Source: Deltaproteobacteria bacterium (lineage in GTDB: Bacteria; Myxococcota_A; UBA796; GCA-2862545). Taken from it: a DNA stretch of 55,955 nt. A program made the translations under genes and the position numbers. Location of the stretch: positions 1 through 55,955 of the forward strand of contig SBGP01000021.1 in assembly GCA_006226595.1 (NCBI GenBank). Reading direction: 5' to 3'. Shown one piece after another: positions 1-55,955 of the stretch. The notes beneath the pieces were generated by a model. It was not told the DNA's origin. It saw nothing but the letters and a program-made list of their open reading frames with translations, and searched no databases. Positions within the stretch are counted from its first letter, which is position 1. Each line of letters opens with the position of its first letter.

Positions 1-1
1 A

Positions 2-415
2 CTCGGCGCGAATCCTCGGGCGGCGGCCTCGATCGGGATCGCGCACGCGCTCGGCGGGGTCGAGCTCGGCGTGCACGGGGAGCTGGGCGTCGCCGGTGGC
101 GATCGGGAGCTCGGCGGAGCGCTGACCCTGTCCCTGCCCGTGCGCGAGGGCGCGAGCGTGCGGCCGCTGGTCGCGATCGGCGCGGGTCATCGCCGACTGG
201 AGGGCGAGACCTGGGCCGCGGGCGGCCCCGTGCTCCGCGTGACCGCGCTCGGCGAGCTGCTCGTGCCTCTCGGCGGGCTCCGCCTCGCGGTGGATGCCGG
301 TGTCTCGGCGCTGCCGATCCGCGATCGGGTGGTCACCTCGGAGGACGCGATCCTCGTCGAGACCGGCCACATCGACCTCGTCGGCGGCCTGCGCCTGTTG
401 TTTCCGCTGTCGTAG
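2..415 (+). CDS. C-terminal part of an outer-membrane-type protein (5' truncated)
   Basis: This reading frame is open from the left edge and stops at a TAG at 413-415, so the start lies outside the window. The visible 137 residues alternate short hydrophobic strands with Gly/Arg turns and end in a strand-like LRLLFPLS tail. This is typical of an outer-membrane beta-barrel or a myxobacterial surface protein. No catalytic motif is visible and no family is named. The gene lies upstream of the TetR gene on the same strand, but the tandem operators in between argue for separate transcription. Confidence 0.6.
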   Translation, partial: LGANPRAAASIGIAHALGGVELGVHGELGVAGGDRELGGALTLSLPVREGASVRPLVAIGAGHRRLEGETWAAGGPVLRVTALGELLVPLGGLRLAVDAGVSALPIRDRVVTSEDAILVETGHIDLVGGLRLLFPLS

Positions 416-458
416 AGACCCTGCGAGACACGAAGATCGCTTCTCGCTTGCGCACTTC

Positions 459-495
459 GTGAACACCGTTTACTCATTGTGTGAACACCGTTCAC
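459..495 (+). promoter_or_regulatory. Two tandem palindromic operators in front of the TetR gene
   Basis: GTGAACACCGTTTAC (459-473, one mismatch) and GTGAACACCGTTCAC (481-495, perfect GTGAAC-N3-GTTCAC palindrome) lie 22 bp apart, two helical turns. A TTGCGC at 448-453 is a possible -35, with its -10 near the first site. The second site ends one base before the GGAG that precedes GTG 505. This arrangement is typical of autorepression by a TetR-family protein. Confidence 0.65.
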
Positions 496-504
496 GGAGT
501 CACC

Positions 505-1173
505 GTGGTCGCACGCGCCCAACACCGGGTCGAGACCCACGCCCGCATCCTCGAAGCCGCGATGGCCATGGTCGTCGAGTCGGGCTTCGAGGGGCTGTCG
601 ATGCGCGCCCTCGCCCGGCGCGTCGAGCTGACGCCCGGCGCCCTGTACCGCTACTTCGACGGCCAGGACGCCCTGATCGTCGCGCTCACCGCCCAGGTCA
701 TCGACGAGCTCGGCGCCGCGGTGAGCGAGGCCGTGCACGGCGTGCCCGCGAACCGACCGCTGCTCCGCGTGCTCACCGCCGCCGAGGCCTATCGCCTGCA
801 CTCGCTGGCCCACCCGAACCGCTTCGGCCTCGTGTCGATGCTGCTCGCCGCCCCGCGTATGCTGATTCCCGAGCGTGAGCGCGCGCGGCCCCTCGTGGAC
901 CGCATGCTCACCTCGCTCGCCCCGCTGCTCGAGTCCTTCGCCGCCGCCGAGGCTGCGGGACAGCTCGCGGCCGGCTCTCCCATCGATCGCGCGGTCATGT
1001 GCTTCGCGACCATCCAGGGCATGCTCACCCTGCGCAAGCAGGCCGCGCACGCCCCCGAACTCTTCGACCCCGAGCAGCTCATGCTCGAGGCCATCTGCTC
1101 TCACCTCGTCGGATGGGGAGCCCCGCACGCGGACGTCGCGCGGGCCCGCACCGATCTCGGAGGCGCCCGATGA
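505..1173 (+). CDS. TetR/AcrR-family transcriptional regulator
   Basis: A 222-residue one-component repressor. Residues about 8-55 form the TetR helix-turn-helix: RILEAAMAMVVESGF, then MRALARRVELTPGALYRYF, the classic recognition helix with the YRYF signature. The C-terminal two thirds are an all-helical ligand domain with no obvious subfamily. I chose GTG 505 because GGAG (496-499) sits 5 nt upstream. The in-frame GTG at 481 would put an operator inside the coding region and has no ribosome site. The stop overlaps the next ATG (ATGA at 1170-1173), so it is translationally coupled to the hydroxylase, which is probably part of its regulon together with itself. The ligand is likely lipid-like by context, but that is inference. 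Confidence 0.85.
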   Translation: MVARAQHRVETHARILEAAMAMVVESGFEGLSMRALARRVELTPGALYRYFDGQDALIVALTAQVIDELGAAVSEAVHGVPANRPLLRVLTAAEAYRLHSLAHPNRFGLVSMLLAAPRMLIPERERARPLVDRMLTSLAPLLESFAAAEAAGQLAAGSPIDRAVMCFATIQGMLTLRKQAAHAPELFDPEQLMLEAICSHLVGWGAPHADVARARTDLGGAR

Positions 1174-1730
1174 CCACCGTCCTCGCCGTGCTGCTCGGCA
1201 TCGCCACCTGGTCCTTCCTCGAGTACGTCATCCATCGCTGGGCCGGCCACGACCGCCGCCTCGTGAAGAAGACCCCGTTCGGGCACGAGCACACGCGCCA
1301 CCACAGCGAGGGCAACTACTTCGCCCCCACGTGGAAGAAGGCGGCGATGGCCGCGGTCGTCGTCCCGCTCATCGCCGGCCCGGTGTCGGCGGTCGTCGGG
1401 CTGCAGCTGGGCCTCGCTTACTCGCTGGGCTTCGTCGGCTTCTACCTGACCTACGAGTGGCTGCATCGGCAGCTGCACGTGAGCCCCGGCGTCGGTCCCT
1501 ACGCCCGCTGGGCTCGCAAGCACCACTTCTTCCACCACTTCCACAAGCCGTCGATGAACCACGGCGTGACCAGCCCGATCTGGGACTGGGTGTTCGGCAC
1601 CCTCGAGTGGCCCGAGCAGATCCGCGTGCCCGAGCGACTAGCGATGGAGTGGCTGTGCGCCGACGGCGACGTGCGCCCCGAGCACCGCGAGGACTACGCG
1701 CTCCGCCGCTCGAAGAAGTCCGCGGCCTAG
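1170..1730 (+). CDS. Fatty-acid hydroxylase / carotene-hydroxylase-like membrane di-iron protein
   Basis: A 186-residue integral membrane protein of the fatty-acid hydroxylase superfamily. The His clusters that bind the di-iron centre are all present: HRWAGH (22-27), HEHTRHH (39-45), HRQLH (99-103) and HHFFHHFH (118-125), followed by the family-typical MNHGVTSPIWDWVFGT. Hydrophobic segments at about 3-20 and 58-95 would place the His clusters on the cytoplasmic face. Its 4-nt overlap with the TetR gene makes it the regulated partner. The substrate (fatty acyl chain, sphingolipid or carotenoid) cannot be told from sequence. The stop is followed by CAGGCTGCT, a short motif repeated at 37033-37047. 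Confidence 0.85.
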   Translation: MTTVLAVLLGIATWSFLEYVIHRWAGHDRRLVKKTPFGHEHTRHHSEGNYFAPTWKKAAMAAVVVPLIAGPVSAVVGLQLGLAYSLGFVGFYLTYEWLHRQLHVSPGVGPYARWARKHHFFHHFHKPSMNHGVTSPIWDWVFGTLEWPEQIRVPERLAMEWLCADGDVRPEHREDYALRRSKKSAA

Positions 1731-1805
1731 CAGGCTGCTGAAACGGCGGACCGAGCGATCTGCGTCGGCGCAAGCCGGGACCTGACTTCGGGGTGGGCGT
1801 AGTCG

Positions 1806-2489
1806 CTAGAAGGTCGCGTCCACCGTCGCGCGCAGCGCCTCGCGGGCTCCGCCGACCAGCGGCTCGCCGTGGCCGCCGACCACCGTGTCGAACTCGAGCT
1901 CGAGCAGCCGCCGGAAGTCGGGCTCGAGGCTGCCGCCCTTCGGGGTCATCTGCTTTCGCCACGGGGGCCCGATCTGCGCGGGCCGCGCATTGAAGCCCAT
2001 GAAGCGGGTCGCGGCGCGGGCGATGAACGAGCAGTGTGCGAGCTCGTCCCAGTGCTGCACCGCGTCGCAGGTGACGAGGATGCCGTCCCCCCGATCGAGG
2101 AGGAGCGCCAGCTCCTTGCCGACGGTGTGCTGAAAGGCGAAGGTCTGCATCCACGGCACCGGCTGCTCGGTCTCGGGCCCGAGCACGACATCGGCGCGCA
2201 GCCCCTCGGCGGCCCAGCGCCTGGCGCCGTAGTGCTCGAGAAACCACGGGTCGTCCATGCCGTGGCTGCCGATCTTGACCACGTTGGCGACCTTGCCGAG
2301 TGCGTCGAGCATGCCCGGATCCTCAGGTCGCACCGCGTTGATCACGGTCAGCTCGCCCTCGTGACGGAGCACGACCATGACGCGGTTGATCACCATGCCA
2401 GGGGCCATGCGTACGGAGCCCCGCATCCACCACACGTCCTCGGCGAGGGGCTGCAGCGTGTCGTGGGGCATGGGCGCGGGATGTGTCAT
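1806..2489 (-). CDS. Metallo-beta-lactamase-fold protein with degenerate metal motif
   Basis: A 227-residue soluble protein. The fold is suggested by an N-terminal beta-rich half (RVMVVLRHEGELTVINAVR), a GSHGMDDPWF segment where HxHxDH would normally sit, VTCDAVQHWDE in the middle and VVGGHGEPL near the end, which resembles the last His motif of the superfamily. Only the first His and the Asp of HxHxDH remain, so metal binding may be altered or absent. ATG 2489 has GGAGG 5 nt upstream and a TATCCC -10-like hexamer about 19 nt upstream. It is divergent from the sigma-factor gene. Confidence 0.65.
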   Translation of the reverse strand: MTHPAPMPHDTLQPLAEDVWWMRGSVRMAPGMVINRVMVVLRHEGELTVINAVRPEDPGMLDALGKVANVVKIGSHGMDDPWFLEHYGARRWAAEGLRADVVLGPETEQPVPWMQTFAFQHTVGKELALLLDRGDGILVTCDAVQHWDELAHCSFIARAATRFMGFNARPAQIGPPWRKQMTPKGGSLEPDFRRLLELEFDTVVGGHGEPLVGGAREALRATVDATF

Positions 2490-2543
2490 CGGTACCTCCG
2501 CGCCTGGGATAGGTCGCGTGGCTGCCAGCCTACGTCAGCAGCG

Positions 2544-2571
2544 TCGACTTTTTTGATCGAAGCGGTAAGGT
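2544..2571 (+). promoter_or_regulatory. Putative promoter of the sigma-factor operon
   Basis: TCGACT (2544-2549) is followed after 16 nt by TAAGGT (2566-2571), with a run of six T in the spacer. It lies about 37 nt before GTG 2609 and would drive the sigma/FecR/kinase genes. The match to a sigma-70 promoter is only fair; an ECF-type autoregulated promoter cannot be excluded. Confidence 0.35.
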
Positions 2572-2608
2572 TGCCGCTCGGACGTGGCATGACGAGGGTG
2601 GAGGTCGC

Positions 2609-3160
2609 GTGCAGCCCGCACTGGTCGCCGACATCTCGGACGCCGCGCTGATGGCCAGGCTGGCCCGTGGGGACAGCTCTGCCCTCGGCCCGCTGTTCAT
2701 GCGCTACGGCAAGCTCGCCGGCTCGCTGATGCTGCGTGTCGAACCGAGCCTGTCCCGGGAACAGGCCGACGATCTGGTGCAGGAGGTGTTCCTCACCCTG
2801 CTCGACACGGCACCGCGCTACCGCGAGTCCCAGCGCCTCAAGGCGTGGATCTGCGGCATTGCGGTGCGCAAGGCGCGCGGGTGGCGACGCAAGCACTGGC
2901 TGCGACGCGGGTTGCTCGAGCGATTCACGCCCGAGCGCCAGGTCGAGGCCCTGCCGAGTCAGCGCGCCGAGGCCCGCCAGTCGATCGACCACGCGCTGCG
3001 GGCGCTACCCGCGGGGCAGCGCGAGGTTCTGGTCCTGCACGTGGTCGAGGGGCTGTCGGGCCAGGAGGTCGCCGAGACCCTCGGGCTGTCCGAGAACGCG
3101 GTGTGGGTGCGGCTGCACCGGGCGCGCAAGACGCTGAGCGCGCTTGGAGGGGAAGCATGA
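2609..3160 (+). CDS. ECF-type RNA polymerase sigma factor (sigma-70 family)
   Basis: A 183-residue sigma factor with region 2 (about 30-95: FMRYGKLAG, then QADDLVQEVFLTLLDT and RLKAWICGIAVRKARGW) and region 4 (about 125-178: RALPAGQREVLVLHVVEGLSG, then AETLGLSENAVWVRLHRAR). There is no region 1.1 or 3, as expected for group 4 sigma factors. GTG 2609 has GGAGG 4 nt upstream. Its last codons overlap the following gene (ATGA at 3157-3160), the usual layout for a sigma factor and its membrane regulator. It probably directs transcription of this module and of unknown targets in response to the FecR-like partner. Confidence 0.9.
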   Translation: MQPALVADISDAALMARLARGDSSALGPLFMRYGKLAGSLMLRVEPSLSREQADDLVQEVFLTLLDTAPRYRESQRLKAWICGIAVRKARGWRRKHWLRRGLLERFTPERQVEALPSQRAEARQSIDHALRALPAGQREVLVLHVVEGLSGQEVAETLGLSENAVWVRLHRARKTLSALGGEA

Positions 3161-4404
3161 GCGAGCACGAGCCCATCGACGAGCGCGTGAGGGAGTGGGC
3201 GGACGACCGGGTCGGCACCGCGCCGACCCTCGAGACGGCGCAGCTGCTGATCGCTCGCGCGGACGCCCGTGAGCGCCGCACCCAGGCGGTGTGGGTGACC
3301 TTGTCCCTGGCCGCGAGCGTGCTGCTCGCGCTGGTGGGAGCCGGCGGCCTTCTGCTCGCGAACCTCGGACTCGACGACCCGCAGCCACTCGCAGTTCACG
3401 TGCTGCGCGCCGACGGTAGCGCGGTGGCTCATGGCGCGAGCCTCGCGGTCACCGACGAGGGAAGCCTGGTCGCGAAGATCGGCGAGGACCGGATCGCCAT
3501 CGATGGACACACCCACGCGACGGTGACCCGCCACGACGTGACGCTCACCGAGATCGCGCTCATCGACGGCACGCTCGCCGCCGAGGTGGCGCCTCGCCCC
3601 AAGGGTCACTTCTTCCAGGTGCGCGCCCCCGACGTGCTCGTCACCGTCGTCGGCACCCTGTTCCTCGTGGACACCGATGGCGAGGGAACCCGCGTCGCGG
3701 TGAGCGAGGGGGCGGTCGAGGTCCGCCACGGCGAAGAGCTGTGGACCGTGAATCCCGGCCAGCAGCTGTGGGTGCCACACCGCGGCAACGCCGTGCTGAG
3801 TGCCCTCGACGGCGAGCTTCCCGAGGACCTGTTCGCGGAGCCGGCGCCCGCCGAGCCCGAGGCTCCCGTCGAGGTCGAGCCCGAGCTGGCGCCGGCACCC
3901 GTGACCGCCCCGACCCCGAAGAGCCGGCCGAGCGCCCCCGCGCCGGATCCGGTGAAGCAGGCACGCGCCCAGCTGCTCGCGGGCGACCCGACCGCCGCTA
4001 TTGCCCTGCTCGAGCCGCACCTGGCCGCGTCCCCGAGCGATGCCGGCGCGTGGACCCTGCTCGCCACCGCCCATCGCAAGGCAGGTCACCCGGACCGCGC
4101 CCTCGAGGCCTGGCGCGAGGTCATCGCCCGCGGCTCCGACGCCGAGGTGCGCCGCGGTCGGTTCGAAGCCGCCTCGATGCTCCAGGCCGCCGAGTCCCAC
4201 GAAGCCGCGGTGCTCGAGCTCCAGGCCCTGCTCGCCACGCCGAGCCACGGCGGATCGCTGGAGCCCGAGGTTCGCCTGCGCCTGGGTCGGTCGCTGCTGG
4301 CCACCGGTCGCGATGCGGAGGGGCGGGCCCAGCTCGTTCACCTGACCGAGCACTTCCCGGGGACCGCCGCCGCCGAAGCCGCCCAGACCCTGCTTCGGGA
4401 GTGA
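3157..4404 (+). CDS. FecR-domain / TPR membrane protein, probable anti-sigma regulator
   Basis: A 415-residue protein. Residues 1-45 are hydrophilic and cytoplasmic, and could hold the sigma factor. A single membrane span lies at about 46-70 (VTLSLAASVLLALVGAGGLLL). About 80-225 is a FecR-like periplasmic domain with the family pattern FFQVRAPDVLVTVVGTLFLV and VSEGAVEVRHG. A Pro/Glu-rich linker follows, then TPR-like repeats (about 270-410) suited to protein contacts. The start overlaps the sigma-factor stop. Sigma plus FecR/TPR plus kinase in one run suggests an envelope-sensing switch. The signal sensed is unknown. Confidence 0.8.
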   Translation: MSEHEPIDERVREWADDRVGTAPTLETAQLLIARADARERRTQAVWVTLSLAASVLLALVGAGGLLLANLGLDDPQPLAVHVLRADGSAVAHGASLAVTDEGSLVAKIGEDRIAIDGHTHATVTRHDVTLTEIALIDGTLAAEVAPRPKGHFFQVRAPDVLVTVVGTLFLVDTDGEGTRVAVSEGAVEVRHGEELWTVNPGQQLWVPHRGNAVLSALDGELPEDLFAEPAPAEPEAPVEVEPELAPAPVTAPTPKSRPSAPAPDPVKQARAQLLAGDPTAAIALLEPHLAASPSDAGAWTLLATAHRKAGHPDRALEAWREVIARGSDAEVRRGRFEAASMLQAAESHEAAVLELQALLATPSHGGSLEPEVRLRLGRSLLATGRDAEGRAQLVHLTEHFPGTAAAEAAQTLLRE

Positions 4405-4451
4405 GGTTTCGCGAGGCGTGAGCGGGCGTCGCCCGACACGGCTCGGCGCAC

Positions 4452-4457
4452 TACACT
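4452..4457 (+). promoter_or_regulatory. -10 hexamer TACACT placed for a leaderless kinase mRNA
   Basis: TACACT ends 6 nt before GTG 4464, so a start 6-7 nt downstream of the hexamer would fall on the start codon itself. There is no Shine-Dalgarno sequence in between. A small hairpin (CGGGC-GTC-GCCCG, 4423-4435) lies just upstream. Confidence 0.45.
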
Positions 4458-4463
4458 CGGCCC

Positions 4464-7052
4464 GTGGAACTGCCTCCCCAACTTCGTGTGGACCGCTACC
4501 AGGTCGAAGCCGTGCTCGGACGCGGCGGCATGGCCACCGTGTACCTGGTGCGCCACGTCGATCTCGGCACGGCCTACGCGATGAAGGTGCTCCACGTCCC
4601 CGCGGCGGCGATCCAGCAGCGATTGCTGCTCGAGGGCCGGGTGCAGAGCCGCCTGCGCCACGCGAACCTGGTCGCAGTCACCGACATGGTCGACGTCGAG
4701 AGCGCCCCCGGACTGGTGATGGAGTGGGTCGCGGGTCCGCCCCTCGACCAGTGGCTGCAGCACACGCGGCTCTCCTGGCCCCAGGCGGATGCCCTCGCCC
4801 GCGGCATCCTCGCGGGCGTGGCTCACGCTCATGCTCACGGCCTGGTGCATCGCGACCTCAAGCCGGCGAACGTGCTCCTCGCGCTCGAGCCCACCGGCGT
4901 CGTGCCCAAGGTCTCGGACTTCGGCCTCGCCAAGCTGCTCTCCACCGACGAGGGCGGGCCGAGCCAGACGCGCTCGGGCATCGCGATGGGCAGCCCCGCG
5001 TACATGAGCCCGGAGCAGATCCGCGACGCTCGGCGCGTGGATCAGCGGGCCGACGTCTTCGCTCTGGGTGCCGTGCTCTACGAGCTCGCCACGGGCATTC
5101 GCGCCTTCGGGGGCGGCGGCGACGCGCTCGAGATCTTCGATCACATCCGCCGCGGCGCCTTCCGTGACCCGCGCGAGCTCGCTCCGGAGCTGCCGGAGTC
5201 CTGCGCCACGCTCATCGAGCGCTGTCTCTCCATCGACCGCGACGACCGACCCGCGGACGCCGCCGCCGTGCTCGAGGCGTGGATCGCGGACCGTCCAGAG
5301 CCTCGCGAGCCATTCACCGAGGAGGAGATCGCCGAGCTCGAGTCCCTCGCGCCGGAGCCCCGCCCCCTCGGAGCCAGCCTCGACGACCTGTCGACGGGAA
5401 GCGAGACCTTCGGCGAGTTCGATCTGAGCATGGGTGAGATCGAGGTGCGGAGCTTCCTCGGTGAACCCGCCGAGCCCACCGCCGAGGTGCCGCCCCCCGA
5501 GCCCCGGGCCCGCCGGTGGACCTGGGTCGCCGCCGCGGCCGCGCTCGTCGCCCTGGTGCTCGTGCTCCCGTGGCGCGCCCCTCCGCCTCCGGCGTTCACC
5601 GCCGAGGCTCCCCTGCTCGCCCAGGGCGAGGCCCAGCAAGCGCTCGCCGACGGCTGGGAGCGCATGCTTCACGCGGACTTCGAGGGAGCCATCGAACAGC
5701 TCGAGGCGGCAGCCCCGTCCCCGCTGGTCGACCTCGCCATCGCCCTGGCTCGTCGCCAGAGCCTGCAGCGCGGTGCGGGCAACGAGGCCCTGTGGAACGC
5801 CTCGAAGAAGACCGGACCCGGCGCCGAGCTGGCCCAGGCCGTGCTCGCGCTCCACGCCAAGCGCATCGAGGACCCGGCTGCACCGCTGGCGGCGTACCGC
5901 GCGCAGCGCCCCGATGACGTGCTCGCCGCGCTGTGGGTGCTCGAGCTGCTCCCGCCCAACGAGACCGAGGCCCGGGACGCGGCCATGCGCGACATCGCGC
6001 GCACCCTTCCCGAGCAACCCCTGCCCGTGTGGCTCACTGCCGCCGAGGCCCTGCGCGCCGGGGACGTCGAGGGCTCGCAGCGCTTCGCGCGCGAGGGTCT
6101 GGAGCGTTTTTCCGACGAGCCGGCCCTGCTCCTTGCACTCGGCCGCGCCCTGGCCGCCGAGGGACGCATGGAGGAGGCCCGCGCGCCGCTCCGCCTGTCG
6201 TTCGAGCTCGCGCCGAGCGCCGCGACCCGCAACGAGCTCGTCGCCAGCCTGCTCCTCGCCGGAGAAGATGCCTCGGGCCTGATCGGCGAGGGCATGGACC
6301 CGGCGCGTCCGGTCGAGCAGCACTCGGCCTTCGCGATCTCCACCGCCAACACGCTGGCCGGGCTCGGGCGGGTGCAGGAGGCGGTCGCCCTGCTCGCCGA
6401 GGCCGAGGACCGGGCACTGGCGGAGGGGCAGTACTCGAGCACCGCCGCCATCGTCGGCACCGAGGCCGTGATCTACATGATCACCGACCTCGACGAGCGC
6501 ATGGCCGCGACGACCGACCGCCTGCAGCAGTTCCTGCTCAACCCCGAGATCCCCGACGGCGAGCGCAACATCCTCGTGCGCAACCTCACCTACGCCCAGG
6601 GCATGACGGAGGCGCGTCGCGGAAACCTCGACGCCGCCCGCACCATCGTCGAGCGCCTGCGCACGACCGGCGTCGGACCCGTGTACCTCGAGTGGCTCGA
6701 GCGCGAGATCGCCATCCGCGACGGCGACACGCACGGCGCTCTGGCGCTGTTCGAGACCCAGCCCGAGGGCTGCGAGCGAACCCTGCTCGAGGCCCGCGCC
6801 GCCGACGTGTCCGGGTCACTGGACCGGGCGGCGAGCTTCGCTGTGCAGGCGCTGGACGGGCACTGCCCCGCCACGGGCGAGCTGCGCCTGCTGCAGGCCG
6901 CGGCCTGGGTGATCCGCGCCGACCATGCCCTCGCCGAGGGACGGCCGGGCGAAGCCAGCGAGGCCCTGAGCGCCTACGACGCCCTGTGGCCCCGGCCAGA
7001 CCGCGAGCTGCCGCTCGTGCTCCGCGCCGACGCGCTTCGCGCAGTGCTGTAG
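4464..7052 (+). CDS. Transmembrane Ser/Thr protein kinase with helical-repeat C-terminus
   Basis: An 862-residue Hanks-type kinase. The kinase domain spans 10-275: glycine loop GRGGMATVY (19-27), catalytic Lys41, HRDLKPANV (129-137), DFG (152-154) and activation loop ending GSPAYMSPEQ. An acidic linker leads to one membrane span at about 352-370. The extracytoplasmic 490 residues are Ala/Leu/Glu-rich helical hairpins of TPR type. All catalytic residues are intact. It follows the FecR gene by 59 nt and may have its own leaderless promoter. The stop TAG directly abuts the stop of the convergent GST gene (TAGCTA, 7050-7055). It probably links an outside or periplasmic cue to phosphorylation of cytoplasmic targets. 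Confidence 0.9.
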   Translation: MELPPQLRVDRYQVEAVLGRGGMATVYLVRHVDLGTAYAMKVLHVPAAAIQQRLLLEGRVQSRLRHANLVAVTDMVDVESAPGLVMEWVAGPPLDQWLQHTRLSWPQADALARGILAGVAHAHAHGLVHRDLKPANVLLALEPTGVVPKVSDFGLAKLLSTDEGGPSQTRSGIAMGSPAYMSPEQIRDARRVDQRADVFALGAVLYELATGIRAFGGGGDALEIFDHIRRGAFRDPRELAPELPESCATLIERCLSIDRDDRPADAAAVLEAWIADRPEPREPFTEEEIAELESLAPEPRPLGASLDDLSTGSETFGEFDLSMGEIEVRSFLGEPAEPTAEVPPPEPRARRWTWVAAAAALVALVLVLPWRAPPPPAFTAEAPLLAQGEAQQALADGWERMLHADFEGAIEQLEAAAPSPLVDLAIALARRQSLQRGAGNEALWNASKKTGPGAELAQAVLALHAKRIEDPAAPLAAYRAQRPDDVLAALWVLELLPPNETEARDAAMRDIARTLPEQPLPVWLTAAEALRAGDVEGSQRFAREGLERFSDEPALLLALGRALAAEGRMEEARAPLRLSFELAPSAATRNELVASLLLAGEDASGLIGEGMDPARPVEQHSAFAISTANTLAGLGRVQEAVALLAEAEDRALAEGQYSSTAAIVGTEAVIYMITDLDERMAATTDRLQQFLLNPEIPDGERNILVRNLTYAQGMTEARRGNLDAARTIVERLRTTGVGPVYLEWLEREIAIRDGDTHGALALFETQPEGCERTLLEARAADVSGSLDRAASFAVQALDGHCPATGELRLLQAAAWVIRADHALAEGRPGEASEALSAYDALWPRPDRELPLVLRADALRAVL

Positions 7053-7838
7053 CTACACGAGCCCAAGCGCCGCGTCGCTGGCCCCCGGCGCGTACTTGTC
7101 CTGGGGAGGCCACGGACGGTCGCGCCAGTGCGGCTCGAACGCGAAGGTCGAGCGCTCGCGCCCCTCGGGCAGCGCACCGTTGCCCTTTCCGCGTGCGTAG
7201 TCGTAGTACAGCTTGATGACCTCTTCATTCGAGGTCTGCTGGACCGCCGGATGCGCGACGCAGGCGTCCCACCAGGCCCTCACCCGGGTCAGCTCGTCGG
7301 GCACGCCGACGCCCTCGTAGTACGGGAGCATCGCGAAGCGCTGGAAGAAGGGCGTGAACGCGACCTCGGCCCAGCCGAAGCGCTCGAACAGCCACGGCCC
7401 CTCGCCCACGGCACGCTCGCGCAGGAACTCGTCGAGGGCCTTCAGGCTGGCGTTCCAGCCGTCGATCAACGCGTCACGACGGCTCGCGTCCTGGTTCATC
7501 ACCAGGCGGTAGCCCGCGCCGATGAACGGATCGCACAGCGTGAGCAGCAACTCCTCGACCGCTCGCTCGAACGGCGCTTCGCGGCGCACCGGAGGCTCGG
7601 GGAACCGGTCCTCGAGGAAGCGCATGAGCACCAGGCTCTCCTTGAGTGCGCCATGGCCCTCGACCTCCATCACCGGCAGGGCCGTGCTGCCACTGGTGAG
7701 GGCGAGGATGTGGGGTTCGCGGGGCCGCGTGATGTCCACGACCTCGAAGCGCACGGCATCGCGCCGCTCCTTGAGCTCGAGCAGGATCTCGAGTCGCTGG
7801 CAGAACGGGCAGATGGGGATGTGGTGCACGTTGATCAA
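7053..7838 (-). CDS. Glutathione S-transferase / glutaredoxin-like protein
   Basis: About 261 residues. The N-terminal thioredoxin-fold half carries CPFC right after the first strand (INVHHIPICPFCQRLEILLEL), a cis-Pro segment STALPVMEV and the KESLVLMRFLEDRFPEP glutathione-binding stretch. The C-terminal half is helical like GST_C. I chose TTG 7838 because GGAGG lies 5 nt upstream and the fold begins there. In-frame starts at 7937 (ATG) and 7943 (GTG) would add about 35 residues unlike the family and would overlap the promoter of the divergent molybdate regulator. It could be a stress-related GST or an omega/YfcG-type reductase. It has no operon partner. Confidence 0.75.
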   Translation of the reverse strand: MINVHHIPICPFCQRLEILLELKERRDAVRFEVVDITRPREPHILALTSGSTALPVMEVEGHGALKESLVLMRFLEDRFPEPPVRREAPFERAVEELLLTLCDPFIGAGYRLVMNQDASRRDALIDGWNASLKALDEFLRERAVGEGPWLFERFGWAEVAFTPFFQRFAMLPYYEGVGVPDELTRVRAWWDACVAHPAVQQTSNEEVIKLYYDYARGKGNGALPEGRERSTFAFEPHWRDRPWPPQDKYAPGASDAALGLV

Positions 7839-7922
7839 CGGCGCCTCCGAGACCCGGGCGTATCCAGCTCCGTGACCCCAGGGACGCAACGCCCTGTGCA
7901 GTACGACGAGCGTCAAGCCTGC

Positions 7923-7951
7923 TTTACCTGTCGACATCCCCACCTTACAGT
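7923..7951 (+). promoter_or_regulatory. Promoter of the molybdate operon, leaderless layout
   Basis: TTTACC (7923-7928), a 17-nt spacer and TACAGT (7946-7951) are followed after 6 nt by ATG 7958. No ribosome-binding sequence lies between, so the mRNA is predicted to begin at or next to the start codon. Confidence 0.5.
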
Positions 7952-7957
7952 GGCGAG

Positions 7958-9019
7958 ATGAACGACCTCACCAACCGAGTGGCCGAGTGGCGCCAGCGAC
8001 GGGGCCTCAGCGCCACGGCACTCGCCGAGCGGGTCGGCATCAGCCGGCAGGCGCTCTCCGCGGTGGAGAACGGCCACTCCGCGCCGTCGACGCCGGTTGC
8101 CCTGCGTCTCGCGTCGGTGTTGTCGTGCTCCGTCGAGGACCTGTTCGCGCTGCCCGCCCCCCTGGTTCGGGTGTCCGCGGACATCGCTGCCGGCACGCGC
8201 GTCGCCCTCGGGCGGGTCGCCGACCGCTGGGTCGCCCACGGGTTGCCCGCGACGAGCACCGAGCCCGCCGACGGCGTGGTGGTCCGCCCCGGTGAGGTCG
8301 AGACCTTCGCCGAGCTGTCGCGGCTGGAGCACACCGCTCTCGTCGCCGGATGCGCCCCGGTCCTCGGCGCCCTCGCCGGGCACCTCGGCGAGAGCTCGGC
8401 ACGGTGGCTGCCGAGCACCAGCGGCGCGTCGCTGCGCGCTCTCGCGGAGGGTCGTGTGCACGTCGCCGGCCTGCACCTCGCGGCGCAGGACGATCCGGCA
8501 ACCCACGAGCGCCTCGTGCGCGAGGCCTTTCCTCGGGAGGCCGTGGACCTCGTCGGTCTCGTCGGCTGGCGGGAGGGCCTGGCCTTCGCCCCCGGAAACC
8601 CGCTGAACCTCGCGCGGGTCGAGGACCTCGCTCGGCCGGGACTTCGAGTGGGCAAGCGCCCGGCGGGCTCCGGAGCCGCGAAGGTCCTCGACGAAGCCCT
8701 GCTGCGCGTCGGACTCTCCGCGGATGGCCTCGCCGGTCATCCCGTCGGGTCGCACTTCGAGGCCGCCACCGCCGTGCTCTTCGGACGCGTGGACACCGCC
8801 GTGGTCATCGAGCCGCTCGCCCGCGCCTACGGCCTGCCCTTCCTACCGCTGTCGGAGGAGCGCTTCGAGCTCGTCATCCGCGCCGCGGATCGCCATCACC
8901 GCGGTGTCCAGCGGCTGCTGGACCAGCTGCAGGCCTCGCGCTTCGTACGCGAGGTCCGCAGCATGGGTGCCTACGACACCGCGGCCATGGGCAGCGTGCG
9001 TCGGGTGGAGGTCGCGTGA
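7958..9019 (+). CDS. XRE-type HTH regulator with periplasmic-binding-protein-like molybdate domain
   Basis: A 353-residue one-component regulator. Residues 1-65 form a lambda-repressor-type HTH (WRQRRGLSATALAERVGISRQALSAVE). Residues about 85-345 resemble the cytoplasmic PBP-like ligand domain found in molybdate-responsive regulators (segments ALAEGRVHVAGLHL, FAPGNPLNL and RPAGSGAAKVLDEAL). The stop overlaps modA (GTGA at 9016-9019) after GGAGG. By position it should sense molybdate or tungstate and control the transporter encoded behind it. It is not a ModE: no LysR-type HTH and no MOP domains. Translation is likely leaderless. Confidence 0.85.
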   Translation: MNDLTNRVAEWRQRRGLSATALAERVGISRQALSAVENGHSAPSTPVALRLASVLSCSVEDLFALPAPLVRVSADIAAGTRVALGRVADRWVAHGLPATSTEPADGVVVRPGEVETFAELSRLEHTALVAGCAPVLGALAGHLGESSARWLPSTSGASLRALAEGRVHVAGLHLAAQDDPATHERLVREAFPREAVDLVGLVGWREGLAFAPGNPLNLARVEDLARPGLRVGKRPAGSGAAKVLDEALLRVGLSADGLAGHPVGSHFEAATAVLFGRVDTAVVIEPLARAYGLPFLPLSEERFELVIRAADRHHRGVQRLLDQLQASRFVREVRSMGAYDTAAMGSVRRVEVA

Positions 9020-9744
9020 TCGCGCTGTGGTGGCTGCTCGCGTGTGGTGGCGGCGCGGAGCGCGAGCTCACCGTGCTCGCCGCCGCGAGCCTGACCGACG
9101 CCTACCAGGACATGGCCCTCGCCTTCGAGCAGGCCCATCCCGGTGTCGACGTCGTGCTGTCGGTCGCGGGCAGCCAGACGCTGGCGACCCAGATCCGCCA
9201 CGGCATCGGCGCCGACGTCTTCGCCTCCGCCAACGAGGCCCACATCCGCGCGGTCGCCGACGAAGGGCTGGTCGCCGCGCCGCGTGCACTGGCGCGCAAC
9301 GCCCTGGTCCTCGCCGTGCGTTCCGACACCCACCCCGTCGAGTTCGCCGCGCTCGACGAGGTCGGGAGCCTGGTCGTCGGCGACACGGACGTGCCGGTGG
9401 GCCGCTACACCGCGACCCTGCTCGATGCCGCCGAGCAGTCCTACGGCGAGGCCTGGCGCGCCGGAGTCGAGGCACGCGTGGTGTCCCGGGAGCCGAGCGT
9501 GCGCCTGGTCGCCGCGAAGGTCGCCATGGGAGAGGCCGACGCGGCGCTCGTGTACGCCACCGACGCGCGCGCGGTGCCCGGCCTGCGGGCCATCGCGGTC
9601 CCCGCCACCGAGCAGCCTCCAGAGTACTTCCACGCGCGGCTCACGGACAGCACGCATCCGGAGCTCGCCGAAGCCTGGCTCGCGTTCGTCGAGTCCGCAG
9701 AAGGACAGCGCATCCTCGCCGAACACGGCTTCGACGCGCCGTGA
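9016..9744 (+). CDS. modA: Molybdate ABC transporter substrate-binding lipoprotein ModA
   Basis: A 242-residue extracytoplasmic binding protein. A very short lipoprotein signal (MIALWWLLAC) puts the lipidated Cys at residue 10. The ModA fold follows: ELTVLAAASLTDAYQDM, then the oxyanion-binding VAGSQTLATQI and GIGADVFASANEAHI, and near the end VYATDA and EGQRILAEHGF. GTG 9016 has GGAGG 5 nt upstream and overlaps the regulator stop. It binds molybdate or tungstate outside the inner membrane and delivers it to ModB. Confidence 0.92.
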   Translation: MIALWWLLACGGGAERELTVLAAASLTDAYQDMALAFEQAHPGVDVVLSVAGSQTLATQIRHGIGADVFASANEAHIRAVADEGLVAAPRALARNALVLAVRSDTHPVEFAALDEVGSLVVGDTDVPVGRYTATLLDAAEQSYGEAWRAGVEARVVSREPSVRLVAAKVAMGEADAALVYATDARAVPGLRAIAVPATEQPPEYFHARLTDSTHPELAEAWLAFVESAEGQRILAEHGFDAP

Positions 9745-10511
9745 GCGCCGCCGCCAGGGTCGTCCCCATCGCGGGATGGCTGCTCGTCGTGCTCCTCGTG
9801 CTGCCCGTCATCGGCCTCGTCGCCGGCACGGCGCCCGGCGAGCTCGTCGGCGCCCTCGGCTCGCCCTCCACGCTCGCTGCCCTCGCGGTGTCGCTGCGCA
9901 CGACCTTCGTGGCCCTCGCGATCATCATCCTGCTCGGTACACCGCTCGCCTGGACCCTCTCCCGGCAGGCCACGCACCCGGTGGTGCTCACGCTCGTCGA
10001 GCTTCCCGTGGTGCTGCCCCCCGCCGTGCTCGGCGTGGCGCTGCTCGAGACCTTCGGGCGCGCGGGATGGCTGGGTCCCGTCCTGGCGGGAATCGGCGTC
10101 CAGCTGCCGTTCACCGCCGCCGCGGTCGTGCTCGCGCAGGTGCTCGTCGGCGCCCCGCTGTACGTGCTGACCGCCACCGAGGCGTTTCGCGCCGCCGACG
10201 ACGACCTGCTGCTCGTGGCCCGCACCCTGGGCGCCAGCCCGAGCCGTGCGTGGCTCACCGTGGCCCTGCCCGCGGCCGCGCCCGGCGTGCTGAGCGCGGC
10301 GGCGCTCGCGTGGGCCCGCGCCCTCGGCGAGTTCGGCGCGACACTCATGTTCGCGGGCAACCTTCCCGGCCGCACGCAGACGCTGCCGCTGGCGATCTAC
10401 GGCGCCCTGGAGCGCGACGTCGCCCAGGCCCGCGCGATCTCGGTGCTGCTGGTGGGCGTGGCCCTCGCGCTGCTGCTGGCCGTGCGGGTCCTCGGGGGGC
10501 GCCGTGGCTGA
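9741..10511 (+). CDS. modB: Molybdate ABC transporter permease ModB
   Basis: A 256-residue inner-membrane permease with about six hydrophobic segments. The ABC-permease EAA-type loop is visible as VARTLGASPSRAWLTVALPAAAPG, followed by ALAWARALGEFGATLMFAGN, a signature of ModB/CysT-type permeases. The segment ELPVVLPPAVLGVALLETFG is also typical. GTG 9741 overlaps the modA stop by 4 nt and its own end overlaps modC by 8 nt, so the three transporter genes are translated as a unit. Confidence 0.92.
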   Translation: MSAAARVVPIAGWLLVVLLVLPVIGLVAGTAPGELVGALGSPSTLAALAVSLRTTFVALAIIILLGTPLAWTLSRQATHPVVLTLVELPVVLPPAVLGVALLETFGRAGWLGPVLAGIGVQLPFTAAAVVLAQVLVGAPLYVLTATEAFRAADDDLLLVARTLGASPSRAWLTVALPAAAPGVLSAAALAWARALGEFGATLMFAGNLPGRTQTLPLAIYGALERDVAQARAISVLLVGVALALLLAVRVLGGRRG

Positions 10512-11211
10512 GCTGCACGTGGATGCTCGCCTGTCGGCCGGTGCCTTCCGGCTGGACGTCCAGCTCGCGATCGACCGCGGCCCCCTGCTGCTCGTCGGCC
10601 CCAACGGCTCGGGCAAGTCCACCCTGCTCCGCGCCCTCGCCGGGGGTCCCGTCGACGTCGACGGTCGCATCGCCCTCGGCGCCGAGGTGCTCGTCGACAC
10701 CGCGCACGGCGTGTTCCTGCCGCCGGAGCGACGCCGGGTCGGCTACCTGCCGCAGGGCTTCCGCCTGTTCCCCCACCTCACCGCGCTCGACAACGTCGCC
10801 TTCGGCGTGGAGGGCGATCGCGACGCGCGGCGAGCGCACGCGCGGCGCTTGCTCGACGAGCTTGGAGTGGCGGCGCTGGCCGACCGCCGTCCCGCAGGTC
10901 TGAGCGGTGGCGAAGCCCAGCGCGTCGCCCTCGCCCGCGCCCTGGCGCGACGACCGGCCCTGCTCCTGCTCGACGAGCCCACCGCGTCCCTGGACGTCCA
11001 GGCCAGGCGGGCGGCCCGGGAGCTGCTCGCCTCGCGACTCGCCTCGCTGCCGACCGTGGCCGTGACCCACGACGTGCGCGACGTGGAGGCCTGGGGTGGC
11101 GCCGTGGCACTGGTCCGGGATGGCCGCGTGCACCCACCCCGTCCCTGGCAGCAGCTCGTCGACGACGACGACCCCTTCCTCCGCGAGTTGCTCTGGCCCC
11201 TGGCGCGGTGA
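10504..11211 (+). CDS. modC: Molybdate ABC transporter ATPase ModC, short form without MOP domain
   Basis: A 235-residue ATPase. It shows Walker A GPNGSGKST (32-40), Q-loop YLPQGF (81-86), signature LSGGEAQR (133-140), Walker B LLLLDEP (153-159) and an H-switch in AVTHDVRD. Classical ModC is about 350 residues with a C-terminal molybdate-binding MOP domain. That domain is absent here, so feedback inhibition by bound molybdate through it is not possible; control may rest on the upstream regulator. It overlaps modB by 8 nt. The stop (GTGA, 11208-11211) could also couple to an upstream start of the next gene. Confidence 0.9.
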   Translation: MAELHVDARLSAGAFRLDVQLAIDRGPLLLVGPNGSGKSTLLRALAGGPVDVDGRIALGAEVLVDTAHGVFLPPERRRVGYLPQGFRLFPHLTALDNVAFGVEGDRDARRAHARRLLDELGVAALADRRPAGLSGGEAQRVALARALARRPALLLLDEPTASLDVQARRAARELLASRLASLPTVAVTHDVRDVEAWGGAVALVRDGRVHPPRPWQQLVDDDDPFLRELLWPLAR

Positions 11212-11264
11212 GCCAGCGCGAGCTCGCGTGGTTACAGCATCCCCCCGAAGCTCCAGGAGGCCCC

Positions 11265-11867
11265 ATGGCCGATCTGTTCCACGACAAGGCCGACGAGTAC
11301 GACACGCGTCCCGTGCCCCAGCAGATCTCCGAGGGCGTGTTCACCGCGATGCGCGACGCCGTGGACATCCGCGGCACCGTCATGGACTTCGGCGCCGGCA
11401 CCGGGCTGGTCGCGAGCAAGGTCGCACCGATGGCGGACGCCATCCTCGCGGTGGACGTGTCGCCGGCGATGCTCGCCAAGCTCGCCGAGAAGCCCGAGCT
11501 CGCCGGCAAGGTCGAGGTGTTCTGCCAGGACATCCTCGAGGCCCCCCTCGACCGGGACGCCGACCTCATCGTCAGCGCCATGGCCGCACACCACGTCGAG
11601 GACACGGCGGGTCTGATGCGCGCGCTGTTCGCGCACCTGCGGCCCGGAGGCCAGCTCGCCCTCGCCGACCTCGACGCCGAGGACGGAACCTTCCACCCGC
11701 CAGACATCGAGGGGGTGTTCCACGCGGGCTTCGAGCGCGAGGCCCTCGCGTCTCTCGCCCGAGAGGCCGGGTTCGCGGACCCCACCTTCGTCACCGCGTG
11801 CGAGGTCGACCGCGACGGTCGTCGCTACCCGATCTTCCTGCTCACCGCGACGCGACCCGCAGCGTGA
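11265..11867 (+). CDS. SAM-dependent methyltransferase (class I)
   Basis: A 200-residue Rossmann methyltransferase. Motif I is VMDFGAGTGLVASKV, the ribose-binding acidic strand is ILAVDVSPAML, motif IV is DLIVSAMAAHHVED and the post-motif is LRPGGQLALADLD. It resembles small-molecule methyltransferases, but the substrate is not readable. ATG 11265 has AGGAGG 4 nt upstream. A GTG at 11208 overlapping the modC stop is an alternative but has a non-family N-terminus. It is likely co-transcribed with the molybdate genes and overlaps the sulfatase start by 4 nt. Confidence 0.85.
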   Translation: MADLFHDKADEYDTRPVPQQISEGVFTAMRDAVDIRGTVMDFGAGTGLVASKVAPMADAILAVDVSPAMLAKLAEKPELAGKVEVFCQDILEAPLDRDADLIVSAMAAHHVEDTAGLMRALFAHLRPGGQLALADLDAEDGTFHPPDIEGVFHAGFEREALASLAREAGFADPTFVTACEVDRDGRRYPIFLLTATRPAA

Positions 11868-13261
11868 CCCCGCGTCTCGCCGTCGCCCTGCTCTGCGTCG
11901 GAGCGTGCACACCTCCACGCGGGGAGGGTGAGAACGTGCTCGTCGTGATCAGCGACGACATCGGCGCCGACAAGACCGGCGTGTACTCGGTCCACGCCGA
12001 GAGCCTGACGCCGACCCTCGACGCGCTCGCCGCCGAGGGCATGCGGTTCACGAACGCCTACAGCTCCCCGAGTTGCTCGCCCTCGCGCGCGACCCTGCTC
12101 ACCGGCCGCCTGCCCTCCCGCACCGGCATCGGGCGGTGGATGCAGCCCGCCAGCGAGGAGTGGGAGCTGCAGGACGACGAGCTCACCATCCCCGAGATGC
12201 TGCGCGAGCACGCCGAGGCTCGCTACAGCTCGGCAGTGGTCGGCAAGTGGCACGTGGCGAGCTTCAACCAGCGCCGCCCGACCCGGCACGCCCTGCGCCA
12301 GGGCTTCGACCACCACCGCGGATCCCTCGCGAACCCGACCACCGCCCTGCACCCGGACGACCAGCGCCGCGGCTACTTCCACTGGGAGAAGAACGTGGAC
12401 GGGCGGCTGGAGTGGTCCGACACGTACATGACCACGGACACGGTGGACGAGGCCCTCGCGCTGATCGAGGAACTGCCGGAGCCGTGGTTCGTGTGGGTGG
12501 CGCTCAACGCCGCGCACGAGCCCCTCCACGTGCCGCCCGATCACCTCAACCCCGGCGGGGTGACCGAGTCGGACAACGCGTTCGACAAGTTCGATGCCGA
12601 CGTGATCGCGTTCGACATGGAGCTCGGCCGGATGCTCGACAGCATCGACCCCGAGGTGCGCGAGGCGCTCACGCTGGTGTACGTCGGCGACAACGGCAGC
12701 TGGAACAACATCATCCGCGAGCCCTACAACGCGAACCGCGGCAAGGGCAGCACCTTCGAGCTCGGTGTGAACGTGCCGATGATCGTCACCGGGCCGCACG
12801 TGGCCGAGCCGGGCTCGGTCTCCGATGCCCTGGTCAACTTCGCCGACCTGTTCCCCACCGTGGCCGAGCTCGCCGGAGTCGACGCCGACGCGCTCACGTA
12901 CACGCACGGCGCCCGCGCGGGCGAAGCCCTCGATCTCGACGGAGCCAGCCTGCTGCCACTGCTCGCCGACCCTTCGGATCCGGGCCCCCGCGAGGTGAAC
13001 TACGCCGAGGCCTTCTGGCCGAACGGCCCAGGCCCCTACGAGTGGCGACGGCGCACGGTGCGCACGCGGACGCACAAGCTGCGCCGGGTCACCGACGGCG
13101 ACGGCGAGCGACTGCTGTTCTACCGGCTGAACACGACCCTGCTCGACGAGGGCGACGCGCTCGACACGACCGCGCTGAGCGCCGACGAACAGGCGCAGTA
13201 CGACCTGCTGCTCGCCGAGCTGACCCGGCTCGAGTCCGAGCTCGTGGTGAGCTGGGACTAG
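11864..13261 (+). CDS. Arylsulfatase-type sulfatase lipoprotein (Cys-type, formylglycine motif)
   Basis: A 465-residue sulfatase. The lipoprotein signal ends VGAC with Cys15. The metal site begins with SDD (30-32), and the maturation motif CSPSR (71-75) supplies the Cys that a formylglycine-generating enzyme would oxidise. LTG follows as usual. GKWH near 128, LNAAHEP and VYVGDNG complete the sulfatase pattern. It should hydrolyse a sulfate ester on the cell surface. GTG 11864 overlaps the methyltransferase stop. Its TAG stop interlocks with that of the convergent gene (CTAG at 13258-13261). No maturation-enzyme gene is visible nearby. Confidence 0.9.
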   Translation: MTPRLAVALLCVGACTPPRGEGENVLVVISDDIGADKTGVYSVHAESLTPTLDALAAEGMRFTNAYSSPSCSPSRATLLTGRLPSRTGIGRWMQPASEEWELQDDELTIPEMLREHAEARYSSAVVGKWHVASFNQRRPTRHALRQGFDHHRGSLANPTTALHPDDQRRGYFHWEKNVDGRLEWSDTYMTTDTVDEALALIEELPEPWFVWVALNAAHEPLHVPPDHLNPGGVTESDNAFDKFDADVIAFDMELGRMLDSIDPEVREALTLVYVGDNGSWNNIIREPYNANRGKGSTFELGVNVPMIVTGPHVAEPGSVSDALVNFADLFPTVAELAGVDADALTYTHGARAGEALDLDGASLLPLLADPSDPGPREVNYAEAFWPNGPGPYEWRRRTVRTRTHKLRRVTDGDGERLLFYRLNTTLLDEGDALDTTALSADEQAQYDLLLAELTRLESELVVSWD

Positions 13262-14652
13262 TCGTCGCCGAGGTAGCCCGCGGCCTTGAGCGCCTCGATG
13301 ACCTGGGCATCGGCATCGGTCGGCTCGCGGCCAAAGTGCGTGAGTGCCGCGTCCATGCCGTCGGCGAGGACCTCGAGCGCGGGGTGGTCCTCGGGCACGG
13401 CGAGTGGATGTTGTTCGTTCGGGTCCGACGCCAGGTCGTAGCGCACGATGGCGTCGTCCGTCTGCAGCAGCTTGTCGTCCCCCTGCCACACGGCCACGGA
13501 GAACGACTCGCCAAGTCCCCGCCCGAACCACTGCTGCCAGGTGGTGTTGGGGAAGGCGTGGCTGCGCGGGGGCTCGAGCTCGGCGGGAAGGCGACCGTCA
13601 CGCGCGAGGTCGCGGGCGTGGACCGCCCACAGTGGGCTCGGAAGGGCGCTCGGAAGACCGTCCTCGGTCCCCTGCACGAGCAGCGGCACCCGCACGACGT
13701 CCTCCCACAGGTAGCGCCCGTGATCGAGCAGGCCGCGGTCGCCGAGGTGCTCGCCGTGGTCGGAGGTGAGCACCAGCCGGTAGCCGCCCTCGAGCCAGCC
13801 ATGGTCCTCGAGCATCGTCAGGGCGCGCGCGAGCACGTCGTCTGCGCGCCACACGCCGTAGTCGTAGAGGTCGGTCACCCGCCGCACGAGGGCCGTCCGC
13901 TCCTCGGGCGTCATCTCGTCGCGCATGAAGCGCACGAACGGCTCCTCCGGGTTCGGCGTGCCGCGGTCGTAGGCCATGCCCTCCGCGGCCTCCACCCAGC
14001 CGAGCCCCGCAGGTACGTCGGGCCAGGGTTCATGGGCATCGGCGATGTTGAGGAACAGGAACAGGGGCCGGTCGTCGGCGTGCCACCACAGCGCGCGCTC
14101 GAGCCGACCGAGCAGCTGCGCATCGAAGATGAAGTCGGCGCTGTGCAGGGCCACCTCGAAGCCACGCGTCAGGCCCGTGGTCTCCTGGACGAGGGGGTTT
14201 CCCGACACCGAGATCGTCTGGTAGCCGCGGGCGAGCATCTCTTCGGCGAGCGTGGGCACGTCGTCGCGAAGCACGAAGCTGTACTCCGCGGGCGGCGGCG
14301 CGAAGGTCGCCCCGTGGTGCGGCGTATCGAGCCCCGTGAAGTAGCTGGCGTGGCTGGGCACGGTCCACGACGCCGGTGACACCGCACCGCAGGTGAAGGC
14401 CGCGCCCTCGGCGATCATGCGCTCGAGGTTGGGCGAGGTCGGCCGCTCGTAGCCACAGGCCGAGAGGTGGTCGGACCGCACGGTGTCGAGGACGACGAAG
14501 ATCACGGTGGGCTGGGTCGGCGACGCGCGACCGACCGTGGTGAACACCGCACTCGGGAGCACCCGCTCCGGCAGGTAGGCCTGCCACCCGAGCCACGCGA
14601 GCAGGCCGAGGAGCAAGCTGGCAAGCACGGTCACGCGCTGGTTCGAGGTCAT
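13258..14652 (-). CDS. Sulfatase-like membrane protein with Thr in the nucleophile position
   Basis: A 464-residue alkaline-phosphatase-superfamily protein with one N-terminal membrane anchor (about 8-26). Metal-site strands VIFVVLDTVRSDH and LTSDHGEHLGD are present. The active site reads SPASWTVPSHASYFTG, with Thr97 where Cys-type sulfatases have the Cys to be modified, and His101 in place of the Arg. It is therefore not a formylglycine enzyme. A Thr nucleophile is known for phospho- or phosphoethanolamine-transferases of this superfamily. It pairs with the divergent paralogue at 14761. Substrate unknown; surface glycan or lipid is a guess from context. Confidence 0.85.
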   Translation of the reverse strand: MTSNQRVTVLASLLLGLLAWLGWQAYLPERVLPSAVFTTVGRASPTQPTVIFVVLDTVRSDHLSACGYERPTSPNLERMIAEGAAFTCGAVSPASWTVPSHASYFTGLDTPHHGATFAPPPAEYSFVLRDDVPTLAEEMLARGYQTISVSGNPLVQETTGLTRGFEVALHSADFIFDAQLLGRLERALWWHADDRPLFLFLNIADAHEPWPDVPAGLGWVEAAEGMAYDRGTPNPEEPFVRFMRDEMTPEERTALVRRVTDLYDYGVWRADDVLARALTMLEDHGWLEGGYRLVLTSDHGEHLGDRGLLDHGRYLWEDVVRVPLLVQGTEDGLPSALPSPLWAVHARDLARDGRLPAELEPPRSHAFPNTTWQQWFGRGLGESFSVAVWQGDDKLLQTDDAIVRYDLASDPNEQHPLAVPEDHPALEVLADGMDAALTHFGREPTDADAQVIEALKAAGYLGDD

Positions 14653-14760
14653 GGCGCTCCAGGTCCGCGCAGTCTATCGCGAAGACTCGGACAAGCCCGT
14701 GGCGCCACGGGTTCCTGCCGAACACGCCGGAACGGCGTAGCATGTGCGTCCACACCCGGA

Positions 14761-16080
14761 ATGCTCGTGAACCGCACCGCCCCGCTCGCCGCCCTGCTCG
14801 TCGCCGTTACCGGCGTCTTCGTGTGGTCGCAGCTGCCCTATCGCCTGCCGAGCCCGGGGGAGGACTTCGAGCTGGTGGCGCTGGTGGTGCTCGACAACGT
14901 GCGCGCGGACCGGACCGGCCTGTGCGGCCACGCGCGGGTGCCGACCCCGGCTCTCGAAGACGCCTGCTCGCGGCCCGGCGCCGCGTGCTCCTGCGCGGGG
15001 GTGTCTCCGGCGCCGTGGACGCTGGCCTCGCACGCCTCGTACTTCACGGGCCTGCCCGTGCACGAGCACGGCGCGGACATCGGCGGCTCCGTATCCGTCG
15101 GCTTCTCGACCGCCCGCCCGCTGTCCGACGATCCCGAGACCCTCGCCGAGCACTTTCGCGCCCGCGGCTTTCAGACCCTGGGGATCTCGGCCAATCCGGT
15201 GGTCTCGCCCGAGACCGGGCTCGCCCGAGGCTTCGACGAGCTCAAGGTCGCACCAGCCTTCGGAAGCTGGCGAGAGGGCCTGCTCGAAGAGGAGCTGCGC
15301 GAGCTGCTGAGCCGCGCCGACGGCGACAAGCCGGTGTTCCTGTTCGTGAACATCATCGACGCGCACGAGCCGTGGCCGCCCGTGCCCGCGGGCACGCCAG
15401 GCTTCGACGCCGCTCACGAGGCCGTGTTCTACAAGCACGACGAGGACGCCTTGCCGTGGACGCTGATGAACGGCCACCTGTCCGCCGACGCTGCCGACGC
15501 CGAGAAAGAGCGCATCCGCGCGGTGTACGACTACGCCGTGGCGCACGCCGACGGAACCCTCGGCCGCGTGCTCGGCGCGCTCGACGGCGCAGGATGGACC
15601 GAAGGTCGGCATCGGGTGGTGATCACCTCCGACCACGGCGAGCTCCTCGGCGAAGAAGAGCTCCTCGGGCACACGACCCCGGTGATGTTCGACGGCGTGG
15701 TCGGCGTGCCCTTCGTCGCCTTCGGCAGCGAGCCCGCACCCGCGCTTCCTTCTCGGGTCGGCGCCACCGAGGCGCATGCCCTGCTCGTCGACTGGTCCCT
15801 CGCAGGCCACCCGGTCGCCAGCGAGGCCACTCCGAATCCCGGGTTCAGCAAGCGCCTCGGCTGGGAGGTCCACCCGGGCGCTGCCGTGTGGCTCGACGAG
15901 GACACCAAGTGGCTGTCACACCGCGGGGAGGCCTACCTGGGCGACCACAGCGCGGCACGCCCGCTCGACGAGGCCCCAGAGGCGCTCCGGGAGCGTCTCG
16001 ACGCGCTTCGCAGCCTGGCGAGCGACGAGGACGAGTCCGGAGCGACGGACCACCTGCGCGCGCTGGGCTATCTGGAGTAG
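14761..16080 (+). CDS. Sulfatase-like membrane protein with Thr nucleophile, paralogue of the previous gene
   Basis: A 439-residue protein with an N-terminal anchor (about 7-24), metal strand ALVVLDNVRAD, active site SPAPWTLASHASYFTG (Thr87, Ala instead of Pro at 89, His91), FVNIIDAHEPWPPVPAG and ITSDHGELLGEEELLGH. The last two segments nearly repeat those of the divergent gene, so the pair arose by duplication. The 108-nt gap between them holds both promoters; TAGCAT at 14738-14743 is a candidate -10 here. ATG 14761 is the first in-frame start; GTG 14767 is an alternative. A Cys-rich stretch (about 55-80) may be disulfide-bonded outside the cell. Confidence 0.83.
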   Translation: MLVNRTAPLAALLVAVTGVFVWSQLPYRLPSPGEDFELVALVVLDNVRADRTGLCGHARVPTPALEDACSRPGAACSCAGVSPAPWTLASHASYFTGLPVHEHGADIGGSVSVGFSTARPLSDDPETLAEHFRARGFQTLGISANPVVSPETGLARGFDELKVAPAFGSWREGLLEEELRELLSRADGDKPVFLFVNIIDAHEPWPPVPAGTPGFDAAHEAVFYKHDEDALPWTLMNGHLSADAADAEKERIRAVYDYAVAHADGTLGRVLGALDGAGWTEGRHRVVITSDHGELLGEEELLGHTTPVMFDGVVGVPFVAFGSEPAPALPSRVGATEAHALLVDWSLAGHPVASEATPNPGFSKRLGWEVHPGAAVWLDEDTKWLSHRGEAYLGDHSAARPLDEAPEALRERLDALRSLASDEDESGATDHLRALGYLE

Positions 16081-16113
16081 GGTGCCCCCACCCTTGCTGC
16101 GCGAAGTGAGCCG

Positions 16114-16734
16114 ATGACCACGCCCCCCGACGACACCGAACTCGGTGAGCGCGCGACCTCCCGTCGTGCTGCCCCCGCCGACCTGCTCGCCCTCGCCCGC
16201 GAGAAGTGGCTGGCGGACGAGCCCCTGGTGCTCGGCAAGCTCGCGGAAGAGCTCGGCGTCGGACGCGCGACGGTGTTCCGGTGGGCCGGCAGCCGCGAAG
16301 CCCTGTACGGCGAGGTCGTGTGGCAAGAGATCGCCTCGGCCTACGCCAGCGCGCGCGAGCACGCCGGAGAGCTCACCGGCGCAGCCCGCGTCGGAAGTGC
16401 GGCACGCACGCTGATGACCGTGCTCCTCTCCTCGAAGCCGATGAAGGCCTTCATCGCCCGAGACGCGACCTTCGCCATGCGCGTGCTCGTCTCGGCCGAG
16501 AGCCCGGTCGAGCGACGGCTGGTGGGCGCGCTCGAACAGACGCTGACCGCGCAGCGCGACGCCGGTCACATCGACCCGGCGATGGAGCTCAAGGATCTCG
16601 CGTTCGTGCTCGTGCGAATCGCCGAGTCGTTCATGTACCGAGACGTGCTCGGCGGACGCGGAGCGCGCCCCGACGTCGAGGCGGCCGTCCACGCGATCGA
16701 GATCCTGGTCGACTCGCGCGCTCCCGAGCACTGA
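16114..16734 (+). CDS. TetR-like transcriptional regulator (QsdR-like)
   Basis: A 206-residue helical regulator. The N-terminal HTH is LALAREKWLADEPLVLGKLAEEL, then GVGRATVFRWAGSREALYGEVVW, where FRWAGSRE replaces the YxYF of common TetR proteins. This resembles the QsdR-type branch. The rest is an all-helical ligand domain. It lies 33 nt after the sulfatase-like gene and is convergent with the secreted-protein gene at 16765. The two inverted repeats at 17276-17328 on the far side of that gene are plausible targets, but the link is inferred from position only. Confidence 0.75.
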   Translation: MTTPPDDTELGERATSRRAAPADLLALAREKWLADEPLVLGKLAEELGVGRATVFRWAGSREALYGEVVWQEIASAYASAREHAGELTGAARVGSAARTLMTVLLSSKPMKAFIARDATFAMRVLVSAESPVERRLVGALEQTLTAQRDAGHIDPAMELKDLAFVLVRIAESFMYRDVLGGRGARPDVEAAVHAIEILVDSRAPEH

Positions 16735-16764
16735 GTCGCCCCGGGAGCGGGTTCGAGCGTCGAG

Positions 16765-17184
16765 CTACGGCGTGTTCGGCTGGTTGCCCACGACCGAGGC
16801 GCCGGAGGTCTGGCTCTTCACCTCGGGGGTCTCGGTGGGCAGCGTGACGATGAGCTTCGCGACCGCGACGTCGCCACGACCGAAGTTCTCGTCCTCGAGG
16901 GTCGCGGACATGCACTTCACCAGGTCGCGCGGGAGCAGGTAGTCCGAGCGGACACTGATGTTCTCGGTCGCACCGCGGTGGTCGATCATGAAGGACACGG
17001 TGAGGGCACCGTAGTCGAGGCCCGAGGTGTGGGCCGCGCACTCACCGAGCTCGGTGAGCACGGGCTCGACCGCGGCACGAAAGGCTTCGGCGTCGCGCTT
17101 GGCGGACACGAGACGCGCGCCCTCCGACGTGAGCTCGGCAGGCTGCGCGAAGGCGATGACGGGGGCGAGGAGAAACACCAGCAT
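16765..17184 (-). CDS. Small secreted protein, AgmX/PglI- or TonB-C-like domain
   Basis: A 139-residue protein. The signal peptide MLVFLLAPVIAFAQ is cleaved about residue 14. The mature part has two Cys (in GECAAHTS and VKCMSATL) flanking a beta-alpha pattern, ALTVSFMIDHRGATENISV, then DLVKCMSATLEDENFGRGD. This is reminiscent of the C-terminal domain of myxococcal AgmX/PglI or TonB-type proteins; the match is by eye. I chose ATG 17184 because it begins the signal peptide and has AGAGG 8 nt upstream. An upstream ATG at 17304 lies inside the promoter. The promoter (17290-17318) overlaps two inverted repeats, so the gene is probably tightly regulated. Confidence 0.7.
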   Translation of the reverse strand: MLVFLLAPVIAFAQPAELTSEGARLVSAKRDAEAFRAAVEPVLTELGECAAHTSGLDYGALTVSFMIDHRGATENISVRSDYLLPRDLVKCMSATLEDENFGRGDVAVAKLIVTLPTETPEVKSQTSGASVVGNQPNTP

Positions 17185-17533
17185 GGAAGCACCTCTCTTG
17201 GGGATCGGCTGCTCGGTTGACGGAGTCGCGTGAGCGTCTTCGGAGACTCTCGGGGGGACCGGACGATCCCGTGAATGAGTCACATCCCGATAATGACTCA
17301 CCATGAGTCATTTGCCAAGACCGACTCACATGATTTCTGAAAATAATGAAAGCAGAGCTCATGCCAATTCGACAGAAACCCGCACCCGCACGGCATCAGC
17401 GGCCATGCGGGCGAGGAGGATCGCCGCCGGCTACGCTGGTTTTGAAGGCGATCGCGGCGCGCCGGGGACCTGGTGCAAAAGTGGATCGCCAAGTTCGATG
17501 ACGCGCGTTACGAAACGTCGTCTGGAGCTCGAT
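17185..17533. other. 349-nt divergent intergenic region, locally AT-rich
   Basis: This gap separates the small secreted protein (minus) from the lipase-like lipoprotein (plus). The part from about 17270 to 17365 is much richer in A and T than the rest of the window and holds the heptamer array described separately. I see no convincing coding sequence. The distal part (17440-17530) carries the GGAG site of the plus-strand gene at 17523-17526. Confidence 0.7.
17276..17328. promoter_or_regulatory. Two inverted repeats TGAGTCA-N11-TGACTCA overlapping a core promoter
   Basis: Heptamers lie at 17276-17282 (TGAGTCA), 17294-17300 (TGACTCA), 17304-17310 (TGAGTCA) and 17322-17328 (CGACTCA, one mismatch). 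They form two inverted repeats with identical 11-nt spacers, starting 28 bp apart. A good minus-strand promoter is interwoven: TTGGCA (17318-17313), a 17-nt spacer, CATTAT (17295-17290). Heptamer 2 overlaps the -10 and heptamer 3 lies in the spacer, so a bound factor would block transcription of the 16765-17184 gene. Confidence 0.7.
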
Positions 17534-19396
17534 ATGACCCGTTCTCTGCCTCTGATGCTGCTGGCGCTCTCCGCCTGCACCAAGCCGCTCACCGATCTGC
17601 CCAACGAGCCGAATGGCAACCCCGTGGTCCCCGAGACCGCGATGCTCCCCTACCCCTCGGACCTGTGGCTCACCGAGGACGCGAGCATGCCCAGCGGGCG
17701 CCGCGTCGACTTCGGCGCCGCGCTGCTCGAGCAGGCCGAGGGCGACTGGTTTGCCGACGCGGACGGCTTCTCTCGCGCCGCGCCCCTGCTCACGTGGTTC
17801 CCCGATGGCGTGGACGGGTCCACCCTGCCGACCGTCGCCGAGAGCATCGAGGCCGACAGCCCGGTCTCGCTCGTCGACCTGACCACGGGTGAGCGCGTGC
17901 CCGTGCTCGCCGAGCTCGACATGCACACCGACAACGACCGCGAGCAGGTGCTGATCATTCGCCCCGCCCGCGCCATGGCCGCCGACACGCCGCACGCCGT
18001 GGTCATCCGGGACGGCGTGCGCCTCGTCGACGGCAGCGCCCCGCGGCTGACCCGCGCCATGGAGGCCCTGCGCGACGACATCCCCACCGACAGTGACGAG
18101 GTCGAGGCGCTGCGCGAGTCCTTCGAGCCCGTGCGCGACTGGCTGGATGCCGAGGGCGTCGACCCCGAGACCGTCGTCCAGGCGTGGACGTTCACCACGC
18201 GCAGCGAAGAGCAGCTGTGGCAGGCGCCGCTCGCGCTGCACGACGCGCAATGGACCTTCGAGCTCGCCGCCCCCACCGTCGACGAGGACTTCATCGACGA
18301 GGCCAAGCAGATCCGCATCATCCGCGGCACCTACGAGGCGCCCTACTTCCTCGACGCCGATGACCGCCTCGTGCGCGACGAGTCCGGCGAGCCCGTCCAG
18401 CAGGGCATGCAGACCGTCGAGTACCAGGTCACCATCCCGCTCACCATCGACGGCACGAGCAAGGTGCCGGTGATCTGCTATGGCCACGGCTTCTTCTCGA
18501 ACAAGGAAGAGGCGAGCCGCTCGCTGGTCGAGGGCCTGCACCACTGGGGCATGATCGCGGTGAGCATCGACTTCGACGGCTTCAACTCGCACGAGGAGAG
18601 CGAGGGCCTCGCGCGCCTCGGCAAGAACCTCGAAGAGCTCGACATCATCGTCAGCCAGCAGCTCCAGGCCCAGTCCAAGTTCACTGGCCTGCACCGCCTG
18701 GTCACCGAGCACCTCGCCGATATGGTCGAGCTCGACCTGGGCCAGGGCACGTACAAGCCGATGGACGCCGATCAGGTCGTGTACGCCGGCATCTCGAACG
18801 GCGGCACCCAGGGCCTCTCGATCCTCGCGGCGTCCCCCGCGTTCGACCGCGGCGCGGTGGTCGTCCCTGGCGGCGGTTGGTCGCACATGCTCCAGCGCGC
18901 CGTGCAGTGGAACACGATGGGCCTGCTGTGGTCCTCGTCCTACGACGACGCCGACGAGCTGCAGATCAGCCTCGCGCTGGCCCAGCAGCGCTTCGACCCC
19001 GCCGACTCGCTCAACTTCTCGGACCGCCTGGTCACCGACCGCATGGACGGCCGGTCCATCGCGGTGTCGATGCACGAGGCCGTCAACGACGCGCAGGTCG
19101 CGAACATCGTCACCCACATGGTCGCGCGCACGTCCGGCGCCAAGCTGCTCACGCCCTCCCCGCTCGACATCGACCTCGTCGACGAGGTCGATGGCAACGA
19201 CCCGGACATCGACCTCGGCCTGTTCGTGTACGCCGAGGACGTCGAGGCCGTGCCGGCCAGCAACCTGCCTCCGTCCGACGACAACCGCACGCACAGCACC
19301 GTGCGCCAGCTCGAGTCCTACCTCGACCACATGGGCACGTTCCTCGGTGAGGGACGGTTCGAGCTCGTGTGCGACGGACCCTGCGACCCGAACTGA
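17534..19396 (+). CDS. Large alpha/beta-hydrolase (lipase-like) lipoprotein
   Basis: A 620-residue lipoprotein. The signal MTRSLPLMLLALSAC places the lipidated Cys at residue 15. The first 300 residues are an uncharacterised extracellular region starting with LPYPSDLWL, which resembles the opening of Pla-1/cef-type extracellular lipases. The hydrolase core follows: VICYGHGFFSN (oxyanion-hole region) and the nucleophile elbow AGISNGGTQG, with Ser421 in a G-x-S-x-G pattern. Asp and His candidates lie further on. ATG 17534 has GGAG 7 nt upstream. The product is probably a surface esterase or lipase; substrate unknown. Ends just before a strong terminator hairpin. Confidence 0.8.
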   Translation: MTRSLPLMLLALSACTKPLTDLPNEPNGNPVVPETAMLPYPSDLWLTEDASMPSGRRVDFGAALLEQAEGDWFADADGFSRAAPLLTWFPDGVDGSTLPTVAESIEADSPVSLVDLTTGERVPVLAELDMHTDNDREQVLIIRPARAMAADTPHAVVIRDGVRLVDGSAPRLTRAMEALRDDIPTDSDEVEALRESFEPVRDWLDAEGVDPETVVQAWTFTTRSEEQLWQAPLALHDAQWTFELAAPTVDEDFIDEAKQIRIIRGTYEAPYFLDADDRLVRDESGEPVQQGMQTVEYQVTIPLTIDGTSKVPVICYGHGFFSNKEEASRSLVEGLHHWGMIAVSIDFDGFNSHEESEGLARLGKNLEELDIIVSQQLQAQSKFTGLHRLVTEHLADMVELDLGQGTYKPMDADQVVYAGISNGGTQGLSILAASPAFDRGAVVVPGGGWSHMLQRAVQWNTMGLLWSSSYDDADELQISLALAQQRFDPADSLNFSDRLVTDRMDGRSIAVSMHEAVNDAQVANIVTHMVARTSGAKLLTPSPLDIDLVDEVDGNDPDIDLGLFVYAEDVEAVPASNLPPSDDNRTHSTVRQLESYLDHMGTFLGEGRFELVCDGPCDPN

Positions 19397-19401
19397 CGCG
19401 C

Positions 19402-19436
19402 CGCGGTCGCCGGCCCACGAAGACCGGCGAACCGCG
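19402..19436. terminator. Bidirectional terminator-type hairpin
   Basis: CGCGGTCGCCGG (19402-19413) pairs with CCGGCGAACCGCG (19424-19436) through 12 base pairs with one bulged base and a 10-nt loop. It sits between convergent genes ending at 19396 (+) and 19448 (-). There is no T-run, so it may act with Rho or as an mRNA end-stabiliser. Confidence 0.6.
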
Positions 19437-19447
19437 CGTACAGCAGG

Positions 19448-21064
19448 TCAGCGCGTCGCGAGGCCGCTGAGCTCCGGGCAGTCCACGTAGTCCGCCGCGC
19501 AGTCGCCGGCGTCGACCCGCTGCTCGGCGCAGGCCCAGTACGCGTTGGTCGCGGCCCGGCACTCGTACATGGCGTGCAGGAAGCGCTCGCGGGTGGTCGG
19601 CGCCTCGCCGAACATGCAGTCGTAGAAGCCCGAGTACTCACTCTCGCAGCCGGTCTGGGCACACTCGCTGAACAGCGAGGCGACCCCACAGCTGAAGCAG
19701 CTGTCGCTGGCCGAGCTCATGCACGAGGTCCGGCAGAACAGGTCGCCCGCGTCGCAGGTGGCCATGCACTGCTCGAAGCCGTCGCAGACCTCGCCGCTGC
19801 CGTCGCCGTAGAACGGGGTCGCGACGCTCACGAAGTTCAGGCACATCTCGTCGAAGGTGCCCTCGCCCCAGGTGATGTCGACGGGGGTCTCGCCGCCGGG
19901 CTGGTTCTGGCTGCTGTTGTCGTAGGTGCAGCGAATGCGGAACTCATCGGCCCAGCCGACCTCGATAGGCTCGGAGAAGGCGTAGCCGCGCTGCCACTGG
20001 AAGTTGTACTGCGGGATGTTCGCGAGGCAGATCTCCTCGCCGTCCTCGCGGATGAGCGTGGTCTCCTGAGACACGCCGCGCACGTGCATATGCGGGCTGC
20101 TCGCGAGGATGCGCCCATCGAGGGGCATACGCTGGCGCTGGATCTGCACCGACTCGCTGTCGTAGGCGGCGATGTCGAGGTCGAGCTTCACGATCGGCCA
20201 GGCGGTGACGAGCTCGTCGGGCAGCACGCCGGCCGGGTAGGTCCACAGGTCGACCGCGGTGCTGTCCACGTCGTCGGCGTCCACGCCGGTCGCGCCGAGG
20301 GTGTTGTAGTGCATCTGGAGCACGAGCTGCGAGCCTGCGGGAATGCGCAGGGCCACGCCGTCGGGAAGCGGTCGGAAGCCCTCGCCGCCCGGCGCCCACC
20401 CGGTGATCATCATCGCCTCGGACTGCTCACCGCTCTCGGCACCCGGCCCGCCGAAGCACTCGTAGCCCTCCTCGGGGTCCTCGGCCTCGAGGCGGTCCAC
20501 CAGATCCCGCTGGCTCGGCGGCATCGCATAGAGGATGGCGTGGTGGGCCACCGCGAGGTTTCCGGGGCGCACGCGGGTCGCGGACACGAACAGGTCCTCG
20601 GTGGTCGGCGCCCCCATCTGCACGCAGCGGTAGTCGTCGGATAGCCCGCGGTCCGGCAGGTAGCCGTCCATCGCAGCGATGACGTCCGGGTCGCGGTCGG
20701 GCGTCGGGTACGGCGTCACCTCGGGGGCGACGTAGTCGCTCTCGCGGCCCTCGGGGTAGCCGCGCTCGGCCCACGCCGTGAACAGCGCAATCTCGTCGTC
20801 CGAGAGGTGCTCCAAGCCGACGATGTCGTTGCAGCCCGGGTCATAGCCCCACGGGGGCATGATCTTCTCTTCGACCGCGGCGACGATGAGCGGCGCATAG
20901 GACGCCACACTCTCGTACGAGGAGAAGTCGTAGGGCGCGACCGTGGCGTCTCCCGAGTGGCAGGTGACGCAGTTGGCCTCCATCAGCGGGCGCACGTCGC
21001 GATGGTAGGTCGCGTTCGTGCTGGTGCCACAACCGACCAGCGCGAGAAGGAACAGATGACGCAT
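19448..21064 (-). CDS. Copper type II monooxygenase-like lipoprotein with c-type heme motif
   Basis: A 538-residue lipoprotein (lipobox LVGC, Cys12). Residues 32-36 are CVTCH in a DVRPLMEANCVTCHSGDA context, typical of the short heme-c domains in front of secreted oxidoreductases. Two domains of the copper type II ascorbate-dependent monooxygenase kind follow. N-terminal half: VAHHAILY, a Cu-ligand-type His pair, and VLQMHYN. C-terminal half: SSPHMHVRG, an HxH Cu motif. The last 120 residues are Cys-rich (over a dozen Cys). ATG 21064 begins the signal peptide; an upstream in-frame start (21100) does not. It probably hydroxylates a small molecule outside the cell using copper; the electron donor could be the heme domain. 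Confidence 0.83.
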   Translation of the reverse strand: MRHLFLLALVGCGTSTNATYHRDVRPLMEANCVTCHSGDATVAPYDFSSYESVASYAPLIVAAVEEKIMPPWGYDPGCNDIVGLEHLSDDEIALFTAWAERGYPEGRESDYVAPEVTPYPTPDRDPDVIAAMDGYLPDRGLSDDYRCVQMGAPTTEDLFVSATRVRPGNLAVAHHAILYAMPPSQRDLVDRLEAEDPEEGYECFGGPGAESGEQSEAMMITGWAPGGEGFRPLPDGVALRIPAGSQLVLQMHYNTLGATGVDADDVDSTAVDLWTYPAGVLPDELVTAWPIVKLDLDIAAYDSESVQIQRQRMPLDGRILASSPHMHVRGVSQETTLIREDGEEICLANIPQYNFQWQRGYAFSEPIEVGWADEFRIRCTYDNSSQNQPGGETPVDITWGEGTFDEMCLNFVSVATPFYGDGSGEVCDGFEQCMATCDAGDLFCRTSCMSSASDSCFSCGVASLFSECAQTGCESEYSGFYDCMFGEAPTTRERFLHAMYECRAATNAYWACAEQRVDAGDCAADYVDCPELSGLATR

Positions 21065-21122
21065 GGAACCGACTCCCCGGTGAGCCAGTATGAGGCACAC
21101 ACGGGGTCGGCGTCATCTCCGC

Positions 21123-22730
21123 CTACAGATCGGTGCTGACCGCGGTGAGCGGCGAGCTCGTCGCCGGCTCGGTGTAGTAGACGTCCGCGTGCTCCTGGTA
21201 GTAGCACTCGACGCTTGCCTCCGAGAACGTGCCGACGTTGGTGTGCAGCGTGGTCACCTCGTGCAGCGACGCCACGTGGCTCAGGCCCTCGATGAAGCCC
21301 CCACAGTTGGCGGGCACCGCGTCGACCACGAGGTCTCCCGCGTTCGGCGCGTCCCAGCTCAGCACCACCGGCATCGTGCAGTTCGCGTAGCCGTACAGCC
21401 CGGCGTTCCACGCGCGCTCGACCCCCGCGACCTTCCAGCCGTTCCCGTCGTTCTCGGCGTAGGACCGCATCGCCACGCCGTCCACGCGATAGCCCGACAG
21501 CGCGCTGTCCGCGTCCGGCGCGATGGGCGTGCCATCCGGCAGCGTCCAATGGTCGTAGCGCAGGCCCGAGCCGCTGTCGGCGTGGGACTGGACGACCGGG
21601 AAGTCGCTGAACGGCGTCGAGTTCGACGCAATGACGTAGAAGGTGCTCTCGGGGTCCAGGGTCTGGCTGCTGCCGTTGGCGCAGTAGTAGTTCTGGGTCG
21701 AGACCACCGCGAACAGCGACTCCACGGGCTCCCACGAGCTGAAGTCCGCGATCAGGACGTAGGCCGGCACCTCGGAGCGCGAGGTTCCCACGTAGCCGTA
21801 CGGACCGTTCGGGCTGCTGCAGTCGGCGGCCCACAGGCTGCCCGAGTTCGACGTGTCCTCGTAGGGAATCGCGCGGGTCTGGAAGTCCCCGAGCGGCATC
21901 GCCGCCTTCGCCGGTCGCTCAGACGCGATGTGCCACAGGCCACCGAGGGCCTTGCTGCCATCCTCGCCGGTGAGCACGTGGCGGCCGACCTCGCTGTCCA
22001 CGGCGACGTGGCTCGAGGTGAACTCGACGAAGGTGTCCGGCGTCACCGGCACGCCGACGATGCCGTCCCAGGTCGGCGACGACGTCGACACCCCGCAGTA
22101 GCCGCGGGAGTTCAGCGTGTACACGTCCTGGGTGGTCGACGCCGCCGAGTAGATCGCGTACGCATCCCCGCGCCGGTCGTAGAAGTAGCTGCCCGCGTCG
22201 CACTCGCCGAAGAACAGCATCGCCGGCTCGGTGCACGCGCTGTCCGCGAACAGCGCGCTCTCGGTCACCTCGAGAGCCTCGGGCAGGCAGCGGATCTTGC
22301 CGTCGGTGGCCAGCTTGGGCGCGCATCGCACGCCGAGCTCGGTGTCGACGAACCAGGCGACGACCTCGTTTCCGTGGGCATCGACGACCGCGTGGGCGGT
22401 CAGCCGCGTGCCGGACTGGGGCTCGGTCGCGTACGCACCGAGGGGCGCCGGGTCGGTGTCGGTATCGGCATCCGTGTCCGCATCGGCATCGGTGTCCGCG
22501 TCGGCGTCCGTGTCCGCGTCCGCGTCCGTGTCCGCGTCGGCATCGGTGTCCGCGTCGGCATCGGTGTCCGCGTCGGCATCGGTGTCCGCGTCGGCATCCG
22601 TGTCCGCGTCGGTGTCGGTGTCGGTGTCCGTGTCCGTCTCGGCGGCGGTGTCCTCGGCGGTATCGAGGGGCACGTCATCGCCGCCGGTACAGGCGATCAG
22701 CGACAGGACGAGGAGCGAGGATCGGAACAT
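21123..22730 (-). CDS. Lipoprotein with long Asp/Thr/Ala repeat linker
   Basis: A 535-residue surface protein. The signal ends LSLIAC with Cys14. Residues about 29-95 are an almost pure DTDADADTDAD stalk encoded by an 18-bp tandem repeat. The remaining 440 residues form a Cys-containing, Tyr/Ser-rich extracellular domain that I do not recognise. The stalk probably lifts that domain off the membrane. ATG 22730 has GGAGG 7 nt upstream. It follows the terpene-cyclase gene on the same strand with 71 nt between and may be co-transcribed, but a -10-like GATAGC in the gap allows its own promoter. Confidence 0.7.
   Translation of the reverse strand: MFRSSLLVLSLIACTGGDDVPLDTAEDTAAETDTDTDTDTDADTDADADTDADADTDADADTDADADTDADADTDADADTDADADTDADTDTDPAPLGAYATEPQSGTRLTAHAVVDAHGNEVVAWFVDTELGVRCAPKLATDGKIRCLPEALEVTESALFADSACTEPAMLFFGECDAGSYFYDRRGDAYAIYSAASTTQDVYTLNSRGYCGVSTSSPTWDGIVGVPVTPDTFVEFTSSHVAVDSEVGRHVLTGEDGSKALGGLWHIASERPAKAAMPLGDFQTRAIPYEDTSNSGSLWAADCSSPNGPYGYVGTSRSEVPAYVLIADFSSWEPVESLFAVVSTQNYYCANGSSQTLDPESTFYVIASNSTPFSDFPVVQSHADSGSGLRYDHWTLPDGTPIAPDADSALSGYRVDGVAMRSYAENDGNGWKVAGVERAWNAGLYGYANCTMPVVLSWDAPNAGDLVVDAVPANCGGFIEGLSHVASLHEVTTLHTNVGTFSEASVECYYQEHADVYYTEPATSSPLTAVSTDL
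22453..22640 (-). repeat. In-frame tandem repeat, 18-bp unit (coding DADADT)
   Basis: Near-identical 18-bp units fill this stretch. Four perfect copies of GTGTCCGCGTCGGCATCG (plus-strand reading) begin at 22528, 22546, 22564 and 22582, and degenerate 6- and 12-bp variants flank them. Because the unit is a multiple of three, copy-number change would alter stalk length without breaking the frame. Confidence 0.85.
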
Positions 22731-22801
22731 GTGGGGCCTCCGGGCACGATGCCGCGAGCTATCGCCACGCCTCGCCCGGGGTGTCCTACGCCAATCTGAC
22801 G

Positions 22802-25800
22802 TCAGTCCATCAGACCCCAGCGATGCACGAGGGCATCGGGCAGGCGGAAGGTCGTCTGCTTGCCCTCGCGCTCGACCAGGATCAGCGCCTCCATCACCGC
22901 GGTCGCGATGTACGCGGGCACCGAGGCGTAGCGCGGGTGGCGGTGGTGGAGCTCGAGCACGTTCGCGATGCGCGACTGCACGTGCAGCACCTTCCGGATG
23001 ATCGCCCGTCGCTTGGCGTACTTGGGCAGACCGAGCACGTCCGCACAGCGGTCCCCCGCAACCTCACGGATGAGCATCTCGGCCATCGGCACGCCCGGGT
23101 TGGTCGGCGCCGGCATCATGTCGGCGATCGACCAGCACAGCTGGTGGGTGAGCCGACGCCCCTGCTCTGACGGGGCCCACTGGTCGTCCCGAATCGCGTC
23201 CATCAGCGCACGCGCGTCGTCGATATCGGGGGCGAGCAGGTTCTCGTGCACGCCCATCACGTGCCCCACACACGCCCACGTGTGCATCCACGCCTTCTCT
23301 TCGTGCGGGGAGACGTGGATGTGCAGCCGCTTCATCGCGTCGAGCACGACCAGCGAGAAGGTCATCACCGTTCCGGCGAGGTCCTCCTGGTTGATTGGCA
23401 CCCCCCAGGACGGCGTGGCCCAGGCCCGCCGCATCAGCGAGTGCTGGCGAACCGTCGCGTGGATGAGACGCACCTTGCGCGCCACCGCGAGTCCCCTGCC
23501 CTTCGGCCCGAACGAGTCCGGGGCGAGCACGTCGAACAGGAACTGCGCGGTCTCGCCGATGCGTCGCTTCACGTGCTGCGTGAGCCCCTGCGTCTCGAGC
23601 AGGACCCGCGCACCGTTGGCGGCGGCGTAGGCCTGCGGCAGGCTGCTCGCGAACAGGCACAGCGCGAAGGACCAGCCCACGCGCTCGTAGAAGGCCTGGG
23701 CATCGCGAATGAGGTCGTGGTCGGCCCACTCGGGCAGGTTGGCGTTGTCCTCGAGCCACTTGGCGAGCTCGGGGTCGACATCCGGCGGGAAGGGGTCGTC
23801 GTTGGTGACCATGTGCCGGAACACGTCGCTCACCTGCTGCAGCTGGTGGTTCTCCATCACCTTGCGGACGACCGCGTCCGCGCTCGGGTCACCGACCGTG
23901 CGCCACGCCCGCAGACCCTCCTGGCTCCACGTTCCGTCGGGGTTGCGCACCGACGCGGTCGGCCAGGTGTCCCCCTCGTTGCCCCCGAGCACGCCCTTGA
24001 TGCTGCGCGTCGTCGCGCCGCCGGCCGCGACCTCGAGACCGAGCTGTGCATGGCGGTAGTGGCCGAGCGCCTCGAGGGGCATGTTCGTGTCAGAGGCGGG
24101 CAACCAGTAGAAGTAGCCGGGCAGCAGGAACACGTGCTGCCAGCCCTTGTTGGCCCAGGTGCCGCTCTTGCGCTGAGTCTTCACCAGGTATGCCGCCGCC
24201 CGATGCGCCGCGTCGGTCTGGCCGTGACCCGCACGGCACAGCGCACTCAGCGCCAGTCCCGTGAGACCCGGCATGCTCTCGCCCTGGGCCTTGGACTTCT
24301 CGGGGTGCACGTAGCTGTCGATGCCCTCGCCCCAGCCGCCGTCCTTGTTCTGGTGACCGACGAGGAACTGCACGCCGCGGTCGAGCATCGCCTTGTTCTC
24401 GCAGCCGACCGACGTCAGGCCGATCAGGCACCACGCGGTCCCCGCGACGTAGTTGGTCATCCACCGCGACCACCAGCTGCCGTCGGGCTCCTGCATGCGC
24501 ACGAGGAACTCGATGGCCGACTTCACCCGCGGGTCGTCGGGCGTCGCATCCATGCGTCCCCAGGCCTCGAGGATGCGGGCGGTCACGTCCTCGGTGGACG
24601 GGTCGCCGAAGGTCGCGACCTTCTGGCGCAGGTCCTTCATCGCCTTCTTCGGGTCGGTCCAGTCGAGGGCGGCGTGCTCGACCCACATCGGGCCGCGCAG
24701 CTTGCCGGGCTGTCCCTGCTCGTACGCCCCCCAGCCGCCGTCCTTGTTCTGCATACCGATGAGGTACTCGCGGGCCTGCTCGCAGGAGTCCGCGGCCGAG
24801 TTGACGATGTCCTCCAGCGCCGGGTTCTTGGCGCTGCGCTGCAGGAACATCGACAAGGCACCCATCGCCACGCCGGTGTCGTCGTTGTCCGGGCAGCTGT
24901 TGTTGGCGTACTCGTAGCCAAAGCCGCCGAGCTTGGGACCGCGGTCTGGCGTCGTCGGGGGGAGCTCCGTCTGCTGCTGCGCGCCGTACAGGTGCTTCAC
25001 GCCGCCGAGGATGGCCGGGTGGGTGGGGTCGACGTCGCAGACGAGCAGTGCGCGGAGGTTGAGCGCGGTGTCCCAGACGTCCGAGCCGAAGATGTTGTAG
25101 TAGAGCGTCGTCGAGTTCTCGACCCGCTGCTCGGCGAGCCAGCTGACCGCGAGGTCGTAGTGCTCGTTCCCCGGGCCCTCGCCGAGGGTACGCAGGGCGC
25201 ACAGCCACATCACCGTCATCAGCGCGATGCCGTTGATGGCGCCGTTTCGGCTCTGGTAGTTCGCGCAGAAGTCGATGATCGCCTTCTTCTCACGCGCGCC
25301 GATGCTGCCGCCGCGAAGCCCGGTGAAGATCGTGCCCAGCTGGAGCATGCCCGTGAGCACCCCGGCGTTGATCACCTTGCTCGCCTCGTGGAGTGCACCC
25401 GGCACCTCGATCCACGCGAGCGGGATCTTCGGCAGCTTGTCGGCGTCGAGGATGCCGGCGTACCCGAGGTAGGGCGCTGTCGCGTACGGATCGGAGAGCG
25501 CCTGCTCGGCCACCGCGTCGAGGCCGCCGTTCGCGAGCACGTAGTCCCAGGCCTGGGCGAGCCGCGGGTCGTCTTCGGCGAGTCCGCTTCGCGACAGCGC
25601 GGCCCAGCACGCGGCCGTGCCGACGAGCGAGCCCTCCCCGACGTGGAGGTTGCTCGGGAAGGAGCCGTCCGGGAGCTGCTGGCGCAGGATCCAGGTGCAC
25701 ACCTTCTTGTCGTCGCTCGGCCGGGTGTGCCCGAGCTGCTTGAGGATCAGGTGCACGAGGGCCGTGGCAGCCGGCGCGAGCTGCGGGACCTGTTGCCAGC

Positions 25801-25885
25801 CGCCGTTCGGCAGCGGGTTGGCGAGGATGGCAGCGGTGCTGCGGTCGATGGCCGCGCCGAGGCGGTCCATGCTCACGGGGGTCAT
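22802..25885 (-). CDS. Fusion of squalene-hopene-cyclase-like domain with Lcp/MpaB (DUF2236) oxygenase-like domain
   Basis: A 1027-residue soluble or peripheral protein with two enzyme modules. Residues 1 to about 625 follow the class II triterpene cyclase pattern: VWDTALNLRAL (270-280), CPDNDDTG with the DxDD acid motif (DNDD 333-336), QW motifs QNKDGGW (379-385), QEPDGSWWSRW (465-475) and QNKDGGWGE (512-520), and DPSTEDVTARILEAWG (428-443). Residues about 655-1020 match the rubber-oxygenase/mycophenolate-oxygenase family: GDPSADAVVRKV, WADHDLIRDAQAFY, KVRLIHATVRQHS, SWGVPINQEDLAGTVMTFS, MHTWACVGHVMGV. The ATG overlaps the stop of the upstream kinase (ATGA, 25882-25885), so both are made together. 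Likely role: cyclise an isoprenoid and oxidise or cleave it. Product unknown. Confidence 0.88.
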   Translation of the reverse strand: MTPVSMDRLGAAIDRSTAAILANPLPNGGWQQVPQLAPAATALVHLILKQLGHTRPSDDKKVCTWILRQQLPDGSFPSNLHVGEGSLVGTAACWAALSRSGLAEDDPRLAQAWDYVLANGGLDAVAEQALSDPYATAPYLGYAGILDADKLPKIPLAWIEVPGALHEASKVINAGVLTGMLQLGTIFTGLRGGSIGAREKKAIIDFCANYQSRNGAINGIALMTVMWLCALRTLGEGPGNEHYDLAVSWLAEQRVENSTTLYYNIFGSDVWDTALNLRALLVCDVDPTHPAILGGVKHLYGAQQQTELPPTTPDRGPKLGGFGYEYANNSCPDNDDTGVAMGALSMFLQRSAKNPALEDIVNSAADSCEQAREYLIGMQNKDGGWGAYEQGQPGKLRGPMWVEHAALDWTDPKKAMKDLRQKVATFGDPSTEDVTARILEAWGRMDATPDDPRVKSAIEFLVRMQEPDGSWWSRWMTNYVAGTAWCLIGLTSVGCENKAMLDRGVQFLVGHQNKDGGWGEGIDSYVHPEKSKAQGESMPGLTGLALSALCRAGHGQTDAAHRAAAYLVKTQRKSGTWANKGWQHVFLLPGYFYWLPASDTNMPLEALGHYRHAQLGLEVAAGGATTRSIKGVLGGNEGDTWPTASVRNPDGTWSQEGLRAWRTVGDPSADAVVRKVMENHQLQQVSDVFRHMVTNDDPFPPDVDPELAKWLEDNANLPEWADHDLIRDAQAFYERVGWSFALCLFASSLPQAYAAANGARVLLETQGLTQHVKRRIGETAQFLFDVLAPDSFGPKGRGLAVARKVRLIHATVRQHSLMRRAWATPSWGVPINQEDLAGTVMTFSLVVLDAMKRLHIHVSPHEEKAWMHTWACVGHVMGVHENLLAPDIDDARALMDAIRDDQWAPSEQGRRLTHQLCWSIADMMPAPTNPGVPMAEMLIREVAGDRCADVLGLPKYAKRRAIIRKVLHVQSRIANVLELHHRHPRYASVPAYIATAVMEALILVEREGKQTTFRLPDALVHRWGLMD

Positions 25886-28800
25886 GCGGTCTCCGTGCGC
25901 CTCGCGTGTCGGGCGGCCCCGAGCTCGACGAAGAGCGCGTGGGCCTCGGCGAGGGCGCCCGCATCCTGCACATGGCGACCGAGACCTTCAAGCGCGCACG
26001 CGAGCTCGAAGGGCATGGCCCGCGCCCGCCCGCTGTCCACGGCCGCCCGCAGCTTCGCCTCGGCGTCGCTCGCTCCCCGTCGCACCGCCAGCTGGGCGGC
26101 GGCGTGTCGGGCCGAGGTCTCTCCCATGAGCACGGTCCGCGCCTGGCGCTCGGCCTCGCGCACGGCCTCCTGCGCGCGGGCGACGAGCAGGTCACGCGGG
26201 ACGTCGAGCGCCTCGGCATGGTCGATGAGCTCGACCCGGGTCAGCGGCAACACCCGCTGGAGCATCGAGGTCGACGGGTCGCCGCCGGTCCCGGTGCCGA
26301 GGATGTCGCGCACCTCCTCAGCTGCGCGGTGCGCGCGCCCCGGGTCGCCACTCGCGAGTGCCCACGCCGCCTCCAGCCCCCACACGCTGGCGCGCTGCAC
26401 CGGCCCGTCCTCGGCGAGGTCCGCGTGGGCGGCCGCGATGTGCTCCCCCGCGAGCGCGAGATCCCCGTCCTGCAGGCACACCTCGGCGGCGGTGAGCAGG
26501 TCCGCTCCCGCGAAGTGGCGCTGGCCCTCGCGACGGCGCAGACGAAACAGGTCCTGCACCCGCTCCCGCGCCCGCGGCATGTCGCCCATGGAGCGCGCGA
26601 GCAGGTGGTCGTTGAACAGCGCGTACTCGACCCGCTGAGCATCTTGCGACCGCCGGGCGTGGTCGAGCGCCCGATCCGTATGGACGCGCGCCTCGTCATA
26701 GCGGGCCTGGTAGATCGCGAGGAAGCCCTTCTGCGTCAGCGTGGCCGCCAACGCGCCGTCGCGGGCCGCGCCCTCCTCGCGGTCAGCCCATGCCTCGCCA
26801 CGCTCGAAGGCCGCATCGGCCCAGGCCTGGCGCCCGGCCAGCCCGTAGATCAGCGCGACCATGCACTTCACGCGCGCCCCGAAGCCCCACACCTGGCCGG
26901 TCTCGCACAGGTTCACCCCCCAGAACAGGGTGGTGAGGAACGACAGCGGTGCCGGGTCCCGGAGGAAGCCGTACCAGAGGAAGTAGAGGACGTACGCCGC
27001 GGCCCGGTCCCGGCGCAGCGCCTCTCCGTCGCGCACCGGCGCCCCCCACCAGCGATAGCGCGCCTGCGTCGCGAGCTCGGACGCGAGCCGAAGCCCCCAC
27101 CCGAGCTGGCTGCTGGGCAGGCGCATGCCGAGCAGGGGCAACACCTCGCGCGCGATCTCGAGCGACACCGCGGCCTGACCGTTGGCGTGCACCGCAAGCC
27201 CGCGACGCACGAGGATCTCGGCGCGCTCGAGCGGCGGCAGTCCCTCGAACCAGCGTCCGGCGTCGACGGCGCGCAGCTCGTCGAACAGGCTTCGGGCGAG
27301 GCGCATCTGACCGCTCTGCAGCGCCTCTTCCGCGCCGGTGAGCAGGTGGGGGACGGCATCGAGACTGCGACCGCCGCGGAGCAGGTGTCGGCCCAGCTCG
27401 GCGGCTGACGCGTGATCGGCCCGAACCTCGGCAGCCCCGAGGTGCAGCGCGCGAACCTCGGCCTCGGCGAGGTTGTCGTACGCGGCCTCGAGCAGGCGGT
27501 CGTGGGTGAAGGCGAAGCGCACGTCGTCGAGCTGCTCGGCGATCTGCGACGCGCGCAGCTCGGCGAGGCCGGGCAGCGGGTCGAGACCGAGGATGGCCTC
27601 GAGGTCCGCGGCACGGAACACCTTGCCGAGCACGCTCGCGGCCCCGAGCACCCGGCGGGCCTCGTCCGAGAGGCGCTGCAAGCGGTTGTGGAGCACCGCG
27701 ATGCCACGCGGGCTCTGGCGGAGGGACGCGTGCGCCGCCCAGGTCCACCGCGCGCCGTCCCAGCGAAGATCACCGCTGGCTTCGGCCTCGTCGAGGAGGA
27801 TGGTCGCGAGCAGCGGGCTGCCGGCGGAGCCCTGGACGAGCGCCTCGGCCACGTCCTCGGGCATGGACGAGCCGGCGGTCATGGCCACAGCGAGGTCGGT
27901 GATGTCCCGCTGCCCCAGTGTGGGCACCACCCAGTCTGCGAGCAGGCCCTGTCGGCGCCAGGACTCGATGCTGTCCGGCAGCTCCTCGGAGCGCGCGGAG
28001 AGCAGCACGGCGAGCCCGGGCATCGGCTCGCGGAGCAGCACCTCGACCACGGCCAGGGTGAGCTCGTCCGCCCACTGCACGTCATCGATGACCAGCAGCT
28101 GCGCCTGCTGCGACCCGACGTCCGCGAGTGCGCGCAAGGCCGAGGCACGCAGCTGATCCGCGTTCGGCGGCGCGACCTCGCCCTCGCCGAGCCCGTCGAC
28201 CACGGCGCGGAGCACGGGCAGTGCGTCCTCCCAGGCCTCGGCGCGCCCCTCGAGCACGGCGGTGCGAAGCAGCGGCGCGAAGCCCTGGAGCGCGCGCGCC
28301 GACTCGCCGCGATCCGTGCGGTTGCCGCCACAGTCGGCGCTGTGAACGCGCAGCCCGCGGGGTCGAGCACGGCGGAGGATCTCGCGCAGCAGGCGCGTCT
28401 TTCCACTGCCGCTCGGCCCGAGGACCAGGTGCACCGGACCCTTCGCGCTGCGGTCGAGGAAGGCGTCCGCCTCGGCAAGCAACGCGTCCCGGCCGGTGAG
28501 CGGCGGCCGGAACAGGCGCGGGGAGCCATCGGGCCAGTCCTCGGGAAGCGCGCCACCACCCAGCGCCTCGAGCTGCTCGCCGACCGGTCCCGCATACGGC
28601 GGACGGGCATCGGCACGCGGCGCGAGCAGGGACTCGGTGAGCGCGTCGAGCTCGGGCCGATCGAGGCTCTCGAGCATGCGCCCGACGGCGTACAGATCGC
28701 TGCGACCGTCGAGGGGAAGTCCGCGGCGCTGCTCGGGCGAGGCATAGCCGCGGGTGCCGCCGACCAGCGTGTTCACGGGCTGCGCCTCGCGCCCTTCCGC

Positions 28801-29298
28801 GTCGTGGAGGTGCACGGCGATCCCAAAGTCCGCGAGCACCGGGCGCCCCTGCTCGTCGAGGAGCACGTTCCCGGGCTTCAGATCGCGATGCACCACGCCG
28901 TTCGAGTGCAGCCAGCCGAGAATCGCGCAGATCTGTCGCACGATCGGCAGCGTGAGCTCGCTCTCCTCGCCCTCCTCCCCGCCGGCGGGGTCGAAGGTGA
29001 GCGCCGACTCGCCGAGTGCCCGCGGATACAGCGGCATCGCGTACCAGGGACGCCCCTCGTGTTCGCCGCGAGCGAGCACCGGCACCACACCGGGATGCCG
29101 CAGCGACGCGAGCAGCGCGGCCTCCTGGCGCAGCACCTGACCGTGGGTCGCACCCGGCTTGGCACGCTTGATCGCCACCGGCTCCGCATGCCCGTGCACG
29201 AATCCGCGCCAGACCTCAGCCATGCCGCCTTCGGCAAGCAGTGCACGAAATTGGACCAACGACGCGTTCACACCGTCCCCGCCGGCCTCTTCTACCAT
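25882..29298 (-). CDS. Ser/Thr kinase - AAA ATPase - TPR regulator (PknK-like layout)
   Basis: A 1138-residue cytoplasmic signalling protein. The kinase domain covers about 15-240: loop AEGGMAEVW (22-30), Lys44, HRDLKPGNVLL (137-147), DFG (157-159), GTRGYASPEQ. It is linked to a P-loop ATPase: GPSGSGKT (294-301) and LLVIDDVQWAD (401-411), the STAND/AAA type seen in PknK- and MalT-like regulators. The last 550 residues are helical repeats with scattered aromatic pairs. No DNA-binding domain is visible. ATG 29298 lies 6 nt from a TATCAC hexamer; the frame is open further upstream, but only into the divergent FHA gene. Its stop overlaps the cyclase-oxygenase start, so it probably senses a metabolite and controls that enzyme or its expression. 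Confidence 0.87.
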   Translation of the reverse strand: MVEEAGGDGVNASLVQFRALLAEGGMAEVWRGFVHGHAEPVAIKRAKPGATHGQVLRQEAALLASLRHPGVVPVLARGEHEGRPWYAMPLYPRALGESALTFDPAGGEEGEESELTLPIVRQICAILGWLHSNGVVHRDLKPGNVLLDEQGRPVLADFGIAVHLHDAEGREAQPVNTLVGGTRGYASPEQRRGLPLDGRSDLYAVGRMLESLDRPELDALTESLLAPRADARPPYAGPVGEQLEALGGGALPEDWPDGSPRLFRPPLTGRDALLAEADAFLDRSAKGPVHLVLGPSGSGKTRLLREILRRARPRGLRVHSADCGGNRTDRGESARALQGFAPLLRTAVLEGRAEAWEDALPVLRAVVDGLGEGEVAPPNADQLRASALRALADVGSQQAQLLVIDDVQWADELTLAVVEVLLREPMPGLAVLLSARSEELPDSIESWRRQGLLADWVVPTLGQRDITDLAVAMTAGSSMPEDVAEALVQGSAGSPLLATILLDEAEASGDLRWDGARWTWAAHASLRQSPRGIAVLHNRLQRLSDEARRVLGAASVLGKVFRAADLEAILGLDPLPGLAELRASQIAEQLDDVRFAFTHDRLLEAAYDNLAEAEVRALHLGAAEVRADHASAAELGRHLLRGGRSLDAVPHLLTGAEEALQSGQMRLARSLFDELRAVDAGRWFEGLPPLERAEILVRRGLAVHANGQAAVSLEIAREVLPLLGMRLPSSQLGWGLRLASELATQARYRWWGAPVRDGEALRRDRAAAYVLYFLWYGFLRDPAPLSFLTTLFWGVNLCETGQVWGFGARVKCMVALIYGLAGRQAWADAAFERGEAWADREEGAARDGALAATLTQKGFLAIYQARYDEARVHTDRALDHARRSQDAQRVEYALFNDHLLARSMGDMPRARERVQDLFRLRRREGQRHFAGADLLTAAEVCLQDGDLALAGEHIAAAHADLAEDGPVQRASVWGLEAAWALASGDPGRAHRAAEEVRDILGTGTGGDPSTSMLQRVLPLTRVELIDHAEALDVPRDLLVARAQEAVREAERQARTVLMGETSARHAAAQLAVRRGASDAEAKLRAAVDSGRARAMPFELACALEGLGRHVQDAGALAEAHALFVELGAARHARRTETA

Positions 29299-29322
29299 GA
29301 TCACGTGATAGCCTGCGCCGCT
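29299..29322. promoter_or_regulatory. 24-bp divergent promoter gap with perfect palindrome ATCACGTGAT
   Basis: Only 24 bp separate the start codons of the kinase-ATPase (minus, 29298) and FHA (plus, 29323) genes. Minus-strand TATCAC (29310-29305) is 6 nt from its ATG; plus-strand TAGCCT (29309-29314) is 8 nt from its ATG. The two hexamers overlap. The 10-bp palindrome ATCACGTGAT (29300-29309) overlaps both, so one bound factor could silence both genes. Confidence 0.55.
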
Positions 29323-30231
29323 ATGGGAACCCTCCGCGAACTCGCCACCGGTCGAATCGTCCACCTCGGCAGTCGAGCCCAGATCGGGCGCGCCGCCGGC
29401 GTCTCGTTGCGCATTCGCGATCGAATGGTCAGCAGCGAGCACGCGGTGCTGTGGTGGAATGGCCAGCACTGGGCGCTGCGCGATCTCGCGTCCCGCAATG
29501 GAACCTTCGTCGACGGCACCCAGCTCGCCAGCGGCGACACCAGGGTGCTCGATTCCGGGGCACGCCTGGGCTTCGGCTCTCCGGAGGCCAGCCACGAGCT
29601 GCTCGACGCCGGTCCCCCGCGTGCGGTCGCCACCGACGAGGGCGGCGACCAGCGGATCGCCGAGGGCGGCATGCTGTGCTTGCCGTCGGAGGACGCGCCC
29701 GTGGTGGTGGTGTTCCGCGACAGCATGGGCACCTGGCAGGCCGAGGGCCCGGCAGGCGTTCGCGCGGTCGAGAGCGGCGACGAAGTCGAAGTCGAAGGAA
29801 CCTACTGGGAGCTCGCCCTGCCCCTCGACGAGGCTGAGACCTGGGCGCGCGAGGCCGGTGCCATCGAGATGCGCTTCCTGCCCCTCGACTTCTCCGTGAG
29901 CTCGGACGAGGAGCACGTGCAGGTCGTCGCCGGCCTTCCCACCGGCACCGTGGAGCTCGAGCCCCGCGCGCACCACTACCTGCTGCTCACCCTCGCACGG
30001 CGCCACGTCGACGACGCCGAGATGCCCGAGGCGGAGCGCGGGTGGCTTCACGTCGACGAGCTCGAGCGCATGCTGCGCATCGCCCGCGGCTCGCTGAACA
30101 TGCAGATCATGCGTGCCCGCCGCGAGATGGAAGGCCTCGGCATCGCCGACCCGATGAGCGTCATCGAGCGCCGCCCGCTCGTCGGCACGCTGCGCCTGGG
30201 CACTCCAAGGGTACGCGTCGGCCGGATGTGA
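29323..30231 (+). CDS. FHA-domain protein with C-terminal winged-helix-like region
   Basis: A 302-residue protein. Residues 1-95 are a forkhead-associated phosphothreonine-binding domain with the conserved pattern GRAAGVSLRIRDRMVSSEHA and LRDLASRNGTFVDG. The middle is acidic and beta-rich. The last 90 residues (HHYLLLTLARRHVDD, then WLHVDELERMLRI and NMQIMRARREMEGLG) resemble the winged-helix C-terminus that accompanies FHA domains in myxobacterial regulators. It is divergent from the Ser/Thr kinase-ATPase across a shared promoter, so it is a natural reader of that kinase's phosphothreonine, possibly the transcriptional output of the locus. Confidence 0.85.
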   Translation: MGTLRELATGRIVHLGSRAQIGRAAGVSLRIRDRMVSSEHAVLWWNGQHWALRDLASRNGTFVDGTQLASGDTRVLDSGARLGFGSPEASHELLDAGPPRAVATDEGGDQRIAEGGMLCLPSEDAPVVVVFRDSMGTWQAEGPAGVRAVESGDEVEVEGTYWELALPLDEAETWAREAGAIEMRFLPLDFSVSSDEEHVQVVAGLPTGTVELEPRAHHYLLLTLARRHVDDAEMPEAERGWLHVDELERMLRIARGSLNMQIMRARREMEGLGIADPMSVIERRPLVGTLRLGTPRVRVGRM

Positions 30232-30273
30232 GCCCCGTACGTGGCGTTGACGCGAAGCGCTTCACCGTCCCGC

Positions 30274-30279
30274 TACAAT
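30274..30279 (+). promoter_or_regulatory. -10 hexamer TACAAT, leaderless layout
   Basis: TACAAT, close to consensus, ends 5 nt before ATG 30285. No ribosome-binding sequence fits in the gap. TTGACG at 30247-30252 is a possible -35, but its 21-nt spacer is long. Confidence 0.5.
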
Positions 30280-30284
30280 GCCGC

Positions 30285-31145
30285 ATGCGAACATTCCTGC
30301 TTCCGCTCCTCGCCGCCTGCAGCGGCCCCGCCGCCGAGGATTCGGCCACCGAGCCGGCCACCGGCTGCAACGGCCACGATGTGCTGTGCCAGCTGCCCTT
30401 CGACGAGGTGGCCGTCGCGATGACCCACAACGCGATGTCGTCGGCCGAAGACGACTGGCTCGCCCCGAACCAGACGTACGCGATGCCGCGACAGCTCGAG
30501 GACGGCGTGCGCGGGTTCATGATCGACACGCACTACGACGACGACGGCACCCCCGCGCTGTGCCACGGCTTCTGCAGCATCGGCAGCACGCCGCTGGTCG
30601 ATGGGCTGCGTCAGTTCACCGACTTCCTCGACGCCCACCCGCGCGAGGTGGTCGTGTTCATGATCGAGAACGGCATCTCCGCCGAGGACACGGCCGCCGC
30701 CTTCGAGGCCGCGGACCTGCTTCGCTACACCTACGCCCATGATCCCCAGCTGGCGTGGCCCACCCTCGGTGAGCTCGTCGAGGCGGACACGCGCCTGATC
30801 GTGTTCCACCAGGGCGGCGGCACCGATCCCGCCTGGTACATGGATGGCTACGCCGACTACGTGTGGGACACGGACTACAGCGCCGAGACCGCCGCGGACT
30901 TCGACTGCGGAAGGCTTCGCGGCAGCAGCGACCATGCGCTGTTCCTCATGAACCACTTCCTCACGGCCCCCCTCGCCTCACCCGACCTGGCCGAGCAGGT
31001 GAACCACAACCCCCTGCTGCTCGACCGCGCGCGGCAGTGCGAAGCCGAGGCCGGACAGGCGGTGAACTGGATTGCGGTGGACTTCTACGACATCGGCGAC
31101 GTGCTCGCGGTGGTCGACACCCTCAACGGGGTCGACGCTCTGTAA
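30285..31145 (+). CDS. PI-PLC-like phosphodiesterase lipoprotein
   Basis: A 286-residue lipoprotein (LLAAC, Cys12). It has the phospholipase-C X-domain layout: VAMTHNAMSS with first catalytic His48, RGFMIDTHYDD, then ALCHGFCSIG with second catalytic His94, and later VVFMIENG, LIVFHQGGG and FLMNHFL. Bacterial enzymes of this fold cleave phosphatidylinositol or similar head groups without needing metal. Both catalytic His are present, so activity is likely. The surface location suggests action on foreign or outer-leaflet lipid. The mRNA is predicted leaderless. Confidence 0.83.
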   Translation: MRTFLLPLLAACSGPAAEDSATEPATGCNGHDVLCQLPFDEVAVAMTHNAMSSAEDDWLAPNQTYAMPRQLEDGVRGFMIDTHYDDDGTPALCHGFCSIGSTPLVDGLRQFTDFLDAHPREVVVFMIENGISAEDTAAAFEAADLLRYTYAHDPQLAWPTLGELVEADTRLIVFHQGGGTDPAWYMDGYADYVWDTDYSAETAADFDCGRLRGSSDHALFLMNHFLTAPLASPDLAEQVNHNPLLLDRARQCEAEAGQAVNWIAVDFYDIGDVLAVVDTLNGVDAL

Positions 31146-31187
31146 GCGCGGCAGCGTGTCGCCGTTCCCGTCGCACACGGAGGCCCG

Positions 31188-31727
31188 ATGCTCATCCTGC
31201 TCACCCTGATCGCGCTTGCGGATCCCTCGCCCCGCGAGGTCCGCATCGAGCTCACGGCCAGCCATCCCTATTGCGGCGGCGCCGCACCAAGCCCGGAACA
31301 GGAGCGCGCCGCGCGCACGCCGACGCCAGTACCCGGCCACCTGTGGCTGCTTCGGGCCGGAGCCGAGAACACCGATGCCGCGCCCATTCACGAGGTGAGG
31401 ACCGACGCCTCCGGCCACGCCACGCTCTCCCTGGCCCCCGGCACCTACTGCCTGGTCGGCGAGGACAAGCGGAGCACCGAGGTGACCGCGAACGCCGTGC
31501 CCTCCGTGAACGAGGCCGAGGAGCTCGCGTGCCGGCGCGCCCTCAAGCGGAGCTGTGACCGGGTCCTCGAGGTCCCACCCGGCCGCGAGCCAATGGTGGT
31601 CGCGGTCCACGAGGCCGGGCGGTGCTTCTACAACCCGGGACCCTGCTACTTCGGGCCGCCGATTCCCCCGCCGCCGAGTGCCGCCCCCGGTCCTCGCGAC
31701 GTGGCCGAGCCCCTCGCACCGCGCTAG
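31188..31727 (+). CDS. Secreted Pro-rich protein of unknown function
   Basis: A 179-residue protein with a short signal peptide (MLILLTLIALA). The mature chain has a beta-sandwich-like middle (VPGHLWLLRAG, then EVRTDASGHATLSLAPGTYCLV) like a carboxypeptidase-regulatory or transthyretin-type domain, six Cys, and a Pro-rich tail. I cannot name a family. ATG 31188 has a perfect GGAGG 4 nt upstream. It follows the phospholipase-like gene by 42 nt and may share its transcript. Confidence 0.65.
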   Translation: MLILLTLIALADPSPREVRIELTASHPYCGGAAPSPEQERAARTPTPVPGHLWLLRAGAENTDAAPIHEVRTDASGHATLSLAPGTYCLVGEDKRSTEVTANAVPSVNEAEELACRRALKRSCDRVLEVPPGREPMVVAVHEAGRCFYNPGPCYFGPPIPPPPSAAPGPRDVAEPLAPR

Positions 31728-31768
31728 CCTCCAGGAGCCGCATGTGACGCGGCGATTGGAGATTGAAC

Positions 31769-31927
31769 ATGGGCAACCTGATCACGGGTGCGGTCATCCT
31801 CACCCTCGGCTTCTTCACCGGCGGCTCGGTCTTCCTCGGCGACCCCGGCCCGCTCGACCTCGTCTTCGACGGCATGGGCGTGCTGTTCCTCGCTCGCGGC
31901 GGGCTCAGCCTGATGTCCGGGCAGTAG
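31769..31927 (+). CDS. Small membrane protein, 52 residues
   Basis: It starts MGNLITGAVILTLGFFTGGS and ends GGLSLMSGQ. Two hydrophobic segments (about 5-22 and 32-50) around a DPGPLDLVFDG loop suggest a two-pass membrane miniprotein. GGAG at 31758-31761 lies 7 nt before the ATG. It ends 4 nt from the stop of the convergent small protein. Function unknown. Confidence 0.6.
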   Translation: MGNLITGAVILTLGFFTGGSVFLGDPGPLDLVFDGMGVLFLARGGLSLMSGQ

Positions 31928-31931
31928 CGCC

Positions 31932-32093
31932 TCAGATCTGTCGGTTCGTGAACACCAGGCGCGAGACGAACACGGCGACCACGCCTGCACCCACGAGGTA
32001 CAGCGGGTTCTCGATCACGACGTCGAACAGGTTCTGGATCGCGGCCTCGAAGGCCCACGTGTCGAAGCTCACCATCTGCGCGAACACGGGCAT
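31932..32093 (-). CDS. Small membrane protein, 53 residues
   Basis: It starts MPVFAQMVSFDTWAFEAAI and ends VSRLVFTNRQI. An amphipathic N-terminal half is followed by one membrane span (NPLYLVGAGVVAVFVSRLVF) and a basic end. GGGGGAA directly precedes the start, and a TATACC -10-like hexamer lies about 24 nt further upstream. It is convergent with the other miniprotein. Family unknown. Confidence 0.55.
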   Translation of the reverse strand: MPVFAQMVSFDTWAFEAAIQNLFDVVIENPLYLVGAGVVAVFVSRLVFTNRQI

Positions 32094-32190
32094 CACTTCC
32101 CCCTGGGTGGCGACGGTATAGCCGCCTCGCGGGGGAACCCGCGCCTCGAATCCGCGCAGGACCTGCTGGCTCGGCCCAAGCCGGGGTCGC

Positions 32191-32850
32191 TCAGGGCAGA
32201 CGTGCTCGCAGCCAGCGGCCGATGCGCTCGATCTCCTCCATCACCACCTGGTGGCCCATCGGGTAGTCGGCCCACTCGACCTCGCGCCCCTCGGTAGCGA
32301 AGCGCTGGTAGGCCGCCTTGCCGCGGGCCACCGCGACGACGTCGTCCATGCGCCCGTGGCAGAACAGCATCGGCGTGTTCGCATTCGCGGCGCTGCCTTC
32401 CGCCGCAAGGGTCTCCTCGAGCAGCAGATACGCGGAGAGGACCATGATCCCCGCGAGCGGCCTGTCGTGGCGGTGCCCGGTGTGAAGGGCCATCGCCCCA
32501 CCCTGCGAGAAGCCGGCGAGCACGACGCGCTCGGAGGGAATACCGTCGGCGTACAGGCGCTCGAGGCAGGCCTCGACCATCGCGTGCGCGTCGCGCACGT
32601 CGGCCTCGGGCTCCCGCCCCGGCCCCGCGTCCATACGGGTGATGTCATACCAGGCTGGCATCACGTACCCGTTGTTGATCGTGACCGGCCGCTCCGGCGC
32701 ATGCGGGAACACGAAGCGGGTGCGCGGAAGGTCGAGGTGCGGCGCAACGGGCACGAAGTCGTGCCCGCTGGCACCCAGGCCGTGCAGCCAGAGGATGGCG
32801 CTGTCCGGAGCCCCACCGGGCTCGAGGATGACGGCGGGAAGCGTGTTCAT
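32191..32850 (-). CDS. Serine carboxylesterase / phospholipase (YpfH/EstB type)
   Basis: A 219-residue cytoplasmic alpha/beta hydrolase. The catalytic triad is readable: Ser115 in GFSQGG, Asp169 in HGRMDDVV and His200 in PMGHQV. The oxyanion segment is WLHGLGASGHDFVP. Length and motifs fit the small esterase/acyl-protein-thioesterase family. ATG 32850 has GGAAG 7 nt upstream. An in-frame extension to 32937 has no family support. A TATGTT -10-like hexamer lies about 50 nt upstream (32902-32897). It acts on short acyl esters; the natural substrate is unknown. Confidence 0.87.
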   Translation of the reverse strand: MNTLPAVILEPGGAPDSAILWLHGLGASGHDFVPVAPHLDLPRTRFVFPHAPERPVTINNGYVMPAWYDITRMDAGPGREPEADVRDAHAMVEACLERLYADGIPSERVVLAGFSQGGAMALHTGHRHDRPLAGIMVLSAYLLLEETLAAEGSAANANTPMLFCHGRMDDVVAVARGKAAYQRFATEGREVEWADYPMGHQVVMEEIERIGRWLRARLP

Positions 32851-33165
32851 GGGAATCTTCCAGGGTGGGGGCGGCGTGCGCGCCGCGCGGGACGAGAACA
32901 TAGCCGTTCGCCGGGCCCCAACCCCACAACACGACAAGCGCCGACGCAGTCAGGCTGCGCCGGCGCGGAGACCGCGAGGTCGGGGGGTGTCCCCCAAGAC
33001 CCGGGTAGCCGGACGCCCCCCTTCGCACCGCGACGCGACAAGCCCGATGAACACGAGCTACGCGATGAGCTTCCCCGTCGGGTTCGCAGGTGCGAGCCCC
33101 GAACCGGCCGCCACCAAACTGCGACCCGCGCTCGTCCTCGACCGCGGCTCCGGGTAGGGAAGCGC
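32851..33165. other. 315-nt gap between divergent genes
   Basis: It holds the esterase promoter (-10 TATGTT, minus, 32902-32897) and a G5-TGT-C5 hairpin (32983-32995) flanked by GGTC and GACC. A 36-codon open frame at 33047-33157 has no ribosome site or recognisable protein and is not called. The GGGA before ATG 33166 serves the next gene. Nothing else is evident. Confidence 0.6.
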
Positions 33166-34680
33166 ATGGACCCGAACCGCCTCCTTCGCGAGCTCGCGCG
33201 ACCCACGGCCCTGCCCGACCGTCCGAAGACGGTCGAGGTCGTGCAGACCCACGCCTCGTGCGTGTTCCTCACCCCCACCGACGTGTACAAGGTGAAGAAG
33301 CCGCTCGACCTGGGCTTCCTGGACTACTCGACCGTCTCCCGCCGCAAGCACTTCTGCGAGCAGGAGGTGCGCCTGAACCAGCGCCTGGCGCCGTCGGTCT
33401 ACCTGGGTGTGGTGCCCGTCACCGAGGACGATGACGGACTTCGACTCGATGGAGACGGCGAGATCGTCGACTGGGCCGTACACATGCGACGCCTGCCGAG
33501 CGACTGCACCCTCCGCGACCGCCTGCGCGAGGATCGGCTCACCGACGCGCTGCTCGAGGCCACGGGGCGGGCGGTGGCGGACTTCCACGCCCGTGCCGAG
33601 TCCGGGCCCACACACTTCGCGTCGCTCGCGGAGGTCGCCAAGAACGCACGAGACAACGTGCGCGCCCTCGAGACCGAAGCGCTGTTCCCGGCCCTCGTCG
33701 CCCGACTCGACCGGGCCACCGAGGCGGCCCTCGACGCGCACGCACGGCGCATCTCGGAGCGAGCGACCCGCTGTGTGGCCATCCACGGGGACCTCCGCCT
33801 CGAGCATGTCTACGACCTCGACGCCGGGCTCACGATCATCGACGGCATCGAGTTCAACGACGCGTTTCGCTTCGCGGATCCGGTCGCCGACATCGGGTTT
33901 CTGTCGATGGACCTGCGCGCCTACGGCGACTGGCGCGGCGCGCGGCGGCTCGAGCACGCGTGGACCGAGGCCAGCGGCGACCTGGACGGTGCCCGGCTGT
34001 TTCCCTTCTACGTCGCCTACCGCTCGGCGGTACGAGCCAAGGTGGCGGCCATCGTCGCCCGCGAGGCGGAGATGCCGCCCGAAGCGCGGGAAGCCGCGAC
34101 CCGACGCGTCTTGCGGCACGTGCTCCTCGCCCTCGCAGTGCTCGAGTCTCCCGGCCCCCGCCTGGTGGCGGTCGGCGGGCTGCCCGGCACGGGAAAGACC
34201 ACCGTCTCCCGGATGATCGCCACGCACCTCACCGCCGAGCACGTACGCAGCGACGTGGTACGCAAGCAGCTCGCGGGGCTCGACCCGCTCGACGACGCCG
34301 CGGACGCCCCCGATCAGGGCTTGTACACGCCTGAACACACCGAGCGCACCTACGCGGAGGTCCTGCGACTCGCGCGACGAGCCCTCACCGACGGCCGTCC
34401 CGTGGTCGTCGACGCGACCTGGTCCACCGAGGCCCGGCGCGCCCCGCTGACCGCGCTGGCGACCGAGCTCGGAGTGCCCTTCGACCTCGTGGTGTGCACG
34501 CTGGACGAGGCGGTGTGCGCCCGACGCATGGCCGCGCGACACGGAGACGCCTCGGACGCGGACTTCGCGATTCATGCGCTCGCCGCCCAGCGATGGGAGA
34601 AGCCCGCCCGGGCCTACACCGTGGACACCGGCGGCAGCCTCGAGCAGGTCGACGCACAGATCGCGCGACTGCTTGTGTAA
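33166..34680 (+). CDS. Fused aminoglycoside-phosphotransferase-like / P-loop kinase protein
   Basis: A 504-residue cytoplasmic protein of two kinase folds, as in the COG2187-COG0645 type. Residues 1 to about 315 resemble an APH-type kinase: VYKVKKPLDLGFLDYST with the ATP-binding Lys, AIHGDLRLEHVYDLD as the HGD catalytic loop, then IDGIEFNDAFRFADPVADI as the metal-binding segment. Residues about 330-504 are a P-loop kinase: VGGLPGTGKTTVSRMIA, RSDVVRKQL, VVVDATWS. The catalytic-loop Asn of APH is His here (LEH). ATG 33166 has GGGA 5 nt upstream. The target may be a small alcohol or a protein; this is not a proven resistance gene. Confidence 0.83.
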   Translation: MDPNRLLRELARPTALPDRPKTVEVVQTHASCVFLTPTDVYKVKKPLDLGFLDYSTVSRRKHFCEQEVRLNQRLAPSVYLGVVPVTEDDDGLRLDGDGEIVDWAVHMRRLPSDCTLRDRLREDRLTDALLEATGRAVADFHARAESGPTHFASLAEVAKNARDNVRALETEALFPALVARLDRATEAALDAHARRISERATRCVAIHGDLRLEHVYDLDAGLTIIDGIEFNDAFRFADPVADIGFLSMDLRAYGDWRGARRLEHAWTEASGDLDGARLFPFYVAYRSAVRAKVAAIVAREAEMPPEAREAATRRVLRHVLLALAVLESPGPRLVAVGGLPGTGKTTVSRMIATHLTAEHVRSDVVRKQLAGLDPLDDAADAPDQGLYTPEHTERTYAEVLRLARRALTDGRPVVVDATWSTEARRAPLTALATELGVPFDLVVCTLDEAVCARRMAARHGDASDADFAIHALAAQRWEKPARAYTVDTGGSLEQVDAQIARLLV

Positions 34681-34686
34681 GGTCGG

Positions 34687-34719
34687 GAGACCCCACCCGT
34701 TCCGGGTGGGAGAGGTCTC
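34687..34719 (+). promoter_or_regulatory. Hairpin enclosing the ribosome site of the next gene
   Basis: The inner stem CCCACCCG (34692-34699) with CGGGTGGG (34703-34710) has 8 bp and loop TTC. The outer stem GAGAC (34687-34691) with GTCTC (34715-34719) would include the GAGAGG ribosome site next to ATG 34720. It may be a terminator of the upstream gene, an mRNA end, or a translational gate. Confidence 0.5.
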
Positions 34720-35295
34720 ATGGCACCGCCCCCGCTTCCTTCTGGTCCCGCACTCGTGCGCGCCACCCTGCTGCTCACCGCCGTCGTGGCCCATCGCCCG
34801 GCGCAGGCCCAGGAGACCGCGCCCGTCGAGGTCGCGCCCGCCGCACCACTGCCCGACGCTCCGACCTGTGGACCGTGCTGCCACGGCGCGTCGGACTGCG
34901 ACGACCTCATGCCGGTCATCGAGCAGGTCGCGGTGCCGAACATCGGCACGCTGCAGTGGGCGAGCACCGCGCCCGTCGTGGTCGTCGCCCAGACCCCGTT
35001 CGTGCGCGGCGACGTCATCCTCGCGGTGAACGGCGCCCCCGTCGCCTCGCTCGACAGCCTCGCCGGCGTGTTCGTCCAGGGCCCGGTGTCGGTCCAACGC
35101 GGGGCCGACCGGATCGAGCTGTGGATCGGCGAGCCTCTCGAGGTCGCGCCCACCTGCGGTCCGTGCTGCCACGGCTCGTCCGACTGCGACGAGCTGGTCC
35201 CTCCCCCGCCCGAGCCGCTCGACCCCAAGGCCGAGAAGCGCGCCCGCCGCGACGCCGCCCGCGCCGAGCGCAAGGCGCGACGTCAGGCCGACTAG
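34720..35295 (+). CDS. Secreted PDZ-like protein with two CGPCCHG motifs
   Basis: A 191-residue protein with a signal peptide (cleavage near AQA, about 30). Two motifs TCGPCCHGASDCD (49-61) and TCGPCCHGSSDCD (145-157) bracket a PDZ-like domain (about 72-137: VVVVAQTPFVRGDVILAVNG). The C-terminus is a basic Ala/Arg/Lys tail (about 168-191). Cys and His density suggests metal binding or disulfides. The next gene is a paralogue with the same N-terminal wording (MAPPPL) and a single motif. ATG 34720 has GAGAGG 4 nt upstream, inside a hairpin. I know no named family for the motif. Confidence 0.7.
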   Translation: MAPPPLPSGPALVRATLLLTAVVAHRPAQAQETAPVEVAPAAPLPDAPTCGPCCHGASDCDDLMPVIEQVAVPNIGTLQWASTAPVVVVAQTPFVRGDVILAVNGAPVASLDSLAGVFVQGPVSVQRGADRIELWIGEPLEVAPTCGPCCHGSSDCDELVPPPPEPLDPKAEKRARRDAARAERKARRQAD

Positions 35296-35309
35296 ACCCC
35301 GAGGCCCTC

Positions 35310-36062
35310 ATGGCTCCCCCTCCCCTGTTCGACCTGCCTCGTGGCCCGGCCCTCGTGCTCGCGACCGTGCTCGCCGCCGTGCCCGCGCACGCCGAGCCCA
35401 CCGAGCCCACCGACACCGAGCAGGCCGCCGAGTCCCTCGAGATCGAGGTGCGCGCGCCCTCCAAGGCCGAGCTGCCCACCAAGGCCCGGCTCGCGGCGCT
35501 GCGGGCGCTGATCGACCGGCTGCCGCACGTCGACGATCCCACCCGCACGCACGTCGCGCTGCGCCATCCCCTCGACGAGCTGCTGGCGAAGCGGCCTGAC
35601 TTCATCCCCGTGGAAGAGCTGGATCGCACGATCCGCAAGGACGAAGACGGGCAGTTCGTCGGCAGGTTCCAGTTTCGCCTCGATCCCGTCGCGCTCGACC
35701 GCGCCCAACGCGAGGTCCAGCCCCAGTGGGCCACGCCTGTGGGCACCATCGGCGTCACCCCACTCGGACACTTCGTGATCGTCGACCCGGACGTGGGCTT
35801 CCTGCCCGGAGACCGCATCGTCGCCATCGACGGCGCCGCGCCGACCCGCGAGAACGCGGACGCCCTTCGCTACGGCGCGGTGCTCGGCATCGAGCGCGAT
35901 GGGGCACGCCTCGAGCTCGCCGCGCCCGAGCAGCGCATCGAGCCGACGTGGATCGACGACGAACGACACCAGGCACCGACCTGCGGCCCCTGCTGCCACG
36001 GCGACTGCGGCGACAAGGAGCTCTACGGTCCCGGTGGTGGGTTGCTGCGGAGGAAGCGGTGA
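35310..36062 (+). CDS. Secreted PDZ-like protein with C-terminal CGPCCHG motif
   Basis: A 250-residue paralogue of the preceding gene, 14 nt downstream. The signal peptide ends about AHA-EP. A helical region (about 45-110) precedes a PDZ-like domain (IGVTPLGHFVIVDPDVGFLPGDRIVAIDG). The motif TCGPCCHGDCGD (224-235) sits near the end, followed by LYGPGGGLLRRKR. ATG 35310 has GAGG 5 nt upstream. The stop overlaps the JmjC gene (GTGA, 36059-36062), so all three form one operon. It could carry a ligand or be the substrate of that dioxygenase. Confidence 0.7.
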   Translation: MAPPPLFDLPRGPALVLATVLAAVPAHAEPTEPTDTEQAAESLEIEVRAPSKAELPTKARLAALRALIDRLPHVDDPTRTHVALRHPLDELLAKRPDFIPVEELDRTIRKDEDGQFVGRFQFRLDPVALDRAQREVQPQWATPVGTIGVTPLGHFVIVDPDVGFLPGDRIVAIDGAAPTRENADALRYGAVLGIERDGARLELAAPEQRIEPTWIDDERHQAPTCGPCCHGDCGDKELYGPGGGLLRRKR

Positions 36063-37036
36063 GCGAGGAGCGCCTGTCCATCGACTGGGAGCTGTGGCTC
36101 ATCGAGCACCTGCTGTTCACGGCCAAGCGCGACGACCTCGCCGACGTGCTCGTCCAGCAGGGCCTCTCCGCGGAGCAGGCCCGCGACCAGGTCGCCGCGA
36201 TCGAGCACAGCGAGGGCATGACTCGCCTTCGGGCCCGCCTGTCCGAAGCCCGCCTCGCGTTGCGGCTGCAGTCGCTGCACGAGCGCCTGCACACCCGGGA
36301 CATCGCGGTGTACGAGACCCTGGACCCGGACACCCTGCGCGAGCGGCACTGGATCCCGTCGCGACCCGCCAAGCTCACCCACGTCGCACGCGACATCCCG
36401 GCCGTTCGCGACTGGAGCTTCGCGACCCTCGCCGAGCGCTTCGGCGAGGCCGTGGTCCCGGTGAACATCCGCCGCGAGGAGGCGGCGTGCGCCTCGGAGA
36501 CCGAGAAGGTGCTCGTCGGCATGCCCTTCGCGGAGTTCGCGCGCCGCTGTGTCGAAGAGCCCGGCAACGCGGCGTACATCGTGAGCCGCTGTGGGCTGCT
36601 CGCCCAGCCCGAGTTCCGGGCAGCGTGGGACGATCTCGTCGATATGCCGCCATTGCTCGCGCCCCTCACCCCACCGCGCGGGGTGTCCCTGTGGGTCGGA
36701 CCCGCGGGCACGATGACCCCGGCGCACTTCGACCCGCACAACGTACTGCTCGTGCAGGTCCAGGGCCGAAAGCGCATCCGGCTCGCCCCGCGCGTGCGCG
36801 CCCACCAGCACGCTCTCCTCGACGGGTACTACCTCGACGTACCCATGGACCAGGCCTTCGGCGACGACGTGCTCGAGGTCGAGCTCGGGCCCGGCGAGGC
36901 CCTGTTCATCCCCGTCGCGTGGTTCCACCAGGTGCAGGCGCTCGACCCGAGCATCACCCTGTCCTTCCTGAACTTCCCGTGGCCCAACCACTTCCACGGC
37001 ATCGGACCGACGGGAAGCGACGACCGCCGCGACTAG
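36059..37036 (+). CDS. JmjC/cupin-type Fe(II)/2-oxoglutarate-dependent dioxygenase
   Basis: A 325-residue soluble enzyme. The N-terminal 115 residues are helical. The cupin core has the facial triad H223-x-D225 (TPAHFDPHNVLLVQVQG) and His290 (IPVAWFHQVQAL), with RKRIRLAP as the strand that usually holds the 2-oxoglutarate contact and FLNFPWPNHFHG at the end. This is the cupin_8/JmjC pattern of protein or peptide hydroxylases. GTG 36059 follows GGAGGA and overlaps the previous stop. It is cytoplasmic by prediction, whereas its operon partners have signal peptides, so any modification of them would precede export. The stop lies in a 15-bp palindrome. Confidence 0.83.
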   Translation: MSEERLSIDWELWLIEHLLFTAKRDDLADVLVQQGLSAEQARDQVAAIEHSEGMTRLRARLSEARLALRLQSLHERLHTRDIAVYETLDPDTLRERHWIPSRPAKLTHVARDIPAVRDWSFATLAERFGEAVVPVNIRREEAACASETEKVLVGMPFAEFARRCVEEPGNAAYIVSRCGLLAQPEFRAAWDDLVDMPPLLAPLTPPRGVSLWVGPAGTMTPAHFDPHNVLLVQVQGRKRIRLAPRVRAHQHALLDGYYLDVPMDQAFGDDVLEVELGPGEALFIPVAWFHQVQALDPSITLSFLNFPWPNHFHGIGPTGSDDRRD

Positions 37037-37047
37037 CAGGCTGCTAG
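37033..37047. repeat. Palindrome CTAGCAGGCTGCTAG holding both convergent stop codons
   Basis: A 15-bp palindrome with a single central base. The plus-strand TAG (37034-37036) and the minus-strand TAG (37046-37044) are its arms. Its first 13 bases recur at 1727-1739 right at another gene end. The core resembles short ends of some insertion sequences, but no transposase is near. Confidence 0.7.
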
Positions 37048-40000
37048 GCCCGGCGGCGGATCAGTCCCAGCAGCGGCAGACCGAGCCACAGCGGCGCGGG
37101 TGAGCCCTGCGCGCAGCCGTCCTTGCACCCGCCGTCATCGTCGCCGCCGGGGGCATCGTCCCCGCCCGTGCCGGTACCGCCGGTGTCCGAGTCGCCACTG
37201 TCGGTGTCCGTCGGACCGCTGTCGGCAGGGCCCGTGTCCCCGCTGTCGGCGGTGCCCGTGTCGCCCGGGCCGGGGTCGCCCGAGTCACCGGTGTCGGCGG
37301 TGTCGCCCGTGTCGCCGCCCGGAATGCACGGCGCGCCACACGGCGTGGACCAGGTGCCATCGGCGCTCGGCGGGAAGCTCTCGACGGTCGCACGGACGTT
37401 GGTGAGCTCGGTCCACGGTCCCGCGTCGGCCACGCTCACGTTCAGCACGTCGTTGCGCAGGGTGAAGGTCCCCCACACCCCCGCCTCGCCGTTCCAGTGG
37501 TCGGCAATCACGTCCACGCCCGCCGTCTCGAGGCCAACCTCGGGGGCAAAGGCGATGTGGCCGTCATGGCGCATCATCGCGACGATCTGCACATCTTCCG
37601 TGCTCTGCACCATCTCGTTCGGCGTGGGGGTGGAGAGCGCAAGCAGGTAGCCGTCGCCGCGCTGATGAAGCCCCTGGATGCTGGTCACGCCGACGCCGTC
37701 CAGCACCCGCGCGGAGATGGGGTTGCCGTCGCGGTCGACGAGCATCGTGAACACCGCCGCTCCGGTGAGGTAGCCGGTCGTGCCGCCGACCATCCACCCG
37801 TCGCGAGCCGGCGCACCCACGTCGATGCCATCGATGTTGTGGTTGCCGGACCAGCGGTCGGTGAGGTCGAGGAACGGCACCCCGTCGTCGAGCAGCTGGT
37901 ACGTGTTGTGCCAGACGAGGTTGCCGTCGAGGTCGAACTCCGCGGCGAACAGCTCCTGCCGCGGCATGTAGTACTCGGGGTTGGTGCTGCCGTAGAGCAG
38001 CACGCTGCCGTCTTCGTGCGCCGCGCAGCCCCGAGCGTTGCCACTGGTCTTGCGGGACCACAGCAGGTTGCCGTCCCGGTCGAAGCGCATCACGGCGCCG
38101 TAGTTCTTGTAGCCGGTGTCATCGGCGGAGAGCTGATTCGTCGTGCCACAGAGCACCGCACCGTGCGCGTCGGCCAGCAGCCTCCACATCGTCAGCCCGC
38201 CGTCCGCGGTGATCTCCTCGTAGAACACGGGCTCGCCGGTCACCGGGTCATGACGTGCAATGCGCTCCTTGGAGCCCACGTTGTAGCGGTGCGCGGTCCA
38301 GATGTCGTCGGTGCCGTCCGGGTGGGTGTACACCGCCGTGTTCGGGGAGAACAGGGTGGAGCGGTCGGGTCGCCGCCACGCCCACTGCACGGCCCCCTGG
38401 TCGTCGACGCGGATGATGTCGCTCGCGAAGTGCACGGCGCCGCCATCCGGGAGCGCGTCCGCATCTCCGCCGAAGTCGGGCAGCTGGATGGCCCAGCCGG
38501 GCTGGCCATCGCGGCCGAAGCTCGCCAGGTGCGTGGTGATGCTCGCGCCGTCGCGCTCGGTGACGAGGTGGTCCCCCGCGAGGTCCGTCGCGAAGCCCCG
38601 ACCCGTGCCCCAGCCATCGAACACGGTCGCCCAGTGCTGGTCGCGGCCGCGGCCCGGCGTGCCGCCGCCCGGCGGCTCCTCGAGGGGCACGCCCTTCGGG
38701 GCGAGGCGGGAGTCCGTCCACGAGGTGTCGGCGATCGGAATGGGCACGAGCAGCAGCGAGCCCGTGAACGCCGTGTGCGCCTCGACGGCCGTGCCGGTCT
38801 GCACCGGGTCCGCGGCGTCGGGGTCGACGAGGATCTCGCCGCGTCCGCTGCCGCCGACCGTGTAGGCCACGGACGCCAGGCGATACGAGTCGGAGACGAA
38901 CAGTCGGAGGTCGCCGCCCACGCCGATCGACGCGTAGGCGTGGCTGTCCTCGGTCATTCGGGGAGGCGTCGCGTGGAGGACCTCGACCTCGCGGAAGCTC
39001 CGTGAGGAGCTGCCGCCACCGCTGTCGAGGTGCAGCACCGCCGCCTGGTGGGTGCGGATGTCGACGCCGGTGGTCACCCCGGCTTCGATCTGCACGTCCG
39101 CGTCGAGCAGCAGCTCGAACTCCACCGACGCGCTGAGGTTGGTCACCCCCACGGGCACGCTGGCGAGCTCGAACGCGATGGTTCCCAGGGCCCGTTCGTG
39201 GGAGAAGTCCGCGCCCTCCTCGGCGGTCACCGAGCCGACGAAGCGCGCCGTGAGCGTGATCTCGGCGTCGAGCTCGACGTCCCCCTCGCGCAGACGAAGC
39301 GCGACCGGCGCCGCGAGCTTCTCGATCAGCAGGTCCCCGGTGAGGGTCACGCCGGGGACGGGCTGCAGGTCGGCCACGTGAAGGCGAAGCAGAGGTCCCG
39401 CGCCCTCGAAGTCGGGGTTGTCCCACATGTACCCGGCGTCGATGGTGTCGGTGAGCAGGGCCACATCGCGGCGTCCGTCCTGTTCTGGAGGCGGCGCGTA
39501 GGTCTGGCGGAAGAACAACCGCCGCCCATCCGCATCGAGCGCCAGCCCCGCGTCGCCGGAGGAGAACACCAGCGTCGACTCGGCCGGCGTCACCCGCACG
39601 CGGCCGTTGACGTCCGGGGTGACGCTCTCGACTCGCATCGGGAACCAGGCGCAGTCGGCGGCGACCACCCGCGTCGGATCCCCGCCCGGCGTCGCCGAGA
39701 TCAGGTCCCCCGCCACCAGCCCGTCGAGGAAAGCGGTGGTCGACTCGAAGACCAGCGAGCCGTCCGTGTCCCGGAAGAGCACCACGTCCAGCGTCGCGTC
39801 GTCGATGAGCTTCTCGGGCGTCGAGGTGACGGTGACCTCGGGCGCACGCACGATGCCGTCGAAGCCCGTGGCCAGCGCGGTCTGGTACGCAGACTCGGAC
39901 GCGGTGGGCACGTACAGCTCGATCCAGTCGCCGGCGGAAGTCTCGCCGGGAGCGATCGGCCCGCCAAAGCTCAACCCGCTGGCGGCGTCGGTCTGGACCA

Positions 40001-40250
40001 CGCCCGCAGGCAGCTGCCAGGGCACGAAGCTCGCGAAGTCGTAGGTCGCCGGCCCGACGTTGGTCACGGTGGCGCTCACCCGAACCGTGCGCCCGTCGGC
40101 ATCGGGCGTGCTCTCGAGCTCGGTCCACGCAGTGGGCACGAGGTGCGGTGTCGGCATGGGTTGGATGTCCGATGCCCAGTGAGGGGGCGGACTTCCGGAC
40201 CCGAGATCACAGCCCGAGAAGGCCAGCTGAGCAAGCACGAAAAGCCACAT
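37044..40250 (-). CDS. Large lipoprotein with beta-propeller-like repeats and MYXO-CTERM-like tail
   Basis: A 1068-residue surface protein. The signal ends LAFSGC (Cys14). Residues about 30-500 are beta-rich with no recognised family. About 520-980 carry propeller-like repeats with DRDGNLLWSRKT, DLDGNLVWHNTY and DDQGAVQWAWRR, as in PQQ-type or delta-60 repeats. A DTGDTADTGDSGD linker leads to GCKDGCAQGSPAP, a short hydrophobic span and RRRA, the Cys-plus-anchor-plus-Arg layout of MYXO-CTERM. Having both N-terminal lipid and C-terminal sorting signals is unusual. ATG 40250 has GGGG 7 nt upstream and a good promoter at 40272-40300. Confidence 0.8.
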   Translation of the reverse strand: MWLFVLAQLAFSGCDLGSGSPPPHWASDIQPMPTPHLVPTAWTELESTPDADGRTVRVSATVTNVGPATYDFASFVPWQLPAGVVQTDAASGLSFGGPIAPGETSAGDWIELYVPTASESAYQTALATGFDGIVRAPEVTVTSTPEKLIDDATLDVVLFRDTDGSLVFESTTAFLDGLVAGDLISATPGGDPTRVVAADCAWFPMRVESVTPDVNGRVRVTPAESTLVFSSGDAGLALDADGRRLFFRQTYAPPPEQDGRRDVALLTDTIDAGYMWDNPDFEGAGPLLRLHVADLQPVPGVTLTGDLLIEKLAAPVALRLREGDVELDAEITLTARFVGSVTAEEGADFSHERALGTIAFELASVPVGVTNLSASVEFELLLDADVQIEAGVTTGVDIRTHQAAVLHLDSGGGSSSRSFREVEVLHATPPRMTEDSHAYASIGVGGDLRLFVSDSYRLASVAYTVGGSGRGEILVDPDAADPVQTGTAVEAHTAFTGSLLLVPIPIADTSWTDSRLAPKGVPLEEPPGGGTPGRGRDQHWATVFDGWGTGRGFATDLAGDHLVTERDGASITTHLASFGRDGQPGWAIQLPDFGGDADALPDGGAVHFASDIIRVDDQGAVQWAWRRPDRSTLFSPNTAVYTHPDGTDDIWTAHRYNVGSKERIARHDPVTGEPVFYEEITADGGLTMWRLLADAHGAVLCGTTNQLSADDTGYKNYGAVMRFDRDGNLLWSRKTSGNARGCAAHEDGSVLLYGSTNPEYYMPRQELFAAEFDLDGNLVWHNTYQLLDDGVPFLDLTDRWSGNHNIDGIDVGAPARDGWMVGGTTGYLTGAAVFTMLVDRDGNPISARVLDGVGVTSIQGLHQRGDGYLLALSTPTPNEMVQSTEDVQIVAMMRHDGHIAFAPEVGLETAGVDVIADHWNGEAGVWGTFTLRNDVLNVSVADAGPWTELTNVRATVESFPPSADGTWSTPCGAPCIPGGDTGDTADTGDSGDPGPGDTGTADSGDTGPADSGPTDTDSGDSDTGGTGTGGDDAPGGDDDGGCKDGCAQGSPAPLWLGLPLLGLIRRRA

Positions 40251-40271
40251 GACACACCCCAATGCCCGCTC

Positions 40272-40300
40272 ACTATAGCGACCCGACCGATAGCCGTCAT
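40272..40300 (-). promoter_or_regulatory. Sigma-70-like promoter for the 37044-40250 lipoprotein
   Basis: On the minus strand ATGACG (40300-40295), a 17-nt spacer and TATAGT (40277-40272) form the best consensus-like promoter in the window. It lies 21 nt before the start codon. Confidence 0.6.
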
Positions 40301-40427
40301 GCGTTTATAGACAAAACGCCCACCGTTCGTGCGCCCGACACACCCACGGCTCGCCCCAGTGGCATCGAACCGCCACATCCCCACGCCGCGAATGCGCTAC
40401 GATTGTCGAGAACTCCGCCGAGGTGCC

Positions 40428-41132
40428 GTGCTCTCGCTCGTCTGGCTACTCACCGCTTCCGCTGTGGCGGCGGAGCCCTGGGATCCCTCGGGCACGTGGG
40501 TGCTCGAGTACCGGATCACGACCCGGGCCGACCTGCCGGTGGTGGGCTTCTTGAAGACCAACACCACGAACGTGGTCCTCGTGCAGCTGCAGCGCGACGG
40601 CGACGAGTGGGTGCAGCAGCACCTGCTGTGCTCGTCGACGACGAGCGGGGGGCTGGTGAAGTCCGAGCTGCCCGAGCCCTTCCTCGCGCGCATCGGGCCT
40701 CGGCACTACCCCGTGCGCATCGACGTCTCCCACGAGCTCGCGGTGTACGAGGCCGACACCGGCGCGTTCACCACCGGGTACGACCCCACGTGCGGGCCGC
40801 TGCCGGACGACATCGACGACCCCTGCGTCACCGACTGGGACCGCGACGGCATCGCCGGCGCCACCGCCCGGGTGAAGCCCCCGCTGTTCCCGTGGGGCGA
40901 GGTGTACGTCGCGCAGCGCAACCACATCGCGTTGCACGGCTCCGCCATCGACCCCGACCGCTTCGAGGGCTCCGTGCAGGTGCTCGCGCTCAAGACGCGC
41001 GTGCTCGGGGCGAGCAATCCCCGCTACGTGAAGAACCCGGTGATCCGCGTCGACGAGGAGAACAGCGTGTTCGTCATGGAGCGGGCGCGCCAGGCGAAGA
41101 GCTGCGAGGACGTGGTCAAGGGCTTGCGCTAG
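40428..41132 (+). CDS. Secreted protein of unknown function
   Basis: A 234-residue protein with a signal peptide (VLSLVWLLTASAVAAEP). The mature part is beta-rich (GTWVLEYRITTRADL) and carries three Cys (CSSTT, CGPLPDD, CVTDWDRDG) and a DxDxDG-like loop. Longer in-frame starts at 40329 and 40392 exist. I chose GTG 40428 because GAGG lies 4 nt upstream, the signal peptide begins there, and the likely -10 TACGAT (40398-40403) would leave an 18-nt leader. Its TAG stop interlocks with that of the convergent selenoprotein candidate (CTAG, 41129-41132). Confidence 0.65.
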   Translation: MLSLVWLLTASAVAAEPWDPSGTWVLEYRITTRADLPVVGFLKTNTTNVVLVQLQRDGDEWVQQHLLCSSTTSGGLVKSELPEPFLARIGPRHYPVRIDVSHELAVYEADTGAFTTGYDPTCGPLPDDIDDPCVTDWDRDGIAGATARVKPPLFPWGEVYVAQRNHIALHGSAIDPDRFEGSVQVLALKTRVLGASNPRYVKNPVIRVDEENSVFVMERARQAKSCEDVVKGLR

Positions 41133-41929
41133 CCGGGCGGAAACACGTCCCGCACGGCGCCGAGCACGAGGTCGTTGTCGCTGCGCAGGCGATAGTCCTC
41201 GGACTGGTCGATCCACCGCACGATGCCCTGCTCGTCGACGAGCACGGTGGTCGGAATCGCCATGGTCTTCACCGACGGCACCAGGGCGAGCGGCACGCCA
41301 AGCAGCTGGAAGCGCCCGGTGGAGAACTCGATGGCCTTGTGATGCTCGACGCCGTACGTGCGAATCACCGCGAGCTCCGGGTCGGCAAGCAGCGTGACCT
41401 GCCCCAGCGACGCGCCGTCCCGGTCGTGGTGGAAGTTCACGTCCGCCACGCTGTCCTTGGACAACGCGACGATGCGCACCCCATGGGCGTCGAGCTCGTC
41501 CTGCATCTGCGCGAAGCGCCGCAACTCGGCGCTACAGTAAGGTCACCAGTGGCCGCGGAAGAACTTGAACAGGGTGCGCCTGCCCACGAGGTCCTCCGCG
41601 GTGAACGGCTGCCCATGCCGATCGAGAGCCGTGAACGCGAGCATCGGCTCGCCGACCGCGATGCGCAGGTCGCCGATCGGGGTCTTGCGCTGCGAGAGCA
41701 GGAACAGGAACAGTGCCCCCATCACCGAGGCGACGAGCGCGGGCACGAGCACGGAGGCGTCGGCTCCGGCCCGGGCCATCGCGACCGCCGAAGCGACGAG
41801 GGCGGCGGTCTGCACGCTCAGGTGTCCGATCGGTCGCGGCGGCACGCGTCCCGAGGGCACGCTGCCCATGTAGGTGACCCAGGAGGCGAGCGACGCGAGG
41901 GCGGCGACGAGGGCGAGGACGAGGTTCAT
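41129..41929 (-). CDS. Candidate selenoprotein: membrane-anchored peroxiredoxin/AhpC-TSA-like protein with UxxC motif
   Basis: Read through the TGA at 41543-41545, this gives 266 residues. Three membrane spans (about 2-20, 39-54, 57-78) precede a thioredoxin-fold redoxin domain: LRIAVGEPMLAFTALD, TLFKFFRGHW, then Sec129-PYC132, SAELRRFAQMQDELDAHGV, VALSKDS and the cis-Pro segment TMAIPTTVLVDEQGIVRW. Relatives have CPYC at this place, so the TGA falls exactly on the catalytic Cys. A stem-loop starts 10 nt after the TGA. The frame is open and protein-like on both sides. ATG 41929 starts the first span; TTG 41950 is an alternative start. Likely a thiol/peroxide reductase at the inner membrane. 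The other reading is a pseudogene, which I think less likely. Confidence 0.85.
41515..41533 (-). promoter_or_regulatory. Putative bacterial SECIS hairpin
   Basis: Downstream of the recoded TGA, AGCGCCG (41533-41527) pairs perfectly with CGGCGCT (41521-41515), closing a five-base loop AGTTG (41526-41522). The loop starts 17 nt after the TGA and has a G in its first two bases, which fits the described bacterial SECIS rules for SelB binding. Confidence 0.65.
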
Positions 41930-41953
41930 GCGGGCGTGGTCTCTCTGCAATGG

Positions 41954-41974
41954 CCAACGTTACACAGCCAACGT
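41954..41974. promoter_or_regulatory. Repeated CCAACGT heptamers upstream of the selenoprotein gene
   Basis: CCAACGT occurs at 41954-41960 and 41968-41974, 14 bp apart. A third copy at 42121-42127 lies near the divergent hydrolase promoter. The first copy overlaps a minus-strand TAACGT -10-like hexamer (41962-41957). It may be a shared operator in the 225-nt divergent gap; the rest of that gap shows no credible gene. Confidence 0.4.
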
Positions 41975-42142
41975 CCGCTGCTACAGCGATTCTCGGTGAG
42001 GAGGGTCGAGCGCTCGGCGTCGATGGCGCTCGCGGCGGGCGGTGCGCAGACGACGGCAGGTCACGCCCTTCCGAGGCGAACGCGCCGTTCGGGGAGGCCG
42101 CGAACGGCGTCGAGAATGGACCAACGTCGCCGAGGAGCGCTG

Positions 42143-42148
42143 TATGCT
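42143..42148 (+). promoter_or_regulatory. -10 hexamer TATGCT, leaderless layout
   Basis: TATGCT ends 6 nt before ATG 42155. The GAGG between them is only 2 nt from the ATG, too close to act as a ribosome site. Confidence 0.45.
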
Positions 42149-42154
42149 GAGGCC

Positions 42155-43231
42155 ATGATCCGCGTGCTCCTTCCGCTGTTCCTCCTCGCCTGCCACCCCG
42201 CCGAGGACCCCGAGCCAATCGACGTCTGGTCGCCACCGGACAGCGAGGGCACGTTCCTCGCCGGCACCCTCGACGACAGCTTCGTTGGCAGCGAGGACCT
42301 CGCGCTGACGGTGCAGGTCTGGTTCCCCGCCAGCGAGGGCGACACCGACTTCGTCGAGTACGACGGGCTCATGCTCGGCGGCGCCGTGGAAGACGGCGTG
42401 CCCGCCTGCGACGTGCCTCGGCCCGCGGTCGTGTTCTCGCACGGCAACGGCGGCATCCGCTTCCAGTCCTTCTTCCTCACCGAGCACCTCGCCCGGCACG
42501 GCTACGTGGTGGTCGCCCCCGACCACGACGGCAACACCCTGTACGGCAACGACCTGCCTCGCGGTGAGCTCGCCCTGCGGCGGCCGCGGGACGTGACGGA
42601 CAGCTTCGACTGGCTCGCCGCGCAGGCCGCGGATCCAGCGAGCCCGCTGTTCGGATGCATCGACCCCGACGCAGGCTTCGCAATGACCGGACACTCCTTC
42701 GGCGGCTACACGACCCTCGCCGTCGCCGGAGCGCCGCTGGACCTCGACGCGCTCGCCAGTCACTGCGCCGCGGACAGCGACCTGCTGTGCGGCGCGGAGA
42801 CCGCCTGGGCCGAGTCGCATCCGGACGACGCGAGCGGCGACCTCTCGGACTCCCGCGCATGGGCCGCCGTGCCGCTCGCGCCCGCGGGCGCCATCGCACT
42901 GGTGGAGTCGGGCATCGAGGTGCCGACCCTCGCCATCGGCGGGATCGAGGACGGCCTCACCACGTGGCAGGACCAGCTGGAGCCGATCTACGCGGGGCTC
43001 ACCACCGAAGAGCGCGCGCTCGCCGGCATCGTCGACGCGGGGCACTACACGTTCACCAACCTGTGCACCAGCGGATTCGACGGCTGCGGCGACGGCGCAA
43101 TCGACACGGATCTGGCGTACGGGCTGATCCAGACCATGACCCTCGCGTGGATCGACGTGGCTCGCGGGGAGTCTCGCTCGGCCGAGTGGCTGCCGCCGGG
43201 GAGCGACGCGGTGGAGTGGTACGCCCCCTGA
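42155..43231 (+). CDS. Alpha/beta-hydrolase lipoprotein (PAF-acetylhydrolase / dienelactone-hydrolase type)
   Basis: A 358-residue lipoprotein (LFLLAC, Cys13). The hydrolase core has VVFSHGNGG (oxyanion hole), VVVAPDHDGNT, the nucleophile elbow GHSFGG with Ser181, GIEDGLT as the probable acid region and DAGHYTF with the likely catalytic His. The layout matches secreted PAF-acetylhydrolase-like or polyester-hydrolase-like enzymes. Several Cys in the C-terminal third suggest disulfides. It is divergent from the selenoprotein candidate. The substrate is unknown. Confidence 0.83.
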   Translation: MIRVLLPLFLLACHPAEDPEPIDVWSPPDSEGTFLAGTLDDSFVGSEDLALTVQVWFPASEGDTDFVEYDGLMLGGAVEDGVPACDVPRPAVVFSHGNGGIRFQSFFLTEHLARHGYVVVAPDHDGNTLYGNDLPRGELALRRPRDVTDSFDWLAAQAADPASPLFGCIDPDAGFAMTGHSFGGYTTLAVAGAPLDLDALASHCAADSDLLCGAETAWAESHPDDASGDLSDSRAWAAVPLAPAGAIALVESGIEVPTLAIGGIEDGLTTWQDQLEPIYAGLTTEERALAGIVDAGHYTFTNLCTSGFDGCGDGAIDTDLAYGLIQTMTLAWIDVARGESRSAEWLPPGSDAVEWYAP

Positions 43232-43406
43232 AAAGCCGCAGATGCGCCACGATCCTCGATTCGCGTCGCGGTGGAGGCGCGTCGGCGGTCCGCCGCCGAT
43301 CGGCTGATTCCGCAGCCATCCCGTGAGGTGCGCGAAAATGGCGCATTCGCCCGCGCAGAGCCCCTCAAACTGCGCTATTCCTGCGCCCCCCTGCTTCGGA
43401 GCCCAC

Positions 43407-44464
43407 GTGATCGCCCTGTGGACCCTCGTCGTCGCGGCTCAGGCCGCTTGTCCTTCGCTGCCCGCCGAGCTCGATGCTGCCGAGACGGCGCTCCAGGTCC
43501 TCGACCTGCCGGCCGCCGAGGCGTACCTCGACAACGCCGAGGCCGCGCTGGCCTGCGGACGCCTGCCCGACGCGAGCGAGGTGGCCCGCTTCCACTTCCT
43601 CGACGGCGCGGTGGCCCAGTTCATGGGCGACGCCCCGGCCGCGAAGCAGTCGTATCGCGCCGCGCTGGCCCTCGACCCGGAGGCCGGACTCGCGGGCTTC
43701 GAGTCGGCCCTGTCCAGTGTGGTCGACGAGGCCCGGGCCGAGACGCCGAGCCAGACCGGCTCGATCGAGGTCTCCCCCGCCCTTGCCGACCCGTGGCAGG
43801 TTCGTGTCGACCTCGGTGCGTCCACACCGACGCCCGTCGCCGTGATGGAGGGGCTGCACCTGGTGCAGTTCACGGACGCGGACGGGGCGGTGTTCGGGGG
43901 GCACGTCGTGCTCGTCACCGCGGACATGCCGGTCGTCGTGAACCACGACCTTCCGGCGACCCCGCCGGAGCCTGAGCGGGTGCGAAACCCCGTGGATACG
44001 AGCTTCACGGTGCGCCTCGGCATCGGCACGGGCTTCGCGTTCGGCAAGTCCCAGACGGCGACCGTCGACGGCACCACCTTCGACGAGCCGGCGTTCAAGG
44101 CGACCACTCCGGCGTCGTTGGGCCTGGACTTCGGCGTCGGCCCCGTGTTCTTCGAGGCCGAGGGCGAGGTCGGCGCACTGCTCGACGGCCACTACCTGGT
44201 GGAAGGAACCCCCTCCCCCGAAGCGACCAAGCTCGCGTGGGGCGTCGGCCTCAACGCCGGTGCGAACCTCGGCGACCTCGCCCTCGGCGTGGGCGGCGGC
44301 GCAGCCCTCCCCGGCCGCTACCGCGGCTACGCCCTGGCCCGGTTCACGCCCTTCCGCCGCGCCCCGGTGTCGCTCACCGCCCGCGCCGGCGTCCGCTCCG
44401 CGCACCGCCTCGGCGCCGAGCCGATGTTCGGCCTCACCGTCGCCTACGACCTGGGACTGCTGTG

Positions 44465-44465
<1 letters not shown>
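43407..44465 (+). CDS. Outer-membrane-type protein with N-terminal helical repeat region
   Basis: A 352-residue exported protein (signal peptide VIALWTLVVAAQAAC). Residues 20-110 are TPR-like helices with LDAAETALQVLDLPAAEAYL. About 110-185 is a beta-sandwich-like part. The last 160 residues alternate beta strands with Gly/Ala turns (VRLGIGTGFAFG, LGLDFGVGPVFFEAEG, FGLTVAYDLGLL), as in an outer-membrane barrel. GTG 43407 has GGAG 5 nt upstream; an upstream in-frame GTG at 43323 gives a non-signal N-terminus. It shares one base with the next gene (TGATG), so it is in the same operon as the giant repeat proteins and might export or anchor them. Confidence 0.7.
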
Positions 44466-49503
<5,038 letters not shown>

Positions 49504-49507
<4 letters not shown>

Positions 49508-52500
49508 TCACGCTCATCCTCGCCACGCAGGCCCTCGCCGCCGACCTCGTCGTCGGCCCGAACGAGACCTACACGACCCTCTCCGAAGCCGCTGACGCCG
49601 CGGCCTCGGGCGACCGCATCCTGATCATGCCGGGCGACTACGAAGACAGCCTGGTCACGCTCGACAAGACGCTGACCTTCGAGGCCCTCGGTCTGGTCCG
49701 CTGGCTCGGCGACGGCTCGGGCCCGAACATCGCGACCTACAACCAGGATGAGCGCTTCGACACCGCGATCATCCGCGTCGTCGGCCTGCAGCTCGAGGCC
49801 AATGCCGGTCACCAGATCCTCTCCGGCTCCGCGAACTTCGAGATCGAGGACTGCGACCTGTTCGGCGGAAGCACCACCGGCTTGCTCGCCGGCGGCCAGG
49901 TGGGCACGGAGACCACCGTGTTCGCCCGCAACAGCACGTTCACGGGTCCGACCTTCGCGGGCATCGGCGGCCTGATCTACTCGCCGAGCGGCACGGTCGT
50001 CATCGACTCGCAATTCACCGACGGACGCGCTGGCAAGGATGGCGGCGCCATCGCCGCCGGCCGCGGTGGCCTGTGGGTCGAGGGCAGCCACTTCGAGCGC
50101 AACCAGGCCACCGACGGCGGCGCCGTAGCGGGGGCCGGGGCCTACGTCTACGACAGCACCTTCGTCGACAACCACGCAGCGAACGGCGGTGGCCACGTCT
50201 CGGACGCCACCATCATCGCGCGCTCCCAGTTCGGCTCGGGCTCGGCGGACAGCGGCGTCGCCGTGAACTCGCAATTCCTTCGACTCGTGATCGACTCCGA
50301 GTTCACCGACAACGCCGACATCGTGGCGACGGCCACCAACCCGCAGCTGCAGTTCATCCGCAACACGCACTGCGTGAGCAGCGCCATCGCCATCGACGTG
50401 TCGGCCGCGGCCGAGAACCTGGTCGGTGTGTTCAACAACCAGGCCAACGTCGACGGCCTGCTGTTCCGCATGCAGGGCACCGGTCGGCTCGCGATCCGCC
50501 ACAACTACGTGACCGCGCCGGTCGGCCCGGTGATCTTCAAGGGCAAGAACATCAACACGGCCATCGAGGCCAACGTGTTCGACGCTCAGCCCGTGTTCGA
50601 CACAATGGCCGGCGACTTCATGGAGGGCGGCCGACAGAACTGGTACGAGCGCGGCGCTCCGATCTCGACGGGCCTGAGCCTGATCGAGGCGAACTACAAC
50701 CGCCTTGGCGAGGCCTCGGGACTGACCGGCGACCCGTGCATCGCCGCCGTCTCCTACGTGTCGCGGCCCCAGGCGGTGGTCGTCGACGCAGTGCCCATGT
50801 ACCTGCAAGGCTTCGCCGAGTGGGACTGGCCGGCCATCGACTGGGACGACAGCTACGCCGACGCAGGTCCGTACGGAGGCCTGTTCGCCGACCCCGCACT
50901 GTACGTCGACAATGACGGCGACGGGTGGGTGGCGGCCCTCGACTGCAACGATGCAAACCCCAACATCGCGCCGCTGCATCCCGAGGATTGCAGCGACCCG
51001 GCCGACAACGACTGCGATCCGGCCACCTCGGCGGATGGCTTCGGCGGCCAGGGGATCTCCTACTACGATGACCGCGACGGGGACGGCTTTGGCGATGCGG
51101 TCGGCGCCGCGGACTTCACGTGCACGCCGCTGGCCGGATGGGTCGCCAACCGACTCGACTGCGATGACAACGCGCCGCAGGTCTATCCCGGGCACGCGGA
51201 CGTCTGCGACGCCGTGGACAACGACTGCGATGGCGAGCAGAACTCCGTGCCCTCCGACTGGTACGACGACGGCGATGGCGACGGCGTGGGCAAGAGCTTC
51301 GCGTACTCCAGCTGCGTGACCCAGACCACCGCGCTGCAGGGCGGGGACTGCGACGACACCGTTCCGGGCGGCGCCCAGGGCTACGGCATGGTGGGCTACT
51401 GGGACTGGGACGCCGACGGCGCGGTCGACGACCGGTACCCGAACGATGTGCTCCTCCCCAGCTGCACGCCGGCCCCGGCCGACTGCAACGACGACGACAA
51501 CACCACGGTTCCCGGCGCGACGGACACCTGCGACGGCGTCGACAGCGACTGCGACGGCAACATCGACGAGGACGCCACGACGAGCGCGACCGGCTTCATC
51601 GACGCCGACGGAGACGGCTACGGAGACGTGGCGTACAGCGGCTGCGACGGCCGCACCGATGTCGTGCCCGACGGCGGGGACTGCGACGACAGCAACCCCG
51701 CCATCCACCCCAACCGGGTCGACGTGTGCAACGGCTTCGACGACGACTGCGACGGCACCGCCGACAACGGCATCGTGCCCCACTGGTGGGTCGACCTCGA
51801 CGGCGACGGCGCCTACGTCGACAGCAACGTCGACGACTGCACGCCTCCGCATGCCTCGGCCATCGACACCGCGCCGAGCGTGCTCGACTGCGACGACACC
51901 GAGCCCACCACCACCCCCGGCGGCACCGAGCTGTGCGGTGACGACGTCGACAACGACTGCGACGGGGTGACCGACGAGCAGTCCGGCGGCGTGCCGTGGT
52001 GGCTCGACGCGGACAGCGATGGCTACGCGGTCGAGCTGCCCGTCTACTTCTGCCCCGGCGAGACCCCGGCGGGCGGCTACTCGCCGAGCAGCACCGACCC
52101 GTGGGACTGCGACGACAGCGACGGCACCGTGTACCCTGGCAGCACCGAGGCGTGCGACGGCGTCGACAACGACTGCGACGACTCGATCGACGAGGAGTCC
52201 GGTGACCCGGCCTTCGCGGACATCGATGGCGACGGCTTCGGCGGCGTGCCCCTCGGGACCTACTGCACCGCGCCGAACGGCTCGGTGGCCGAGGGCGGCG
52301 ACTGCGACGACAACGATCCGAACATCGGCCTCGGCGCGGCGTGGTACCGCGACGCGGATGGCGACGGCTTCGGCAACGCCGTGGTCTACGCCTGCGAAGA
52401 TCCGGGCACCGGCTTCGTGCAGGTCGACGGCGACTGCGTCGACAGTGACGCGCTGGCCTTCCCCGGCGCCGACGAGGACTGCAACAGCCGCGACGACGAC

Positions 52501-54519
52501 TGCGACGGCGCGACCGACGAGGGCCTGCCGACCCAGAGCTACTACGGAGACGCCGACGGCGACGGCTGGGGTGGCGCGCTGATCCAGGCCTGCGGCCCTG
52601 GCGCGGCGGTGAGCGGCCTGTCCGGCGACTGCGACGACAACGACCCGACCGTGTTCCCGTCCGCGCTCGACCTCTGCGAGGACGGCATCGACGCGAACTG
52701 CGACGGCACGGACCCGATCTGCAACGTCCAGGACCTCGATGGCGACGGCTTCTGCGAGGGGGGCTGCGAGAACCCGGGCGACTGCAACGACGGCGACGCG
52801 AGCGTGAGCCCGTGGGCGGTCGAGGACTGCAACGGCGAGGACGACGACTGCGACGGCCTGATCGACGACGGCCTCACCTCGGACCACGATGGTGACGGCT
52901 TCACCGAGGTCGGCTCCTGCGAAGGCTCCGCGGACGACTGCAACGACTGGATCGACACGATCTTCGTCGGCGCCACCGAGGCCTGCAACGGCCTCGACGA
53001 CGACTGCAACGACGCGATCGACGAGGGTCTGCTCACCGACGCCGACGGCGACGGCTTTCCGGCGGCGAGCAGCTGCCTGACCTTCGCGCCCTTCGACTGC
53101 GACGACACCGACGCGTCCGTGTACCCGGGCGCGACCGAGACCAACAACGGCACCGACGACGACTGCGACGGCCAGACGGACGAGCCCGCCTCGGGAGACG
53201 ACGCCGATGGCGACGGCTACTGCGAGGGACCGACCTGCGACGATGCCGGCGTGCTCCCCGGCGACTGCGATGACACCGACCCCTCGGTGAACCCGGGTCC
53301 CGGCGCCATCGACATCGACGACGGCATCGACAACGACTGCGACGGCACCGTCGACGACGGCCCCAGTCGCGACACCGACCGGGACCGCGACGGCTACACC
53401 GTGTCGCAGGGCGACTGCAACGACCTGAACCCGCACATCCACCCGGGCGCGGTCGAGCAGTGCAACGGCCTCGACGACGACTGCGATGGCCTGGTCGCGC
53501 TCACCGAGTTCGACATCGACCAGGACGGGCTGCGTGCCTGTGAGGGCGACTGCAACGACTACGACGCTCGCGTTCGCCCTGGCATCGCCGAGGACTGCGC
53601 CGACGAGCTCGACAACAACTGCGACGGCCTGGTCAACGAGGATGCCGACGCCGACCGTGACGGCTTCACCACCTGCATGGGCGACTGTCGCGACGACCTG
53701 CCCGAGATCAACCCCGCCGCACCTGAAGAGGCCTGCAACGAGGTCGACGACAACTGCGACGGCGTGATCGACGAGGGCCTCGACCGGGACGGGGACGGGT
53801 GGATTGCCTGCCTCGTCGTGCTCGAGGACGGCTGCATCCCCGACCAGCCGCTGTGCGACTGCGACGACACCAACGCGTACGTCGCGCCGTACCTGCCGGA
53901 GATCTGCGGCGACGGCCTCGACAACAACTGCGACGGCGCGGTCGACAACGACGAAGACGTCGACGGCGACGGGTGGACCACCTGCGAGGGCGACTGTCGC
54001 GACAACGACCCGTTCTTCTCGCCGGGCGCCGCCGAGCTGTGCGACGACCTCGACAACGACTGCGACTTCCGGACGGACGAGGGCTTCGACGTCGACGGCG
54101 ACGGCTGGCGCACCTGCGCCGGCGACTGCGACGACACCTCCGCGGTCACGTACCCGCTGGCCGAGGAGCTGTGCGACACCCTCGACAACGACTGCAACGG
54201 CGTGGTCGACGACGAGTGGCCCGACCGCGACCTCGACGGATTCACCGAGTGCGACCCGACGCCGGACTGCGCCGAGGGCGACGCGACCGTGTCCCCCGCG
54301 CAGGTCGAGAGCTGCGACAACGGCGTAGACGACGACTGCGACGGCGCGACCGATTGGCAGGACGCGGACTGCGACGCCACGAGCTACCCCGCCTACTGTG
54401 GCTGTCAGACCGGCTCGAGCGGCCCCGGGCCGTGGTTGCTGGCTCCGCTCCTCGCTGGACTCGTCCGGCGTCGCCGGCGCGTGGCCTCGCGCCTTGAACT
54501 CCCCGACGTTTCCATCTAG
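49504..54519 (+). CDS. Second giant MopE-type repeat protein, tandem paralogue
   Basis: 1671 residues with the same architecture as its upstream neighbour. A signal peptide (TQALAADL) and beta-helix-like region (about 18-440, opening YTTLSEAADAAASGDRILIM) are followed by about twenty MopE-core units with DxDGDG calcium-type loops, and YPAYCGCQTGSSG, a hydrophobic span and RRRRR. Repeat order is largely collinear between the two (for example DGYCEGP-C, then AGVLPGDCDD in both), so one arose by whole-gene duplication. ATG 49504 overlaps the previous stop (ATGA). The two products may form a paired surface structure. Confidence 0.88.
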
Positions 54520-54530
54520 AACAGCCCATC

Positions 54531-55955
54531 GTGACCGCCACCGACGAGACCCGCCGCTACCGCATCGAACGCCTGCTCGGAAAGGGCGGCTACGGCCGTG
54601 TCTACAAGGCAGAGCTGATCGGCAACGTCGGCTTCCGAAAGGCCGTCGCCATCAAGCTTCTCCACGAAGAGGGCGTCGACGAGAAGACGCTTCAGCGCTT
54701 CCGCGACGAGGCCCGCATCCTCGGGCTGCTCAACGACCCGGCGATCATCAAGGTCGACCCGCCGATCCGCCTGGAAGGCCGCTGGGCCGTGGTCATGGAG
54801 CTCGCCGAGGGCGCGCCCTCCCACGTGTTCATCAAGCGCGAGCCGATGCCCCCTGGCGTCGCCGCCGAGCTCATCGGGGAGTGCGCCCGCGCGCTGGACG
54901 CGGCCTACAACCAGGAGGTCGACGGCGATCCGCTGCGCCTGCTTCACCGCGACCTCAAGCCGGCCAACGTGATGGTGACCACCGCGGGCAGCGTGAAGAT
55001 CCTCGACTTCGGCATCGCCAAGGCGAGCTTCGAGGGTCGCGAGGCCCACACCACCAAGGACCTCGCCGGCACCGTGCCCTACATGGCGCCCGAGCGACTC
55101 GAGGGCGAAGAGAGCCCGGCGGGCGACGTGTTCTCGCTGGGCATCATGCTCCGGCGCTACGTGCGCCGGGACAAGTCCCTCGGCTTCGGGCGATGGAAGG
55201 ACTACCCGAACCCACCACCGCTCACCGAGCCCATGCAGCACGCCCTCCAGCTCGCCGCGCTCATGTACCAGCTCGAGCCGGAGAAGCGCCCGACCATGCG
55301 CGAGGTCGAGGACATGTGTGAGCGTATCCGCCGCATGGACACGCGCAGCCCGTCGCTCCGACGCTGGGTCGAGCCGCGCTTCCCCGGTCCCGATCTCGAC
55401 GAAGAGGCCGATACCGACCCGCTCCTCGGCGTGGTGCTCACCGAAGGCACCGCCGCCAGCGCGCGTCCGGCGCCGAACCGCATGGCGGACACCGGGCAGG
55501 TGCTGGCGCTGCTCTCGGGCACCGCGGACCAGCCGCCCGAGCGCGAGGTCGAGCCGAGTCCTCCGCCGACCTTCCAGGGGCACGTCACCTCGCTGGCCCC
55601 CTCTCCCGCGCCGGTGCTCAAGACCGCGGACGAGCCGGCCCCATCCCTACCGCCGACCGTCGAGACCCCGGCCCCACGCGGCCCGTCGGGCATGGCCCTG
55701 TTCCTGCTCGGTGGCGTCGGCGCGGTGCTCGCACTCGCCGCGGTCGGACTGCTCGTCGTCCTGCTCTCCGGCCCTTCCGAGGATCCGACGCCCACGCCGC
55801 AGCCCGTCGTCGCCGCACCCACGCCCGAGCCCACTCCCGTGCCGGAGCCCGTCGTCGAGCCCGAACCGGCCGTCGACGTGGAGCCGGAGCCCGTCGCCGA
55901 GCCCGCGCCCGAGCCCGTCGTCGCGACGACCACCGCCCCCAGGCCCGCGCCAGCG
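54531..55955 (+). CDS. Transmembrane Ser/Thr protein kinase (3' truncated by window end)
   Basis: 475 codons are visible and the frame is open at the right edge. The kinase domain has GKGGYGRVY (17-25), Lys42, HRDLKPANV (139-147), DFG (159-161) and AGTVPYMAPERL. A Pro-rich linker follows and then one membrane span at about 387-413, with a Pro/Glu/Val-rich (PEP-type) extracellular stalk to the edge. GTG 54531 is the first start after the MopE gene, 11 nt from its stop. No clear ribosome site is seen; TAGAAC at 54517-54522 is a weak -10. It may regulate the surface proteins encoded upstream. Confidence 0.85.
   Translation, partial: MTATDETRRYRIERLLGKGGYGRVYKAELIGNVGFRKAVAIKLLHEEGVDEKTLQRFRDEARILGLLNDPAIIKVDPPIRLEGRWAVVMELAEGAPSHVFIKREPMPPGVAAELIGECARALDAAYNQEVDGDPLRLLHRDLKPANVMVTTAGSVKILDFGIAKASFEGREAHTTKDLAGTVPYMAPERLEGEESPAGDVFSLGIMLRRYVRRDKSLGFGRWKDYPNPPPLTEPMQHALQLAALMYQLEPEKRPTMREVEDMCERIRRMDTRSPSLRRWVEPRFPGPDLDEEADTDPLLGVVLTEGTAASARPAPNRMADTGQVLALLSGTADQPPEREVEPSPPPTFQGHVTSLAPSPAPVLKTADEPAPSLPPTVETPAPRGPSGMALFLLGGVGAVLALAAVGLLVVLLSGPSEDPTPTPQPVVAAPTPEPTPVPEPVVEPEPAVDVEPEPVAEPAPEPVVATTTAPRPAPA

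Follow-up and report, generated by a model that had tools for sequence, protein, structure and literature searches.

A single gene for a terpene cyclase and an oxygenase

The window, i.e. the whole stretch of 55,955 nucleotides that was analysed, carries on its reverse strand a gene in which a class II terpene cyclase is joined to an oxygenase of the DUF2236 family, together with an adjoining kinase gene. The main features are the following:

22802..25885, minus strand: fusion gene, class II terpene cyclase plus MPAB/Lcp (DUF2236) oxygenase; ATG start, 1027 aa
24038..25870, minus strand: alpha-alpha barrel class II cyclase domain, residues 6-616 (Pfam, alignment, fold match)
24878..24889, minus strand: DNDD, residues 333-336, with D335 as putative general acid (alignment to D374-D377 of 1gsz)
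23951..24028, minus strand: linker, residues about 620-645 (low pLDDT; length poorly conserved among fusions)
22832..23941, minus strand: predicted MPAB/Lcp globin-type heme oxygenase domain, residues about 649-1018 (Pfam, alignment, fold match)
25882..29298, minus strand: Ser/Thr kinase plus AAA_16 ATPase gene, directly upstream of the fusion gene and overlapping its start by 4 bp

That one polypeptide joins these two enzymes had been proposed in a sequence-only reading of the locus and holds at the level of both profile and fold. Pfam gave significant matches in both halves, namely SQHop_cyclase_N at residues 13-156 (7.7e-24) and SQHop_cyclase_C at residues 268-611 (2.7e-64), both above the gathering score, and MPAB_Lcp_cat (PF09995, formerly DUF2236) at residues 748-968 (5.2e-25; 89.3 bits against a cut-off of 23). 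A sequence search of the PDB connected the cyclase half to the squalene-hopene cyclase (SHC) of A. acidocaldarius (1gsz, 7e-41) and residues 662-963 to the rubber oxygenase Lcp (latex clearing protein; 5o1l, 1.9e-25), and family profiles matched SHC at 4e-123 and Lcp at 5e-54. In an AlphaFold2 model of the fusion protein (41 aligned sequences; mean pLDDT 88.8, pTM 0.68; linker 620-645 poorly predicted), residues 6-616 superpose on SHC 2sqc (Z 49.5, 2.5 A, 566 residues) and residues 643-1014 on Lcp 5o1m (Z 33.3, 347 residues aligned). The motifs on which the proposal was based were all recovered, i.e. DNDD at 333-336, QW motifs at 70, 379, 465, 512 and 571, RLIHATVR (806-813), GVPINQEDLAGT (828-839) and MHTWACVGHVMGV (867-879). 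The DUF2236 unit itself thus stands, and only its limits, originally put at residues 655-1020, had to be corrected to about 649-1018, with the linker at about 620-645. An assembly error that joined two genes was ruled out by the recurrence of the fusion in five further genomes and by the coding composition that the linker maintains (GC3 0.92).

The start of the kinase gene (29298) was placed at the ATG with which the glycine-rich loop becomes complete. Downstream of the fusion gene and on the same strand lie two further genes, of which one (21123-22730) encodes a protein that is secreted or resembles a lipoprotein and contains a long repeat of Thr/Ala-Asp dipeptides, and the other (19448-21064) a secreted protein with a Cu2_monoox_C domain (copper type II monooxygenase-like) and a CxxCH motif. 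Elsewhere in the window, two giant genes on the forward strand (44465-49507 and 49504-54519; 1680 and 1671 aa) overlap and have similar N-termini; they probably encode repeat-rich secreted paralogues.

Class membership of the two domains

The N-terminal domain has the DxDD acid, five QW-type motifs and the two-barrel fold that define the class II (DxDD) triterpene cyclase superfamily. In the alignment, D374, D376 and D377 of SHC correspond to D333, D335 and D336, the first two of which do not vary in the 22 family cyclases or the 5 canonical SHCs, and W312, W489 and F365 correspond to W271, W475 and Y324. The C-terminal aromatic pocket (F601/F605/Y609/Y612) is intact in each of the 5 canonical SHCs, which served as controls, and altered in each of the 22 family members that were compared, i.e. 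the window protein and 21 relatives. Mutants of SHC indicate that these residues affect the later rings, and the altered pocket may therefore point to a different product or substrate. Two other candidate diagnostic losses were dropped: H451 of SHC is replaced by Arg in the family, as it is in 4 of the 5 controls, and changes at D377 occur in canonical SHCs too. Against NCBIfam's hopene cyclase equivalog, TIGR01507, the window protein scores 221.7 bits and thus falls below the cut-off of 431.1. Score and pocket set the cyclase apart from the hopene cyclases proper, although it belongs to the wider class II superfamily.

The C-terminal domain shows a comparable combination of shared and replaced residues. 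In Lcp, a protein with a globin fold (PMC5522427), R164, T168 and H198 are conserved in almost all homologues, and the oxygenase activity requires R164 and T168 (PMC6311187); two structural salt bridges connect D56 to R195 and D60 to R202, E148 is the proposed base, and K167, present in 59% of Lcps, is the distal ligand (PMC5522427). The window counterparts of R164, T168 and the heme ligand H198 are R775, T779 and H809, and those of the salt bridges are D666-R806 and D670-R813; all of these are invariant in 23 of 23 sequences, so that the objection that heme-site or catalytic residues might have been lost falls away, and the domain is predicted to bind heme. E148 and K167 are aligned with G758 and E778, respectively. 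By its Pfam gathering score and the near-invariant R164, T168 and H198 the domain classifies as a member of PF09995, yet, with E148 and K167 replaced, as no Lcp rubber oxygenase proper. The suggestion that the domain oxidises or cleaves its substrate is accordingly supported as far as the oxygenase signature goes, but rubber-type cleavage is unproven, since E148 and K167 are replaced; hydroxylation or another oxidation is therefore as possible as cleavage of a C=C bond. The domain lies C-terminal to the cyclase in a chain that has no obvious N-terminal secretion signal.

Recurrence and origin of the pairing

The fusion is present in six genomes from three families of one phylum, i.e. the host and five others (G328, L123; G342, L124; G585, L163; G586, L161; G457, L162), whose proteins have 993-1028 aa and are 33-37% identical to the window protein. 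In G212 (L125), G556 (L164) and G451 (L166) the two genes are unfused, the cyclase gene coming first and the DUF2236 gene overlapping its end; the overlap is 4 nt in the first two and 8-65 nt in the third, depending on the choice of start. The arrangement is reversed (kinase-DUF2236-cyclase) in G322, a genome of the window's order, where the cyclase carries a frameshift. At L139 (10598-13203) a frameshift splits the cyclase that adjoins the DUF2236 gene and the upstream kinase has an in-frame TAG, indicating decay or an assembly error. Outside the phylum, the genes for DUF2236, a TonB-dependent receptor and the cyclase follow one another as a single string on the same strand in the gammaproteobacterial MAG UBA3532 (L003), with the DUF2236 gene followed by the receptor at 1068-6437; in G707, also gammaproteobacterial, a receptor-sized gene follows the DUF2236 gene (L215:8862-12133) and the cyclase lies on a different contig. 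In total, the pairing was found in 10 genomes of the one phylum and in Gammaproteobacteria. A contig scan with the window protein (P0001) mainly hit canonical SHCs and, in addition, the UBA3532 locus. Spread by plasmids was considered and discarded, as the plasmid matches listed include only ordinary SHCs, none spanning 80% of the query. The search of phage families gave no match.

Cyclases of the same clade occur without a linked DUF2236 gene at seven loci (L127, L128, L129, L130, L131, L132 and L170), and the oxygenase is therefore not obligatory for the cyclase. In the host's class, of which 71 genomes were covered, no genome other than the host's carries the fusion; the congener G001 has none, and the fusion is therefore an accessory trait.

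A kinase gene lies directly upstream of the fusion or cyclase in the window and at L124, L162, L129, L131, L167 and L166 (the last of a kinase-TPR type), and upstream of the DUF2236-cyclase pair at L139. The host encodes at least 152 kinase domains, and in G363, G457 and G342 the best match of the window kinase, among hundreds of candidates, is the kinase beside the cyclase or fusion. The adjacent kinase-ATPase may control the fusion. Genomes that are large and rich in kinases suggest Myxococcota as the host's phylum. On the upstream side, the f42 fusions and cyclase adjoin a small divergent conserved gene (about 125-135 aa, ..WPIVVHRTIGSP..), of which the L161 copy had no match in a Pfam search:

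L123:8262-8633, L161:2485-2874, L163:7930-8343 and L128:1173-1580: small divergent gene

At a further locus, L126 (9196-18416), which represents a candidate terpenoid cluster, the gene for a family cyclase precedes that for a fusion of amine oxidase and acetoacetate decarboxylase and those for other flavoenzymes.

The family cyclases constitute a single clade, separate from the canonical SHCs (support 100/100). The fusion state requires at least five changes on the cyclase tree, gains and losses not being distinguishable. The f42 group has the L164 cyclase as its sister (100/97), and the DUF2236 partner of this cyclase groups with those of the pairs L125 and L166 (100/99); forcing that partner to the f42 fusions, the grouping implied by the cyclase tree, was rejected (AU p 2.6e-5). 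A single origin of the fusion is compatible with the DUF2236 tree taken alone, on which one clade of fused domains was not rejected (p 0.34), but one fused-cyclase clade is rejected on the cyclase tree (AU test, p 1.9e-37). According to the trees, the two enzyme classes therefore were joined more than once or had their partners replaced. This repeated pairing argues for a strong functional link between cyclase and DUF2236 protein, and together with the recurrent fusion and the overlapping gene pairs it greatly strengthens the earlier view that both activities form a unit.

Proposed reaction and comparison with known systems

The recurrence of both enzymes, fused or side by side, implies that they probably act on the same terpenoid. 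We favour, with moderate confidence, the reading that the fusion is a bifunctional terpenoid-tailoring enzyme that cyclises and then oxidises one isoprenoid, and infer what each domain does, in which order, and that both share a substrate, as follows. D335 of the DNDD motif in the N-terminal class II domain would protonate the terminal double bond of a linear isoprenoid, and the domain would close one or more rings; the globin-type DUF2236 domain, with a His809-ligated heme, would then use O2 to oxidise that molecule, at an allylic carbon or at one of the double bonds still left in it, either cleaving the C=C bond or hydroxylating. A more specific version, which we put forward as a tentative possibility, is that of a 'cyclise-and-cut' chain under control of the kinase-ATPase, in which one end of a non-squalene polyprenoid is cyclised and the other is cleaved by the heme globin, the product being a truncated oxo-terpenoid; such chains would recur in myxobacteria-like genomes.

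The identity of the isoprenoid is hinted at by the remaining genes of the host. Its single SQS_PSY gene, which scores below every NCBIfam cut-off, overlaps with a gene for a polyprenyl synthetase and has CrtD/CrtI- and CrtC-like genes as neighbours, and because of this carotenoid-cluster setting it is most likely a phytoene synthase. A dedicated squalene synthase or an HpnC/HpnD pair was not found in the host assembly (97% complete), and neither UBA3532 nor G322 (85% complete) has an SQS_PSY match. Other family members come with squalene synthases, even with full sterol clusters. The substrate in this host is thus probably not simply endogenous squalene, and the designation 'triterpene' given to the cyclase at the outset is unproven, in view of the carotenoid setting of the only SQS_PSY gene, the missing dedicated squalene synthase and the gammaproteobacterial relative that has no such gene at all. 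Elsewhere in the host (contig C25, L195:6986-9513), a polyprenyl synthetase gene overlaps a gene for a class II cyclase of 499 aa, the size of a diterpene (copalyl diphosphate synthase-like) enzyme.

The order of the two reactions could also be reversed, in the sense that the DUF2236 domain cleaves a long polyprenoid, made or imported, and that the shorter oxo-isoprenoid is then cyclised. This would accord with the products of Lcp, i.e. oligo-isoprenoids that end in aldehyde and keto groups (PMC5658616, PMC5522427), with a remodelled cyclase pocket that suits a non-squalene substrate, with the fact that squalene synthase was not found in the host or UBA3532, and with the TonB-dependent receptor between the UBA3532 genes and the receptor-sized gene by the DUF2236 gene of G707, which are expected in the case of lipid import. 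Nevertheless, we consider it unlikely, given the Gly in place of E148, the proposed base of Lcp, the position of the DUF2236 domain behind the cyclase in a chain lacking an obvious secretion signal and, as weak evidence, the fact that the cyclase comes first in most gene pairs.

Two other explanations dispense with consecutive reactions. The domains might act on different molecules within one programme, for instance a stress- or development-linked remodelling of isoprenoids under the kinase, and be fused for co-regulation or dosage; the kinase upstream in the window, at L124, L162 and L166, of the L139 pair and of the DUF2236-less cyclases at L129, L131 and L167 fits such a programme, as do the stand-alone DUF2236 paralogues in many genomes, the host included. 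That the same two classes were paired repeatedly and independently, up to overlapping frames and single chains, fits a shared substrate better, and we therefore take the latter as the best explanation and co-regulation as improbable. Alternatively, the DUF2236 domain might serve to gate the cyclase, as a heme sensor or as a scaffold, a role for which the globin fold of Lcp (PMC5522427), the two changed active-site residues and the adjoining signalling kinase could be cited; since R164 and T168, needed for the oxygenase activity of Lcp (PMC6311187), are invariant in 23 of 23 sequences, we deem it highly improbable.

The pairing defined here, in which a rubber-oxygenase-like heme protein repeatedly accompanies a proton-initiated cyclase, offers a concrete and testable starting point for finding out what DUF2236 enzymes do in nature and for tracing new polycyclic oxo-terpenoids. 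To our knowledge, few DUF2236 enzymes besides Lcp and fungal MpaB have been characterised. The initial impression that no enzyme of this architecture has been characterised agrees with our literature search, which found no paper describing it, most subscription papers being outside its reach. If true, the cyclise-and-cut reaction would make this protein the first case of a class II cyclase fused to an oxygenase of this heme type and its product a new structural class. Biocatalysis would also profit from a single chain that forms rings in an isoprenoid and afterwards oxidises or cleaves it.

Compared with SHC (A. acidocaldarius, 1gsz/2sqc; TIGR01507), the window protein shares the alpha-alpha barrel pair, the DxDD acid, the QW motifs and the W312/W489/F365-type aromatics, but reaches half the cut-off score, belongs to a clade of its own and has a remodelled pocket and a fused oxygenase. 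With the Lcp/MpaB family (PF09995; 5o1l, 5o1m) it has in common the fold of the whole domain, R164/T168/H198 and both structural salt bridges, whereas it differs from Lcp in the replacement of E148 and K167, the position behind a cyclase and the lack of an obvious secretion signal. Fusions of an oxygenase to a triterpene enzyme are apparent in the sterol clusters of L199 (3669-7160 and 7175-10786) and L200 (6404-9721 and 9756-13154), namely SQE-OSC (1163 aa) and SQE-SQS (1203 aa), the L199 pair being confirmed by Pfam and the L200 pair by position and an N-terminal FAD motif only; in these family-f42 fusions, however, the oxygenase is of the FAD squalene-epoxidase type, stands at the N-terminus within a sterol cluster and, like its partner, belongs to other families. 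The nearest known analogue is the HAD-class II cyclase fusion of the drimenol synthases (PMC9128629, PMC13244436), where a class II cyclase and a tailoring enzyme likewise share a single chain, but where the partner is a phosphatase-type HAD domain instead of a heme oxygenase, which makes it an unrelated fusion.

Follow-up and report, generated by a model that had tools for sequence, protein, structure and literature searches.

In Mycobacterium tuberculosis, the soluble Hanks kinase PknK phosphorylates VirS, the regulator of the mymA monooxygenase operon (PMC4601284), and the C-terminal region of PknK is of the STAND class (PMC9045387). The PknH-EmbR-embCAB system of the same organism has a Hanks kinase that acts on EmbR, a protein combining an FHA domain with an OmpR-type DNA-binding domain (PMC4601284). 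In both systems the action of the kinase on its regulator, exerted through FHA in the case of EmbR, adjusts the transcription of envelope or oxygenase genes. On the enzyme side, the bacterial clusters of Pyr4-like terpene cyclases, such as those for xiamycin and zigralone, carry the cyclase together with oxidising partner genes (PMC13307353); the words kinase, oxygenase and DUF2236 are absent from the text of the latter paper. The literature searched yielded no fusion of a cyclase with an Lcp-like oxygenase, an arrangement by which a single protein would both form rings and cleave the chain oxidatively. In the bacteria studied here Hanks kinases are very abundant, and the output is known for few of them; a subfamily whose conserved neighbour makes a measurable product would render the question of kinase output directly testable.

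The window, a stretch of 55,955 nucleotides from a Deltaproteobacteria bacterium (contig SBGP01000021.1), contains a locus with likenesses to these systems. On its minus strand, a gene at 25882-29298 encodes a 1138-residue protein, here called KAT, composed of a Hanks-type Ser/Thr kinase, an AAA_16/STAND-type ATPase and a helical (TPR-like) C-terminus. It is followed by a gene at 22802-25885 for a 1027-residue enzyme in which an SHC-like class II terpene cyclase is fused to an MPAB/Lcp (DUF2236) heme-oxygenase-like half. The TGA of KAT and the ATG of the fusion gene share the four bases ATGA (25882-25885, read from the sequence), an overlap from which we infer that translation of the two genes would be coupled, and a GGAG (25891-25894, minus strand) lies five bases before the fusion-gene ATG. 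A 302-residue FHA protein is encoded divergently on the plus strand (29323-30231), its start 24 bp from the KAT ATG; a later GTG is a possible KAT start and would give a gap of 51 bp. The earlier note had described this arrangement, namely a 1138-residue kinase/P-loop protein overlapping a cyclase-oxygenase gene and an FHA gene 24 bp away on the other strand, and the open reading frames and Pfam domains bear out its coordinates and these features. The same strand as KAT and the fusion gene carries, further downstream, a lipoprotein-like gene and a copper monooxygenase gene. By analogy, we read the locus as a regulated isoprenoid-tailoring operon in which a PknK/EmbR-style circuit from kinase to FHA factor would govern a pathway to cyclised and oxidised isoprenoids, a reading to which we give about an even chance. 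The proposal in the earlier note, of a self-contained system in which the kinase controls a terpenoid-producing enzyme and an FHA regulator reads the signal, is partly supported, self-containment and control of the enzyme being inferences.

The kinase domain of KAT spans residues 20-209 (Pkinase, 4.8e-22) and the AAA_16 domain residues 267-426 (3.9e-19). The motifs of both are intact: VAIK at 41, HRDLKPGN at 137 and DFG at 157 supply, within PF00069, the catalytic Lys, HRD and DFG by which Hanks Ser/Thr kinases are recognised, and the P-loop ATPase has Walker A GPSGSGKT at 294 and Walker B LLVIDD at 401. The kinase and P-loop assignments of the earlier note are thus upheld by Pfam, and its TPR assignment is weakly supported (TPR_12 at E 0.012 in the C-terminal 498 residues, below the cut-off, and TPR_MalT at 8e-4 in a homologue). 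Of the STAND/PknK-like layout, KAT has the N-terminal kinase and the following AAA_16; its helical repeat match is sub-threshold. The likeness to PknK-VirS-mymA, as judged by domain description, would lie in the Hanks kinase with a C-terminal STAND region and in the monooxygenase operon; however, VirS is an AraC-family protein without an FHA domain, and the enzymes are unrelated to those of the window. PknH differs from KAT in that it has an extracellular sensor, in place of which KAT has AAA_16. We know of no overlap between kinase and enzyme genes in the PknK system. In the reading favoured here, the STAND ATPase and helical part of KAT would sense a ligand or partner and gate the kinase. 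Two other identities were tried for KAT and rejected. As a TOMM kinase-cyclase fusion it scores 107.3 bits on TIGR03903 against a cut-off of 705.75, and its PADLOC matches to anti-phage defence kinases (PD-T4-6, Mads) are confined to the kinase domain, approximately residues 16-210.

The FHA protein matches PF00498 (5.8e-15) and, in an alignment of 43 homologues, keeps the phosphothreonine-site invariants G22, R23, S37, H40, N59 and G60, which make up the G-R, S-x-x-H and N-G signature of phosphothreonine readers. In an AlphaFold2 model (pLDDT 93), the N-terminal part finds its closest structural match in the EmbR FHA domain (Z 16.9, 1.5 Å over 93 residues), and FHA domains took up the listed Foldseek matches of the whole model. 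The C-terminal part of the model shows the order of strands, three helices and wing seen in OmpR-type winged helices. A Pfam search with this part gave no match; hhalign against Trans_reg_C gave a weak match (P 4e-4, probability 36%), compared with P 0.24-0.36 for other parts of the protein used as controls. Because of this probable OmpR-like winged helix, a role as transcription factor is likelier for the protein than one of passive reading, which refines the proposal in the earlier note that it 'reads the signal'. The domain order differs from that of EmbR, a SARP with the order wHTH-BTA-FHA, whereas the window protein has FHA, a middle beta region and the probable C-terminal winged helix. 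The family is large and favours kinase neighbours: a kinase lies within 700 bp at 13 of 40 loci of its homologues (P ~1e-8). Since these kinases are of various architectures, the FHA factor partners kinases in general and is unspecific to the terpenoid pathway.

Genomes of the order (63), a sample of the phylum (377) and a second order (183) were searched for similar neighbourhoods; in the phylum samples, scoring was limited to a few top candidates of each genome, and absences there are therefore not firm. The closest match to the window is locus L103 of G061, from another family of the same order, which has an FHA gene on the minus strand and then KAT, MPAB, SHC-DUF2071 and Cu-monooxygenase genes in succession. 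The FHA protein of L103 is 47% identical to that of the window. Given one inner stop in its KAT gene and a frame change in its SHC gene, the L103 copy may be decaying or misassembled. In a first tree, the window FHA stood apart from that of L103 and grouped with paralogues of its own genus that are unlinked to SHC, but constraining the two together gave a better likelihood, and the AU test does not reject their grouping. KAT is also directly upstream, on the same strand, of SHC at L143 (G342), L147 (G281) and L150 (G363), as it is of MPAB followed by SHC at L103; beside the pairs at L143, L147 and L150 FHA is absent. Hence, of the trio for which the earlier note had suggested a conservation check, the kinase and cyclase (with or without oxygenase) recur in other genomes, whereas conservation of the full trio with FHA is thin, being complete in one other genome, G061.

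The occurrence of KAT-SHC pairs without FHA makes direct control of the enzyme by KAT the main rival to a transcriptional circuit. KAT would then act on the enzyme (or envelope) itself, phosphorylation setting activity, and the FHA gene would serve another kinase or be a chance neighbour. The ATGA overlap, which joins the KAT and enzyme genes only and would place both proteins together, is in keeping with such control, as is the pairing of the FHA family with kinases of other architectures. We nevertheless regard it as unlikely, as the FHA homologue recurs in the L103 cluster and a divergent regulator with a probable DNA-binding domain argues for action on a promoter; the usual target of divergently transcribed regulators of this kind is transcription. 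In the kinase-to-FHA-factor circuit that we prefer, KAT would autophosphorylate and/or phosphorylate threonines to which the FHA domain would bind, and the winged helix of the FHA protein would act as a transcriptional switch at the short promoter region between the divergent genes. FHA-driven transcription would in turn set the level of KAT and of the enzyme.

The cyclase half of the fusion (23966-25885, minus strand; residues 1-640) resembles squalene-hopene cyclases over approximately residues 13-611, with PF13243 at 2.7e-64 (217.7 bits) and PF13249 at 7.7e-24 (84.8 bits), and carries QW motifs. When the half is aligned to the SHC structures of A. acidocaldarius, DNDD at 333-336 falls on the DXDD acid motif of the SHC superfamily; D335 aligns with the catalytic Asp that reads C in 2sqc/3sqc, and both D333 and D335 are invariant across five fusions from different genomes. 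The oxygenase half (22802-23965, minus strand; residues 641-1027) matches MPAB_Lcp_cat (PF09995, 5.2e-25, 89.3 bits) at residues 748-968 and rubber oxygenase 5o1m at E 5e-26 (also aligned to 5o1l). It keeps the Arg, Thr, Arg and His of the MPAB/Lcp (DUF2236) heme site as R775, T779, R806 and H809, the heme-ligand His included, which we take to correspond to R164, T168, R195 and H198 of LcpK30. Unlike LcpK30, the fusion carries a cyclase and has Glu (E778) in place of the distal Lys of Lcp, a replacement that is invariant in the fusions. A structure model of the fusion was poor (pLDDT 67.6, five-row alignment) and was set aside. From membership in these two families, the chemistry is likely cyclisation together with oxidative attack on the C=C bonds of an isoprenoid chain. 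The SHC half would use its DXDD acid to cyclise a squalene-like polyprenoid, and oxidative cleavage or oxygenation of a C=C bond in the same chain would fall to the Lcp-like heme half, so that the fusion would yield a cyclised, oxidised terpenoid.

The retained SHC domains and DXDD motif would also fit ordinary hopanoid synthesis, in which the oxygenase half would be an accessory to an SHC half that makes a membrane lipid of the hopene type. Yet the SHC half does not reach the hopene cyclase equivalog TIGR01507, its 221.7 bits being about half of the cut-off of 431.1, which makes 'hopene synthase' an unsuitable name for it. This shortfall, the fusion to an Lcp/MPAB oxygenase, the patchy distribution of the enzyme and the lack of hopanoid side-chain genes among the scanned neighbours render hopanoid synthesis distinctly improbable.

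The operon appears to reach downstream of the genes singled out in the earlier note. The lipoprotein-like gene (21123-22730, minus strand) follows the fusion gene after a 71 bp gap on the same strand and likely belongs to the same operon; its product has a lipoprotein-like N-terminus, a weak DUF7481 match and an Asp-Thr/Ala repeat. The probable last gene (19448-21100, minus strand) encodes an exported-type copper type II monooxygenase with a CxxCH motif (PF03712, 1.5e-9). A homologue of this protein occupies the corresponding position in L103 (29% identity over 463 aa, E 1e-42), which is our reason for extending the operon of the window to the monooxygenase gene. The enzyme may modify the terpenoid product further outside the cytoplasm.

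SHC-MPAB fusions were found in five genomes (the window genome, G342, G328, G484 and G485), and unfused SHC and MPAB genes are adjacent in G220, G455 and G061 (loci L144, L234 and, in G061, L103). Standalone MPAB or SHC genes were numerous in the same genome searches. The fusion enzyme is missing from G001, the sister genome within the genus, and from most of the order. A scan of 84,980 genomes added no fusion, as its SHC relatives match the cyclase half and none of the 80 loci retained from it matched the oxygenase half. Neighbour scans at the fusions of family f42 (L140, L232 and L233) showed no KAT. In the SHC tree, the three f42 fusions group together, that of L143 falls with other KAT-linked SHCs, and that of the window stands alone. 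As the fusions form no single clade, repeated origin of the fusion, or its loss, is possible.

The neighbourhood of KAT and cyclase is conserved beyond chance. With 24-46 AAA_16 matches per genome, the chance of such a protein lying directly upstream on the same strand is below 1%, and, with the window left aside, KAT occupies this position at 4 of 20 SHC loci (P ~1e-6 to 2e-5, a rough null since the genomes are related; the four positive loci come from four families). Because several distant relatives have the same type of kinase next to genes for terpene cyclases and oxygenases, we take the pairing to be real, and it probably marks a regulated, uncharacterised terpenoid pathway.

MPAB has a second kind of cyclase partner in these genomes. 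At nine loci it adjoins a transmembrane terpene cyclase of the Pyr4-like type (PF25129; lowest E 4e-26 among the four loci scanned, the remaining ones found by tblastn), a family unrelated to SHC, and KAT is beside the MPAB-Pyr4 pair at five of the nine (L151, L153, L163, L167 and L242). This count leaves out the KATs close to MPAB at L239 and L168, which are outside the Pyr4 set. At L153 a homologue of the window FHA protein is also near KAT. These pairs are analogous to the xiamycin and zigralone clusters, from which they differ in that the partner is MPAB, often with KAT beside it. A tree was built of 42 KATs, taken from these loci and from the AAA_16 matches of five genomes; its long branches leave the exact branching order unsure. 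All five SHC-linked KATs belong to a single clade of 11 rows (SH-aLRT 100), which they share with six others, and four MPAB-Pyr4 KATs form a separate clade. A chance or loose neighbourhood, with KAT functionally untied to the enzyme, is improbable: these genomes are rich in kinases (at least 138 matches in that of the window, besides the AAA_16 matches), many SHC or MPAB loci are without KAT and the sister genome lacks the fusion, yet the frequency of KAT at both sets of loci (P 1e-7 to 2e-5), the single clade of SHC-linked KATs and the Cu-monooxygenase partner common to the window and L103 speak against it.

Other lipid genes adjoin members of this group. The KAT most like that of the window elsewhere in the order, at L251, overlaps a FAD-oxidoreductase/ADC-type gene that is followed by a CMAS gene, and ADC-type genes adjoin SHC at L141, L235 and L237. 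The thread common to these loci is KAT with lipid or isoprenoid enzymes. It is possible, if doubtful, that the KAT class serves specifically to control isoprenoid cyclase-oxygenase pathways in the phylum, SHC-like and Pyr4-like cyclases each being joined to MPAB and KATs, with an FHA-winged-helix relay in some. If so, KATs would be hooks toward a hidden set of bacterial terpenoids.

Several further features were observed. In the window, the FHA gene adjoins a plus-strand gene for a PI-PLC-X domain protein with a lipoprotein-like start (30285-31145), and the Asp-Thr/Ala repeat of the lipoprotein-like gene is long (22500-22650, minus strand). The same genome has a second, unfused MPAB protein (G000:C53:99088-100176; L112 11095-12177), 41% identical to the oxygenase half of the fusion, close to a contig end and with no KAT nearby. 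At L103 (11548-13203), the C-terminal half of SHC is fused to a DUF2071 (acetoacetate-decarboxylase-like) domain. In the SHC tree, the SHC genes of L142 and L236 branch from within the fused ones; both stop near the expected continuation of the fusion, face a convergent kinase gene and may be former fusions minus the oxygenase half. Just upstream of the KAT-less f42 fusions is a divergent gene of ~137 aa (L140 7263-7679, L232 2485-2898, L233 8931-9344), without a Pfam match in the two tested, whose product is a possible alternative regulator of these fusions. Two genes downstream of the fusion at L140 is an FHA protein of another type (11785-12624).

Follow-up and report, generated by a model that had tools for sequence, protein, structure and literature searches.

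In the published accounts drawn on here, peroxiredoxin-like (Prx-like) selenoproteins carrying a UxxC motif were described in the 2005 Sargasso Sea survey on the basis of 22 sequences, and were set apart from a second type of selenoprotein peroxiredoxin with a TxxU motif (PMC1088965). The GOS survey divided Prx-like selenoproteins into Prx-like 1-3 (PMC2398784), and a 2026 review lists a 'Prx-like thiol:disulfide oxidoreductase' (PF00578) as predicted with high confidence (PMC13188914). The latter source also gives a model of the bacterial SECIS element (bSECIS), comprising a stem of 4-16 bp, a loop of 3-9 nt with a G in its first two positions, a distance of 16-37 nt from the UGA and a minimum free energy (MFE) of -7.5 or lower.

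Here we analyse a stretch of 55,955 nucleotides (the window) from a Deltaproteobacteria bacterium, whose genome assembly comprises 7.23 Mb and is 97% complete. Based on comparison with homologous loci, combined with the Sec machinery of the source genome, we propose with high confidence that positions 41929-41129 of the minus strand constitute a single selenoprotein gene, in which SelB would direct insertion of selenocysteine (Sec) at position 129 of a membrane-held redox protein with a peroxiredoxin fold and a UPYC motif.

The reading frame and its selenocysteine codon

The frame extends on the minus strand from an ATG at 41929 to a TAG at 41131-41129, with a TGA at 41545-41543 (codon 129) as its sole interruption, and the joined product comprises 266 residues with Sec129 counted. 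Around the TGA it reads KFFRGHW-U129-PYC132-SAELRR. The initial annotation, made from the sequence alone, had pointed to two minus-strand frames in the same phase parted by one TGA and reading GHW-TGA-PYC. Both observations hold (FFRGHW-TGA-PYCSAEL in the joined frame), with the correction that the open part before the TGA covers 41546-41929 (128 codons) and not 41545-41929, i.e. an error of one base. As anticipated there, gene calling with translation table 11 splits the gene at the TGA. The features assigned to the locus, all on the minus strand, are as follows.

41129..41929, minus strand: complete coding sequence of the membrane-anchored peroxiredoxin-like selenoprotein, 266 aa, Sec129 (TGA), TAG stop; homology continuous across the TGA, AhpC-TSA domain
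41693..41926, minus strand: three membrane helices predicted at residues 2-23, 34-54 and 58-79; AlphaFold2 model and hydropathy
41132..41671, minus strand: predicted peroxiredoxin-fold domain (thioredoxin superfamily), residues about 87-266; VIA-align and Foldseek
41543..41545, minus strand: TGA codon, read as selenocysteine 129; 84 TGA and 25 Cys codons among 109 homologous loci
41534..41536, minus strand: Cys132 codon (TGT), closing the Sec-x-x-Cys motif; the protein's only Cys; invariant in alignments A1 and A2
41515..41533, minus strand: putative bSECIS hairpin, 7-bp stem AGCGCCG/CGGCGCT, loop AGUUG (41522-41526), -12.1 kcal/mol; agreement with the bSECIS model, and covariation

The gene converges with a plus-strand ORF at 40329-41132, and the two share four bases at their stop codons (41129-41132). 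Elsewhere in the window, a secreted-looking protein of 1072 aa (37044-40262, minus strand) has a linker rich in Gly, Asp and Thr and a GCAQGSPAPLWLGLPLLGLIRRR tail similar to a MYXO-CTERM sorting signal, and a very long plus-strand ORF (44237-49507) with repeated DxDxDG...CDGxDNDCDGxxD units and a C-terminal hydrophobic/RRR tail resembles repeat proteins of the MopE type that end in a myxobacterial sorting tail.

In comparison with relatives whose single in-frame TGA falls at this column, homology runs through the TGA uninterrupted, and in five homologues the start codon likewise lies exactly 128 codons 5' of the TGA. A search of 142 related genomes and of a named genome collection yielded 109 loci readable at column 129, some genes being present in both collections (duplicates were removed for the hairpin comparison below). 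Of these loci, 84 have TGA there, 15 TGC and 10 TGT, with no other codon present, i.e. the column holds Sec or Cys only. Among the 142 related genomes, relatives with exactly one in-frame TGA were recovered, those bearing Cys being mostly more distant, and in a phylum sample of 379 genomes 67 had a match, with exactly one TGA in almost every full-length member. Sec forms occur in metagenome-assembled genomes labelled Myxococcota/Deltaproteobacteria, Gammaproteobacteria, Binatota, Chloroflexi, Actinomycetota and Thermoanaerobaculia. Within this subfamily, the Cys forms derive mainly from Rhodobacteraceae-type isolates (Zongyanglinia, Parasedimentitalea, Shimia), Shewanella, Psychrosphaera and Marinomonas. 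The gene is patchily held, since it is absent from the one same-genus genome searched and from most same-family genomes; no relatives were found in viral contigs.

The SECIS hairpin and the decoding machinery

Downstream of the TGA, 9 nt are followed by AGCGCCG (41533-41527), AGTTG (41526-41522) and CGGCGCT (41521-41515), exactly the perfect 7-bp stem with loop AGTTG, beginning 10 nt past the TGA, that the initial annotation had described and linked to a bacterial SECIS element. The hairpin falls within every limit of the published bSECIS model, with a loop of 5 nt, a G at the second loop position, a stem of 7 bp, a UGA-to-loop spacing of 16 nt and a folding energy of -12.1 kcal/mol. No Rfam family matched the window, which is hardly informative for bacterial SECIS elements. 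Taken alone, the hairpin is weakly better than chance and not significant: its single-sequence fold scores z = -1.6 and is equalled by 16 of 200 dinucleotide shuffles, and among synonymous recodings 22% of draws contain a hairpin compatible with bSECIS and 5% one of equal stability. The signal above chance lies in recurrence, with a TGA at the same column, the hairpin and covarying stem pairs returning over dozens of independent genomes.

Across the family, 66 of 69 distinct close Sec-form relatives conform to the bSECIS model, compared to 0 of 14 Cys forms of the same subfamily, and in the conforming Sec forms the loop is AGTTG or AGTTA, always 16 nt from the UGA. The seven stem pairs are standard in 95.8% of cells in the Sec forms, as opposed to 22-44% when the partner strand is slid and 35% in the Cys forms. 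Pair 6 occurs as T-A, G-C or C-G and pair 2 as C-G or T-A, and all 79 Sec forms evaluated encode the loop Leu with TTG or TTA, whereas outside the loop these genes use TTR for 17.6% of their Leu codons. Stem pairing and codon bias together indicate an RNA-level constraint coupled to the TGA, and we consider the comparative evidence decisive for the Sec reading. Three of the 69 Sec forms (L085, L086 and L094) fail the ungapped model, possibly reflecting divergent SECIS elements. The gammaproteobacterial L085 (HTCC2143) and L094 retain the TGA and have GAATTAAA instead of GAGTTR; L086 has one mismatch in the stem. With the hairpin in almost every Sec form and in no Cys form tested, in closely related proteins, the family offers an unusually clean natural Sec/Cys comparison.

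All four genes required for Sec insertion, whose presence the initial annotation had left to be checked, were found in the source genome. SelB is full-length (624 aa, 297 bits over the cut-off) and carries the SECIS-binding winged helices SelB-wing_2 and SelB-wing_3, selA and selD score 489 and 257 bits, respectively, and a single tRNA-Sec with anticodon TCA (selC) is detected by both Infernal (63 bits) and ARAGORN. In the search of 142 related genomes, 13 of the 14 TGA-bearing genomes have selA; the exception, G039, is 78% complete, and the missing gene is probably explained by its incomplete assembly. Sec also appears to be used in at least three further redox proteins of the source genome. 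The three TGA-interrupted genes identified are each followed by a bSECIS-compatible hairpin, namely a SelW-like gene with a CxxU motif (L132, 1401-1760) and two AhpC/TSA redoxins reading FWUTRC (L145, C67:60900-62300) and AWUSHC (L146, C104:56700-58000).

These data bear on two other explanations of the TGA. That it represents a true nonsense mutation or an assembly error, leaving a pseudogene or two ORFs, would agree with the split produced by table-11 gene calling, but TGA stands at this column, without any further stop, in dozens of divergent genomes whose proteins are 30-60% identical, and the frame past the TGA is conserved, including P226, D232 and W239. We regard this explanation as having a negligible probability: a pseudogene or sequencing error was rejected because the TGA is conserved, and sequencing error in particular because the TGA recurs in many independent assemblies. 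Slightly less remote, yet still highly improbable, is the insertion of Cys or some other amino acid at the UGA by a suppressor or recoded tRNA. Cys is indeed the alternative residue at column 129, and recoded tRNA-Sec-like tRNAs that insert Cys have been reported in some bacteria. Against this stand the complete canonical set of selA, selB, selD and tRNA-Sec, the confinement of the hairpin to TGA forms, which a general suppressor would not need, and the identity of tRNA-Sec as the only UCA tRNA among the four tRNA loci inspected. A general reassignment of TGA to sense was likewise rejected, since the hairpin accompanies TGA alone and the genome has the full Sec set. The selenoprotein assignment of the initial annotation hence stands, in line with the Sec machinery in the genome, the restriction of the column to Sec or Cys and the recurrence of the TGA across independent assemblies.

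Fold, membrane anchor and proposed mechanism

The joined frame matches AhpC-TSA in Pfam (E=8.5e-24, 84 bits against a cut-off of 26) as well as Redoxin, and no NCBIfam model claims the protein above its cut-off. The models for PrxU (NF040737) and for a SelL-related redox protein (NF040769) score about 22 (22.4) and 28.6 bits against cut-offs of 270 and 120, respectively, and a scan of 13 family members returned the same families with similarly weak E-values. An AlphaFold2 model built with 39 sequences (mean pLDDT 93.1, pTM 0.88) supports the three N-terminal spans predicted by the initial annotation, with hydropathy peaks at residues 1-22 and 55-80. Aligned with VIA-align, the modelled domain superposes on solved peroxiredoxins such as 3hjp, 5k2j, 4mab and 1xxu with Z of 20-21.5 over 150-157 residues and rmsd of 1.7-2.7, and Foldseek matches peroxiredoxins at E of about 1e-9. 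By sequence search, ResA/DsbE structures rank first.

The protein has no redox residues besides U129 and C132, and both columns are invariant when Sec is counted as Cys; P226, D232 and W239 are among the conserved residues downstream. In TxxC peroxiredoxins, the peroxidatic Cys is the motif's second Cys-equivalent position, with Thr at the column of Sec129. Cys132 presumably aligns with that peroxidatic Cys. The initial annotation had placed the TGA at the catalytic Cys position; this is valid in so far as Sec129 replaces the first Cys of a thioredoxin-like CxxC. Averaged across the family, Lys and Arg number 2.5 in the helix 1-2 loop, 2.3 after helix 3 and 0.4 in the helix 2-3 loop. Since positive charges concentrate in the helix 1-2 loop and after helix 3, the positive-inside rule predicts an N-out/C-in topology with the redox domain in the cytoplasm.

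Sequence comparison shows the Sec decoding, the domain fold and the motif, and we infer the nucleophile, substrate, electron donor and membrane side in the following mechanism. SelB carrying Sec-tRNA(UCA) would bind the hairpin that starts 10 nt past the UGA, placing Sec at position 129, and the three N-terminal helices would hold the product in the inner membrane. Sec129 is most likely the nucleophile that reduces peroxide or disulfide, would then pair with Cys132, the only other thiol, as a selenenylsulfide, and may be regenerated by a thioredoxin-type donor.

Envelope linkage and relation to known systems

The search for conserved neighbours returned mostly antisense ORFs of the selenoprotein gene itself, and only one linkage was retained. 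In eight Sec-form relatives (L026, L028, L109, L113, L120, L121, L122 and L124), a DsbD/ScsB-like gene (DsbD_N, DsbD_TM and Thioredoxin_7) lies directly upstream on the same strand. Neither the window locus nor its closest relatives have such a neighbour; the source genome has genes with DsbD_N domains away from the selenoprotein locus. For those lineages the linkage argues for a role in the envelope, which sits uneasily with a charge bias pointing to a cytoplasmic domain. A serious, if less probable, alternative to a peroxide reductase is an envelope thiol:disulfide oxidoreductase or redox relay of the TlpA/ResA-like type, fed by a DsbD/ScsB-type transporter. The thioredoxin-like UxxC, the ranking of ResA/DsbE structures in the sequence search, the upstream gene in the eight relatives and the DsbD_N-domain genes elsewhere in its own genome all agree with this alternative. 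The family-wide charge bias towards N-out/C-in, structural neighbours that are peroxiredoxins at Z 20-21.5 and a window locus that, like its closest relatives, lacks the DsbD link speak against it. Reaching further, and in our judgement unlikely, is the proposal that Sec peroxiredoxin-like proteins tethered to the membrane make up a widespread family not modelled before, which in some lineages would work with a DsbD/ScsB-type transporter as a dedicated selenium-dependent electron relay beside or across the inner membrane.

As standard gene calling splits or truncates the gene, the membrane-held, peroxiredoxin-fold selenoprotein that we prefer is likely missing from many annotations of Myxococcota and marine Gammaproteobacteria.

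In the Caulobacter envelope, according to the accounts drawn on, the ScsB-TlpA-PprX pathway clears peroxides (PMC5403849, PMC9144841). The family described here resembles it, at that level of description, in tying a peroxiredoxin-type protein to a DsbD/ScsB-like transporter, in this case by gene linkage in the eight relatives, but differs in that the window locus is without the linkage, the charge bias points to the cytoplasm and Sec is used in place of Cys. With PrxU (NF040737, TxxU) the protein shares the peroxiredoxin fold and an active-site Sec, whereas its Sec is the first and not the last of the four-residue motif. The closest match, in a comparison made by description, is with the UxxC Prx-like selenoproteins, represented in the literature by WP_010940744.1 among others, to which the gene belongs: the protein carries both the PF00578 domain and the UxxC motif (U129-P-Y-C132), and shares with them an AhpC/TSA domain, UxxC instead of TxxU, a bSECIS just past the UGA and Cys homologues. 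Its three N-terminal membrane helices, which go unmentioned in the published descriptions compared here, set it apart and, together with the lack of a matching NCBIfam model, represent minor novelties, adding a membrane-anchored case to the Sec peroxiredoxin-like proteins.
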